A stretch of DNA of 64,000 nucleotides from Turnera subulata (lineage: Eukaryota > Streptophyta > Magnoliopsida > Malpighiales > Passifloraceae), in the NCBI GenBank assembly GCA_028386065.3, contig JAKUCV010004788.1, forward strand, positions 44,399 through 108,398, written 5' to 3'. The notes under the pieces were generated by a model. That model was not told the DNA's origin. It was given only the letters and a program-made list of their open reading frames with translations, and did not search any database. Numbering within the stretch: position 1 is the first letter of the stretch; each line of letters opens with the position of its first letter. Below, piece by piece: positions 1-64,000 of the stretch. The translations under genes were made by a program, and so were the position numbers.

Positions 1-757
1 ACACTTAGACATCTAGTAAGTCACAGTTAAATGTTGGAACAGCCAGATGGTAGTCTTATTTTATGGTGCTGGGGGAGAGTGTGCTTGGGGTCTGCTCCCT
101 GTCTGTACCAGTTATTTATATTTAGGCGCTGGGGGAGAGTGTGCTTGGGGTCTGCTCCCTGTCTGTGCCAGTTATACGTGGAGGTACCAGGGCGGGATCC
201 ATGGGCTAGCTAGCTTGACTACCAGGCGACGGCCATCATTTAACTTGTGGTAGGGGCCCTGATAATAAAATTGGAATAGGGTGTCTAGGATCACAAGTGT
301 GTCAATTAAGGTTCGTAAGAACCTTGATTAATTGTTGTGTTGTGACTTGGATTATTTACGGTGTTGTATATGTATATTTGCTTATGGGTTTACCCGGTAG
401 GCACTTCGGACTCACCCCTCACCTGCGGGCTTTCATCCCGTAGGTTGAGTTATTTGTGGTTCAGGTATATTGCATTCTAGACAGGCTGCGGCGTCATCCC
501 TTGGACAGGACTCGGATCCATTAGTTGCATCATGGGTTGCATACAGAGTCATTGTGAGTCGTTAAAGTCTTCCACTACGCATATTATTATTGTTGTTGGG
601 CCATTGGGCCGGTTTTGTTAATATTGATGTTTGTTGTTTTGGGCCGTTGGGCCCGAGGTTTTGTTGTACACACTGTATGCTGAGTCATGTTGGGTTGGGT
701 CGTCACAGTTCCGGCACGTGTTTACTGTGTACGGTAAATACGGGTCGGGGCGCTTCA
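1..757 (+). repeat. Left LTR of LARD, 3' part only
   Basis: Matches 5624-6380 base for base apart from about 18 substitutions, mostly transitions, and ends in CGCTTCA like the right copy. It contains a 60-bp tandem duplication starting at 65 and 125 (GGTGCTGGGGGAGAGTG and GGCGCTGGGGGAGAGTG), also present in the right LTR at 5688 and 5748. Short reading frames across this repeat are not supported as genes. Confidence 0.9.
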
Positions 758-760
758 GTT

Positions 761-772
761 TGGTAGCGGAGC
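761..772 (+). other. Primer binding site of LARD
   Basis: TGGTAGCGGAGC begins 3 nt after the LTR end. It begins with the TGG expected from a tRNA CCA end and resembles the initiator-Met site TGGTATCAGAGC with two mismatches. The same 12-mer is at the primer site of the SIRE-like element (35268-35279, minus strand). Confidence 0.7.
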
Positions 773-1087
773 GGGCGTTAGGTCTTGTTGGGAAGTCTAT
801 GTGTGTTGTTGTCTTGTTTGCATAGTTCGCTCCAGTAGTTTAATATTTTACATCATTTTAGTTAGTGCATTATGGATCCAGTCAAGGGACGCCAGCTGTC
901 GCAGAGCATTCACATAAGAGGTAATGATGCCATAATGTGCGAAAATACAAATATTATTAATATTGCCAATATTTTGATACAAAGGGAAATATTAATATAT
1001 TGATTGCAAACAGAAATATTACATGATATTTTATAAAAAGGGAAATAATACACTGATTTTTAATATTTTATAAAAAGAAAAATACAT
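773..1087 (+). other. LARD leader, no supported gene
   Basis: Begins with about 100 bases of leader. A tiny ATG frame starts at 872 and shows no recognisable gag. After 940 it becomes very AT-rich, with a repeated block TTTTATAAAAAGGGAAAT near 1030 and 1068. The AT-rich part probably serves as the 3' untranslated region of the minus-strand gene that ends at 1088. Confidence 0.5.
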
Positions 1088-1771
1088 TTAATGGTTTGCA
1101 ACGACGTTGACACGGAAGCTGTTTACGTCACTGTTGACGTTGACCGTGACTCTGTCGCTCCACGAGAACCACATGCCGCCTTTGTCGCGCTGACCAGAAA
1201 TCTCGAACCGGTTAGCTTGAGGGAATCGGAGTGGAATCAGACCGTGATCGTCCCGTGGTTGCCATTGCGTCTCCGTCAGAAGAACCATGTTCGGCTTATA
1301 TTGGTTCTTCAAGTCCCTCAGGGTGCGTGAGAACTCCTGTGCACACCTTGCCACTCCTCTGCAGTTCCACACCAGTAGCCGTACCTTTGGCCAGGTTGGA
1401 GGTAGCCGAGTCATTCTGGGTATGCTCTGGGCTGTCATTGCGAGCTGGTAGTAAGCGCCTTGCTCCACAGACTGGCAAGTGGACTCCAGGTTGAACTCTT
1501 GAAGCCTATCCGAGATGAAGAACATCACGGAGTTTGCTGAGCCGTAGTAGGAAGTCCTCAGTGTCCCATGGTCCTCTAGGAAGAACACCTCTTCCATGGG
1601 GGTGACGAAGAATCTTGAGGAGTAGAGCTCGTCGATAAAGACCAGGCGTGGCATTCTGCCGAGCTCGTTCGACAGCTCTTCAGCACGTTCATTGACCATG
1701 CTGTAAGCCAGTCGGTTCCTTCTGCCAAGATTGGCACCTTCGACAAAGAACACCGACGAGGGAGCAGGCAT
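1088..1771 (-). CDS. Antisense accessory protein A (227 aa), C-terminal LINE-endonuclease-like segment
   Basis: Uninterrupted 227-residue ORF on the strand opposite to the LARD. I do not recognise the first ~125 residues. Residues 130-215 resemble the start of the endonuclease/exonuclease/phosphatase domain of plant LINE ORF2: LLVWNCRG (N136), a helix LRDLKNQYKP, VLLTET (E167) and GGMWFSW (198-204). N136 and E167 correspond to metal-binding residues of that fold, but the later catalytic Asp/His region is absent, so nuclease activity is unlikely. A gapless homologue of the same length lies at 29511-30194 in an unrelated copia element, with about 150 of 227 residues identical by my count. A TATA box lies 104 bp upstream of the ATG. 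I infer a self-promoted accessory gene. A domesticated capture from a LINE plus an unknown N-terminal domain is the simplest origin. Function unknown. Confidence 0.75.
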   Translation of the reverse strand: MPAPSSVFFVEGANLGRRNRLAYSMVNERAEELSNELGRMPRLVFIDELYSSRFFVTPMEEVFFLEDHGTLRTSYYGSANSVMFFISDRLQEFNLESTCQSVEQGAYYQLAMTAQSIPRMTRLPPTWPKVRLLVWNCRGVARCAQEFSRTLRDLKNQYKPNMVLLTETQWQPRDDHGLIPLRFPQANRFEISGQRDKGGMWFSWSDRVTVNVNSDVNSFRVNVVANH

Positions 1772-1874
1772 CTTGATTTGGACGTGTGGGGTTTTGTTTT
1801 GAACGTGGTGTTTTCTTTTGCTTTAGCGTTTTGTTGCTTTGATTGCTTTTGGTGATTTACACCTCACCGCTCCT

Positions 1875-1882
1875 CTTTTATA
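1875..1882 (-). promoter_or_regulatory. TATA box for antisense gene A
   Basis: Minus strand reads TATAAAAG, flanked by GTG and AGG, about 104 bp before the ATG at 1771. The homologous gene at 29511 has TATAAATA about 92-99 bp before its ATG, so the spacing is conserved. Confidence 0.6.
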
Positions 1883-2618
1883 CACTTACGGGGAGCGTGA
1901 TTACCGTTTTTGATTTTCAAGATTTTGTTTTTGAATTTTACCGTTGCTTTATTTAATGCTTTGTTACTTTACGCGTTTTCGGGCAACTAAGCAAGTGTTT
2001 TACAGCTCCTTTCTGACTCACGATTTCTTACGCCCTGGCTACCTTGGCGTTTCTTTTGATGGTGTGTCATTATTTTCTTGCATCTTTTATCACAAGCATC
2101 CGTGACCGTTGAGGTTAGACGGATGGGGCCGTATCTCGAGTAGAGCGCACGTGCGACAAGCTCACAGCTGTTCGGACATCGTGGAGAGATGCGAGCTTGA
2201 CAGACGTTTTGGCTTATGCGGAAATTATGAACAAGTGGGTAACGTGTCTTTCGAGGGACACAGGACGATCCCGTGAACATCGCCTTCCGAGTTAACGGGT
2301 ATTTTTTCACGAGGTTAACCGACGTCACCGTTAGTTGTACGGTGCGTTTCGTGATTCGAGGATGTTCACGTCCGATACGAACACCGTTCATGGAAACATG
2401 TTTTGTTTTAATTTCTTTCTGTTTTGATTTTGTTAACTGAGTTTTAATTTTTGATTCCTTCATATTTGATTTTATAATCCTATGGTTGATTTTAATCTGC
2501 CTTGACATGTTTTGTTTTCCTATTTAACACAAGATTTCTTAACACAAGAGAATTTTGATTTAAAAAGGAAATTTATTTTATTTATTTCATAAAGGTGTTA
2601 CAACAGAGAAGAAGTGCT
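1883..2618. other. Upstream region of antisense gene A; no supported gene
   Basis: A minus-strand frame of 173 codons (1987-2508) has no recognisable domain and very biased Lys/Arg composition. I treat it as chance. The stretch separates antisense gene A from the second antisense ORF and probably holds the promoter-distal region of A and the 3' end of the second gene. Confidence 0.4.
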
Positions 2619-2996
2619 CTAAGGAGCTACTTGCTTCTCAAGGTCTTTTACAAGCTGTTGAACGTTCCTTAAGTGCGGGAAGAGCTCCGCGCACGCCAGT
2701 TCAATTTGTGCCACCGCCGAGCTGATCTTCCTCAGGGAGACGTTCAGCTGCGTCAACTTCTGCTGCGGTGTGCTGCTTTCAGCTACCGCCTTGCCCTTCT
2801 TGTCCTCAGCTTTCTTGCCGGCACGCTTCTTCTGTCGCTTTGGGGAGACCACCATGTGCTCCTCCAGACCGATGATGTTGGTCTTGAACCGCTTCTTCAG
2901 AGGCTCTTCATCGGAGCTTGTTGGGAAAGCTGTGCCGCCGATGTAGCTATTGTTCTCAGAGTCTGAAGTCGTTCGAGAACGAAGTGGAGAGTCCAT
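2619..2996 (-). CDS. Second antisense ORF of LARD: small basic, coiled-coil-like protein
   Basis: I chose the ATG at 2996 (MDSPLRSRTTSDS), giving 125 residues; the frame stays open to 3134 without a clear start signal. The N-terminal third is rich in Ser/Asp/Glu. The middle has basic clusters that look like nuclear localisation signals (EEPLKKRFK and SPKRQKKRAGKKAEDKK). The C-terminal part (about 75-125) is a predicted amphipathic helix with Leu/Val spacing (LTQLNVSLRKISSAV, LRNVQQLVKDLEKQV). No family is recognised. TATAAATA lies 35 bp upstream. It sits head to tail with antisense gene A, so the LARD interior looks like a two-gene minus-strand cassette. It could be a fragment of a longer gene. 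Confidence 0.5.
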   Translation of the reverse strand: MDSPLRSRTTSDSENNSYIGGTAFPTSSDEEPLKKRFKTNIIGLEEHMVVSPKRQKKRAGKKAEDKKGKAVAESSTPQQKLTQLNVSLRKISSAVAQIELACAELFPHLRNVQQLVKDLEKQVAP

Positions 2997-3030
2997 GGCT
3001 GAGAATGAATGACTTAGCTGTGAGGTTTGG

Positions 3031-3038
3031 TATTTATA
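3031..3038 (-). promoter_or_regulatory. Possible TATA box for second antisense ORF
   Basis: Minus strand TATAAATA. It lies only about 35 bp from the chosen ATG, which would leave a very short leader, so either the promoter or the chosen start may be wrong. Confidence 0.35.
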
Positions 3039-3169
3039 AGCGGATGAGATGTCGCTTAAGGGTACAAGCGGTAACTCATGTTGTGGTTGGACACCTGGCA
3101 GAGTGTGCCAGAAGCTTATCGTGGTAGGACCCACGGATAAGACGGAATTTCGGGGACGAAATTCTTTTT

Positions 3170-3182
3170 AAGGTGGGTAGAC
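3170..3182 (+). other. Polypurine tract of LARD
   Basis: AAGGTGGGTAGAC directly before the LTR start, preceded by GGGGACGAAATTC. This context is typical of Tekay-type Ty3/gypsy elements. Confidence 0.75.
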
Positions 3183-6100
3183 TGTAACAGCCCGGGTAAA
3201 ATTTTTGATTTTTACCGGGACTGTAGAAGTCGTTTTACCGTGATTTACTGTTGAATTAATCTCGGGTAATTAATTCGAGGTAAATCGGTAGTCGTTTTTC
3301 GAAACCGAGAATTTTCCCGCGCTCGGGAGTGTCTTTCTAACTAACCGAGCCTCGGTTTCCAGTTTCGAGACTTGGTCGACGCTCGGGAGAATTAATCGGA
3401 CTTTCCGAGCCCAAGTTGTATTTTTGGACTCGGGACGGGATTTGTCGGAAAGACGGGAGTATCCCTGCGTTTACGAGATTCTGACGCGAGAATCCGGACC
3501 GCCCGAATGAGGCTTGCCCGAAGCCACTCTTTCTTCTCCTCTTTCCGTTCTCTTCCTCTTTCCCGGTTACGTTTCTTCTCCTCTTTCCCGGGTCTTCCTT
3601 CAGCCGCGCGGGCCCCACCTCTCTTCTTTCTTTTCTTTTTTTTCTCCCCTTCTTTTCTTTTCTCTTTTCTTTTCTTTTCTTCTCCATTTTCCTCCCTCAG
3701 CCGCCATGTCCCGTGACCACTTACCCCTCCACCACTCTCTTGTCCTTTCTTTCCTTTTTCCTCTTTAATTTCTTCCTTTCCACCCGTGAGTAGCGCCCCC
3801 ACTCTCTTCCTTCTTCTTCTCTTTTTCTTCCTCCTCCTTCTCCCTTTTCCCTTCCTGCTCCGGCCTTACCCCTACCGTCCCTCCTCTTCCTCGCTAGACC
3901 CGACAACCTCACAGCCCGCGCCGCCTGCAACCCCACGCCGCCATCCCACCTTCTTCCTCTTCCCACCTTCGCAGCCGCCATCGCCGAGCGAACCAAGCCC
4001 GACGAAGTCGAGTCGCCGCCGCCATCAGGCCGTTTCCTCTCTTCTCTGCCCGTCGCCGACGAACGCCACCAGCTGCCGACGCCCGGACCCGCTGGCCCTT
4101 CCTTCTCCCTCGTCGCCGTCGCCTCGAGCTCCTCTCACACTGCTGTTCGCCGTCCTGTGCCGCTGCCTCACCGTCGCCGTCATCTGCTCATCAAGGTGAG
4201 CATCCACGGGTTGATGGTGACCCGGGTGTGTGTGGCTTGGGTCGGGTTGACCCGACGGTATGGGTGGGCCAGTTGATGTTGTGGGTTGATGTTTGGGCTT
4301 GTATGTTGGGTTTGAAATTTTGGTTTGGGTTTAGCTATTGGGTTTGGTGCTTGTGGGCTGGAGTGAAGTCTGGGCCGGCTGTTTGGGCTCACACCTGGAT
4401 TGCTGGGTGAAGCCTATGCAGTAGACCTGGGCTTGACTATTTGGCCCAGTCTAGAAATTTAAAATAATAATAATAATTATAACTATAATTGTAATAATAA
4501 AAATCTGATATATATATTTCTATGATCAATTCTTTGAAAATTAAAACATGGAAGTAATTTGGGAAATATATATGGCCATTATGGAATATGGAAACAATTA
4601 ATATTTACGCATATGGGAATAATTTGGGAAAATTGTATATGTAAATTAATAAATTCGTATTCATTATCAGAAAATAAGTTAAATGGTTATATTTTCTGGA
4701 AATGGAGTTTTCTAAAGATAATAATACTTGGAAATTATATTTTGGAAAGTATAATATTTTTTATGGAAATATTGTGGAAAATGTATATATATTATAAATT
4801 CCAGAAAAATTCTAGTAACTACTATTTTGAGAAATTATAATCATTTTATGAAATATATTTTGAAAAGAGTTTTAATTAAAGTATGGTACCGAAATTATAT
4901 TCGGAAATACGTACGGTAAATATTTTCGGTAAATGGAAATAATTAGGGATAAGAATCGGGATGGGTTATTACGCAGTTTGGCATCATAGAGTACCGAATA
5001 TGTGCATTTATGTGTATGCATTGTTTTGTTGTATAGGTTATGATATCGAGCAGTTCCTGTGGAACCTGCTTGGACCGATCGATGTTTCTAGAGTTGAGTA
5101 ACCGGCTAAGGTGAGGTTAAGTAAATATTTATTTACATCCCGTGATATCAAGTTGTTGTTTGTCTACTGTGTCCAATGATGCTGGTATGATACTTTGTGG
5201 CTGTGTATGGTTTGTTGTGTGATGAATTATATTGATAATTGTTGCCATCGATGTTGTTGAGAATATTACTACTGATGAGTTGTTGACTATATGTGACATT
5301 GCTGGTGTGAAGCCTTGTGGCAGTGTATGGTTGTTGTGTGAGGTATTAAGTTGATAATTGTTGCCGTTGATGTTGTTGAAATTATTGTTGTTGTGATATA
5401 ATTGATGATGTTGGGATTGTGGATATAAGTAAGATTATTGTAGTTGTTGATTGTAGAATTGTGTGAGTTGAGTACCGGGGGTACTATTATGTGATGACAG
5501 TATGGTATTGATTATTATCCAGACGAGCGGAGAGGCTGCGAGCCTGCTCGGGATAATGAGATAATGGTTGGATGATAGAGATGTAGTAACTAGTCGAGGA
5601 AAAAGGAAATAATAAAATTGAAAACACTTAGACATCTAGTAAGTCACAGTTAAATGTTGGAACAGCCAGATGGTAGTCTTATTTTATGGTGCTGGGGGAG
5701 AGTGTGCTTGGGGTCTGCTCTCTGTCTCTACCAGTTATTTATATTTAGGCGCTGGGGGAGAGTGTGCTTGGGGTCTGCTCCCTGTCTGTGCCAGTTATAC
5801 GTGGAGGTACCAGGGCGGGATCCACGGGCTAGCTAGCTTGACTACCAGGCGACGGCCATCATTTAACTTGTGATAGGGGCCCTGATAATAAAATTGGAAT
5901 AGGGTGTCTAGAATCACAAGTGTGTCAATTAAGGTTCGTGAGAACCTTGATTAATTGTTGTGTTATGACTTGGATTATTTACGGTATTGTATATGTATAT
6001 TTGCTTATGGGTTTACCCGGTGGGCACTTCGGACTCACTCCTCACCTGCGGGCTTTCATCCCGTAGGTTGAGTTATTTGTGGTTCAGGTATATTGCATTC

Positions 6101-6380
6101 CAGACAGGCTGCGGCGTCATCCCTTGGACAGGACTCGGATCCATTAGTTGTATCATGGGTTGCATACAGAGTCATTGTGAGTCGTTAAAGTCTTCCGCTG
6201 CGCATATTATTATTGTTGTTGGGCCATTGGGCCGGTTTTGTTATTATTGATGTTTGTTGTTTTGGGCCGTTGGGCCCGAGCTGTTATTGTACACACTGTA
6301 TGCTGAGTCATGTTGGGTTGGGTCGTCACAGTTCCGGCACGTGTTTACTGTGTACGGTAAATACGGGTCGGGGCGCTTCA
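3183..6380 (+). repeat. Right LTR of LARD (3198 bp)
   Basis: Starts TGTAACAGCCCGGG and ends CGCTTCA. The order is a gypsy-like start with CCCGGG/ACCGGG inverted motifs, a long pyrimidine tract, a GC-rich block (about 3900-4200), an AT-rich block (4440-4970), then the segment shared with the left end of the window (5624-6380). Apparent ORFs (for example 3786-4199, Pro/Ser/Leu-rich) follow base composition and are not supported as genes. The sequence AAGGTGAGC at 4195 could be a splice donor in the transcript leader. Confidence 0.85.
3527..3870 (+). repeat. Long pyrimidine-rich (CT/CTTTT) tract in the LTR
   Basis: About 340 bases composed almost entirely of C and T on the plus strand. It is low-complexity sequence within the LTR, and it generates spurious Lys/Glu-rich (minus) and Phe/Leu/Ser-rich (plus) reading frames. 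Confidence 0.8.
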
Positions 6381-7933
6381 TGCTTGTTACCCGAGAAACT
6401 GCTGCATATAATTGTCCGTGCAAAAATACTTGTTTAGGAAGGTATAAACCAACATTCCTTAATGATTGGCCTTGACTTTTGTTAATTGTCAAGGCATAAC
6501 ATATAGCAACTGGGAACTGTCGTCTCTTCAACTTGATTGGCCACTTTGTGTCGGTTGTCATTACCATCTTGGGAATGTATACTTTACTATCCACGGCATC
6601 ATCTAACATTTTTTCTGCCTCAATAAACCATTTCCCCAATTGTGTCACGATCAGTCTTGTTCCATTGCAGAGACCCATCATTGGATTGATATTGTAGAGG
6701 AGCATTATTAGAAGCCCGACCTTTAGTTTCAATACATGGTTAGGTAAACCTGGGGCCTTTATATTATTTAAGAATTCTACTAGATAAAGCATGTCATGCT
6801 CTGGAATGGTGGCCGATTGCTTGCAAATGTTGTCACTGCTTAGATAACCTTGTTCTTCTCCTTTCAATTTTGTTCATGTTGTACTCGTTCAACTCTGTCA
6901 CGACATCATTTGTTGGTGCTAAAATTTCCCGTTCGCCCAAATATTTTGCATCTTTTTGGTGGGCTGTGAAATTTGGACACGTTGAACGGAATATTGTCTC
7001 AAATGCATTCTCTTTGTGTTTTAGTAGCATGTCATCGGGAATCTTAATCCACCCATCATCTCCGTGTGTGATTTCGGTACCATTACCAATATTAATGATC
7101 CATTCCGCAAATTTTTTTATGGCCTCTACCTCATTTATGTTGCATGTTTTCTTTTAGCTCTAGTTCTTGTACTTGTTGCCAATTGTAGGCTTGTTTGATT
7201 GAAGCGTTGATTATTTCTTCACGGCATCCTTTTTGGACAACTGGTAAAATTTGCCTGAAATCTCCACCTAATACTGTTGTTATTCCTTCGAATAACCTTT
7301 CTTCACTGTGAGGGTGACTACTCCATATAATGTCTTTGTGAGTTCTGTCTGGGCTTTCAAAGCAAAACTTGTTTGCCGTTGGTGCTTCATCCCATATAAT
7401 GAGTGATGTTTCCCTTAGTAACTCTGCAAGTTGAGATCCTTGCTTGATCTTGCAAGTTGTATCTAATGTTGGATTTAATGGGATATGGAATCTTGAATGT
7501 GCAGTTCTGTCCCTGGTAGAAGAAGAGAAGCAATACTTGAAGAAGCAACAGCAAGCACAATTTTACGCTTAGATCTGAGATAATATACTATTGTCTTCCA
7601 CAAATATGACTTCCCAGTTCCTCCATACCCACTAATGAAAAACGTTCTCCCCAAATTGTTTTCAATTGATTCCGTAACTGCTTTGAACGCGGATGTTTGT
7701 CCCAGATTCATATTTTGATGTAACTTCTGAAATTCTTCCTGCATCTGTACTGCATTATAACTCATTTCCTCCATCAGTAATTGGTTGGACAGTACATTGC
7801 TTCTTCTAAGCTCTGGAGATGGGAGTTGGAAATCTTTATTTGATCTTCCACTTCTCAGCAATATTACTCTCAATATGTGCCAATGTTGTGTTCTTAAATG
7901 TTCAACTTCTACTTGCATGTTTGGACATCTCAT
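6381..7933 (-). pseudogene. Helitron RepHel, helicase part (PIF1-like), truncated by the LARD
   Basis: Fragments of a PIF1-family Helitron helicase in several frames. In order on the minus strand: Walker A GYGGTGKSYLWKT (near 7640-7600), Walker B LIIWDEAP (near 7400), GGDFRQILPVV (near 7250), LAPTNDVV (near 6920), then LKVGLLIMLLYNINP and GLCNGTRLIV (6720-6650), ALTINKSQGQSL (6500-6460) and GQLYAAVSRVTS ending at 6381. After VTS the frame runs into LTR sequence, so the LARD inserted here and the last helicase residues and the Helitron 3' end are off the left side. Several frameshifts make it non-functional. It is the C-terminal half of the Rep-helicase protein that copies Helitrons by rolling circle. 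Confidence 0.9.
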
Positions 7934-8095
7934 TGTCTTCTAAATCTGATATAATAAATCTTCACATAGTAAATCTACATTTTTCTCCCATAATCTATTA
8001 CCATCAGATACCTCACAATGGATTAATATGGATGCAAATAGTTCTCGTAGTTGTATGCCAGTTGCCCATCTTGAAACTTCTTGTAAACAGCTGTC

Positions 8096-10700
8096 CTATT
8101 CCTTGTCGTCCCCAAGTACACCTAATGATCGACATGCGTCTAGGTATGTTGGATATACAACACCGTCAATTGGTAGGATATCTTGGAATGATGTGCATCC
8201 TCGAACAACACCAAGTAACATTCGTAGGTAATACTTCTCACCTCTTGCTGGGTGGATGTAATACATCCTTCCAATTGTTTTCCCCAATTTGCATCTTCTC
8301 CATTCAAGTTTTTGTCTGTCCCAAACCCAATGTTCTGCAAATTCAGTGTATGTTAGCAATCTGACTTCTTCGTTCTGTAAAATTGTTTGCATCCACTCTG
8401 TCATCATAGTTCTTGAAACGCGTGGTAGTGTTATGACCTCTGATATGTCTGAGTCATCTCTAAAAATACTGTTTGCTCTTCTTTGAGGTGGAGGCTTAGC
8501 CTTTCAACAGCAGGTTCTCGATAATTTATATCATATTGGAAGATGCTCCAGCATGCACCGGTTGCTGTTAGACACCTTCAATATAGTTCATTAAATAATT
8601 ATTGATTAAATTACTGTATACTTCAAGACCATATCAAATAGTGTTAGTTGCTTTTTTGCTCTACGATACCTGCACTCTAAAAATGTCATGATTTCACCGT
8701 TCACTGCATTTGGTTCACTCGATATTTATGTAGTGGTAGTGCTGCATTGCTCTACTATGACTTTTGCTCTATCTAGTCCTTTATGTATGTACTTGAACAA
8801 ATATTTTATGCTCCTTGCATGATTGCATATCTTGACATTTATTTGCGTTTGGAACTTCACAATGAGATCTCTGTTGTAGGGGATTACAAATTGGTTATCC
8901 ATTTCAATGCCATCACGGATAATGTAGGTCATGCATTTATGCCTTCGATACACTAGGACGCCCTGTTCGTCAACAGTTGTTTCTTCATTATATCTTTTCG
9001 GGAAATGTTTAGTACACTGTTGGTTGTACATACACGGTGATCGAGGATTTAATGCTCAACATGGCCCATGTATCATAAAATTCTATACTGCTTGGTATCC
9101 TAGTTCATCCTCTTCCCTGTCTGGTATTTCTGCTGAAATCATTTGATCAATTTTTGATCGACTGGGATTCTTATCGTTATGTTGTAGGAATAACAATATG
9201 TGTACATGTGGTAATCCTCTCTGCTAAAAGTCAATAGTATATAGTATTATTGTGGCAAAACAATTATAAGAGTTAGATTCTGCTACAAATAATGTTCTTC
9301 GGAACAAAGTATATATTAGATAATGATACATGACTTACTTGCAATGCATTTGTCGAAGTGGTTTTTCTTCTTCAAATCTTGTATGAGCTCACAAAGCTTT
9401 ATATGAAAGACACGGACCACTACATTCGGGTGTTGATGTTTAGTGTTTAGTTGCAATCTTTCTGACATCATGCTTATTTCTGGCCACTTGGGATTGCATG
9501 TAAATATGATGAAAAGGTCTAGAAATCCAGCCCACCTACATATTGCCACTATATCTTGGTATTTTTGCACTTTATACTGCGGGCTTCCTGTATGTGAGGA
9601 TGGTAGGATAGTTCTCTTTCCAAGAAGTGCAGCATCTGTGTCTCCATGGGAAATTGCTTTATGCAAACCTCTGTATTGTTCTCCTCGTAACTTTGTTTGG
9701 TTGAATTTTGTGTATCCTATTCGTTGTTCCTCAACACATGTTTCTGCATCAACTACATACTGATCTTTTAACTTTTCACTGAGTTGAATTGTTTGCGCTT
9801 CATTTTCTCTCATCTGTATTCTGAAAGCATAATATTCTCGCATCGTCATGGTGTTTTGTTTCCTGCTGATTGTTTCATTGTCATCCCTATGTTTGATGCC
9901 CAATCTGTATCCATCTTCTCCATATGGAAATAATATAGGATACTGCATAGACATGAAGCTTGGTTGCAATTCCGTTATATGCTTCAATCCTTTCTATCTA
10001 TGCTCTACGATAATATCTCGGTGCACGGCATTTTCATCCAGGTCTCCAACAATTAGCATTGTAATTTCAGAGATTGTTGGTGTATTGTACTGTCTGCCAT
10101 CATTTTCTCTATTGCTTACAATTCTCAACCGGAATTTGCTGGCATTATTCTCTTCATATCTTTCTCGGGCAACTCTGAATGATTGTACTAAAACAATATG
10201 TTCATCTAGCATACTCTTTAACTCTTCAAGAATTTTATTGTCCAGACATGTTTCTCTTTGTTCTGTAGTCATGATCTGTGATCTATTTTGAATTTCATTT
10301 TCTGTGTCGTGGACATATAATTGAGCAAAACGGGGTTGTTGTCTTAGTATTGGTAGCAAAGATCCAATTAGGTGGTGATTTTGTCCATTTAAGAGGGAAA
10401 TGTATGGTGCTCGTCTACTGTTGATTCCCCGGTCAATTACACCACCCATTGATGTTAGTGCAAATGTGGAATTGTACGCTCTAATGTTTGTCCGAAAATG
10501 CAATGCTTCTGGATTTTTTGTAGTTAGTAATCGTTTCAATAACGATAGGGGTTCCTTTATATACGGTACTTGCACTTTGCCATTCATACAACATACTGAA
10601 AATTATGGGTTTCGGGGCTTCTTCCCTTGGCAGTTTCTTTCTTCATACCACATGATTGCCTTGCAGTGACTACATGAGTACGTGGGAGGTCTTATGTTGT
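8096..10700 (-). pseudogene. Helitron RepHel, N-terminal and Rep (HUH) part
   Basis: Minus-strand Helitron replicase relic. From N to C: CSHCKAIMWYEER zinc-like motif (10680-10640); the conserved N-terminal block with FALTSMGG and IGSLLPILRQ (10587-9994); Helitron_like_N domain (9987-9316) with KRTILPSSHTGSPQY and FIIFTCNPKWPE; the HUH motif GLPHVHILLFL (HVH at 9200-9208); the Y2 nicking motif YLFKYIHKG (about 8790); and the inter-domain block GRMYYIHPARGEKYYLRMLL (8407-8096). A TAG stop lies just before the HUH block and there are frameshifts elsewhere. All catalytic landmarks are recognisable, so this was an autonomous element before decay. Confidence 0.9.
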
Positions 10701-11817
10701 AAATCTCTTCCCCTGTTGGTTGGATCAAATTTGTTAGGCAGTAGTTTTTCTGGTTTTGTAATGGTCTTACAAATTATTTTCAATCTAACTTATTGAAGAT
10801 AGAGTTCAAACCTTGTATTATATTTGTCTTTTCTTCTCTTTTATGTCTCTTGCTCGGATGGTGCCTACCGTCTGCATTATAGGTACCAATTTGTTATTAA
10901 TCATAGCTTCAGTAATTTATTTTGTTAGCTAAATAAGTATTATGATAGTTGATGTATGTACATTTTGCTTACCTTGAAATCTTCATTTTTGAAGTGAAAC
11001 TGATGCATTTGAAGTTGTAATACAAAATCTATTTTCCATTGCTCCTAAAATGGGCCGGTTAATTGTGAATAATTTCATAAAGTTGTATTGTTAATATATT
11101 GGGAGTTTGGTGAATTTTGTCTTTTATGGAAGTATACATACCTATTTGTTTGTTCCTCATTTCATATAGTTTGGTCTTTCGCATAGCTCTATTTGGACGG
11201 AATATATCGCCTATTTCAAACACATACATCAATGGTGAAAGTCCATTTGCAAACAAATATATTCTCAATGTATGTTGAAAGATTCATAAATACATCACCT
11301 CTATTTGTCAACATTGTTGTGTTTCTACTTGTATTCCCTAACATTGTTGTCGCATTATTTTGTCCTGTTAGTATGCAAAAACTGAGTGATTGTCTTAATT
11401 CATTAATATATTAAAAATTCAGTTTGTCATTCGGAATGGAATTGTTAGGTTACCTACCTAACAAAACTCTTTATTTTTTCCTTAAAATCTCTTTTCGTGT
11501 AGCTCTTTTTCTTTTATGCAATTCTTTTCCTGCACCTTTTATGATAAAGCCAATATATTGTATGTTTAGATAGGTTGTAAAAGTGATCTAAAGCAAATCT
11601 TGTAAAAGTATGATGTGAGAGTTAATATACCTTGTTCATTTTGAAGTCGGGGAACTCCAAAAAATAATTCATCAATGTTTTGGAGATTTTTTTCTTCAAA
11701 TGTTTGCGGTATTGTAAGATTCATTACTATGCTCTATAGTCCTATAAAGAGATGAATAGAAGAATTTTTTTTTTAACATATTGTTGACAAAAAGGGAGAA
11801 ATGAAGTAAAGAAATGG
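10701..11817. other. Helitron interior upstream of Rep; no gene recognised
   Basis: AT-rich sequence with only short frames on either strand. It lies between RepHel and the MITE and probably holds introns or leader of the Helitron genes. No TC...CTRR Helitron terminus could be placed. Confidence 0.4.
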
Positions 11818-11826
11818 GTTTTAAAA

Positions 11827-12037
11827 GGATTGAGATCCTCTCCTGTAAAGTTATGTCCTGTTGGTTGAATCGTGGCCATGATTTTCAAAATCATTGGTGA
11901 AAATTTATTTTTACCTTATTTAATTTTTTTAATTTTTCTTACCTTACATATTTTAGGACCATTGATTAAACAAATCAAGGGTATTTATTTAACAGGATCT
12001 CTCCTGTTGAATACTGTACAGGAGAGAATCCAAATCC
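11827..12037. mobile_element. 211-bp MITE with 9-bp target duplication (MULE type)
   Basis: The left end begins GGATTGAGATCCTCTCCTGT. The right end, reverse complemented, begins GGATTTGGATTCTCTCCTGT. The inverted similarity continues for roughly 35 bp. Both sides are flanked by the exact 9-mer GTTTTAAAA (11818-11826 and 12038-12046). A 9-bp duplication with inverted ends is typical of Mutator-like elements. No coding capacity. Confidence 0.7.
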
Positions 12038-12561
12038 GTTTTAAAAACGAACGACATTGATATTGTTTTCCAAAAATCCATAATAGATATGTATGTGTTG
12101 AGGTTGTTTGGGCCTCCAATTATAAAAACATGTAGCGGGTTAAAATCCCATCATGCACTGGACTGGTTAGGTTTGGCTATATCTGTGGATCTATCTACAA
12201 ACAGCTTGTATACCCAAAACCTAAGACCATTCTTTATTTCCCCTTTTCTTTCTTTCCTCCCCCAAAACGCTAAGTCAGTGTTTCTTTTTTCCCCTTTTTC
12301 CTTCCTCCCCTGAAAAATTTTTGCTTTCCAAGCGGATTTCCTCCCTCTCTTCTTTGATCTCGTCTTTTCCCCTAAATCCCTGATTCAATTTGGTTTAACT
12401 CGGTGTGCCGAGCATTATTTTGGTGTCAGTCATCACCATCATCACCAGCCACCACCATCATCATCATCGCAATCTACCCGTTAACCAAACTTATTTTCCT
12501 CTTTTTTTATACCAAAAAAATTTCGTTAATCACTAATTACTATCTCTCCCTGAGATCTTCT

Positions 12562-12687
12562 ATGGCCTCGCAGCAATACGTCGCCGTCTTCGACCATGAT
12601 CTCGATGGTGTCGTCGCTGTCGGATCTTCCCAGGACGACGACGAAGACCTCCACGAAATCGCCGGACGCCGCACCATTTTAATTTGA
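12562..12687 (+). CDS. Possible captured first exon (42 codons) with leader
   Basis: ATG at 12562 follows a CT-rich, leader-like stretch (12230-12560). It encodes MASQQYVAVFDHDLDGVV and an acidic stretch (QDDDEDLHEI) up to a stop. It has GC-rich codons unlike the surroundings and is followed about 90 bp later by a synaptotagmin-like exon. I do not recognise its family. It may be the first exon of a different gene joined by the Helitron, or a degraded exon of the same gene. Confidence 0.35.
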   Translation: MASQQYVAVFDHDLDGVVAVGSSQDDDEDLHEIAGRRTILI

Positions 12688-12775
12688 TGATGTGTACTTT
12701 TGGTGTTTTAAAGGGAGCTGATTTTTAGTTTGGATGAATTGGTAATTCTGTTTCTCTTTATTATTATTGTTATAG

Positions 12776-13256
12776 GCGATTTCCAAGAACAGAACGTTAC
12801 AACTCCTATCCTTAAAGAGCAGATTCCAAAATACAAAATCGATTCAGTGGAATTCGATACTCTTACCTTGGGTTCGCTGCCTCCAAATCGAAGGTGAGAC
12901 TGAAACTTACTTTTGTGTACTAGAAATTAGCTTGTTGAACTGTATGAAAGGCATTTCATAGTATTGTTAGTCTAGAATGGCTTAAATGCTTCTTAGAATT
13001 ATGTGTAATCTAGTGTTTTTTTTGTAATGAGGGGACCATCAATAAAATGGGCCGCAAATCCAAATGTCAATTTTGCTGTTGGCTTAAATGCTTTTCTGAA
13101 TTATGTGTACTCCAGTCATTTTTAGTGTTGTCATGAATGAAGGTTATATCACTGAAGAGAAGGAGTGGATTATGGACCGATCAATAAAATGGGTTGCAAA
13201 TCCTAATTTCACTGTTTCTGTTACAGCATTTGGGTTGAAAACAATTCAAGCTTAAT
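12776..13256 (+). pseudogene. Plant synaptotagmin (SMP domain) gene fragment
   Basis: The exon at 12776-12893 lies between an acceptor (TTATAG) and a donor (AAG/GTGAG). It encodes KEQIPKYKIDSVEFDTLTLG then SLPP, matching the SMP lipid-binding domain of plant synaptotagmins/E-Syts. A second exon near 13136-13256 encodes TEEKEWIMDRSIKWVANPNF and continues with VTAFGLK. It has one base missing early and ends in a stop. Part of that exon (SIKWAANPN) also occurs at 13034-13075 within a roughly 110-bp tandem duplication. The rest of the protein (C2 domains, membrane anchor) is absent. Lying between the two Helitron gene blocks, it is probably a host-gene fragment picked up by the Helitron. Confidence 0.7.
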
Positions 13257-13259
13257 TAC

Positions 13260-14755
13260 CTTATTTTCTCAAGCTCTGTGTAAGACTCCATAATGTTTAA
13301 TTTGATTTGATTTGATGTTGGTGTTGTCTAATCTATTTTTGATTCTCAGGTAAGGACAACTGTAAGTAGTTCTCGGTGAAGGGATTGGTGTTTGTGAAGA
13401 GATTTCTATTGAAGATTTTATTCAAAACGATTACGGAGGTTGTTCGTTATTATAGCACTATTGGGGACTAACAATGAGGATTATAGTTTTTGGAGCAAGA
13501 AAATAATCGATGTTATTAAAAATTGAAGCCAGGTTAGAGCACTATATTATACTGTTATAGTTCATAGTATTGAAACAACGTATTGATAATAAAAAAAACT
13601 AAGCCAATATATTGACGTCAATTGGAAGCCTACCTCAAATGTTGATCCACTATTCTGTGTTTTGTGTTGAATTTTTATGATCTAATTGCCTGTCTTGTTT
13701 TCTTTCATCATGATTCCACAAAGGTGCACCCGCTTTTTATAGTAGCAAGTTACTTTTACTTTTGATTTACAGGTGACCTTTGGTTTTCTATCTACTGTTT
13801 GTTAAGCGGTTCATGACACTTTCTGCAATTATTGTTGTCTTAACTGGTTAATGATCAAATATTGCTGCTTATGTAACACTTTACTATCATATTGAACAGG
13901 TTTTGCTGTTCTGCATTAACTTTGCGGATGCCAATCGCTTTCTTTTTATTTATTTTTATCTTCGATTGAATTAAATTTTGTTCTTTATTGATTGTTAATC
14001 GTATGTGTAATGTGACATTGGGGACTCATGACTTTTCCAACAATTATTTGTGAGTTAATTGGAACTTGATGAAATATAGATGCTTGTTTCCCATTCAGAT
14101 AATAAATTATTTGATTTACAGTCGTATTAAATAGGTTTTGCTAATTAGATCACTTTAGCAATGGTCCATTCCATTCTTCCCTTGTTGGTATTGACTATCT
14201 ACGTTTAAATGTGTCTTAGTTTTCATAGTATTAGAATCAATTTGTGTATATAAGTGTTTTACACTTTCTTGGTGTCGGTTTTTAGTGTTTGCACTATTAT
14301 GCTATACAATAATCTTGTCCATACTCAACCTTGCATTCAATCACTCATTCATTAAATATAGTTGCTTCCTTTCGGTTATTCTATAATGAACACATCCCTT
14401 AGCAAGAATTCCAGTATGTTCTTTCCTACTTGATTGAACAGGATTAAGATTGTCCGCAATGCCATGTAACCAATATCAGCAAATGAACATATCAATAAAT
14501 GAACAAAATCATGTATTGGCAATAGAGTCTCTTTATTGATCATTCTATAAGTTCATTTCATAACATTTCGCAATTTGAAAACTCTATAGCTGTGGAACAT
14601 CTTATACAGGTAATGTAGTCTTCATTATGTCCATCACCGTCATCCCAAGAGGTGTGATCCCTGACTACATTATGTTGACATAACCTTCCTAACCTCAAGC
14701 TTGGCAATGGTTTGTTGTCAATCATTTCTTGGAGTAGGTTTCTGCATTTTCTTGC
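13260..14755. other. AT-rich spacer, no gene recognised
   Basis: No open frame longer than about 60 codons and no domain that I recognise. It may contain introns of the captured fragment upstream. Confidence 0.4.
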
Positions 14756-14758
14756 TAA

Positions 14759-15336
14759 TCATTTTCCATTAACACCTAGTTGGTAAAGATTAAACAAAAT
14801 CTGGAAACCATTTCTGTCTCGAATAATTAACATTGCAATTGTATAGACGTAATGTCTGCAATAGAAATAGGAAGTGGTTGAGGAAGAATACTTTAGGAGC
14901 CTTAGTCTAATTTTTTTATTATTTTCATTGAAGAAGAAGTGAACTCCCAAAAGTAAGTTTTCAGGTTGCCAACTAAGATCACTGAGCTTGTATAACAAAT
15001 TGACACCATGCTGATTTGACATTAATCTTGGCACTCTTCTGCATAAAGCTTCTATTTCTAGTGTTTCCAAAACTTCTTCTTCAAAGCATAATTTAGCAAA
15101 CTTCTTACAATTGATGCAAAATAGGCACATTGGAATTGTTAGAATTAATTGGGGTAAAAAATACCAGTTTGTTGGAAAATGCATTTGTATGTAAGAATTG
15201 TAATACTTTGTATAGCATAAAATTTTTTTGAACCGTACCTTTGCCTTATCACACCAAAACTCTTGTCGCATCCAGCAACTGCAAGACAAATAATTTGCAG
15301 TATGATCACCTCCGGTAGCCTATCAAAATGATTCAC
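14759..15336 (-). pseudogene. F-box-like protein fragment
   Basis: The minus strand starts MNHFDRLPEVIILQIICLAV, an F-box-like LPxxVIxxI helix, then shifts frame near 15240. It continues with Cys-rich and hydrophobic sequence including LLYKLSDLSWQPENLLLGVHF. The layout resembles small plant F-box proteins with a degenerate C-terminal region, but similarity is weak and no second domain is recognised. It lacks a full-length frame. A chance open frame in part of it cannot be excluded. Confidence 0.3.
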
Positions 15337-15339
15337 TTT

Positions 15340-16220
15340 GGAGCTACTATCCCCATCCTCAGAAAAACATTCTACTTTTCTTTGGGAGCGAGGTTTGGAT
15401 TTGAGAATTCATAGAAAGAGTTGGAGAAAGAGCTTCAATAGTTTGCAAGAAGAATGGCAGTTACTTTCTGAAATTTATAGTAGTGAGCTACACAATCATT
15501 TACATTGTCTATTTATACAATTTCAAACAGTTTTTGCCCCTCATCTTCTTCTTTTGCATATTATATTCGTCGATTATGATTGTATTGTAACTGTCGAAAT
15601 ATTAACGGTGAAATACTTGTTGTAAATTTTAATGCAAAGTATATTATCTGGCGTTACACACGGGTTATGAAAATCATTCTGTCACATAAAATGTATTAAA
15701 CTGTACTGTTTTCATTAACATCATAAGACCTAAACCCTAAAAGCCGTAATATCTCATAATCAGAACTCTAAATATGTGCTTTGTTCATGTTTTAACATTT
15801 ATCATTGCATACCATTCAATAAGAGAAAAGGGAAATCACTTTCTGTGAGTTTCTTGTTTTTATGAAAAAATGAATCCTTTTTTTTCCAAGCACAGATTTT
15901 GCTTGGGTTTTACACTTATTGGGCAAAAAATCTGTTGTTGACTCGCTCTATTAAGTGTAGTTTGAGAGGATGATAGATGGAAGCTCCCTTCTTCAGTAAT
16001 CTCTTCTACACTAAATGGTAAATGCACACAACATGGATGCCATGCACACCTTCAAGGGTTTTAGTAGGACTCATTGTAGTTTGCTGGCTATCACTCACTA
16101 AGAGTTTTTCCAACATCATTTTTGCTAAGTATGTTAACCTTCATTCCTGCATTTTTTGTGTTATTTTCTCTACTGTTCAACAATGTTGGGACTACATGTT
16201 TCTACATTGTTGCATACACT
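15340..16220. other. Spacer, no gene recognised
   Basis: AT-rich; only frames shorter than 100 codons without recognisable domains. Confidence 0.4.
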
Positions 16221-16225
16221 AAGGA

Positions 16226-17000
16226 ACAGTTGGAAACTAGTGTTTCCTCTTATGCTATTGGTGCAATTCCAATGCTAGAGGGCCATCCTATCACCTACAT
16301 CAGTAAGAAGCAGAAGGTCAGTATCCAAGTCAACATTCTTGGATAGCAAGGCTGATGAGATTTGACTATGAAGTTCAGTATAAAAGTGGTAAAGAAAATA
16401 TAGCTACTGTTTGTTTATCTATCTTTCTTGCAATGCAGTTGTTCACTCTTCCTTTTCTATTTCTGCATATTTGTTTGACCAAATTAAGGCCAGCTGTTTG
16501 CATGATGATCATGTTGCTACTATCATTAAGGATGTCCTATCTGACCCTGCATCACATCCTAAATATCCAGGATTCACTAAGAATCGGAACCGCATTTCTG
16601 TTTTTTCCTGCATGCTTTTATTTGCTGTGAAAAAATCGGAGCATTATTTGCTGGGAAGGCATTTTATTATCCGATCGGATCACAGGAGCGTATAATATCT
16701 TCCAAAGCAGAAGGTCAGTATCCCTAGTCAACATTCTTGGATAGCAAAGCTGATGAGATTTGACTATGAAGTTCAGTATAAAAGTGGTAAAGAAAATATA
16801 ACAATAGTTTGTTTATCTCTCTTTCTTGCAATGCAATTGTTCACTCTTCCTTTGTCTTCTACTGCTGCATATTTGCTTGACCAAATTAAAGCCAGTTGTT
16901 TACATGATGATCATGTTGCTACTATCATTAAGGATGTCCTATCTGACCCAACATCATATCCTAAATATCTAGAATTCACTAAGAATCGGAACAGAGTTTC
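16226..17000 (+). pseudogene. Ty3/gypsy RNase H/integrase fragments, tandemly duplicated
   Basis: Near 16250-16310 IGAIPMLEGHPITYISKK matches gypsy RNase H. At 16355 and again at 16753 (398 bp apart) MRFDYEVQYKSGKEN matches the RNase H end. It is followed in both copies by DQIKASCLHDDHVATIIKD, like the linker before the integrase zinc finger. The second unit also has LLGRHFIIRSDHRS (16645-16690). Units are joined out of order with stops and no LTRs. This is a rearranged retrotransposon scrap. Confidence 0.7.
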
Positions 17001-17560
17001 TGTTTTTTCTGCATGCTGTTCCTTCCTGTGTTTGTGCTTCACCATCACTTTTTTGATACATAAAGCCTGCATTGCCACTACCTCTAGCATCATTTTCATC
17101 ATCAAGCATTCTGTGTTCAGATGTTTTTTTCTCACCCTATCACAACATAGTTCACAAAGAGGTTAGTTACAGTCCCTGTTAATAGCACAAATTGATTGCA
17201 ATTAACGCATGCCACATACCTCCATTTCTTCTGAAAGAAATATTTTAGAAACAGCAAGATATTGCCATCCATATTTCCTGTTGTAGCTTGTCACTTAAAT
17301 TTGGAAAATCATATCCCTTTTTACTATTTCTTGGATCTGGGATGGCAATTCATCAAATTTACCATAGGTGCGGCCCAACAATTACGTTGCCGGAATTTTT
17401 ACCAAATGTTCCACCTCTCTATCAAATAAGGTCAGTGTCAATTCCCTTGTATGATCTGAAACCATAATCTCCACCATGTACCTAGAATCAAACCAAAATC
17501 GGTAATAGGCATCTGATTATACCACAATTTCATTTAATTGTCTCATTGTAATTTAAACTA

Positions 17561-19167
17561 TCAACCTGGGAGCACTAACCTAATTGTTGGGATCCTCCAT
17601 TTGGATGTGCACGAAGAGCAAATCTTGAAAGGATCTTCCCGGTCTATTTTCTTCCAACAAATTGGGCAAGCAAAATAACACCGTCCATAACGGTTGTGTA
17701 CCTCTGTTATTTTGCCAAGCAAGGTAACTCTGATCTCTTTTTCTTCTTCTTCATTGTATTCTGCACTTTCCATTTCCAAGATTTCTAAAATAGTCTTCCG
17801 GTTGTCTAACATTTGTTCCTCGGTAAAAACACGCTGGGAACTGTGTATTTATGTCAAGCATATGGTATCTTCTTCTGGGAAACTAACTCAGTACAACAGG
17901 GCATAATGTTAATACATTATTAGTATAAACAATAGATAACTCAACTGAGGGATTTACCTTTCCATTAACTTATGTGCCTCAGGTATATCAGGGCTCAAGT
18001 ACACTTTGGTAGCCTGCGTGGAAGATAGGGTATTCGCATCTGCAATTCATAGGTAAGACAGAATTGTATACAAAATTAGGATATTAAAACAGATTTGTAT
18101 ACATAGTTAGAATAACAAAACAACACATTTTTTTGTAATTAGGATATTTTTTAACTTACGTAAGAATATCTTGCTTAGCAATGAAGTCATTTCCACCACC
18201 ACAAGTCGCCTAGAAGTTTGTACCAGAATGTCAGAAATCATGTCTGCTTGTTTTCCCTATAAGGTGACTTCAAGCTTCTGCCCCTAACAAACAACATGCT
18301 TAACATTATGAATGTATGCCAAAATATTAAGCTCAGAATTCAGTTTGCAATTCAACGAACTTACTCTGTCAAGGTAACCACAATGGTCCGTTTTTTAATT
18401 TCACTTCTATTTGTCTGGATTGTTTCAGGAAGTCCAATAGAAATAAGCAGCCCAATGATGTCTACAAAAAAAATTTCACAAACAATTCAATGGTAATAAT
18501 TGTCAAATGCAAATAGCTGGCCAATTCTTTGTGCAAAATTTTCAACAATTTAGTATTACCAGATAGGAAAGTAGTGCTGTTACATTTGTCGAAAATCGTT
18601 CCTGCATCAACAAATTGGAACATATGTATAAGAATACGTTCTATGTTACAATGTATACTTTCAACTTTGATAAAACCCAAGAATTGCAGTTTTATTTCAT
18701 TTGAAACAGGTCTGTATTGGCTAGTTTCCATTAGGACTCGGAAATCGCTAATACAGTATGCCATGCCTTCTTCCAATTTGGTACGAAATCGTTCCACTTG
18801 CATCTTCTGCGATATAACATGCATCATGTTTCCCTATAACAACAAAAAATCATATATGAAACAAATAGTCTAAAATCAAATAGATAGAATGTTCACGAAC
18901 ATGTTACTATTATACTTGTTCTTCTCCGCGGATTACATCCAAGCTAATTACTTGATCTTGGACTTTGGAATTCACTGATTCCCAGAGTCTAATAATTCTG
19001 ACCTCGATTTTCCATGATTCCTTTGCAGGGGAGAGCTCGCTAAGTAAACTGATGGCCATTGTTTCTCTGCAAACAAATGGAAAATCATCAGAATGTTGCG
19101 AACACCTAATAGGTAACATACTGGGGTTCCTATTTGAATCATCCATTCTTGTCCAGAAACAGAACAA
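17561..19167 (-). pseudogene. RPA70-like gene (Helitron-associated), exons of OB folds and zinc ribbon
   Basis: First exon 19167-18910 encodes LLSELSPAKESWKIEVRIIR and LWESVNSK, the start of the plant DUF223/RPA OB fold. It ends at a possible donor (CAA/GTATAA). The next exon (about 18835-18540, after TTATAG) encodes QKMQVERFRTKLEEG and the SNEIKLQFLGF region of the same fold. A later exon, 17812-17561, has EVHNRYGRCYFACPICWKK and CSSC, the RPA1 C-terminal four-Cys zinc ribbon. Same strand as RepHel. Plant Helitrons often carry an RPA-like gene, a single-stranded-DNA-binding partner for rolling-circle copying, so this is probably the second gene of the Helitron at 6381-10700. Several coding parts are missing or shifted. 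Confidence 0.7.
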
Positions 19168-19169
19168 CT

Positions 19170-20380
19170 AATAGATGAGAGATTGGAATTGAATTTATAT
19201 GTCTAGAAAGCTTTTGCCTTGCTCATTTTATGACTGCTCAAACTCTAGAATAATACTGCATAAATCACATCTAAGGATGATGGTGGAAGCATTCAAGGTA
19301 GAGGAAGGAGGCCAAAGGGAGAGGTTCCACGCCATTAGAAAGGGGTGAGGCAACGAAAAACTCTGCTATTGGTGTTTACGTAGATTCATAAATTTTGAAT
19401 CAGTCGATCCAAACATGTTTAGGATTGAAGGATAATTAATCGAGTGTTAAGCATGGTGTTTTTTTTATTTTATTGATGAATGTGTTTCTCATGGTCCATT
19501 TTAGATTATAGTAAACTTAAGAAGAAGTACCTTTCTAGACTATAGGAAATTTGGAGAGAATACTTTTTCTTGCAATTGAATTCATATGTCCAGAATGTTT
19601 TTTGCTCAATTCTGTGTTGCAATAGTCTTTAAACCTGAGATGTTTGATTTCATCTGTGACTTCTGCCCTATTGAGAATTGGACAGGGATGTAAAAACAAA
19701 AAACAGTAGTGCAACAATATACCTCAAATATTCCCGGGTTTGATGTCTTTAATCCAGCAACAGCCACAAAAACCTAAATCACTAAGAACAAACCCCCAAA
19801 AACAAAAAGGTCAGTTTTCTGCTTCAAAGCCTCTTTCATTTTTACAGAAGCATGGTTGGAACACTTACTCACCTAGCTTGTTTGTGTGCCTTTCAGGTAT
19901 ATTTTGTTCATCTGCTACCATTATATAGTAGCACTAAAGGCACTTATGACGCAAAACGAAGGCTGGAAAAACACATGAGAAGACACCATGCATTGAATTA
20001 TTTCCCACTACAGTCTTCATTTATATTTCTCAAATGTATTCAATGATGTTCAGGTTCATATTGTAAGAAAAATGTTATCTTCAGTTTCATACTATTTTTC
20101 ACAGGAGTTTCTATTTTACATATTTATGTGCTATTAAACATCTTCAATTCCTTTAGCAAAGCCCCAGATGCCACTTAAATGTATTCAATGATCAGTTTCG
20201 TATTGTTAAAAACGTCTTGAATTTCCATTTCTATTTTGCATATTTATATGCTATTAAGCCTCTTCAATTACTTTAGCAAAGCCAATCATCAGATATTGGA
20301 TATCAAGAGACTTAAAACTCTTAATGACATTAGTTTGTAACTCTAATTCATTCCCCTTACACCACCAAGCCCTAGCCTTA
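19170..20380. other. Spacer, no gene recognised
   Basis: Short frames only (for example 19740-20046) without recognisable domains. Confidence 0.4.
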
Positions 20381-20460
20381 AATTAGAGACCTAATTCTGG
20401 TGATGCCACATGGCAGCACCACAGTTGCCACTTATCATCACTAGATTTAGGTCTCTAAGT
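20381..20460. repeat. Short hairpin element (about 80 bp)
   Basis: AGAGACCTAATTCTGGTGATG at the left is matched by the reverse complement AGAGACCTAAATCTAGTGATG at the right, with about 34 bp between. It could be a tiny MITE or the end of a larger palindromic repeat. No clear target duplication. Confidence 0.5.
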
Positions 20461-20929
20461 TAATATATAATATAGATAAGTGACAAGTCATTCCTTCTTC
20501 ACTTCCTCCTATCTCCTTTAGCAACATTTTATTTCTTTCAAGGGCTTGGTCCACACATGTAAGTTATTCTTGATTTCATAAATTTTGTGTTTGGCCACGT
20601 TGATGTTATTTTCTTTTTACTTTGGCTGTGATTTAAGAAGTGGATCATGTATTATTTCTAGCTATCTATTTATTTTTTATCTAATGGACAAATCTGCTAC
20701 AATGACTATTTGGTAGTAGACGTTCTTTGCAGTATAAACTTTTAATTCACATGTAGACAGATCAAGGTGGTTTTGGTTTTTTTGTACATAATTTTGTTAA
20801 TATTTTTGAGTTTATGGGATTATTTTTTTATAATGTAGAGAAGAATATGGATGGTATATGGATGCCTCAAATAGCACACAAACAGTTCTTCTTCCAGTAA
20901 CTCACTAGATGACAATCTTCCTGATTTAT

Positions 20930-22250
20930 TATTCCTGAATGTATTAGAAGAATGTGGAAGAATATTACGGGAGAGGAATCGAATGCAAACTTTTGCATTA
21001 TTAGGTTGTGAATTTGTTAATGAGTTATTAAACAGATCAAGTCAAGTTTGTTACGAATTATTTTGTATGGAGAAGTCATGCTTTATTATGCTATTCAATG
21101 ATCTTAGAATGAGAGAATATTTAAGTGATTAAAGGCATGTCTTTTTTCGAGGAGAAGGTTGCAATGACATTATTTATTTTTGGTCATAATGTTCGGCACA
21201 GAGTTGTAGTAGATGGATTTCAACATTCTACAGAAGCTATCTACCGACATTTTAAACAAACTATAAAACCAATATGCATACTTGGGAAGAAGACTATTAA
21301 ATAAGATTCTCTTGAGTTGCCAGACCACAATGTGAATAATTAACTGTATTATCCATGATTTCAGGTAAATTAAACAATACTACAAATGTAAAGCATATAT
21401 TACAGATTTACTATCTTATAAAATATAATTTCTCGACCTATTTTTTTAATCAACTACATGTACAGTTCTTTTTTGAATAAATTTTCGTCTTGTTATTTTT
21501 TTATATTATTTTTCTTACTGATTGTTTTTTTTTTCTTAGAATCGTCTTGGTACAATTGATGGTACACATATAAGTGTGTAAGCTTCGGCAGAAAAACAGG
21601 TTTCCTGTAGAGGCAGAAAAACAATTGTGACGCAAAATGTTTTGTGTGTTTGTGATTTTAATATGATGTTTACATATTTGTTTACGGAATGGGAAGGCAG
21701 TGCTATTGATTCAAGAGTTGTTTTAGATCCACAAGTTCCTTTGCCATAAGAGGTAATTTTCTATGAATTTTATTTAAAAAATTGCATTAGTTAATTTAGT
21801 ATATATGTTTGGTATCATTAGAATATTGTCAATATAATTACATCAAGAACAATATTATCTTGTTGATGATGGATATCCTTATATGAGAGGTTTCTTCCTC
21901 TTTTCAGAGGTCAGAGGTATCACACAAAAGAATTTCGTGGGAGTAGGCGTCAACCTCGAAGTCGAGAAGAGCTATTTAACTATCGGCTTTGGTCGTTGAG
22001 GAAGCTCATCGACCACTGCTTTGGAGTGCTAAAAGCATGTTTTCTAATTTTAAAACTAATGCCAAATTATAAACTCACTAGGCAACGTCTTCTCGTAGTT
22101 TCATGTTGTACAATCCACAATTATGTTATAAATGGGGACTATGTGATAAACTATTTGAAGAATGGGAAAATAGAAGCCCATTGGATATGGAGACTACACC
22201 CGAAAGCTCAAATGAAGTAAATTCAAATAATCGTCAAGAAGATTTTGGTG
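20930..22250 (+). pseudogene. PIF/Harbinger transposase (HARBI1-like) relic
   Basis: In order on the plus strand: an N-terminal part with LLNRSSQVCYELF (21030); VEEKVAMTLFIFGHNVRHRV (21150); FQHSTEAIYRHFKQT (21220); after an intron-like gap, NRLGTIDGTHISV (21541), which holds the first catalytic Asp; TQNVLCVCDFNMMFTYLFTE and WEGSAIDSRV (21640-21715), which holds the second; then VDDGYPYMRGFLPLFR (21860), and LRKLIDHCFGVLKACFLILK with CCTIHNYVIN (21996-22130). Stop codons and frameshifts interrupt it. The partner Myb-like ORF and convincing terminal inverted repeats were not found. Confidence 0.85.
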
Positions 22251-22259
22251 ATTAATCAG

Positions 22260-23940
22260 CAGCAACAATGGGAGAGTATCATAATCATGTTGCAAATTTA
22301 ATGTGGAATCATCGTAATATGACAGTACTATAGTATTCTAATTAATGTGTACATGTGTGTAAGGTAAATATGCAAACTTTATGGAATTATCAAAAAAATT
22401 ATATAATATCAAGTGATGGATAATAATTCTTATAAATAGTATGATACAATAATTTAATAATACAAGTATTGTACAAATTATGTAGCAAACTAATTCATAA
22501 ACTAAAAAAAAATTATGTACAAATATGTCAATCAAAATGATTATTGTCAACATATCACATATTATCAAAATATTTAATTAAATAAATTTAACAAATTAAT
22601 CAAATAATCTTTTTGAAGTTTGAAAACTGTTTAAAAATTTATTACACCAAACATGTTTTGTAATCTTTGTTCTACAAAATTGATTTGAAGTACAAAGTAT
22701 CCAAATGGATTTTTACAATATTTTTAATTTATAAAAGAGTTCCCTAAAAACTATTTCGAAAACGATTCCCAAAAATAATTTTTAAAAATACTTCCAAGCG
22801 CACCCGTAAGCTATCGGCCTTTTCTTTCCTTCACAGTACGAAAGGGGAAAAGTTACTGCCCTAAACTTTTCTTTTCCTCTAAGTTTAGGTTACACAGAAA
22901 TCAATGGCAGGCTACAGACAAGTCACGTTGAAGCCCTAAAAATATACCAATTATTTCTCATGTCAAGACAAACTTCTTTGTCTTATTTCCTATGGTGCAA
23001 ACGTTACTATGCAAAAATCAAATGCCTACTGTGTGTCTTTTCCTACTAAATAATTCTCATAAGATGGAAAACATTTTTTGTGTACAATTTTCTTCAGTCA
23101 AAAATTATCCTCTTCAACCAAACACAGCCTAAGCCAAAAAGTTACAAGTACCAAAGAATCGCATAGTTCTTTTTTTTTTTTTGCTATATAAAAATTGCCT
23201 CCTATCTCATATCATGAACTGAATCTAGCTTATAGAAACAAGGACCCAAGGAAAAATAAAAACAGGAGGCAGAAAAAGAATTGAAAAATGCACCAGTAGA
23301 ATTTCCTGTGCACAAAAGTTTGCCTCTTTTGCTAATGGAGCTCTTCGCTTTTGACCTCCTTGTTTTTAAAAAGAAGAAAAAGTACAGAAGACACCGCCTC
23401 CTTATTAAAATTTTTTTAAGGTAACTCTAGAAGTTTAAGCCGTCCTTTTGTAGCCCCAAAAGATAGCACAATTTTTACCTTTCACAAGAAAAGTTGCGCA
23501 ATCACCGGGACCTAATCATTATTGTACTAAAAAATTATTTTGTTTCCTTTATTCCTTAAAAATAAATACAATACAATTTTTTACTAGGCAATAAAATTAT
23601 TTCATTTTCTTCTTCTCTTGAAAATAAATTCAATACATTTTGGGCAAAGGCCGTATCTTTTCACGCCTTGCGCTTTTGTTGGGCAATACATTTGTTATTG
23701 GGCAGAGGCCGTATATTTTTAGGCCTGATCCACAAGCCAGGGAATTAGTATTCCTAGAATCAGAAAGTTTTAGCAAAAATTAATTTTTTTTTTCTCAATG
23801 CATATCCTCCCCTAGCACAAAAAGGTCCCACACACAGGTTAATATCTTTTTCTCAAAATACATATCCTTTGAGAAAATTAAGGAAGAATTATTTCCAAAA
23901 GAGATGGGTTCGAAGACCTGCATCAAGTTTTTAAAAAACA
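22260..23940. other. AT-rich spacer, no gene recognised
   Basis: No credible ORF. Contains two related blocks ending GGGCAAAGGCCGTAT (23641) and GGGCAGAGGCCGTAT (23700). Confidence 0.4.
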
Positions 23941-23967
23941 TAACAACCTACGGAGTAGGTGGATCCT

Positions 23968-24390
23968 TCAGGACATCCTCGATCTCCCAAAAACTTCAAT
24001 AGCGAGAAGGTCCTCGGAAACGACAAGAGGTAGCACCACCAGCTGAGCCACTTGGATTGGCCCGGCAGCAAGCGCTAGCGCTAATTCTGCAAGAAGGGCA
24101 TTAAGCTGAATGGTATGTTGAGCATGGAACAAGGCGTCCTCAGTTTTCGACAACCTCCAACGAAAGTACACGCTGCCGCAGGAAATCTGCCGCCTCATGT
24201 TCAACTAACTCCATCTTCATTCTTAGTTCATCCAGCTTGGACTTCAAGAAGGTCTTCTCCTCCTGGAGGTCTTTGAGTCACGGCTCCAAGGACCAGAAAG
24301 CCCTCCTAGCAGAGTACAAGGCCCTCGACTTGGCCTCAAGAGAGTGCGAGTCTTGGAAAGCTCATCTTGGATGTGATGCAACCTTCCTCT
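23968..24390 (-). pseudogene. Antisense coiled-coil ORF relic in a Tat-like gypsy 3' region
   Basis: The minus strand encodes EAKSRALYSARRAFWSLEP, a stop, then LKDLQEEKTFLKSKLDELRM and VEHEAADFLRQRV, which is strongly helical and heptad-like, before the frame is lost near 24200. It lies just upstream of a gypsy LTR (24828) but on the opposite strand, with TATAAATA at 24570-24577 upstream. Antisense additional ORFs are known from the Tat lineage (Grande, Ogre). Assigning this relic to that class is inference. Confidence 0.35.
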
Positions 24391-24426
24391 TATGTGCATT
24401 GGCTGACACATATTGAGCAAATTTCT

Positions 24427-24575
24427 CTTCTCAAGTCAAAAAAAGGCAAGCTCTTTTGCTGGTAAAACACTAGAAGGATAGCAATTGTATGGAATTCTTT
24501 TTCTCAACCAAGAAAAGGCAAGCCCTTTTTGCTAGTAAGGATTTCAGAAGGACAATGATTGTAGGGCACTATTTA
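24427..24575. repeat. Imperfect tandem duplication (~78 bp units)
   Basis: The unit TTCTCTTCTCAAGTCAAAAA...GGCAAGCTCTTTTGCTGGTA is repeated as TTTTCTCAACCAAGAAAA...GGCAAGCCCTTTTTGCTAGTA. It is located immediately upstream (minus sense) of the antisense coiled-coil relic and overlaps its TATA box. Confidence 0.5.
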
Positions 24576-24577
24576 TA
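24570..24577 (-). promoter_or_regulatory. Possible TATA box for the antisense coiled-coil relic
   Basis: Minus strand GCTATAAATAGTG, about 180-200 bp before the first recognisable coding sequence of the relic. Confidence 0.35.
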
Positions 24578-24827
24578 GCCTCTGCAGTATCCAAAATTTT
24601 AGGAAGCAGCAGATTAAAGGCAATTAAAGAGCCTAAAAAATGGCCAGAGCCAAGTTATTGAGAGGAGGGGGGCATAGCGGATTAATGCTTTTAGAGCTAA
24701 ATCAAGCCACCAGCGTGTGTGGAGCTCGTCGTCAAGGAGCCGATGAACTGGCCCCATTAGAAACCTAGAGCAAACAAAAAAAAAACTCAAAGTATGCTCC
24801 TTAAGCCTCCTTTGAGCTGGGAGCTAA

Positions 24828-25298
24828 TGATGACAGATGGCCATATCGTCATTATTACCTCGATAATTGGTGCTAAATCAGGAAATTAGAAGCTGGTCAA
24901 ATGGGAAGTTAAGACACAATAATTATCCATTTAAGCCAAGACTTACCAAATTTATGACCCCCATTAAGTATTGATTAAAGACCTGACAGTTACCAAAATT
25001 ATGATGAGCGTTACATGAAGACCAATAGCCACCTGGAGCTTAGGATAGGCTGTAAATCCGTATAAATAGGGGGGTTTATGTAAGCATCAAAACACAAACT
25101 TTTCTATACATAGAAGCTCTATCCCTCTCTCTCTATAGAAAACTTCTAAGCAATCATCCTCCTTTCTAACTTAAGCATTACAGGGTTCTCCGGGGTCACA
25201 ACCCTAGGACTTCCCGGGTCCTGTCTCTCCTTCATCTTGTAGGGCTAACAAGATGTGTAATGAAAAAAAATGCCTGAATCCTATGATTCAATAATTTC
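24828..25298 (+). repeat. 3' LTR start of a Tat-like gypsy element, broken
   Basis: TGATGACAGATGG follows a polypurine-like GAGCTGGGAGCTAA. Inside lie TATAAATAGG at 25061 and the leader-like CTCTATCCCTCTCTCTCTAT. This order (polypurine tract, TGATGACA, TATA, pyrimidine-rich leader) fits a gypsy 3' LTR. The SIRE-like element begins at 25299, and the LTR end is not identifiable beyond it. No matching 5' LTR in the window. Confidence 0.5.
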
Positions 25299-25829
25299 TG
25301 TTAGACACAGAAGGCTTAAGCTAGAGGGGTGGTGAATAGCTTATGACCTAAAACCGAAAATATTTGCAGGAAGTAAATGCGGAATAGAAAGAATGTGAGA
25401 CACAAGGATTTTTATACTGGTTCACACACAACTAATTTGTGGCTAATCCAGTCCTTCAAGGTTCACTTGAAGAGTTCACTATCTAGGTTAAGCTTCCGGG
25501 TGCTTAACAAACCGTTTACAACCTAAGAATTCTAATCACAAGAATCTTAAACCTGAGAGTTCAAGTCACATGAACCTCAACACTCTTGCTTGAAGATACT
25601 TCACTTCAAGACTTCTCTCAAGGGAACAAACCTCCCTTATAGTGTGTTACAACACTCTCAATTTCTCAAACAAAACTCTCTTGAAGAGTGGGTATGAGTA
25701 CAAATGGAAGCTTAATGAAGCAACTCTATAATCACACAAGATATTAGCTCAAAAATTGATTGAATGATTTTCAAATGAATGCTTGAATGTATGAAGGGTT
25801 GATTCATTAAAAGAGAGGTTTAAAGCCTC

Positions 25830-25837
25830 TATTTATA
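25830..25837 (-). promoter_or_regulatory. LTR TATA box (3' LTR)
   Basis: Minus strand GCTATAAATAGAGG. The nearest palindrome lies 97 bp upstream, exactly as in the other LTR. Confidence 0.7.
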
Positions 25838-25933
25838 GCTTCAAAAACTCATATGGTCGTTGGGGACAAGTTCTGAAACCTTTTAGACAAGATAGCATGC
25901 TTGGTGGAAAAAGTTGTTTGATTCCAACGGCAC

Positions 25934-26165
25934 AACATCGATGTTTTGGCGCTTCGCAAAATTATGTTTGAAAAAACAGTTGTCACAACATCGATGTTGA
26001 GAAGCCAACATCGATGTTTTGGCACTTCTGCCAAATTTTGAAAATACTTGGAAAAGCACAACATCGATGTTTAAAAGCCAACATCGATGTTTTGGGACTT
26101 CTGCCAAATTTTGAGAAGACTTGAAAACATAGAACATCGATGTTTCTGGACACAACATCGATGTT
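25934..26165. repeat. AACATCGATGTT array in 3' LTR (7 copies)
   Basis: Copies start at 25934, 25987, 26007, 26060, 26080, 26133 and 26154. All match the perfect 12-bp palindrome. Pairs are 20-21 bp apart, and the pairs repeat every 73 bp. Confidence 0.9.
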
Positions 26166-26457
26166 TAGGACTCAAGGAACAATTTTATGACATATATGAT
26201 TAATGAATGCATGAAGGAAAACGATTTTTGGTTTGAGCTAACAACTTGGAAGATTTGAATTACCATTTACAAGAAGTTCTAATAGATAATTCCTATATTT
26301 CTTCATCCTTGTTGCTTCAATCCTTGTACTCCTTTCACTTTAGACTTTTGCTTCTTTGATTGGTTTCTTTTTGCTTCAAGGTTGTCATCAATTGAGCTAT
26401 GGTTGGTTTGTCATCATCAAAACCCTGAAATGAGACAATGACGAATGAGTTCTAACA

Positions 26458-26471
26458 TTTTCCCCCTTTTT
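26458..26471 (-). other. Polypurine tract of SIRE-like element
   Basis: Minus strand AAAAAGGGGGAAAA directly before TGTTAGAAC of the 3' LTR. Confidence 0.85.
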
Positions 26472-26698
26472 GATGATGACAAACAAATAGAAGTATATGC
26501 CAAGTTTTATAGATATACCCTAACTTTAATTCCCCCTAACTTGGTGCATATGTTAATTCCAAGTTTTATAGATATACCCTAATATTAATTCCCCCTAACT
26601 TGGTGCATATACTTTTGTCATTAGCAAAAAGAATTAGCAATAAGATGCATTTTATTGATTTGAAAAAGAAAACATAAACATAGCAAGAAATAAATGTT

Positions 26699-28012
26699 TT
26701 AGAAAGATGGGCTCTCATCATCGTTATCATCATCTTCTTCATTGGCTTCCTCATCACCATCACCTTCTTCTTCATCATCTTCTTCCATTGGTGTGTAGTC
26801 CTCATCATCATCATCATCATCATCAACATTCAAGTCCTGAAGTACGGTGGAGGAGTGATATGGTGGAGGAGCATAGTTGACATGAGCAAAATATGAGCGA
26901 AGATCATGCCCTTGTCTTTGCACTTCCGTGTCGATGCGATCAATGGATCGTTCCATGCCTTCGAGAGTGTGTCCCATGGTATTGATAGAGAGGCCAATGG
27001 TATTCACACTAAGTTGTAAGGCATGGAGGGAAGCCGAAATAGATTCAAGCGTAACCGGAGGAGCTTGGACAGGAGCTGGAAGTGCGAGAAGTGCTCCTGC
27101 TGGTTGTTCTTCTGCTTGTTGGTCAGCTGCTTGGGCAGGCCGTTGAGCAGCCCCATGTTGTCTGGTTCGGAAGGTGGCGTCAGAAATCGCCCAAATTTTA
27201 GCATGAGGAGTTAGACTTCCTACCAGCGGATTGAAACCGGCACCCAGCAAAATGTTGGTGATCTAGAAAGCATAAGGTAGAGGATGATCGTTGGTCGCAT
27301 GTTCCGTCATATGCATGAGGACGAAACGTGCCCAATTGATAGGCACCCCGTGGAGAATGGCGTGAAGAACCCGCTCATCTTCAGTGGACAAAGATGTGTG
27401 ATTTTCGGCTCTCGGTTTGATTACCCGAGTGAGAAGATAGAAAAGGACCCTGTACTCTAGATTTATCGAGTGAATGGTGGGTCGGCCAGAACGGTTTTTC
27501 TTCACCTCCGTAAAACCGAGCTCAGCTAGAAGAGGAATTTCATGGGTGGTGAGAAAATGATCACCCCCATAGGCAGAGATGTCGTGTCCTTGGAAAGGCA
27601 GTTTTGCAAGGGTTCCGAACTGCTCCAAGGTGAGGTGAATTATTTTGCCATTCACTTGTGCGGATAGAATGTCTCCGTCTCGGGTGAGAGTAGAGTAAAA
27701 GGCTCGGATGAAGTCGGCATTAAATTCATGCCGGCTTCGGGTAACAAACTTCCAGAGATGAGACTCTTGAAGAAGTCGTTGAAGGTTTGCGTATTGCTTC
27801 TCATGAGGGTAGTCCTCGGGGAGGTATCGTGGTGGTGCAATGGCTCGTTTGGCGAAAAAGGATAGGTAATGGTTGAGTTGATTCCGAGAAGTGAACCAAA
27901 TGTTGGAACCCTCCACGAAATATTGATGGACAGAGCTTGAGGAGCTTCTTCTTTTGGATGGGTGCACATGCAAAGGGTCTTTTCCTTTGGAACTTTTCTT
28001 TCCACCAACCAT
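26699..28012 (-). pseudogene. Env-position ORF of SIRE-like element, one in-frame TAG
   Basis: ATG at 28012 opens 249 residues to a TAG at 27263-27265. The same frame then continues for about 187 codons to 26699. N-terminal residues 30-250 resemble the 'putative plant transposon protein' domain seen in plant retroelement ORFs (PRYLPEDYPHEKQYANLQRL, FNADFIRAFYSTL, ILSAQVNGKIIHLTLEQFG). The second part has a coiled-coil-like stretch (SASLHALQLSVNTIGLSINT) and a very acidic tail (DDDDDDDEDYTPMEEDDEEE). I see no signal peptide or membrane segment, so it is env-like by position only. Its own TATA box lies 147 bp upstream, and a palindrome array begins 67 bp beyond that. The TAG could be a recent mutation or a read-through codon. 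Confidence 0.75.
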
Positions 28013-28158
28013 GATTAAAGAAGAGGGAATATGGAATGAAATGGAGTGAAATGAGAAGAATGGAAGCCAAAGAGTGTGTAAAAGGAGAGGAAGAGCAAAG
28101 TGAGAGAAGAGGAAGCTTGTGAGCAGAGGAGTAGGTGGAGATGAGAAGAGGAGATGAG

Positions 28159-28166
28159 TATTTATA
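28159..28166 (-). promoter_or_regulatory. TATA box of the env-position gene
   Basis: Minus strand CATATAAATACTC. The array of AACATCGATGTT starts 67 bp upstream, paralleling the 97-bp spacing in the LTRs. This suggests an internal promoter giving a separate transcript. Confidence 0.55.
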
Positions 28167-28232
28167 TGGAGGGGTTCAAAAAGTAGCCGTTAGAGGCCTC
28201 AAACGGCTAGTTTTTTTAAAAAACAACGGCAG

Positions 28233-28804
28233 AACATCGATGTTCTGACCCAGAACATCGATGTTCTGACCCAGAACATCGATGTTCTGACCTAGAACAT
28301 CGATGTTTAGATGGCTCAACGGCTATATTTTTTTTGAACTACAACGGTCAAACATCGATGTTTTCAGAGGGAACATCGATGTTTGATGCACTCGGCCGAA
28401 AAAAAAGAAAACATACCCTTGATGTAACATCGATGTTTTGTAGTCAAACATCGATGTTTTTTGCGCTCTGCCAAGAAAGGGAAACATGCCCATTGTGCAA
28501 ACATCGATGTTGTCTACCTAAACATCGATGTTTTAAGCACTCGGCCGAATTCATGTTTAAGCAAAATGGTCAAACATTGATGTTGGTCCTCAAAACATCG
28601 ATGTTTTCGACCTTCGGAAATTTAGAGAATTTAAGTGAAATAGTGCAAACATTGATGTTAGGTGACGAAACATGGATGTTGTAGTGAGAGTTTTGAAGTC
28701 TTACCTGAACATCGATGTTGTGATACGCAACATCGATGTTTTGAATATTCTGCCAGTTGTGAGTTCCATCCAACATCGATGTTATGCTGGGCAACATCGA
28801 TGTT
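28233..28804. repeat. Array of 18 AACATCGATGTT palindromes in 21-bp doublets
   Basis: Starts: 28233, 28254, 28275, 28296, 28351, 28372, 28426, 28447, 28500, 28521, 28573, 28594, 28648, 28669, 28708, 28729, 28772, 28793. Within each pair or run the spacing is exactly 21 bp. Pairs repeat every 60-75 bp (mostly 73-75). Fifteen are perfect; 28573 and 28648 read AACATTGATGTT and 28669 reads AACATGGATGTT. Because the 12-mer is its own reverse complement, each doublet can fold as a 12-bp stem with a 9-nt loop on either strand. Apparent ORFs with repeated TSMF or NIDV residues simply translate the repeat. Confidence 0.95.
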
Positions 28805-29282
28805 GGCTCTGTTTTGCTTAGTTAAGTCCTTTTGTGCATCCTCGCTTGTGATCCGAATTGAGGTGTACCTGCAAAACAGAGTTAGTAGACCCTCGGGTGC
28901 TCGAGGTAGCAAAGATAATACACGAGTTTGAGTAAGATAAAAACATATATGACAATTTTAAGGGTAGTAAGAAAGCCTCTGCCCCCAAGAAATATTTTCT
29001 TAGATTTCTATCCTGCCAGGATGAGGAGGTGTCTCCTTGTCGTAAGTACACCGGGCTCGAGAAAATGTCTTGTCAGTTGGACTTTGGTTGCCTCTGATAC
29101 CCAGCTAATCAGACAGTAAATCCCGTGATGAATCAATAATGCAATCAGAACCACGATTGTCAAAAAGGAAATCTTTGATAATCGAAAAAATTTGTAAGGT
29201 TGCAGACATTGATTGAGCAATAATTTAACTAATTGGCAAGTTTTTCAAAAAGAAGATTCTTGAAAATCGAAGCAGCTTGGAA

Positions 29283-29385
29283 GGGTCTTCTCCTGAACAT
29301 TATTTACGATACTTCAAAGATAGGTAGGGGTCACCTCCTGAACAATCTCTGGATACTTCAGAAATTGGTAGGGGTCATCTTTTGA
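29283..29385 (+). repeat. Imperfect 44-45-bp tandem repeats upstream of accessory gene B
   Basis: GGGTCTTCTCCTGAAC at 29283, GGGTCACCTCCTGAAC at 29328 and GGGTCATCTTTTGAG at 29372. Each of the first two is followed by a GATACTTCA block. They end about 30 bp before the TATA box and could be promoter elements. Confidence 0.6.
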
Positions 29386-29411
29386 GAGAAGAAGCAACTC
29401 AGTTGTGTTTC

Positions 29412-29419
29412 TATAAATA
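29412..29419 (+). promoter_or_regulatory. TATA box of accessory gene B
   Basis: CTATAAATAGGC, about 95 bp before the ATG at 29511, matching the position of the TATA box of the homologous gene A. Confidence 0.65.
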
Positions 29420-29510
29420 GGCATACGATAGAACTCATTAGACACAGAAAATTATAAGCCAATTTCAGCAAGAGACTTTAGCAAAAAAAAAAAAAAAGTC
29501 AAAACCAAGA

Positions 29511-30194
29511 ATGCCTGCCCCTTCCACTGTCTTTTTTGTTGAGGGTGCAGTTGTAGGCAGGAAAAACCGATTAGCCTATAGTATTGTAAGTGAGCCGTCT
29601 GAGGATCTGCCTAATGAACTAGGTAGAATTCCTCGCTTAGTATTTGTTGATGAGCTCTATTCTTCTAGGTTTTTTGTCGCACCCATGGAAGAGACTATTT
29701 TTCTTGAGAGTCAAAGCCCACTTAGAACATCCTTCTATGGTACTGCCAATGCCACAATGTTCTTCATATCTGAAAGGCTTGAGAGTTCTCAAATGGAGTA
29801 TACCCATCAAACCTTAGAACAAGGAAGCTATTACCGTCTTTCAGTGACTGCTCAGAGTGTTTCACGGGTCCCTGGCTTACCGCCAACTTGGCCAAAGGTT
29901 CGCCTGCTCGTGTGGAATTGCAGGAGAATCACAAGGCGCCCTCAAGATTTTACAAGAATATTGAGAGACCTGAAGAACCAGTACAAACTGAACATGGTTC
30001 TGCTCACCGAGACATTGTTGCAACCTGGTGAAAACCACGGGTTCATCCCTCTCCGTTTTCCATCAGTGAACCGGTTTGAAGTCCCTGGCCAGAATAACTC
30101 GGGTGGAATGTGGTTTGCATGGAATGATAGTGTGAGGGTTAATATAGTCAATGACCCTAATAGCTTCTCTGTAACTGCTGTACCAAATCGTTAG
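29511..30194 (+). CDS. Accessory protein B (227 aa), homologue of antisense protein A, inside the SIRE-like element
   Basis: Uninterrupted 227-residue ORF on the strand opposite to the copia genes, between RNase H and the env-position ORF. It aligns without gaps to the product of 1088-1771, with about 150 of 227 residues identical by my count. Shared blocks include PRLVFVDELYSSRFF, MFFIS, LPPTWPKVRLLVWNCR and LRDLKNQYK. In the first 13 codons I count eight silent and one replacement change, which points to selection on the protein. Residues 130-215 resemble the start of a LINE endonuclease domain (N136, E167, GGMWFAW), with the remaining catalytic residues missing. The TATA box is upstream. 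Downstream lies an AATATAAATAATG and GT-rich stretch (30225-30310) that looks like a plant polyadenylation region. Function unknown. Confidence 0.85.
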   Translation: MPAPSTVFFVEGAVVGRKNRLAYSIVSEPSEDLPNELGRIPRLVFVDELYSSRFFVAPMEETIFLESQSPLRTSFYGTANATMFFISERLESSQMEYTHQTLEQGSYYRLSVTAQSVSRVPGLPPTWPKVRLLVWNCRRITRRPQDFTRILRDLKNQYKLNMVLLTETLLQPGENHGFIPLRFPSVNRFEVPGQNNSGGMWFAWNDSVRVNIVNDPNSFSVTAVPNR

Positions 30195-30369
30195 GAGCTA
30201 GAATATGATAGGTAAATATGTGTGATTGTAATGTAATATAAATAATGTAAGCATGTGTGTGATTGTAATATTATGAAATAGTGTGAGTGTGTGTGTGTGA
30301 TTGTAATGAAGAAATTCAGGTTTTATGATCTTTGTATGTGTGATAATTATGATAAAAGAATGCATGAAT

Positions 30370-32195
30370 TTAAATTATTGTAGACTCAAGAATGCCAAGT
30401 TCAGTACGAATGCGAAAGAATGACTCTTGCTCCAAGGGTTTTGTAAAAATGTCTGCTAATTGAAATTTTGTGTCCACAAATTCAATAGCTATGTCTCCCT
30501 TGAGAACATGATCTCTAATAAAGTGATGTCTAATGTCAATATGTTTAGTACTTGAGTGTAAGATTGGATTTTTAGTTAGACTTATGGCACTAGTATTGTC
30601 ACACCTAAGAGGAATGTGATTGATGTTAAGACCATAATCCTCTAATTGTTGTTTCATCCAAATGATTTGAGCACAACAACTACCAGCTGCATTGTATTCT
30701 GCCTTGGTGGTGGATAATGCTACACTAGCTTATTTCTTACTAAACCAAGAAACTAAGGAGCTCCCGAGTAAGTGACAAGTTCCACTAGTACTCTTACGAT
30801 CAAGTTTGCATCCTGCAAAGTCTGAGTCGGAATAGCCCATGAGTTGAAGTGTAGAACCTTTAGGATACCATAGTCCAACATTAATTGTGCCTATTAGGTA
30901 TTTCATAATTCTTTTAATTGCCTTAAGATGAGACTCTTTTGGGCATGCTTGATACCTAGAACATAAACAAACGCTAAACATAATGTCCGGCCTGCTTGCA
31001 GTTAAGTAGAGAAGGGATCCGATCATACCTCGATATTTTTTGACCTCAACTTCCTTACCTTTCTCATCCTTGTCTAGAAGTACAGAAGTGCTCATAGGTG
31101 TGGCCATTTCCTTTGATCCGTCCATTTCAAAGCGCTTAAGCAATTCCTTGCAATACTTTGATTGTGAGATGAATGTGCCTTCCTTCGTTTGTTTGACTTG
31201 CAGTCCCAAAAAGAAAGTCAATTCACCCATCATGGACATCTCAAATTCGCTGGTCATCATAGCAAAGGATTCCTTGCACAAGGATATGTTAGTAGCACCA
31301 AAAATGATGTCATCTACATAAATTTGTACTAAGAGGATGTCATTGTTTTTACTTTTAATAAAGAGTGTAGTATCCACCTTTTTCCTTTTGAACCATTGTC
31401 CAAAAAAAATTTGCTCAAGCGTTCATACCAAGCTCTAGGAGCTTGCTTAAGACTATAGAGTGCTTTCTTAAGTTTGAATACATGATCAGGAAATGCATGA
31501 TCTTCAAAGCCTGGGGGTTGATTAACATACACTTCTTCTTGAATGAAGCCATTTAGAAATGCACTTTTAACATCCATTTGATACAGCTTAAAGTCGATTG
31601 ACAATGCAAATGCAAGCAATAAGCGAATGGCTTCTAATCGTGCAACTGGTGCATATGTTTCTTCAAAATCGATTCCCTCTTCTTGATTATAAACTTTTGC
31701 TACTAACATAGCTTTATTTCTAGTTATTATGCCATTTTCATCTAATTTATTTCTAAACACCCATTTCGTGCCAATTATTGTATGATCAATAGGCCTTGGA
31801 ACCAATTTCCAAACATCATTACGTTTGAATTGGTTTAGCTCTTCTTGCATAGCCAAGGTCCAATGTTCATCATTAATTGCTTCAGAAATGGTTGTTGGCT
31901 CAATTTGTGAAACAACTGGCATGTGACTTACAGTATCTCTAAGGGTATTGCGAGTACTTACACCGCGGTTGATATCACCAATTACGGTTTCAAGAGGATG
32001 GTCTTTCGATTCTCGCCATCCTCTAGGGAGTTCTTGGTTGACATCAACCGTTGTTTCTTCCGCGTTTGATCTGTCTTTGGGTGAGTGACTTAGCTCTTCT
32101 TCTTCTTTGTCGCCCAAGGATATCTTCTCAAGTGTACCTACAAGATCATCACAAAAGTCCTTTCTCGCCAAGCGAGTATCATTTTCTGCAAACAC
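30370..32195 (-). pseudogene. SIRE-like pol: reverse transcriptase and RNase H
   Basis: The minus-strand frame 32195-31329 contains the copia RT start: [55 protein letters not shown]. After a frameshift near 31380 the frame 31377-30730 continues with QIYVDDIIFGATN (catalytic YVDD) and RKSTSGTCHLLGSSLVSWFS. A TAA at 30730 is followed in the same frame by RNase H (CDNTSAISLTKNPI, HIDIRHHFIRD, LADIFTKPLE) to the stop at 30370. The enzyme copied element RNA into DNA. With at least one frameshift and one stop it is broken. Confidence 0.9.
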
Positions 32196-33452
32196 AACAT
32201 GAGGGATTCTTCAACATTTAAAGTGCGTTTATTGAAGACTCGATACGCTTTGTTGCGCAATGAATAACCGAGAAAGATGCCTTCATCAGAGTTTGCATCG
32301 AATTTTCCCAAATTGTCTTTCCCATTATTATGAACAAAACATTTGCATCCAAATACTTGTAAATGAGAAATGTTTTCTTCCCTTGTATAATTCATAGGGC
32401 GTTTTCATGAGTATTGGCCTAATGATTGCTCGATTTAACACATAGCAGGCCGTACCCACTGCATCAGCCCAGAAAAACTTAGAAATTTTAACCTCATTGA
32501 GCATTGTTCTTGCCATTTCCTCAAGACACCGATTCTTGCGTTCAACAACACCATTTTGTTGTGGCATCCGAGGGGCTGAGAAGTCATGCTCAATGCCATG
32601 TTTATCATAAAAAGTTGAAAATTGATTGTTTTCGAATTCACCTCCATGATCACTTCTAATGCAAGCAATTGAACAATCTTTTTCATTTTGAACTTTCTTT
32701 AGAAAGCTCTTGAAAACATTAAATACTTCACTTTTATGTGTAAGAAATAAGGTCCAAGTGTATCTTGTGTAATCATCAACAATTACAAAGACATAATAGT
32801 TAGCTCCAAAGCTTTTGGTTTGTGAGGGTCCAAAGAGATCCATGTGCAAAAGTTGAAGTGGTCTAGATGTTGAGACGACGTTCTTGGAATTGAACGAAGC
32901 TCTCACTTGCTTCCCCTTTTGACATGCATCACATATAGAATCCTTCTCAAATTTAATCTTTGGAATACCAACCACTAAGTCTTGAGTCACCAATTTGTTT
33001 AATATCTTCATATTAATGTGAGCTATTCTACGATGCCATAACCACATATCATCTTCTTTGCTCATTAGACATTTTGAAAACTCTGATGAGGACTCTTCCA
33101 AGTTAACCATATAAATGTTGTCAATTCTATCACCATGTAGAATGATCTTATTATCACTTAGACGTTCTACAGTGCATGACTTGGAATCAAAAATCACACG
33201 ATTTCCCTTGTCACATAATTGACTTATGCTCAAGAGATTGTGTTTAAGACCTTTAACAAGTAAAACATTATCAATGGAGGAAGATTCATTTTTACCAACC
33301 GAGCCAATGTCGATGATCTTTCCTTTGTTGTTGTCTCCAAAGACAACGTTTCCTCCATTTGATGGCTTAATTTGTAGGAACTTGGATGCTTCTCCGGTCA
33401 TGTGCTTGGAGCATCCGCTATCAAGGCACCAAAGTACACTTGATGCCTTCAA
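32138..33452 (-). pseudogene. SIRE-like pol: protease, GAG-pre-integrase and integrase
   Basis: From 33452 (open back from the first Leu/Met): protease WCLDSGCSKHMTG; GAG-pre-integrase WHRRIAHIN; zinc region with CDACQKGK; integrase core with HMDLFGP, DDYTRYTW, RSDHGGEF, PQQNGVVERKNR. A frameshift near 32390 moves the remainder (VFGCKCFVHNNGK, GIFLGYS, down to 32138) into another frame. The integrase core Asp, Asp and Glu positions are visible. Cleaves Gag-Pol and inserts element DNA. Confidence 0.88.
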
Positions 33453-33471
33453 GCATACCTACAAAAGCAAA

Positions 33472-35226
33472 TCAATGAGATTTTGGTACCCAAATCTTCT
33501 TGGGTCCTTGAGTGTTAGGAGCATAGCGGTAATGAGCTTCTTCTGGCGCCCAATGCCTGTGCCTAGTAAAGCAAACGGGAGCAATATGTCCTATTCTATT
33601 GCAATAATGACAAATGACATTTGGATTATGCATCCTTCTAGGTTGATAATAGTTACTATGTTGCCTATGTTCGTGCACTTTACTCACCTTGTTTTCCTTA
33701 AATTGAACCTTAGGTTTCCTAGGTTTAGTCTCAATTTTTTTTCTTCTTAGGCTCATTTTTGAATCCTACTCCATGTTTGGTTGATTGCAAATTATCTAAG
33801 AGAGAATTCAAGTTCTTTTGAGGGGTGTTAAATTTCTTTAGTGTTGTTTCAAGTTCATTAACTCGTTCTTTTAATGTCTCACACGATGAGCACTCCCTAG
33901 TTTTTGTTTCAAGTTCTCCAATTTGTTCCTTTAGTGATTTGCATGATGCACATTCCTTAATTGGACTTTCTGGTTTATTAGCACTGTTCTTTCCACAAAA
34001 CTTATTTTCCTCTTTAAGCTTTTCATTTTCATTTGACACTTTCTCCATATCATTCTCTAGAGTTTCAAGTTGTTTCTTTAAGCCCTTACTAGCTCAAGAT
34101 GTCGAAATGTATTTATCATAAAGCTCATTAAATGCATCTTGCAATTCTTCAAAAGTATAAACTTCGCTTGGATGAGAATTACTTACCTCTTCCGGTTCTT
34201 CCTCTCGTGCCATGAGACATAGGTTGGCCATTTCTTCTTCATCACTATCGGATGATTCATCGCCGGAATCGCCTCCCCAAGAGATGTATGCCCTTTGCTA
34301 CTTGTAGGGCTTCTTTTCTTTTCCCCCCTTTGCCTTGGGGCACTTAGGCTTGATGTGGCCAACCTCTCCACATCCATAGCACTTAGGTGGACCGGACATC
34401 TTCCTTCCTTTCCTTTCAAATTCTTTCTTCATGAATTTGTGTATTTTACCGGTGACAAGTCCGAGTTCTTGATCGTCATCGCTAGAGTCCGATTCAGTGA
34501 GCTCTTGCGTCTTGGAGGTGGAAGCTTTGAGAGCTATGTTCTTCTTCTTTGGTTCCTGTAAAGAGGGTTTAAGAATAGTAGTTTCATAGGTTAGAAGAAT
34601 ACCTCTAAGACTGTCAATGGTTGTGTTCGATGTCCCGTTGTTTTCATAGATTGCGTCGGCTTTAGAACGCCATTCGGGAGTGAGGCATCTAAGAACTTTT
34701 CTGACCAAGTCCTTGTCGGAGTAGACCTTCTTGAGAGCATGAAGGTTGTTTACAATTTTAGAAAATTGTTCGAACATCTCCTCTATTCCCTCGTTCTCCT
34801 TCATTCGAAAGAGTTCGTAATCTGCAGTGAGGGAGTCGATTTTGGCCTCTCGGACTTGATCGGTTCCTTCGTAGGTGACCTCCAGCTTAACCACATTTCT
34901 TTTGCGGTTGTACAGCAAGAGATTTTCCGGTAATCATCTCGGTTCACTGCACAATAGAGCATGTTGATTGATTTGGCGTTGTTTTCAACTATCGTAATAT
35001 CTGCAGCGTTATACTCCTCCTCCATCTTTGGCACTGTGATTTCACCAACTTTCTTCGTCGGAATTTGCTCTCCAATCTTCATGATTCGCCAAAGAGCATA
35101 GTTGTTAGATTGGAGGAAAATTCTCATCCTCTCCTTCTAGTAGCTGTAATTAGTGCCATCAAAGAGCGGTGGACGAGTGGTCGATTGTCCTTCGAAGAGT
35201 CCTGCATAATTACTTGAAGAAGCCAT
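33472..35226 (-). pseudogene. SIRE-like gag
   Basis: ATG at 35226 (MASSSNYAGLFEG), 42 bp after the primer site. A TAG replaces an expected Trp about 30 codons in. A frameshift near 34910 separates the capsid parts (LQSNNYALWRIMK; VTYEGTDQVREAKIDSL). Then come a CCHC knuckle CYGCGEVGHIKPKC (near 34350), an acidic region, a long coiled-coil region (34048-33750) with CASCKSLKEQIGELE and CSSCETLKERVNELE repeats, and a second knuckle CHYCNRIGHIAPVC (33600). It ends at KKIWVPKSH before a stop, the usual end of SIRE gag. Pol starts just after in another frame. Confidence 0.88.
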
Positions 35227-35267
35227 GGAAAGTTTCTCTCAAACGATTAAGTCTTTCAGAGAGTTAG

Positions 35268-35279
35268 GCTCCGCTACCA
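35268..35279 (-). other. Primer binding site of SIRE-like element
   Basis: Minus strand TGGTAGCGGAGC starts 2 nt after the 5' LTR end (TCTAACA). Identical to the 12-mer at 761-772. Confidence 0.75.
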
Positions 35280-35812
35280 ATTGTTAGACACAGAAGGCTT
35301 AAGCTAGAGGGGGGGTGAATAGCTTATGACCTAAAACCGAAAATATTTGCAGGAAGTAAATGCGGAATAGAAAGAATGTGAGACACAAGGATTTTTATAC
35401 TGGTTCACACACAACTAATTTGTGGCTAATCCAGTCCTTCAAGGTTCACTTGAAGAGTTCACTATCTAGTTTAAGCTTCCGGGTGCTTAACAAACCGTTC
35501 ACAACCTAGGAATTCTAATCACAAGAATCGTAAACCTGAGAGTTCAAGTCACATGAACCTCAACACTCTTGTTTGAAGATACCTCACTTCAAGACTTCTC
35601 TCAAGGGAATAAACCTCCCTTATAGTGTGTTACAACACTCTCAATTTCTCAAACAAAACTCTCTTGAAGAGTGGGTATGAGTACAAATGAAAGCTTAATG
35701 AAGCAACTCTATAATCTCACAAGATATTAGCGCAAAAATTGATTGAATGATTTTCAAATGAATGCTTGAATGTATGAAGGGTTGATTAATTAAAAGAGAG
35801 GTTTAAAGCCTC

Positions 35813-35820
35813 TATTTATA
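35813..35820 (-). promoter_or_regulatory. LTR TATA box (5' LTR)
   Basis: Minus strand GCTATAAATAGAGG, presumed promoter of gag-pol RNA. The palindrome array starts 97 bp upstream. Confidence 0.75.
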
Positions 35821-35916
35821 GCTTCAAAAACTCATATGGTCGTTGGGGACAAGTTCTGAAACCTTTTAGACAAGATAGCATGCTTGGTGGAAAAAGTTGT
35901 TTGATTCCAACAGCAC

Positions 35917-36283
35917 AACATCGATGTTGGTTATCACAACATCGATGTTTAGCCGTTGGATTTGAATAATTGAGCCAACGGCTAGTACAACATCGATGTT
36001 TGCTTCCTCAACATCGATGTTTTAAGTCCCAACATCGATGTTTTCTGATCCAACATCGATGTTTTGGCGCTTCGCAAAATTATGTTTGAAAAAACAATTG
36101 TCACAACATCGATGTTGAGAAGCCAACATCGATGTTTCGGCACTTCTGCCAAATTCAGAAAATACTTGGAAAAGCACAACATCGATGTTTAAAAGCCAAC
36201 ATCGATGTTTTGGCACTTCTGCCAAATTTTGAGAAGACTTGAAAACATAGAACATCAATGTTTTTGGACACAACATCGATGTT
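35917..36283. repeat. AACATCGATGTT array in 5' LTR (12 copies)
   Basis: Starts: 35917, 35938, 35989, 36010, 36031, 36052, 36105, 36125, 36178, 36198, 36251 (variant AACATCAATGTT) and 36272. Spacing within runs is 20-21 bp; the last three pairs repeat every 73 bp. Confidence 0.93.
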
Positions 36284-36581
36284 TAGGACTCAAGGAACAA
36301 TTTTATGACATATATGATTAATGAATGCATGAAGGAAAACGATTTTTGGTTTGAGCTAACAACTTGGAAGATTTGAGTTACCATTTACAGGAAGTTCTAA
36401 TAGATAATTCCTATATTTCTTCATCCTTGTTGCTTCAATCCTTGTACTCCTTTCACTTTAGACTTTTGCTTCTTTGATTGGTTTCTTTTTGCTTCAAGGT
36501 TGTCATCAATTGAGCTATGGTTGGTTTGTCATCATCAAAACCCTGAAATGAGACAATGACGAATGAGTTCTAAGAATTTCC

Positions 36582-36980
36582 TGTTCCAAAAGTTTCTTGG
36601 AAAATGAAGGAGAGGAAAAAAGAAGGATAGGAAAGAAGAAAAATCCGAAAACACTTTGGAGCAAGTCGAGGAGCAACCAAACAGGTAAGGAAGATCAACC
36701 TAGGGATTAGTTGAGGCTTAGGAATCGAAAAACTAGGTCGAACTTCTAGATTTCAACACTCACCAATTTGAAGGTGTTGCAATAATTGAGAACAAGCTTT
36801 ATGGAGAGATTCTGAAGAATTTCGTTGAAAGATTTTATTGATTTTCTGATGATATCATAAGGTAGAAATACACCACTACTTTTACAAATAGAAAGAATGA
36901 AATATTATTAAAATTAGGAATCCTAAAACCATATACTCCAAGTAATTTTTTTTCCTTTTCAATACGTAAGTCAGTCAACA
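36582..36980 (-). repeat. Putative 3' LTR of an older copia element
   Basis: Minus strand begins TGTTGACTGACTTACG right after the polypurine tract TTGAGGGGGAG (plus 36981-36991, CTCCCCCTCAA). A matching end GGAACA is suggested at 36582. The first boundary is firm; the second is a guess because the other LTR is missing. Confidence 0.5.
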
Positions 36981-36987
36981 CTCCCCC

Positions 36988-37929
36988 TCAAGTTGGTGCA
37001 AAGAGATCGCACGTGCCCGACTTACAAACTAACTGATGATAAGTTTTGTTTTCAAGTCTCTTCGTAAAAACATCAGCCAATTGATTGTTCGAAAAGACAT
37101 GGAAGATGTCAAGAACTCTAGATGTTAACTTCTCGTTAATGAGGTGCCGATCAACTTCAATATGCTTCGTTCGATTATGTTGCACAAGATTATGGGCTGT
37201 ACTGATAGCGGCTTTGTTGTCACAGTAAAGAGATAATTTGTTGTTTTGGGATAACTTCAGTTCCTCCATTAGCTTCTTCAGCCATAAGAGTTCACAAACC
37301 CTTTATGCCACAACTCTATATTCTACTTCAGCACTTGATCTAACAACTGCAATCTGTTTTTTACTTCTCCAAGTGATCAAGTTGCCTCCAACATGTGTAC
37401 AATAACCAGTTGTAGACCTTCTATCACCTGGTGATCTAGTCTAGTCAACATCAGTGAATGCTTCTATATGAAGATGATCATGCTTGGAAAATCAAAGTTC
37501 TTTACCTGGTGCAGAATTCAGATACCAAAGTATGCAAAAAACAGCCTACATATGTGAATCTCAAGGATCATGCATGAATTGGCTCACAAAACTGATCGCA
37601 TATGCTATATCTGGTCTAGTTTGCAAGAGAAAAATGTGTTTCCCAACAAGTCTCTGACACCTCTCTTTATAAACTAGTTCGCCAACTCATGCTTGCAACT
37701 TGTGATTGCTTTCAATAGAGGATTCTTCTAGTCTACAGCCTAGTATTCTTTTTTCCTCTTAGAGATCCAAAATATACTTCCTTTGGGATATAAAGTTCCC
37801 TTTTAGATCTTACTACTTCAAAACCTAAAAAGTGTTGCAACTTCCCAAGTTCTTTGATCTCAAAGTCTTGTGCTAACTCCTCCTTGAGCCTAATCATCTC
37901 TTCCTTATCATCTCCTGTCACCACAATAT
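36988..37929 (-). pseudogene. Older copia element: RNase H and RT end
   Basis: On the minus strand: KLSLYCDNKAAISTAHN, HIEVDRHLINEKL and LADVFTKRLE (37269-36988); SPGDRRSTTGYCTHVGG with ITWRSKKQ (37440-37340); EIKELGKLQHFLGFEV (37860-37800); VVTGDDKEEM just before 37929. Stops and frameshifts are scattered through it. The frame is interrupted at 37929/37930 by the Tekay-like element and resumes at 46613. Confidence 0.88.
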
Positions 37930-39822
37930 TGTCACGCCCCGTCTTAACGTGACCGGACAGGTGCCTTGTGCATTACTAAGCATGCCACAGGGCACCCAAA
38001 GGCCTACATTAAACAGTGGGCAGAAGCTAGCCCGACGGGCATCTAACCAAAATGCGCAGCAAACGTCAACGTGAGCATCACATGTTAAAGTACGAAATTA
38101 AGGGCACAACAACCACACTCTATTATACATCAGGTCTGTACATTAAGTGGGGCGCTAAGTGAGTTGTTTCAGCCAACTATTCTCATATACACAAGCAGTT
38201 TTGGTCAAGTACCCATTGACTAACAAAGTACGCCTCTCGGGCCTTCCCTCACTAAGCTAGTCAGCTCCTTGCCCTGAAACAAAAGGGTGGAAAGAGGGGG
38301 AGGGTGAGTCCACTGACTCAATAAGCCGGTGATCACACAAGTAACAGCAGTGACACTAACTAGCAGCTATAACACCCAACAGCTAAACATCAACGCACCG
38401 TGATCAGCCCACGGGTAAGCTATCGTGAAGATGCACTAGGCCTACCTGCATGGTCTGGTAGCCCCGCCAACAATGTTACTCCTTAGCCCACAGCCACGGG
38501 AAGTGCTTGTGACTTGCTACCAAACCAGACACGGCGACTAGCACAACACCACCACAATCTCATATAACCAGGCAGCCCAGGGGCACTGCGAGGTTCATCA
38601 TCAATACCATCTTATGCATGTCCCATGATGCAAGTGTTATGCATGAAATGCACAACCCGAATATCGGACTCATCAACAAGCCAAGCGATATCATCTTTCA
38701 TCAATTTGCACCATTGGTGCCATCAATAAGCGTATTGGAGCTATTAATCAGCAAGCAAGCATCATCAACCATCACATTCATGACAACCAAACTTACTCAG
38801 ACTTAGGCCTCACTAGGCCCTTCCCCTTCCTTTGGTGCTCCTGGGTTTCTAGCACCTGCCACACACAACCAAGCATCAATAGAAAGCACAGCAACACAAA
38901 GCATTAAATAGGAACTCATATAAGTTAGCCTACACACCAACTGGCCAAGCTAGACCAATCGGTTAACACCAATGCTTGCATTGGCGCATCAACCCTAGTC
39001 ATCAGCCCTAACCAGGTGCATTAGCACAAGTATTTGGGCACTTGTTAGACCTACACCCCAACAGGTTTCCCTATCCAAGCCTACTAGGCACTGGAAAGTG
39101 CAATTAGCCCCCTGTAAGGACAACTGGGCGCACCCAGCGCACCAATTGGCCTCCAGCGGCACCAATTGTGCATCAATTCAACCAAACAACGCCCAGACCT
39201 CAGCCAAAGCCTTCCCACATAGCAATCACCTAATAACAAAGCCTCAGAAATCCTACCAAACCAAGCTTACTCACTGTCTAAGCCAGCAACACACTAGACA
39301 AGCCTATTGGCACCAAATCAAGCATGAATCTTAACCCAGCTACTTACCCCACCTTCTTTTGTGTGAGAGTGTCTTGGGAAATCTTGAGAAAGGCTGAGTC
39401 CTTCTCTCCAGATCTCTCTTCACGTTTTGGCAGAAATGAGGGAGTGAGGGGCTAGCTTGGGCAGATTAGGCTAAGGCAAGTAGGTGACTAAGCAGCCACT
39501 TGCTGCCTTTGCTCCCAAATTCTGCCACCAAGCCTTAGCACCTCTCCACCTCATGCTTATTTTTCAACCAACAGAGCCAAGCCAGCTCGCCTCAACTCAG
39601 CCCACACTTAGTCCTCAATTAGTTTCCCAATCATTGATCACACACACTAATCCACTATTAGGACTAATCACCCGCTAATTATTCCATCCGAGTCAAATGC
39701 TAGTCAACCGAAGCCAACAGCTAGCCCACTCAATCAATTGCTGGCCAATTGCACCAGCTCCTATGCCAGCACCATTCCTCATCAAGTAAACACATAGTGC
39801 ATCAATTACATGGGTTGTCACA
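37930..39822 (-). repeat. 3' LTR of Tekay-like element (1893 bp)
   Basis: Minus strand TGTGACAACCC ... GGGGCGTGACA. Reading frames inside the LTR (for example 39098-39334 and the equivalent 45889-46125) occur in both copies only because the LTRs match. They are not genes. Confidence 0.93.
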
Positions 39823-39840
39823 TCATCTCCCCCTTATGTA
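39823..39840 (-). other. Polypurine tract of Tekay-like element
   Basis: Minus strand ATAAGGGGGAGATGA directly before TGTGACA, with upstream CGAGGACGAA as in chromoviruses. Confidence 0.85.
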
Positions 39841-39859
39841 AAGTTCGTCCTCGAATTTA

Positions 39860-41504
39860 CCTGAAAATAGATGTGGATACTTGTTCAGCATTTCTTTTTC
39901 GGACTCCCAAGTAACCACCTATCCAGAGGCGTCTTCCCATAAAACTTTCACAAAGGCAATCTCTTTGTTATGAAGTTTGCGCACCTCCCTGTCTATTATT
40001 TCTACTGGTTGCGCCCTGTAAGTAAGTTCCTCTCCTAAGACATGTGAGGGATCTGGCAAATATTTCCTTAACAATGATACATGAAACACCGGGTGAATAT
40101 GCGACAAAATCGGGGGCAATGCAAGATGGTACGCCACTGGTCCGACTTTTTCAAGTATTTCAAACGGACCCAGATAACGTGGGCTTAGTCTACCTTTCCT
40201 TCCAAACCGTTGTACCCCTTTTGTGGGCAACACCTTAAGAAATACCATGTACCCAACTGAGAATTCCAATTCCCGTCTCCTATTATCTGCATAGGACTTC
40301 TGCCTACTTTGGGCAGCGGCAAGGTTCTCTTGTGCCACCCTTACTTTCTCGGTCGTTTCCTCAACAATTTCAGGCCCTAGTAATTTCCTGATCCCCACTT
40401 CATTCCAACATATTGGAGTTCTACACCTGCGGCCATACAGTAGTTCATATGGGGCCATACCAATGCTTGAATGGTAACTATTGTTGTAGGCAAATTCAAT
40501 CAACGACAAATATTTATTCCAACCATCTCCGTAACTTAGCACACAAGCTCGTAGCATGTCTTCCAGAATTTGTATCACCCGTTCACTTTGCCCATCTGTT
40601 TGAGGGTGGAATGCAGTACTCAAATCAAGCTGAGTCCCATAGCATGTTGGAAACTTCGCCAAAATTTTGATCTAAATTGAGGGCCTCGATCCGATACTAT
40701 CGAAACGGGTACACCGTGTAGCCTCACAATTTCATCAACATATACTTGTGCTAGCTTCGCAAAATTATAGGTAGTCTTTACTGGAAGAAAATGAGCAGAC
40801 TTGGTCAATCGATCAACAATCACCCATATAGAATCAAGCCCACCTGCAGTCCGTGGTAATCCGCTAACGAAATCCATGGTGATTCTTTCCCACTTCCATT
40901 CTGGAACTTATAAGGGCTGAAGCAATCCCGGTGGTTTTTGATGTTCTCCTTTTACTTGCTGACATATCAGGCATTTGGAGACATAATCGGCCACGTTCCT
41001 CTTCATGTTATTCCACCAGCAATGTGTTATTAAATCATGGTACATTTTGGTGAATCCTGGATGTAAGGTGTATCGGGTTTGGTGTGCTTCTTTTAGAAGT
41101 TTGCTACGGAGATCCCCGACATCAGGAACGTATATTCTTGTACCAAACCTTAGTATGCCATCATCAGTAATCACAAACCCAGCTTGTTCCCCTTGTTTCA
41201 CTTTTTCTTTCCACGATTTAGTTTCAGCATCATCATCTTGAGCCCTTGCAATTTCGTCATTCAAACTTGGACGCACCTGGTAGTGAGCTAACAATGCCCC
41301 TGATGCGGCAACGGCACAATGCAAGCCCTGATCCAGCAAATCATGCCAAGCCCTAACTGTAGGCTTCCTGACCACACTAAGAAGTGCCAAACTGCCAATA
41401 GATTTCCGACTAAGGGCATCAGCCACAACATTGGCTTTTCCTGGATGGTATTTAATGGTACAGTCAGAATCCTTAAGTAACTCAACCCATCTACGCTGCC
41501 TCAA
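39860..41504 (-). pseudogene. Tekay-like pol: RNase H end, integrase, chromodomain
   Basis: Minus strand: RQRRWVELLKDSDC and KANVVADALSRK; integrase zinc region HPGFTKMYHDLITHCWW with CLICQQVK; a TAA near 40905; core MDFVSGLPRT, DRLTKSAHFLPVKT, SDRGPQF (40877-40650); a frameshift near 40650; AFHPQTDGQSERVIQ, FAYNNSYHSSIGMAPYE; then GPFEILEKVGPVAYHL. The final part, PVEIIDREVRKLHNKEI with VKVLWEDASG, looks like the Tekay chromodomain and meets a TAG at 39919, after which the frame reads VVTWESE. Chromodomains direct insertion to heterochromatin. Confidence 0.9.
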
Positions 41505-43246
41505 ATTAAAACCCGCTGTACCATTATGTATTTTAGGCTTTTATGATCCGTGTAAATTTCACAAGGCTCCACGTACAGATAATGTCTCCAAATTTTCAGT
41601 GCAAAGACTACTGCTGCCATCTCAAGGTCATGCACTGGGTAATGCTCTTCATTCTTTTTGTGTTTTCGAGAGGCATAGGCAATCACTTTGCCATCCTGCA
41701 TCAAGACACAGCCCAAACCAACTCTCGACGCGTCACAGTACACAATATACACACCATCTTCTTTGGGTAAAGCAAGTATTGGTGCTGAGGTTAACCTATG
41801 TTTCAGCTCCTGGAAACTGGCCTCACAAGCGTCAGACCAAATAAATGGTTTCTTCTTTTGAGTTAGTTCACATAATGGTGCAGCAATAGAGGAGAAGCCT
41901 TCAACAAACCGACGATAATATCCTGCCAGCCCATGGAAACTTCGTACCTCCGTCACATTGGTCGGCCTCGGCCACTTAACAATTGCCTCCACTTTCTGCG
42001 GGTCTACCTCAATACCCTCAGCTGATATGACATGACCCAAGAATGAAACTTTTTCCAACCAGAACTCACATTTTGAAAACTTAGCATATAGCTTTTCTTT
42101 TCGTAGGATTTGCAACACAATTCTGAAATGCTCTGCGTGCTTCTCCTTAGTCTTTGAATAAATCAGCACATCGTCAATGAACACAATCACAAATTTGTCA
42201 AGGTACTGCTAGAATACTCAGTTCATTAAGTCCATAAAAGCTGCAGGTGCATTAGTAAGTCCGAACGACATTACTAAAAATTCATAGTGCTCATACCTTG
42301 TCCTAAAGGCTGTTGTCCTCACATCCTCTTCCTTAATTCTTAACTGATGGTAACCTGATCTCAAGTCAATCTTCGAGAAATGTCTTGCCCCTTGCAACTG
42401 ATCAAACAAATCATCAATACGAGGCAATGGATATTTATTCCGCACTGTCAGTTTGTTCAATTGCCGATAGTCAATACACTTCCTCATCGTACCGTCCTTC
42501 TTTTTAACAAACAAAACCGGAGCACCCCACGGGGACACACTAGGCCTGATGAATCCCCTATCCAGCAAATCCTGTAGCTGAGTTTTCAACTCGCGCAATT
42601 CTGTAGGGGCCATTCGATAAGGTGTAACTGACACGGGTTCTGCCCCGGGCACAAGCTTAATGTCAAACTCAATTTCTCGTTCCGGTGGTAACCCCGGCAA
42701 GTCATCAGGAAAAACATCAACAAAATCTTTAACAACTGGTACTTGATCAATGGAAATTTTCGACTCACCCACACTTTGCACCGACGCCAAATATAAGCAA
42801 TTTGTATGTCTTGCCACCCGAGTTGCCTTCACTGCAGAAATTATTCGGGGTTGTGAAGAGACAAACTTTCCTTGGAAAATGAATTCTGCCTCCCCTGAGG
42901 GCTGAAACTTCACCAACTTATTTGCACAATCTACCCGTGCACCATGCCGAGAAAGCCAATCCATACCCAAAATTACATAAAAAACGGTCGTAGGTAACAA
43001 CAACAAGTCGGCTGGTAAATGGTGTTCTAACACACAAATATCGGACTCCCGATATACTTTGTCCACAAAGACCCGCTCATCAAGTGGGGTATACACAGCC
43101 AATGGGCTACCCAAGTCACTAGGTGCATCCTCAAAGTACTTCGCAAAATGAATGTTTATAAAGGAGTGGGTACACCCCGTATCAATTAAACATAGTGCAG
43201 GACATAATTTAACTTTTAAGATACCTGTCACAACTGTGTCAAGCAT
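41501..43246 (-). pseudogene. Tekay-like pol: protease, reverse transcriptase, RNase H
   Basis: The frame 43246-42218 has protease [12 protein letters not shown], then [69 protein letters not shown]. It is cut by TGA (42218-42220) and TAG (42209-42211). The same frame continues with [14 protein letters not shown] (catalytic FIDD), [24 protein letters not shown] and RNase H with [13 protein letters not shown] up to a frameshift near 41510. Gag overlaps the protease start by a few bases in a different frame. Confidence 0.92.
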
Positions 43247-44564
43247 CCTCCTGGGTCAAGCAAAATACTCGCGCCTGTCCCTGCCCCGGTTGATAGTTGC
43301 TGGCCCTACCAAAGGCTCCACGGCCAGTACCTCCTCTGCCACGGATAGAGGAATGGCTATCAGCCCGTGGTGGCCTAGGTAGTGGAGAAGCCACACTAGA
43401 CACCACTGATGGTTGTCCAACAGAACACTCCCGAGCTCTATGCCCCGGCTGCCCACATGAATAACATACATTCTGCCCTACTGGGCATTCCTGCGACATA
43501 TGACCGAACTGGCCACACATAAAACATACGGAGTTGGGCTTCACCTGCACACTTTGTGCACCCCTGTTCTGGCTGACTATAGGTCTCGTCGAGCTCCCAC
43601 CAAAGCTTGAGGCACCATAACTGGAATTGCCTCTGAATCGGGCCCTAGGTATGTTAACCCACAACTCTGTTTTCCCACGTCCTCGGAATTGGCCACCACC
43701 AGCAGAAAAACTTGGTTGGCCTTGAGTGTTGTCATGCCTTGTTCTCTTGGCACTTGCCTCAGCTCTTTCAGCTTGGGTCTTCATCTCAATTGCCCGAGCT
43801 TTGTCTACTGCTTTAGCATAAGAGCTAAATGGTATAGCCACTAATGAGTTATAAATATAACCCTTCAGTCCTCCAATGAACCTTTTGATCTTCCTCCGCT
43901 GATCTGGAATCAAATGCAAGGCATACTTAGACAGGTTTGTGAACTTGGACTCATACTCTCCCACTGTCATGTCGCCTTGCCTTAGGAGTTCAAATTCCGT
44001 AGCCTTTTGATCCCTAACACTCTCAGGCAGGAATCGTTTAAGAAATGCGGCACGGAACTCAGTCCAGGTCCACGGGGCAGCATCAGGCATCCTCTCCCTC
44101 ATTTTGGCATCATACCAATTGTTAGCTTCATCCCCCTTTAACCGAAAAGCAGCAAGATCAACTGCTCGATGATCTGTGCATTCCATCACTCGGCAACATT
44201 TCCACACATCATCGAGAAATCGCTGTGGTTCTTCATTTTCAGCCCCAGAAAATGTTGGTGGGTCAAGTTTCATAAATGTCACCAAAGTTGATTCCCCACT
44301 GTGATCTCGGTGTACCGGGTCCTCTCTACTTTTTCGATCAGCAGCAATCGCCTCTGCGATAGTCTCAACTGCCCTGTTAACACCATGCAAACCAGCCTTC
44401 AGCACCTCCAAAGGCATCTCTTGGGAGGCATCTGAGTACTCTTCTTCGCTGGGCAACTCATCACCAGCATCCCCCGGAACATAAGCCTCATCGGCCTCAT
44501 CCTCCGCATCATGTACGGATTGCTCATCTTGAGCAGCAACACCCGTAAATACCTCCTTTGCCAT
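43239..44564 (-). CDS. Tekay-like gag
   Basis: ATG at 44564 ([15 protein letters not shown]) gives about 441 residues; the frame is open 16 codons further upstream without ATG. N-terminal acidic region; capsid with [56 protein letters not shown] and [10 protein letters not shown]; then Ser/Gly/Arg-rich linker and two CCHC knuckles, [14 protein letters not shown] and [14 protein letters not shown]. It ends at a TGA overlapping the protease start in the other frame. It is the only uninterrupted ORF of this element and encodes the capsid/nucleocapsid protein. Confidence 0.9.
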
Positions 44565-44707
44565 CCTTCGCTTTAATGGCTTACCTGCACCCAAGTACAA
44601 AGAAACCAACACACATAATTAGCTCTCACCATCCCACGGTTACTAGTGATGGGTAATAGCCTTTAGCAGCCTTTTAACCTAAGCCCCTTTATATTGCATA
44701 TAACCAT

Positions 44708-44719
44708 GCTCCACTACCA
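44708..44719 (-). other. Primer binding site of Tekay-like element
   Basis: Minus strand TGGTAGTGGAGC, 4 nt after the LTR end. One base different from the primer site of the SIRE-like element and the LARD. Confidence 0.6.
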
Positions 44720-44723
44720 CAAC

Positions 44724-46612
44724 TGTCACGCCCCGTTTTAACATGACCGGCCAGGTGCCTTGTGCATCACTAAGCATGCCACAGGGCACCCAAAGGCCTA
44801 CATCAAACAATGGGCAGAAGCTAGCCCGACGGGCATCTAACCAAAACGCGCAGCAAACGTCAACGTGAGCATCACATGTTAAAGTACGAAATTAAGGACA
44901 CAACAACCACACTCTATTATACATCAGGTCTGTACATTAAGTGGGGCGCTAAGTGAGTTGTTTCAGCCAACTATTCTCATATACACAAGCAGTTTTGGTC
45001 AAGTACCCATTGACTAACAAAGTACGCCTCTCGGGCCTTCCCTCACTAAGCTAGTCAGCTCCTTGCCCTGAAACAAAAGGGTGGAAAGGGGGGAGGGTGA
45101 GTCCACTGACTCAATAAGCCGGTGATCACACAAGTAACAGCAGTGACACTAACAAGCAGCTATAACACCCAACAGCTAAACATCAACGCACCGTGATCAG
45201 CCCATGGGTAAGCTATCGTGATGATGCACTAGGACTACCTGCATGGTCTGGTAGCCCCGCCAACAATGTTACTCCTTAGCCCACAGCCACGGGAAGTGCT
45301 CGTGACTTGCTACCAAACCAGACACGAAGCCTAGCACAACACCACCATTATCTCATATAACCAGGCAGCCCAGGGGAACTGCGAGGTTCATCATCAATAC
45401 CATCTTATGCATGTCCCATGATGCAAGTGTTATGCATGAAATGCACAACCCGAATATCGGACTCGTCAACAAGCCAAGGCATATCATCTCATCAATTTGC
45501 ACCATTGGTGCCATCAATAAGCGTATTGGAGCTATTAATCAGCAAGCAAGCATCATCAATCATCACATTCATGACAACCAAACTTACTCAGACTTAGGCC
45601 TCACTAGGCCCTTCCCCTTCCTTTGGTGCTCCCGGGTTTCTAGCACCTGCCACACACAACCAAGCATCAATAGAAAGCACAGCAACACAAAGCATCAAAT
45701 AGGAACTCATATAAGTTAGCCTACATACCAACTGGCCAAGCTAGACCAATCGGTTAGCACCAATGCTTGCATTGGCGCATCAACCCTAGTCATCAGCCCT
45801 AACCAGGTGCATTAGCATAAGTATTTGGGCGCTTGTTAGACCTACACCCCAACAGGTTTCCCTATTCAAGCCTACTAGGCACTGGAAAGTGCAACTAGCC
45901 CCCTGTAAGGACAACTGGGCGCACCCAGCGCACCAATTGGCCTCCAGCGGCACCAATTGTGCATCAATTCAACCAAACAACGCCCAGACCTCAGCCAAAG
46001 CCTTTCCACATAGCAATCACCCAGTAACAAAGCCTCAGAACTCCCACCAAACCAAGCTTACTCACTGTCTAAGCCAGCAACACACTAGACAAGCCTATTG
46101 GCACCAAATCAAGCATGAATCTTAACCCAGCTACTTACCCTACCTTCTTTTGTGTGAGAGTGTCTTGGGAAATCTTGAGAAAGGCTGAGTCCTTCTCTCT
46201 AGAGCTCTCTTCACGTTTTGGCAGAAATGAGGGAGTGAGGGGCTGGCTTGGGCAGATTAGGCTAAGGCAAGTAGGTGACAAAGCAGCCACTTGCTGCCTT
46301 TGCTCCCAAAATCTGCCACCAAGACTTAGCACCTCTCCACCTCATGCTTATTTTTCAACCAATAGAGCCAAGCCAGCTCGCCCCAACTCAGCCCACACTT
46401 AGTCCTCAATTAGTTTCCCAATCACTGATCACACACACTAAGCACGATTAGGACTAATCACCCGCTAATTAATCCATCCGAGTCAAATGTTAGTCAACCG
46501 AAGCCAACAGCTAGCCCACTCAATCAATTGCTGGCCAATTGCACCAGCTCCTATCCCAGCACCATTCCTAATCAAGTAAACACATAGTGCATCAATTACA
46601 TGGGTTGTCACA
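44724..46612 (-). repeat. 5' LTR of Tekay-like element (1889 bp)
   Basis: Pairs with 37930-39822. Minus strand begins TGTGACAACCC and ends GGGGCGTGACA. Very few differences from the 3' LTR. Confidence 0.93.
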
Positions 46613-47250
46613 AATATCATCGACAAAAACAATAAGAAGAGTGATCTTACCACTATCATGCTTGATAAATAGAGTATGATCTGCATTACTCTACTGGTAA
46701 CGAAAGTAAATCATGGCTTTGCTAAATCTGTCAAACCATGCTCTAGGAGACTATTTCAAGGCATATAAAGCCTTCTTTAGTTTGCAAACTTTCCCTTTAG
46801 TGTATGCATTTTCAAATCCTGGAGGAATCTCCATATACACTTCACTTCCAAATCTCCATGTAAGAAAGTATTTTTAACATCAAACTGTTGTAAACCCCAA
46901 TCAAAATTTGGCTGCACAAGATAGCAAAATTCTGATGGTGTTCATTTTAGCAACTGAAGCAAATGTCTCTTGGTAGTCCACCCCATACGTTTGAGTGAAT
47001 CCTTTTTCTACCATTCTTGCTTTATATCTTTCAATTAAACCATATGTTCTATGCTTTATGGTGAACCCCTACTTGCAACCAACTAGTTTTTTATCAGAGG
47101 GATAAGCAACTAGATCCTAAGTCTAATTTTTATTCAATGCTTTCATTTCTTCAAACATAGCTTCATTCCATTTTGCATCTTGAACTGCTTCCTTCCAACC
47201 CTAGGGAATAGATACAGAGGAAATAGAGAAGGCAAAAGTTCTGTAGGAAG
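46613..47250 (-). pseudogene. Older copia element: RT N-terminal part
   Basis: Continuation of the copia relic across the Tekay-like insertion. The minus strand has an RT start like WKEAVQDAKWNEAMFEEMKA (47200-47140), LVGCKWGFT-type residues near 47080, KGFTQTYGVDYQETFASV (47010-46960), and LLTLFIKHDSGKITL near 46660. Several stops. Its 5' portion is cut off where the MULE-like terminal sequence starts near 47255. Confidence 0.75.
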
Positions 47251-47741
47251 GAATCGGGTTAATTACATTTTACCCCCTGAATTCTACTACTATTTTAACT
47301 CACCACCTGAACATTTTTTTCCGACAATTGACCCCCCGAATTCTATGATTCGCTCAAATAGGCTGATCTGTGAACAAAAATTAGGTTTGCGTCCAATATG
47401 TAACGTTAGGTGGTCAATTGCACAGACTGGAGGAAAATTAAGAGTACATGTGGACCAATCACAAACATTGCGTCCAAATTTGTTCCCTCCACCATTTCCC
47501 TCAACTCTTTCCCACCAAGTTGCGCCTGCCAAGCTTCACCATAAAACCCACGCACCCACCACCATTTCCATTTACCGATTTGTCCTTCATTCCTACTCTT
47601 ACCAATACCATTCCTTTCTTTTCATCTCAAAAAATATTCTCATTCCCATTCAATAACAAAACACCCATAGAAATCAGTACAAATTCCATAGAAATCGGCA
47701 TTCTCATTACAAACCCATAGGAAGATTATCAACACACATTC

Positions 47742-48155
47742 ATGTCTACAAGTTCATCCAATAGTTCATGCAATTATAGGAAAAAGGAAGAGGCTGATTT
47801 TCATAGGTTTAACTACATCACATGCAAGTGCAACAAAAGAGCTATGGTGAAAATTTCTGATTCAGCTCAGAATCTGCAGAAATTATACTATTGGTGTCAA
47901 CAATGCGGGTTCATAAGTTGGTGTAAAGCATTATGTGGTGATTGTATGAAGACGGAACTCAATACAAAGGAAAATGGATGCAAAGCAATGATGGAAAGAT
48001 GAAAGCGTGCACTAACGGTATCCAAGCTTGCTTGGAAAATTTTGAGACTTTGGGTACTGCTGCATGCCAAGTTAGGGATGATGGTTCTGGTATTTATGTT
48101 TTCAATTAATGTAATAGTTTGTGTTCTAATAGTGGTGATTCTCGGTGGGATGTAA
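47742..48155 (+). pseudogene. GRF-type zinc-finger protein of MULE 1, in-frame TGA
   Basis: ATG at 47742 opens 86 residues with a GRF zinc finger (ITCKCNKRAMVKIS, LYYWCQQCGFISWC; Cys at about 28, 30, 51 and 54). A TGA at 48000-48002 follows, and the same frame continues for 51 codons to TAA at 48153. That last part is hydrophobic (VLVFMFSINVIVCVLIVVIL), a likely C-terminal membrane anchor. The second MULE (56042-56596) has the same order: GRF finger, helical part, hydrophobic C-terminus. The transposase lies on the opposite strand to the right in both. I infer an accessory protein of this MULE family. Confidence 0.7.
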
Positions 48156-48960
48156 AAGTGTAGAAGGTGTAATGTAGAAGGTGTAATGTACTGGAATTAT
48201 GTACTAATTGAAATTAATGCATGGTTATTATCCTAAATACCTTCTCTCATCGTGAAGGCAATTCATGCATAATTTTCAAAAATAAAGAAGATGGCCTAAA
48301 TCAAGACAAACGCATATGTTAATTACAGCAACAAACATGAGCAACAATAGAGGACTAAAGACTAAGATTGAGTACAATAAAATATTTTAAATACATAATG
48401 TAATAGGTGACCTGTAAATGCATATGAATGATTGAAAAACTGTCCCAAACATCATTAAATGTATACAAAGCTATGAAATGCACTAATACCAACAGAAAAT
48501 GCAACAGAACATTATAGACAACATGTGCATAACAAAAGATGATGAGCAATTCCATGAAATATGAAATGGAATAAAGAATGCCAAAACATAACAGCGGCTA
48601 GCATAATCTACATAGAACATATTGAGAAGTGTCATACCAAGCACAGATGGCTTTCAACAGCAATGCCATTATAGTACCAAAAACAGGGAAGCTATTGAGT
48701 ATATTTCTCAACAAATACATACACTGACAGTAATATAGCATGCATTCTATATGCAAAGTTCTATAGAAAATATACGCCACGAGTATAATTCTCAAACATA
48801 TCAGTGGTGGCTGGCAAAAAATATAGCATGCATTCCCTATACTAAGTTCTATACAAAATATACTGCAGGAGTTTAATTCTCAGACATAACAATGGTGGCT
48901 GGAAAAAATATAGCATGCATTCCCTATACTAAGTGCTATACAAAAGGTGATAGATAATGA
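48156..48960. other. Spacer between MULE 1 genes, with 87-bp tandem repeats
   Basis: No gene. Three tandem units of 87-88 bp starting at the shared word TATAGCATGCATTC (48734, 48822, 48909). Confidence 0.6.
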
Positions 48961-48973
48961 TAGATCAAGGCTT

Positions 48974-51900
48974 TCATGATTTGGTCACAGGGAACTTCTT
49001 ACGCACAGTCCAAGGCTTTGTAGCAGGATTTGAATTCCTTGATGGGATACTAGATGATTGCGTGGAGCTCCCAGAAGGCAACTGTAGAAGAAATTAAGTT
49101 AGCATCCCATAAATATTAGTATTAGATGAAAGAAAAAGGAAGAAATAACATAGATCACTTAACTGGTTGACTCGAAGAACCACCAGTTCTGAATGCATTC
49201 CTACCCAATGATATTGAGGTTTCACTTGGTAACTGTCGTAAGACATAAAAAGTAAGCTTGAATTACACAGAATATTTACTAGGTAGTCACTCTTAAAAGT
49301 ATTAGTGTATCTTATGCAAGGAAAAGAAATTGATAAATTTGATGACATGTTCTTTGACAATTTGAGCCTTCTTTTCTTTTTCTTCCCTTGATTCTTTAAT
49401 ACTAATCAACTTTCTCCCTGCTTTTTGACCAAAAGAAAAAAAATTTATCTCTGCCTCACGTAAAATCCAAGGATAAATGTTCCAAATCTCCCACAAATGA
49501 CACTGGTCGAGAGTCCAGATCTTACTTAAAAAAAAAAAAACAAGACCTGGAAGGTAAATATTATTGAACAATCTCTTCATAATACATAACTAATTTTATG
49601 CTGAATTAATGCAATTGAGGAAATGGATCAAACAGAGATTTGCATTTGATGCATAGTTAATTACAAAACATATAAAGAAATCTCAGATTACAACAGGTGA
49701 ACTAACAATCATGATGAGATTCTAGGATTCTGATGTTCAAGAACTCCATTTATAGTAACGGTCTTCAACAAATAAACAGAATCTATAGAGGGCTTTAATA
49801 GAGAATTTGACATCTAAAAGATCGACAAGGCCTTCTAAGAAAAATTTTCAGAGCAAAAAGTATGTGAAAATGATATGGTAAGACACTATAAGAGTGAAAT
49901 GGGCTATATAAATTAAGTTAGCAACCCATAAATATTAGTATTCGAGAATTGTATGTAAGGAAAAGGAAGGAATAACATAGATCACTTGATTGGTTGGCTC
50001 GAAAAACCACCAGTTTTGGATGCATTTCTACGCAATGGTACTGAGATTTCACTTGGTAACTATCATAAAACATAAAAAGCAAGCTTGAATTAGATAGAAT
50101 TTTTATTAGGTAGTCACTCTTAAAACTATTAGTGTATCTTATGCAAGGAAAAGAAATAAAAAGTATTAAAAAATCATAACTGGCTGGCTTGAAGAACCAC
50201 CAGTTCTGGATGCATTCCTACCAATGCTATTGAGGTTTTACTTGATAACTATCATAAGACATAGAAAGTAAGCTTGAATTAGATAGAATTTTTATTAGGT
50301 AGTCACTCTTAAAACTATTAGTGTATCTTATGTAAGAAAAGAATTAAAAATATTAACAAAAGAATTAAAAATATTAACAATCTTAACTGGTTGGTTTGAA
50401 GAACCACGAACTGCATTCCATGAATTCTTGGCTTATGGCATGAAGGCAGAGGTTGTTGTTGTACTCTATGATAAAAGATTAGAAAGAGATAATCAACAAA
50501 GCACTAATTTTATTAATAGCAGCATATACATTAATTTTTTAAAAAACACTGCATAGGAAAAGAAAAAATATGAAGACAACACTTACCTAGAACTGGTACA
50601 AGAGTTGTGTGTGTTCCCCAATTCCATTTTGCATCAATTCTTTCTGCCGCATAGTAGTTTGTTGGGTTAAGAAGTTGGGATTAGTTGTATTTGCATAATT
50701 CTGCCTTTGTGTCTATCATTAAGGAAAGGAAAAGTAAAGTAGTTAGATGACAATTAAATATATAAAGCCTTGGACATTTAAAAAACTAAAAAGAAATCTT
50801 AACTTGTAATTTTGGAGGCCTCTTGGGTTAGTTTGACTGTCAGCATTCACACACAGTTGGTGGAAGCTGTTGATTGTTTCTAGATGATGTGCCCTCGACT
50901 CTATGCTTCTTGGTAGAAGTCACTTTGCCTGGTTTTGCATTTGAATGTCTGGGGTTGCCACGGGTAAGTATGTTACGCGCAAGTTGGATGCAATTTGACA
51001 TGTAATTTTAGTTCCACGTCTGGTGCTTTAGCATCTCCTTCTTCACTGCCTTCTCTTCTCCTGGCCTCTTTCCATATTTTTTCTCCATTAACACTTCAGG
51101 AGACAGGCAAGGTTCACCATTAGCTTGTGGCCAATCAACTTTACTAGGAATAGGGTCAATGCCTTGTGCATAACAAAGCTCAAAGTTCTTCATTGTGTAG
51201 CATCGGTGGACAAAATCTGCAAGATCCAGATTAGCATACATGATCAAGGCACATGCATACAGACAAGGGATCCCTGCATAATCCCAGTTTTTGCAGGTAC
51301 AACTCATCTCCCTTAGATTGCAGACAGTCTTGGCTCTATAATTGTGAGTGACTTCAAGTTGGTTTTAGTGACCTCCTCGGATGACAATGCATGTAGTAGA
51401 ATCATGCTTTGCTTTCTCCAATTTCTTTAATATTCTTGGACAAAGGTTCTGGTCATAGCCTTTAGCAAAGTCCTGCTTCTTGACAAACCTCTTCATCAGT
51501 AGTCTGCGGATGCTCTCTATCAAAGTTATGATGGGTTTGTCTCTTTCCTTTAGAATTAGAGCTTTGAATCTCTCGGCCAAATTGTTGAGAAGCATTTCAC
51601 ACCATATCTTGGGGCTCATCATATGCCTAGCCCAGAGTCGTAGATCAATCCGCATCAGCCACTCATAAGCTTCATTTTCGCCACCATTATGTTCCTTCAG
51701 CTTGTCTATCCAAAAGTTGAAGCTACTCTCTATGTAGGCTCTGGCAGAGTTACATATAAAGTCTTTGAAGGTCTTTGATGGCCATTGTTTTCTAAAATAG
51801 CACCAAAAGTGTCTGAGGCAAAATCTGTGCTCTAAAAAATTTAGCTCATTGTCAAATAAGCTCGTCAATCCCTAGAACAACAAAGAAAAGGGAAAAACCA

Positions 51901-53318
51901 TTGTTAGAAGTCACCAAACACAATAATGACAAGTATTAAGAATTAAACAAGTTGAGGTTGTTTGAATATTAGATTCTGCCTATCAGATATAAAAAAACCA
52001 ATCTATTTTCTTGAGGTGAACCAATATCTTCAAACAACAACTCCAAGAACCATGCCCACGAATTCTTGCATTCTGACTCAACCACAGCCCATCATTTGCA
52101 TTTCTAACTACAACAACAAGTAGTTGTTGTCCTTTGTATTCGCCTTTCAAATGACAACCATCAATGCCAATGAAAGGTCTGCACCCTCTTTTGAATCCCA
52201 ACTTTACATGCCCTCAAGCATATATATAAACTTTGGAACTTTCCATTCTGTGTAGACAACTTCACAAAGCTCCCTAGGTTATATTTTTAGATTTCCTCAC
52301 AATAATTTTGCAATAGTGCATACTGCTCCAATTCATTACCATGAATTTGCTTGACGCCAAGTCTCTTGGTTCTATAACATTTGCTGCTGGAAACAATCAA
52401 TTGTCGCTCTCTTCTAAGTCTGCCTTCGACTACAGTGGGATCAATTTCACGATTGCCTCTGACATCTTCTATATATTTTGCAGCTATCCAATGTGCAGAG
52501 GCTTTTTTGCGATCAAATGTTCTGCCATAAGTGTGAGGGCCTTTATTTCTCTTAACCATCCAGCAATCCTTCTTAAGACCTAGAGAGCTATGAATCCTTC
52601 ATGGGCACTTTATAGAAAGACATTTTGCAGTGATTCGCTTCCTCTCATTCTACACAAACTTGAAATTATGTCCACATTGAAGTGAATATTCTTTTAGACC
52701 CTCTTTAAACACCTTGAAGACCTTGAATTTCATAGCTTCAACAAATTCAATAGCCTCATTCATGGCAGTTTGTTCATCAAACTCTTCAAACCCATCTCCT
52801 ACTTCACCATCTGAGGCAACCGAACTTCCCAATTTGCCACTGTCATAATCTACCTCCTCTTCATCCAATTCAGTGCAATTTGCTACACCTCTAGATGATG
52901 TTCCTTCTTCACTAAAACTCTTACTCCTCTTTTTTACTGCTATTGCCTCTTGAATATGATTTGGATTGAAATCCTCTTTACACATATCATTAAAATCTAT
53001 TGCATCCTCATCTGGTTCTTCAAACTCAGATACTTCTCAAGGCATATAATCAAAATCTTCCTCCTCTTCTTCATCATAGGCAGCTGCCTCTTCATCACCT
53101 TGTTCATCATTGCCCAATTGTACATTCTCTGCTTCTGGAACTTCAACATTAAGCAAGTCTTCAACATTAATATTCAGCAAGTCTTCATCACCATTGAGTT
53201 GTGCATCATTCCATTCATATTTCACAAAGACATGAATTGAATCTATCTCTCTCTGCTCCATGTCATCTACAATTTGAAGCAGGTGGATGACATCTCTTAT
53301 TTGCTTCAACTCTCGCAT
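48974..53318 (-). pseudogene. MURA-type transposase of MULE 1 (multi-exon, decayed)
   Basis: N-terminal acidic part (53318-53037, HVFVKYEWNDAQ, EEEEEDFDYMP). MuDR N-terminal domain (52985-52287) with NEAIEFVEAMKFKVFKVFKE, FKVFKEGLKEYSLQCGHNFK and TYGRTFDRKKASAHWIA. Transposase core (52201-51983) GCRPFIGIDGCHLKGEYKGQ with the first catalytic Asp. After an intron near 51870-51970, LFDNELNFLEHRFCLRHFW and SPKIWCEMLLNNLAERF (51868-51365). SWIM zinc finger CTCKNWDYAGIPCLYACALI (51307-51008). C-terminal Ser-rich exons down to the stop at 48974. Several frames are shifted or broken. It cut and joined the element ends. Confidence 0.85.
49164..50460 (-). repeat. Repeated C-terminal exon of MULE 1 transposase (three copies plus a fragment)
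   Basis: A 69-bp exon encoding LPSETSISLGRNAFRTGG and SSSQP is at 49164-49232, between CAG and GTTAAG. It recurs at 49991-50059 (donor changed to AT) and 50181-50248 (68 bp, one base lost). A partial fourth copy begins near 50388. Each copy has matching intron flanks (CTTACTTTTTATG..., ...AGGTAGTCACTC), so the duplicated unit includes exon plus intron; copies two and three are 190 bp apart. Confidence 0.75.
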
Positions 53319-53964
53319 ACCTTCTTATACAAACTTGTAAAACCAGTGAAATGGAGTGAAATAGCCATATTCATTCATCAGGCACTCCATTCAACCAGAG
53401 ATACACATTCACTTACGATTTTACCCTCGATGCATAACCCTCCGACATACTCCATTTGTGGAGTATTATGAAGCCATACACCACCGCAATACTATAGCTC
53501 CATATCTGTCATTACATCAAAGCATAAGTACACATGGCACCATCTTAAATTGCAAAATCAAAGCGACAATGCAATCTGAAAAATCAATAGCACAAGCATA
53601 ATGTATTAAAATGATAGACCAACAATGATAGAGTAACACTGACATAGCAACATAATTAACTTGTGAAATTGTTTAAATGTTAACGCAAGCTAGCGAATGG
53701 TCGGTACAAGAACATTCCTTTTGCATCCCTGTCAGTGATGCTAGAATAAACATAATCCCATTGGCCAAATCTGCTGCAAGCCAACTTATATACAAAATAA
53801 ACTAAATAAAATGTCACCCTTTTATTTCGTATGAAAGCATCAAGCCATGATAGATTCTGAGGAACCTCTGATATTTTACTAATTAATGCCATATGAAAGA
53901 AGGACGAGGTACACAGTATGCTGTGGGGAGTATCTTCTAAGGTTGTCCAGTAAAAGTAAAAAAA

Positions 53965-55529
53965 TGAGAAAAAAGTTTTTTATGTCCTTAAACTTTATCG
54001 ATTTTGCATTTGTTATCCCTCCTCGTTTATTTTTACTCATGTTGTCCCTCAAGTTACATTTTACCGGGTCATGTTATCCTTTTTCCATACTATAGCCAGT
54101 TGCGTGGTGGGACCCATTAGCAACCCATTTATTTAATACTTTACTCCAATTTTTCCAAAAACTTAATTTCTAGAAACCTTTTTTTAAAAATTAAGTAAAT
54201 CACTTTTTTTAATAATTAGAAACCAACTTGTTCTTTCCTCAACAGTGCGACAGCATCACCAGTTGACCACCTTCAAGCGGAACTTCGATCTAAACCTAAA
54301 TATACCATACAAATCCATCAGCACATTGGCAACAAAACAGATTCTAAGTAACCATTTAGGCATAAAATCGTAGACTCAATTCCAAATCTAAAGTCTTAAT
54401 ACAACAACAAAAAAACAAAGAAGCTTCACAACTCGAAAGACCATTTTCAGGGCCAAAATGAAACCTCGCAAACCCAGAATTGGGGCCCCACCATCGCTGC
54501 AACTGTCACCACCGTGGGCGGCCCTCCTACTGCCGTTGGGATCGTCCGATTATTGGACCCATCTGCAATAGACATTGCAGCGCATGTGTTCAAACCCATA
54601 AGGAATAAAAAGAAGTAGACAAACATCGAGTAGAAGAGGAACAAGAGAAAAAGAAAAGAAAGGAAAGAAGAAGGAGCGACATGGCGACTTACCTGAGCGG
54701 CGGCAACGCGAGCTCTGGCTCCCTCCTCAAATCCCACGCACGGTGTCGAGGGGTCCTCGAATTCGCTCCTCTCGGGTCCCTTGTCGTCTCCCCTTCGTCA
54801 GATGAGCCACCAAAAATGGCGGAGGCGGAGGGATTTTGTTGGGCGGCAACTGCGGCTTTGCAGAGGTGGGCAACACAGAATTCGTCGCGCTCGTGGTTGC
54901 AGGCAGGGTAAGCGCCGCACTGCGCCACCGCCCTCCTATTTGAGCTCCTCCACAGCCTCACGCAGCCTCTCCTCGGCCTCTTCGGAGGCGGCGCTCTTAG
55001 ATCCGTGAGCTCGGCCACCTCACCAGATTTATCACTATCACCCCCGTGTTGAAGCAACAGGACATCACGTGCAAGGTGTAGTCCACAGCCAGATTCTCAA
55101 GTCAATCAGTGGTTGATGATCCGTGTTTTCTTTCATGCGATTTATCTAATTCAAATGATAGTTTTGGAAATTTTGGAAGAAAAGAAAAAGTTTATTTAAT
55201 ACGAAGTCGTTTTAAATCGCATGCTCCCAGTTTGTAATTAGTGTGTGGGCCCACCTTTTTTAATTACAAAAACCACTGATTTATTTTAATCTAACAGGGT
55301 AGGAAATTTTTGGGGAGAAATAAAATAGAACAAATAATTTAAAAATAGATAGGTCGTGGGCCCTAAGGGACACATGTCAGTATCATGACAATGTACCGGT
55401 TATAAACTGTAAAAAGGACAATATGTCCCGGTAAATTATGAATTAAGGGACAATATGAGTGAAAATAAAAGAAGAGGGACAACAAATGCAAAATCGATAA
55501 AGTGGAGGGACAGAAAAAACTATTTACTC
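53965..55529. mobile_element. Pack-MULE-like non-autonomous element (1565 bp)
   Basis: Exact 9-bp duplication GTAAAAAAA at 53956-53964 and 55530-55538. Long inverted ends: the left has ACTTTATCGATTTTGCATTT (from about 53990) and the right, reverse complemented, has the same words, with similarity over about 110 bp including TTACCGGG. The interior (54240-55080) is GC-rich with gene-like ORFs on the minus strand (55057-54689, 122 codons; 54737-54447, 96 codons with a hydrophobic segment). No transposase. The GC-rich interior is probably captured host-gene sequence, not identified. Confidence 0.75.
54447..55057 (-). pseudogene. Unidentified gene fragment inside the Pack-MULE-like element
   Basis: Two overlapping minus-strand frames. 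The first (55057-54689) is Arg/Pro-rich with CGAYPACNHERDEFCVAHLC and AAQQNPSASAIFGGSSDEGE. The second (54737-54447) contains a long hydrophobic segment (FLSFLFLLFLFYSMFVYFFL). No known family is recognised. GC content is far above the flanking DNA, suggesting capture. Confidence 0.35.
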
Positions 55530-56041
55530 GTAAAAAAATTGATACTTAAGTGATCTAGTTAATTAATTAATGGATTTTAGCCCCCCGCCATTCCTGTACC
55601 ATTCGATTTGGTTCTTTTATATACCTGTACTTTTTTTTAGTTCCATCTTATACCTATACTATTTAAATCCGTTCTTTTGTATCCTCCCGTCAATCCGGCT
55701 CCCGTCAATCCGGCCAAATGGGAATAGTGCTACCATCAAGTACTGCCAGGTGGTATTGCCATGTGGAATTTTCTGTGGGCCCCACTAATAGAAAATTTTT
55801 TGAAAAAATACAATTTTAAAAATGGGAAAAATAATTAAAGGTTAATTAAGAATAAAATTTAAACTAACGTGATTGTTAATTTAAAAAAAAAAAACCCTAT
55901 TATTTAAGCACCCAACCCCATCCTTTTCATTTTTGTTTACTGTCTTCTCTAGTCTCATTCTTCATCAGTGTCGCTTCTTGCTCTTCACTTTCTTCTCCTC
56001 TCTCATTCTTTCTCCATCCCTTAACCCATTTTCCACTAACC

Positions 56042-56596
56042 ATGTCAGCCTCTTTTAATTCGTCATGGTCTCCCAAAACTTCACCACGATTATCATTACA
56101 AGGATATAACAAGCGCATTACATTAGTTGGAAAACAACGACCCCATTATGACTATGATGGTGCTCCGATTAATTGCTATTGTGGGGTGAAGACTGGAAGG
56201 TGGAATTCATGCACTGATGCACATCCTGCAATGCGATTCCACAGGTGCAACAAATGTAAATTTATTATGTTTATAGACAATGATGTGACAGGTTGGGTTG
56301 CAGAAGTGATTAGAGGGTTGCGTGATAGAGAAAGAGAATTGTTTGAAGCAAATCAAAGAATGGAAGGTGAGATACAAAAGCATGTTACCTGTAGTGCAGA
56401 TTTGGCAGCACGTCTTGAGAAGCTGGAGATTGAAACAAGTAGGCTTGTGGGTGAACAAGATGCTCTCTTGTTGGAGAAGAAAGAGTTGGAGATGAAATTT
56501 GCAGAATTACAGAGTGCTCATGCGTCAAAAAGAAGAATTCTCATTTGTGGAATTATTGTTGTTTGCTTTGTCCTCTATGTGAACAAGGGCATTTAA
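56042..56596 (+). CDS. GRF zinc-finger, coiled-coil, membrane-anchored protein of MULE 2 (184 aa)
   Basis: ATG at 56042 after a CT-rich leader; intact to TAA at 56594-56596. Residues 40-85 form a GRF-type zinc finger (INCYCGVKTGRWNSC, RFHRCNKCKFIMFID, GW). Residues 90-165 form a long helical segment with heptads (RDRERELFEANQRMEGEIQK, LAARLEKLEIETSRL, LEKKELEMKFAELQS). The last 20 residues are a single hydrophobic segment (ILICGIIVVCFVLYV), a likely tail anchor. The same layout occurs in MULE 1. GRF fingers bind single-stranded nucleic acid or protein in other contexts. A role as a mudrB-like partner of the transposase is inference. Confidence 0.75.
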   Translation: MSASFNSSWSPKTSPRLSLQGYNKRITLVGKQRPHYDYDGAPINCYCGVKTGRWNSCTDAHPAMRFHRCNKCKFIMFIDNDVTGWVAEVIRGLRDRERELFEANQRMEGEIQKHVTCSADLAARLEKLEIETSRLVGEQDALLLEKKELEMKFAELQSAHASKRRILICGIIVVCFVLYVNKGI

Positions 56597-57163
56597 ACCT
56601 ATCTTAGTGAAGATTACTGGTACTCTTATGTAGTTTTGTTGTAATTTGTTTTTAGTGAAGCCTATGGAATTTCAGACACCAACAAAAGAAATCTGTAATC
56701 TATACCTTCTTTTTCTGTTGGCAAATCATCTAATCTGATCTAAGCAGTGATGTTCCTAAATTAATTTAAAGGGACAAAGTAAGTTGGGTATAATTCAAAG
56801 AAGGTTGTTTGTTTTAATACTAGTGATTTGCAATGATCTGTGTTCAGATCTTGTCCAACATGGGACCATTTAGTTACGCCTTAATGGAAGTTTGTACAGA
56901 AGAGAATAAAACTGGAGGTAGCGTCTGGTTGTATTTAGAGAGGACATGACTGGGATATTTTCTTTGTGATGATATATACACCAATTTCTATCAATGAAAG
57001 TTGAATTTATTCTCTAACCCAACTGCCTATAATTTATCTGTGAAAGCTTTGAATTATTTAAATACACTAAATTAGTGTGTCGTATAGAGATTGGGTACTA
57101 TGAAATTTTAATTTCTTCTTTTAGATGATCTGAACAAAATAGTTGCATTGTGTGAAAGAACAA

Positions 57164-58351
57164 GGGTTAATGGTATAATTGGTACCCGAACTCTTTCATA
57201 TTCGTCAATTATATACCCCAACTTTTTTTCCCGTCAACTATATGCCTGTACTTTTGAAATTTGGTCAATCGTATACCCCGGGCAGCATTTTGATGACGTG
57301 GCATGCTGCCCGCCAATAACTTGTGTTAGTTTTCCCCCTACATTTCAAATTTAATCTTGTAGGTCCATCAAAATTATACAATTAAGTCCTCAAATTTTTA
57401 TTTTATTCAATCAAATCCTTTTTTAAGAACGATAATACTTTAGTTTAAATTTTTAGTGTTATGCATAATTATTAATTTTGCAATATTTAATGTTATAATT
57501 CTATCTTATGTACGATTAATTTTAATTAATTACTAAGTAATAATTTTTTGAGAAAAATTACTAAATTATAATTAATCACAAAAGGAAATAAAAAAATCAA
57601 TACTCTTGTAAAAGTCTTGTACAATAATAATAATAATAATAATAATTATAATTATAATTATAATAATTTACTGTATGTAGTTAGTTACATCAAATTTAAT
57701 AATATTCATATACAATTTAATTATAAAAATTTATTATTTTTGTGCACCTTAAAATATTTCCTAACTTTGTAATTTTCTAATTTTGCTAGTGGTGCTAGCT
57801 GTTGGGCTATGAATTATATTTCAAACTTTTTATTGCTTTTATACACGGCAAGTGGGACCACTTTTTCATTATTTTTCAAATTTTAAATTCTTATATTGTT
57901 AAAATTAATAAAGTAAAATATATTCTTTATGTATTGAAACATTCATAAGTAATTACAATTAAGTAATATAATTGAATGATTCTTATGACTATGTACTATA
58001 TCCACATTAATTTATAAATATAACTAGTTGTGTATTACAAAAATTATTATAAAAAAATTATTATATGCCTATTATTTTAATAAAAATATTATTATGCACT
58101 AAAAATAATTTAGGAATCAAATATTGTGTAAATAATAATTATATATAATATTAAGGAATAATTCTAAATAACAAAAAATATATGTACTAAATTGTATACT
58201 AATATAGGATTTATATGATTAATTTAGAAACTCAGGGACTAAATTGCAACCTACCATTAACGGGCAGCACTCCAAGTCATCAAAGTGCTGCCCGAGGTAT
58301 ACGATTGACGCAAACTCACAAAGTTCAGGTACATAATTGACGGAAAAAATA
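57164..58351. mobile_element. MULE-type non-autonomous element nested in MULE 2
   Basis: The left end GGGTTAATGGTATAATTGG continues into blocks CGTCAATTATATACCC, TTTTTTTCCCGTCAACTATA, GTCAATCGTATACC and CGGGCAGCATTTTGATGAC. The right end holds the inverted counterpart (TTTTTTCCGTCAATTATG, GTCAATCGTATACCTCGG, GCAGCACTTTGATGACTTGG). The right side lacks about 55 bp of the outermost sequence, so no target duplication can be shown. The interior is AT-rich and non-coding. Confidence 0.6.
57620..57662. repeat. (AAT)n microsatellite
   Basis: ACAATAATAATAATAATAAT followed by ATTATA repeats, within the AT-rich interior of the nested element. Confidence 0.8.
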
Positions 58352-58480
58352 GCTTTACATTGGGCGCAAATATCATGGTAGATAGGGTCCAATATGGAGA
58401 GACAGTTAAGAGAGAATGAAATTGAAAAGTAGTTTACAGAAAAAATGATCAAAACAACACTGTCCACTCCCAATTGCATA

Positions 58481-61170
58481 TCAGTTCTTTGGCTTCTTCA
58501 GGTTACGGTTGTTGTGTGCTTGAGTTGAACTTGGCCGCTTCCCACTATTCTTTGGGGCATTGTCAAGTGAGAGTGATGTGCTTCTACCAAATGCCACAGT
58601 TGTGATATTTGTAGACACTTGCTTCCTTGTTTGTATATTGTGACGCCCAACGAAGAAATTACAAGCTATGTCCTTGTTATCCATTATTTTATCCCAGATT
58701 TTTGGCCCCAACTTGTCTCTAAATTTTGGTTTTGGAAATTTTCTTCTTTCTACAATTCTTTTCATTACCAGTTTCCGAATGAACTCCATCATAGACACAA
58801 TACTCATGAATTTGGCCTCTATAGTCCATGCATTAAAAGTCTCACTCATGTTATTGTCCACTGCATCACATTTGGTCTTAGTATCTATGAATCCTTTACA
58901 CCAAAATTCTGGACTTACCTCTTCCAATTCTGCCTTTGCACCTTCTGACTCCAATTCCTCAGTGAAATCAGGCACACAAGTAGCCCTGCAGATTCTCCAG
59001 AATTGAACATGTAATTCATCACCATTCCATGTCTTTCTCCACTTTGCAAAAATGTGTCTCGCGCAACGCCTGTGTTCAGCATGTGGCATCAATTCATGTA
59101 CGGCTACAATTAGGCCCTGTATAATCCAATCCAACACAGTAAATGTTATAAGTACTTGTAGAAATTTATAATGTCATAAATGTAAAAATTAATAATTTCA
59201 TAAATGTAATAATTTATAATGTCATAAATATAATAATTAATCCCTTCCCAATTTGTATATTTGCTTTAAGTCTGTTCCCAACCTACAATTTGTAGCTGCT
59301 TGGTTCAATAGGATTTTCTTCTTTTGTTAGACATGTATATTAAGAAGACCTTGCTAAATCATTGCAACCATGCTCAAAAGAAATAATGGAAAAAGGGTAA
59401 AGCTAACCAATTTTGGATGTTTTTCATTGTGTTTTCAATTTAGGTTATAACTTAACCGATTTTGGATGTTTCCCATTGTCTACAGACTTGGTAATTATTT
59501 CGATTGTATTGACATATAGTTAAACTTACAAAGTCATGAGGTTACATAGTTACGTACCTTTTGTTGGTCGCTAATGAAGGTCCACTTGTGTCCTAACCCA
59601 CATGTTATATTAAGATCTCCCATCAAGGCAATTAAGAAATTCTTCCATGTTTCTTTCCTTTCGTAGTTTACCACACACCATGCTATCGGGTTCATTTGAT
59701 TGTTAGCGTCCCTTCCCACATCTGATAGAATTTGACTAGTAAATGGTCCTTTGAGGAAACAACCATCAAGCCCAATGACTTGCCTATAACCTTCTAAGAA
59801 ACCCCACCTCACAGCATCAAAACAAACATACATCGACTGAAAATTTCCTTCTGCTGACGAATGCAAATGGATGCTACTTCCTGGATTACTTTGTCTCAAC
59901 TCCTCAGCATAATCCTCAAGCCTATTAAATTCGGCCATTACATCCCCACGATAATGCTTAAAAACTCCTATTTTTGAATTTCTACACTATTTCTCAGATA
60001 CCTTAAACTTTAGCTTTGTTTTCACATCCAACTTCATCTCTCATCTGCTCATCTTCAAAGTTAGCTTGGCTTTGGTTTCAATGAAATGCTCTGCCAAAAT
60101 CCTATATGTTAACCTGGTGTTCACAGAAGCCTTGCCGCAAGCTTCGTTGTGTGGTGATGACAATGTCTTCATGAACCATCTTCTAGTTCTGCCATGTGCA
60201 GAAACATGCATACGCCACTTGCAACTACTCTTACAACATTTAGCAGTAATTTTATCACATGCATCCTTCAAAATTTTTAAATCCTTTCTCTCAACTATAG
60301 AATGCTTCAAAATAGTTTGCTTAACCTGTGCCTTATTAAGAAACAACATAGGACATTGGGAATATGGTTTAGCTCCATTTTAATCATAGCTAACAATGTT
60401 GGACTTCACCCACAGTGCATCATCTTCATCTTCATTGCATGAGATGTAACTACCCTGCTCATCTGAACCAAAACTCTGCTCCTTATTATCTTCTCCCATG
60501 TTCGTTTGGACATTTATACCACAATATCCCATCCTTCACCCTCATTTACACCCATATTTATGCCACTGCCATCATTATTGTCATTTCTGAAAAGACCCTC
60601 AGCATTGTTACCACTGACCTCACCCAAAACTGTAGGGACAGCAGCAACATCACGACTTGCTTTTTCCTAATTTTCTTCTTTAATTCCAAATACATTTGTA
60701 ATTCTTCTTCCTCATCATCAGTTAAGTATTTACCAACTACCAAATTATCATCCTCATTGTTATTTTCTTCTTCCAAAGCAGCTTCTTCCTCATCATCTTC
60801 GTAATTGTCATCCTCGCTGTCATCTTCCCAACAGTCATCCTTTGCTGCCATCTTCCCCACTGTCATCCTTGCTGTCATCATCCTCACTGTCCTCATTAAC
60901 ATCAACCACATTACTCCCTTCTAACTCAACTCCTGCACCACCAACCTCATCAATACCTTTACCTTTAATGTCAACCACCTCTGATATTCCTTTATGTGAA
61001 TTAACTTTTGTAGAACCCAACCTCTACCCTTGCTCATTAATGCCAGGCCTTGCACACGCTTCTTCTGGGGTTTCTACCAACAAAGGGTGAATTGTATTTC
61101 TATGTTCAACATACAACTCAATGCAATCGGATCTTTCTGCCACTTCTATCAACCCAACAATAGTGTTGCT
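58481..61170 (-). pseudogene. MURA-type transposase of MULE 2, with a retained intron
   Basis: N-terminal acidic region (61170-60558) with VAERSDCIELYVEHRN and a long Asp/Glu stretch. MuDR domain (60349-60041): ERKDLKILKDACDKITAKCC with KSSCKWRMHVSAHG. Core (59938-59534): GYRQVIGLDGCFLKGPFTSQ and VGRDANNQMNPIAWCVV with WTFISDQQK. A canonical intron 59557-59117 (AAG/GTACGT ... TTATACAG/GG) joins SDQQK to GLIVAVHELMPHAEHRRCA. The C-terminal part (59116-58481) has MSETFNAWTIEAK and ends in a basic tail KKPKN. A TAG near 59990 and a frame change near 60041 break the N-terminal half. Confidence 0.85.
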
Positions 61171-61732
61171 ATTATTAGCCAAAACATGTGTTAAGTGCTT
61201 AATTAAGTAATTAATTAAGACTGATCTTGTTTAGTATATTTTTGATGAGTATTCAATGGTTATATTATTATTTTGATGATTAACAAACAATATGAAAAGC
61301 CCTTGTGTGTTTTAAGCATTTGCAGAAAATTTGGTTTCTGGCAGAAACCAAATACCTGAAGATTTGGCTTCAGCGTGGCTTTTCCGCGAACCAAAACGTC
61401 ACTGTTTGGGCAGTTGGAGAAGTGGTACAGAAAAGTAGCTGACTTTTGTGCAATTAAAACAACGGATTTACTTAGCCTCCAAGAGTCAACTAACGGTCAG
61501 AAAAGTGGTCCTCACACTCTCTTTCATGCCATCAACGAGTTGGTGGTCCTCATTTCCATTTTTAGAGAAAAATTTTTGATGATTGAAGAACAATTTCTGC
61601 CCAAGTAATTACCAGTTTTTGTTCAGCCAACAGCCAAATGTTGACAGTTCTAAAATGAAGAAAGAAGTCAACTTGTGCGCCAGCTGGAAGCAATCTAGCC
61701 ATTGAAAGACACTCCTCCCTATCCTTAGAATC

Positions 61733-61763
61733 TATAAATAGAGGATTGAAGAATCTATAAATA
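61733..61763 (+). promoter_or_regulatory. Duplicated TATA box in LTR of SIRE-like element 2
   Basis: TATAAATAGAGGATTGAAG occurs twice in tandem (TATAAATA at 61733 and 61756). Confidence 0.7.
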
Positions 61764-62240
61764 GAGGATTGAAGCCTCACAGTAAATTAACCTAGCCATT
61801 CAAGAGATTCTAAGTTGAGAAAAGAGCTTACCTTGTGAGATATTCTTGTGCTTAATTTGTGTAACTTCTTGAGTGAGTCACTCTTGAAGCTTTGCCTTGG
61901 GAAAAGTTGTAATCAGCAGGATTAGGGGATAATCTTGTTGGATAGACAAAGCTAGGTTCTGCTTTGGGTTAGGTTTAGCAAGTTCAGCCCGCAAAAACTT
62001 GTGTATCATAGGTTATTTGGCTTGCCTGTAAAAGCCAAATTAGTGGATAGTTTAGAAATCCTAAAGGGGGGACCTTTAGGTAGTGGATGTACTCCTGAGT
62101 GGGGAACCACTATAAATTCCTTGTGTCCATTACTTTTTTGTCTTCATCCTTGCATTTTCACTTAAGTTTAACATTTAGCTTCTGTGTCGAGCCAAATCTC
62201 TGAAAAGCCGAAAAAGAGGAAAAGCTAATTCAACCCCCCT

Positions 62241-62269
<29 letters not shown>
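62241..62269 (+). repeat. 29-base C homopolymer in the LTR
   Basis: Flanked by CCCCCCT and TCCCC. The related LTR at 35282 has only CCCCCCC at the equivalent place (minus strand), so this is an expanded version of a conserved C-rich motif, or a sequencing artefact in length. Confidence 0.85.
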
Positions 62270-62272
<3 letters not shown>

Positions 62273-62293
62273 CCGCTTTTCTGGGCCAACAAT

Positions 62294-62305
62294 TAGTAGC
62301 GGAGT
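62294..62305 (+). other. Primer binding site of SIRE-like element 2
   Basis: TAGTAGCGGAGT, 2 nt after the LTR end, a two-base variant of the TGGTAGCGGAGC site of the other elements. Confidence 0.55.
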
Positions 62306-62348
62306 TACGTTCTCAATCAAGTGGATTAACCTCCAGAGAGAAAGATCA

Positions 62349-63996
62349 TGGCTTTTGAAGGTACAAGTGTCACCATAGCTCCATACTTTGATGGCGTGAA
62401 CTTTGACTATTGGAAGTTTAGGATGAAGATCTTCCTTGAAGGGAAAGATCTTGAGATGTGGAATATTGTTCAGAGTCCCTATGTCAGACCTCAAAGAGAC
62501 ATGCAATTCTGGTCTGAAGATGAGCTAAGGAGAGTTAAGCTTGATGCAGAAGCCAAAAATATACTATTTTATGGTATAAGTAAAAGTGTGTTTCAAAGAG
62601 TTAGCTTCTTTGTGTCACACATGAAGGAACCAACCATGTAAAGGAGTCTCGGCTTAATTGCCTAATGAGGGAATATGAGCTTTTCCAAATGGCTGCTGGA
62701 GAAACTGTGCAAGAAATGGATACATGCTTCACCATTCTTTGCAATGGTTTAGCTCTACTTGGTAGGCCCGTCACTCATAGAGATAAAGTGGAAAAGATCC
62801 TTAGATCTCTACCTAAGGAGTGGGAGCCAAAGGTCACAACTATTGAAGAAGCTCAGAATCTGAACGTTCTCACCTATGATGAGCTCATTGGCAAGCTTAT
62901 TGTTCATGGCTCTAAGCTGGAACCAAAAGAACCAAAGAAGAAAGATTTGGCTCTTAAGGCGGACCAAGAGTCTAGTGATGAGTACAATGATGCGGATATG
63001 GCACTGATCACCAGGAAGTTTGTCAAATTTCTTTGAAAGAGGAAGCAAATGAAAGGAAAGAGCTTCCAAGGTGAAAAATCAAGTGAACAAAAGAAATACT
63101 CACCTGTGTGTTTTGGCGGCAATCGTCCGGGCCATATCAAGTTAGAATGTCCATACCAAAAAGCCAAATCTGATTTCCCTAGAAACAAAAGAAAGAAGGC
63201 TATGTCGGCATGGGATGATTTGGATTCATCAAGTGACTTTGATTCTAATGAAGCAGTAAATCTATGCTTAATGGCTCGAGAAGATGATGAGGTAAATGAT
63301 TCTCTTGACTATACTTTTGATGAACTTCAAGATGCATTTGAAGAATTGCATGATAAGTATGAGCAAGCACTTAGGAAGAATGCTTCATATAAGAAACGTA
63401 TTGATCTGCTTGAATTTTATCACGCATCTCACAAAACTACATATGAAACTCTTGAGCGTGCACATGCTGAAAGTTTGTCTATTTGTGAGTCATTAAAGAA
63501 AGAGAAACTTGCTGCTTAAAACGCATACGAAGATCTTGAGAAAAAGCTAGCTAGTAATTTGAGCAACTGTGAAGAGATGATTCAAAATAATGATGCTCTA
63601 AAGGCTGAAGTAGATGATCTAAAATGTTCTCTAGAGAAGTTTACTAATGGAAGAGATAGCCTGAGTATGTTGCTAGGATACCAAAGGCATTCACTAGATA
63701 AAAGTGGAATAGGCGCTACATATATGGCTTTTATCAAGCCAAATCTGCCAGTTAAATTTGTCAAAGCTGAATCTAAATCACAATATAGACCTAGATATCA
63801 TGGACATCCTAGGCAGGGACATCATGAGCACTCACATAGACCTGATATCACATGCTATTACTATGGAAATGTTGGTCATATGATCAGATCATGCTTTCAT
63901 AGAAAGAGAAACAATTATGTTAAATATATTTGGGTTCTGAAAGGAGCCAAATCTAACCCTAATGGACCCAAGTTTGTTTGGGTACCTAAAACTTGA
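62349..63996 (+). pseudogene. SIRE-like gag (element 2), with stops and damaged zinc knuckles
   Basis: ATG at 62349 (MAFEGTSVTIAPYFDGVNFD). A frameshift near 62600 shifts the capsid into the frame that runs VKESRLNCLMREYELFQM. TGA near 63034 and TAA at 63517-63519 interrupt an otherwise continuous frame to 63996. Knuckle 1 reads CFGGNRPGHIKLEC and knuckle 2 CYYYGNVGHMIRSC, each lacking the second Cys of CX2C. Between them lie a helical segment (DELQDAFEELHDKYEQAL) and a long coiled coil. It ends KFVWVPKT like the gag of the other SIRE-like element (KKIWVPKSH). Confidence 0.88.
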
Positions 63997-64000
63997 TCAT

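Follow-up and report, generated by a model that had tools for sequence, protein, structure and literature searches.

An antisense accessory gene shared by SIRE-type copia elements and LARDs with gypsy-like junctions in Turnera subulata

Results

The window (the whole stretch of 64,000 nucleotides of Turnera subulata DNA analysed here) contains two copies of one protein-coding gene, ORF A and ORF B, each antisense to the LTR retrotransposon that carries it. ORF A lies in a LARD with a Ty3/gypsy-like 3′ junction and ORF B in a SIRE-type Ty1/copia element. We tentatively regard them as copies of a real and old antisense accessory gene, encoding a trans-acting protein that most likely keeps the DNA of its carrier transcribable; our confidence in this reading falls somewhat short of even. 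A wider proposal is put forward with a little more reserve. It holds that a mobile antisense module crosses LTR superfamilies with LARDs as its vehicles, that it is kept through its trans-acting protein (for instance by resistance to silencing), and that this protein is a fusion of an unknown domain with half of a LINE endonuclease.

Two copies of the gene in the window

The two reading frames are:

1088..1771, minus strand: ORF A, antisense accessory gene of the Ty3-type LARD, 227 codons (alignment with ORF B; LARD relatives)
29511..30194, plus strand: ORF B, antisense accessory gene of the SIRE-type copia element, 227 codons (alignment with ORF A; genome search)

The first-pass annotation had reported two 227-codon frames that align without gaps at ∼66% identity. 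Both are present at these positions and on these strands. The alignment has 150 of 226 residues identical (66%) and 81% positive (E = 9e-118), and a recount of the first 13 codons gave exactly the eight silent changes and one replacement described earlier. Over the whole ORF, 449 of 684 nucleotides are identical. The 235 differences are distributed over codon positions 1, 2 and 3 as 59, 31 and 145, and by codon there are 94 silent and 77 replacement differences. A ratio of dN to dS near 1 had been named as a warning sign; dN is ∼0.21 and dS is saturated (2.7 by maximum likelihood, 14.6 by LWL85, undefined by NG86). This is the pattern of two old protein-coding copies. The pair was picked without a similarity search, unlike the other copies described below.

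Both frames are antisense to their hosts, as had been claimed. In element A the primer binding site at 761 and the polypurine tract just before 3183 are on the plus strand, and in element B the gag and pol frames are on the minus strand.

The LARD carrier and a second antisense gene

Besides ORF A, element A comprises:

1..757, plus strand: last 757 bp of the 5′ LTR, with the remainder in the N gap left of the window
761..772, plus strand: primer binding site, TGGTAGCGGAGC
2619..2996, minus strand: second antisense gene, aX, 125 codons from MDSPLR (profile search; basic stretch and coiled-coil-like tail recognized by eye)
3033..3038, minus strand: TATA box of aX, 42 nt before the ATG
3145..3182, plus strand: relic of a Ty3/gypsy pol end and polypurine tract, resembling the gypsy junctions of the window and of locus L013
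3183..6380, plus strand: 3′ LTR, about 3.2 kb, starting with TGTAACAGCCCGGG

The position of the primer binding site makes the plus strand the sense strand of element A. An earlier description of a 6.4-kb element with 757-bp LTRs is wrong. The direct repeat of the window (1–757 and 5624–6380) begins at base 1 because only N lies to its left, and comparison with the LARD relative L030 places the start of the 3′ LTR at 3183, after AAGGTGGGTAGA, and its end at 6380. LTRs, primer binding site and polypurine tract are present, while gag and pol are absent. The interior (758–3182, 2.4 kb) holds the primer site, ORF A, aX and the polypurine tract, and is thus essentially made up of the two antisense genes. 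In L030 the 3.29-kb LTRs are 99.9% identical and target-site copies (AATCT) are present, so a LARD of this kind must have inserted recently. From LTR divergence, insertion ages of ∼0.9 (element A) and ∼0.8 (element B) million years are obtained if the substitution rate used for LTR dating, 1.3e-8, holds.

An antisense frame had been noted within 2619–3134 of element A; it is in fact the second shared antisense gene, aX. Pfam searches with aX returned coiled-coil matches at chance level only. By profile search, aX was found in 13 loci, always upstream of the ORF: four LARD loci (the window and L030–L032), eight pol-less copia loci with an LTR pair, and L020. In six of the 13 (A, L018, L020, L025, L031 and L032), a TATA box precedes the start MDSPLR or MDSPIR by 42 or 43 nt; in the other seven a different start had been chosen. 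None of the 14 loci with an RT match contained aX in the profile search; in L002–L008 a more distant copy would escape, because just 1.5 kb beside the ORF was fetched there. L022 and L027 lack aX although they show no RT match, so it is no fixed mark of pol-less elements. Comparison of element A with four pol-less elements revealed homology through ORF and aX, plus parts of the intergenic stretch in three of them, whereas homology between A and B is confined to the ORF. In the LARDs and in nine pol-less copia loci, the ORF is accompanied by aX.

The copia carrier and its palindromes

Element B comprises, besides ORF B:

25299..26463, minus strand: 3′ LTR, with a target-site copy (GAAAT) at 25294–25298
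27263..28012, minus strand: sense gene in env-like position, similar to PF20167 (Transposase_32; E = 5.6e-11, 43.1 bits, just below the 45-bit cut-off)
28235..28803, no strand: 15 copies of the palindrome core CATCGATG, mostly AACATCGATGTT, between the env-like gene and the promoter of ORF B
30730..33452, minus strand: copia pol frames, in pieces (protease, integrase, RT and RNase H named by eye)
34298..34918, minus strand: gag frame, 92–96% identical in nucleotides to gag of six pol-less elements
35282..36575, minus strand: 5′ LTR, with a target-site copy (GAAAT) at 36576–36580

The one pol piece searched (31329–32195) matches many Ty1/copia pol proteins. ORF B is located on the plus strand between pol and the sense gene similar to PF20167. 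A further 18 palindrome cores occur in the two LTRs, which gives 33 in element B against one in the other 52.7 kb of the window. The cores of element B are often 20–21 bp apart, and each of the 28 copia-type loci contains 13–50 cores. The arrays are an example of the palindromic repeated motifs of Sireviruses, and they may belong to other proteins. Binding of the ORF protein to these palindromes was considered and is weakened by the LARDs: L030–L032 and L041 contain no core and element A contains one. The presence of arrays in copia carriers and not in LARDs speaks against a single protein whose target would be the same DNA motif in both.

Copies in the host genome and exchange between families

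Searches of the host's own genome (519 Mb) gave at least 150 strong matches per query (E < 1e-110), these being the best 150 of 7767 first-look candidates for ORF B and of 8123 for ORF A. The gene thus has homologues well beyond the two copies, a point that had been set out for checking. Among the best 150 each, 102 matches to B and 143 to A have no internal stop by hand count; internal stops occur in 48 of the matches to B. Homologues forming part of a larger host gene, also named for checking, were not seen among the best 150 matches per search.

We read 28 copia-type loci (L001–L008 and L010–L029, L001 being element B itself). In every one of them the ORF runs opposite to an adjacent frame of the gag, protease, RT or env-like type; for L016, L020, L024 and L027 a short protease piece alone gives the orientation. 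An RT match is present in 14 (L001–L008, L012, L019, L023, L026, L028 and L029). Eight loci have an LTR pair without an RT match between the LTRs (L011, L013, L016–L018, L021, L024 and L025), and gag is kept in six of them. A place of the ORF between pol and the 3′ LTR is indicated in element B by its LTRs and in L012, L019, L026, L028 and L029 by the order pol, ORF, env-like gene. The ORF copies of the LARD loci L030 and L032 lie between LTRs.

The relationships of the ORFs contradict those of the elements around them. RT-RH of L002–L005 is 95.9–98.3% identical to that of L012 and L019, yet their ORFs are 81–82% identical to the ORFs of these two and 95.0–95.7% identical to ORF B, whose RT is 67% identical. 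Conversely, gag of six pol-less elements is 92–96% identical to that of element B and their ORFs 73–75%. Because RT and GAG identities disagree in this way with ORF identities, the gene must recombine between families. L003 resembles L019 up to a switch point within or next to the ORF, beyond which it follows B for as far as the sequence was fetched. The exchange looks like recombination of a 3′ region, not the clean transfer of a self-contained cassette, as would be expected from template switching between co-packaged RNAs. The earlier picture of a transferable accessory gene kept by selection is supported as to copies, exchange and selection (see below). In an unrooted tree, the LARD ORFs join L022, a copia-type element, with a support of 0.996. 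As copia elements span several clades and LARDs only one, transfer from copia elements to LARDs appears the likelier direction in this unrooted tree.

Selection on the protein and a conserved TATA box

Among 26 aligned copies, the 112 pairs with dS of 0.1–1.2 had a median dN/dS of 0.19 (range 0 to 0.41). Twelve LARD copies (66 pairs) gave a mean dN of 0.0077 and a mean dS of 0.315, a ratio of 0.024 that is too low by some amount because the copies were selected among the top protein matches. The direction of the effect should nevertheless be safe, since neutrality at dS ∼0.3 would predict well over 100 replacements per pair. L031, L032 and L042 encode identical proteins at dS of 0.15–0.30, and the leader and intergenic DNA of four LARDs is 82–93% identical. 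In the clade of B, dN/dS is 0.32–0.38 at dS of 0.10–0.22. The recent copia copies are only moderately constrained, as expected if many of them are already drifting. These data support purifying selection on the gene. Because LARDs without gag and pol keep the protein with few changes, selection must reward the carrier itself.

Upstream of the ORFs, the following TATA boxes were found, which like that of aX are consensus matches:

1873..1882, minus strand: TATA box of ORF A, TATAAAAGAG, 111 nt before the ATG
29412..29421, plus strand: TATA box of ORF B, TATAAATAGG, 99 nt before the ATG

The survey covered 25 of the 26 aligned copies, L023 being left out and A being the only LARD included. A TATA box lies 89–111 nt before the ATG in 24 of these 25 copies, which are related and thus not independent observations, compared with 11.8% in shuffles of the same stretch; the 25th has TATAAAC. 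The ORF probably has its own promoter, as far as the upstream sequence tells.

Composition of the protein

Residues 132–213 aligned with the first ∼40% of LINE endonuclease (hhalign probability 96.7, E = 3.3e-10, 29% identity over 78 columns). When a profile of this C-terminal part was compared with six LINE endonuclease domains of the same genome and 1200 shuffles, all six scored above every shuffle: four had E values from 1.7e-8 (L037) to 1.9e-4 and two had 0.023 and 0.11, the best shuffle reaching 1.2. A profile of the whole ORF, searched against all frames of the fetched loci (E ≤ 0.01), matched beyond the family only LINE frames, L037, L039 and L040, which come from three of eight LINE loci. 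Nine of 26 copies matched Pfam PF03372 weakly, the best of them (E = 0.0019) falling short of the curated cut-off. The Asn of the WNCRG motif is kept in 26 of 26 copies and the Glu of the TE motif in 25 of 26; we take these to be the N-terminal active-site motifs of LINE endonuclease. The homology ends after ∼80–95 of ∼220 endonuclease residues, whereupon the frame stops, and the catalytic C-terminal half is absent. The protein should consequently bind rather than cut, and a cutting activity is unlikely judging from its domain content. By sequence comparison, then, the protein consists of a conserved N-terminal part of ∼127 residues followed by the first ∼40% of a plant LINE endonuclease domain.

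For the N-terminal part (residues 1–127), searches of five LINE loci (best E 0.1), Pfam, solved structures and the protein database yielded no relative; an origin from other LINE frames is unsupported in these five loci. The protein database search, which needs shared 5-residue words and in which antisense frames inside transposons may go unpredicted, gave no homologue among 688 candidates with two copies as queries and none among 1276 with 26 copies. In the same database the copia pol piece gave 7997 matches, many with plant names, which makes the blank informative. Sequence searches of solved structures returned chance-level matches only, Pfam gave no match to PF04195 (Transposase_28) with either ORF or any of the 26 copies, and AlphaFold was uninformative on the two window copies (mean pLDDT 29).

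Possible function of the protein

In the reading that we tentatively favour, recombination carries the gene between three kinds of element: SIRE-type copia lineages, pol-less derivatives of copia elements, and LARDs with Ty3-type ends. A LARD without gag and pol would borrow both from other elements, and the protein would aid its carrier at a host-dependent step outside the gag and pol supply. The likeliest such step would be nuclear, namely anti-silencing or transcription control that keeps the carrier DNA transcribable. Acting on the carrier's own chromatin or transcription, by analogy with the VANC proteins of VANDAL transposons (PMC10398659), the protein would give a private advantage to that carrier. 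The arguments for the role against host silencing proposed in the first-pass annotation are of this indirect kind. We put anti-silencing or transcriptional support first because a protein in shared particles would help every passenger; on this analysis it is the most likely step.

Less probable, though deserving serious weight, is a role of the protein, not in silencing, but in a physical step that Ty1 and Ty3 elements share during retrotransposition, such as particle assembly, nuclear entry or the integration complex. The gene is indeed found in elements that need foreign pol and, in the LARDs, foreign gag too. The LINE endonuclease piece could be a nucleic-acid- or complex-binding module, and the neighbouring aX has its basic stretch and coiled-coil-like tail. 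However, competitors would gain equally in shared particles, which would make the conservation in LARDs hard to explain, and the gag and pol partners of such a protein differ greatly between the Ty1 and Ty3 superfamilies.

Truncated mobile-element proteins can be inhibitors, Ty1 p22 being an example. A truncated LINE endonuclease that keeps its N-terminal motifs in nearly all copies and lacks the C-terminal half might likewise act as a poison or decoy, hindering LINEs or rival retrotransposons or limiting copy number. We consider this improbable: at ∼29% identity over 78 columns the piece is old enough to have taken on any function, and it is not obvious why selection should favour a brake on copy number in LARDs that have inserted recently.

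Superfamily of the LARD and origin of the gene

The claim that two superfamilies share the gene is supported by the 3′ junction of the LARD, which resembles Ty3/gypsy and not copia. Immediately ahead of the LTR, the sequence looks like the terminal part of a gypsy pol frame, with NFGDEILFKVGRL in L030. The junction of element A scored 18 against the window's own gypsy junction and 27 against the junction of the gypsy element beside L013, which has RT- and integrase-like sequence; the maximum of 5000 shuffles was 16 in each case. Against the copia junction of element B the score was 6, which was reached by 1928 of 2000 shuffles. As the 3′ junction matches gypsy and not copia B, the Ty3 assignment of the LARD is supported at the sequence level; it is not final.

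Were the LARD really a copia derivative, only one superfamily would be involved. The primer binding site letters are identical in elements A and B, and the cassette is homologous to that of the pol-less copia elements over ∼2 kb. Among 3456 stretches of the window compared with the A junction, the best scores were 18, 23, 49 and 60, the top ones presumably representing the A junction itself, so that one other stretch, at 23, exceeds the window's gypsy junction. An exact-pattern search for an autonomous gypsy partner gave 0 places. Against these points stand the junction scores, gypsy above every shuffle and copia B within them, and no copia gag or pol match was detected in A or L030–L032, although no gypsy one was detected either. 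We regard a copia origin of the LARD as quite improbable and retain the Ty3 assignment.

We give very little credence to repeated capture of a host gene by the elements, with likeness kept by host selection: a single-copy homologue could hide among the ∼8000 first-look candidates, of which the 150 best were scored per search, but all 28 copia-type loci lie beside LTR-element frames and L030 and L032 between LTRs, start, stop and TATA spacing are common to the copies, the homology of A to four pol-less elements extends into aX, and no homologue was found in a protein database that includes plant proteins. An antisense RNA as the working product, through dsRNA or transcriptional interference on the carrier, is likewise very improbable: it would fit the antisense position in 28 of 28 copia-type loci and the conserved TATA box, and has been proposed for antisense ORFs generally (PMC7264820, in the part available), but most differences fall on third codon positions and dN/dS lies well under 1, and since a regulatory RNA would not guard amino acids while silent sites vary freely, RNA as the sole product is rejected on the codon pattern.

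Discussion

Plant retrotransposons, mostly those of Ty3/gypsy lineages, have long been known to carry antisense genes to which no function is assigned; Grande, RIRE2 and Retand are Ty3/gypsy elements. A family spread over Ty1/copia elements, their pol-less derivatives and Ty3-ended LARDs shows that a gene of this sort can persist and be handed on independently of gag and pol. It would suggest that certain non-autonomous elements earn their keep through a gene that they carry themselves, and LARDs, usually seen as gene-less parasites, would be vehicles of the module if this is true. With numerous carriers, one very recent insertion, a small gene, and a LARD that isolates it from other element genes, the system is testable, and the LINE endonuclease provides a lead to the ancestry of part of the protein.

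Several components are already in print, namely antisense ORFs of plant LTR elements, shared extra ORFs in rotifers and Sirevirus palindromes. In the literature searched, no antisense protein family spanning Ty1/copia and Ty3-type elements (or SIRE elements and LARDs) was found, nor any antisense protein derived from a LINE endonuclease. The closest counterparts are the antisense additional ORFs (aORF-3R) of maize Grande (gene23), RIRE2, Retand and PvRetro13, as described in the available part of PMC7264820. Like these, the present gene is antisense to gag-pol, with that of element B between pol and the 3′ LTR, is kept in many copies, likely has its own promoter and is obscure in function; gene23 of Grande is a nuclear protein (PMC7264820). 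It differs in that one family occurs in SIRE-type Ty1/copia elements and Ty3-ended LARDs, in its LINE-endonuclease part, and in having no match to TRP28 or SMC. The TRP28 antisense ORF of Retand is kept in nearly all recently active elements of its lineage, according to the portion of PMC11963269 at hand; it belongs to other elements, and its domain PF04195 is not matched here. The REXdb survey reports extra ORFs, also in reverse orientation, in 582 Ty1/copia and 3372 Ty3/gypsy elements and notes SIRE for sense (3′F) ORFs (PMC6317226, available part). A 227-codon frame would escape that survey because its cut-off is at least 250 codons, and in the same part of the source we found neither a count of antisense ORFs in copia elements nor a comparison across superfamilies (PMC6317226).

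In bdelloid rotifers, LTR retrotransposons have extra ORFs in common with Penelope-like elements, including nuclease-derived proteins (PMC5408684, in part). One type of accessory ORF across very different retroelements is the likeness to our family; the bdelloid cases are animal elements with ORF3 types such as GDSL esterase and DEDDy nuclease, and antisense accessory genes were not found described in the portion of the paper available (PMC5408684). As in Sireviruses, arrays of palindromes occupy the LTRs of element B and the linker that precedes its sense env-like gene, and the Tnd-1 motif ACAATCGATTGT has an ATCGAT core in common with the palindrome of element B (PMC2829016, in part). The core of element B departs from the usual CGG-CCG signature, and in element B an antisense gene separates pol from the array, whereas the word 'antisense' is absent from the available text of PMC2829016.

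Compared with LINE endonuclease (EEP fold, PF03372), residues 132–213 resemble the first ∼80 residues including the WNCRG and TE motifs, with the difference that the C-terminal half is absent and that an N-terminal part without LINE similarity stands in front. VANDALs are DNA transposons. Their accessory VANC proteins are anti-silencing factors that act for the carrier (PMC10398659, as far as available). The motif arrays are absent from the LARD carriers here; the features in common with VANC are an accessory gene of a plant transposon, which here too would aid its carrier, and arrays of motifs in non-coding regions (PMC10398659).

Conservation of the putative ORF promoter region and the second antisense gene

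Copies of the antisense accessory gene (the ORF) in two copia lineages, represented by the fetched loci L003 and L019, were compared upstream of and within the coding sequence. The putative ORF promoter region (L003 2201-2500) is 91-95% identical over most of the stretch, whereas much of the N-terminal coding part reaches only 70-85%.

A second antisense gene, aX, was listed as follows:

2619-2996, minus strand, aX in element A; also in L011, L013, L016-L018, L020, L021, L024, L025 and L030-L032

The aX protein starts with MDSPLR and, as judged by eye, continues with a basic stretch and a coiled-coil-like tail. In a profile search of the fetched loci, aX was carried only by LARDs and by copia loci without a reverse transcriptase (RT) match.

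Further copies and tandem arrangements

Another antisense ORF copy lies on the same contig to the left of the window (L009 1904-2605), on the strand opposite to a primer binding site (PBS) at L009 193. A search of the host genome with ORF B revealed two contigs (C2487 and C4734), each with two ORF copies spaced exactly 9,997 bp apart. These pairs are possibly tandem elements with a common LTR, or near-identical assembly copies. In L027, a copia-type stretch is found in tandem (1-2995 and 5463-8458, 98.8% identity) with an ORF in each unit.

Other features of the window

6244-10587, minus strand, candidate Helitron helicase and Rep protein frames (likeness by eye), directly adjoining element A
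37920-46612, minus strand, Ty3/gypsy element, LTRs of ~1.9 kb, 96.9% identical
53966-54100 and 55395-55529, inverted repeat, arms of 135 nt, 81% complementary, 1294 nt between

Palindrome arrays and primer binding sites

25936-26156, 28235-28795 and 35919-36274, arrays of the palindrome AACATCGATGTT in element B
761 (element A) and 35268-35279 (element B), PBS TGGTAGCGGAGC; also in several copia loci

The palindrome core motif occurs 33 times in element B and once in the remainder of the window, at position 5246 within an LTR of element A. Adjacent palindrome copies are often spaced by 20-21 bp, corresponding to two helix turns. Copia elements and LARDs share their PBS letters; at two loci (L021 and L024) the site reads TGGTAGCAGAGC instead. 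The shared letters are unlike the usual initiator-Met form.
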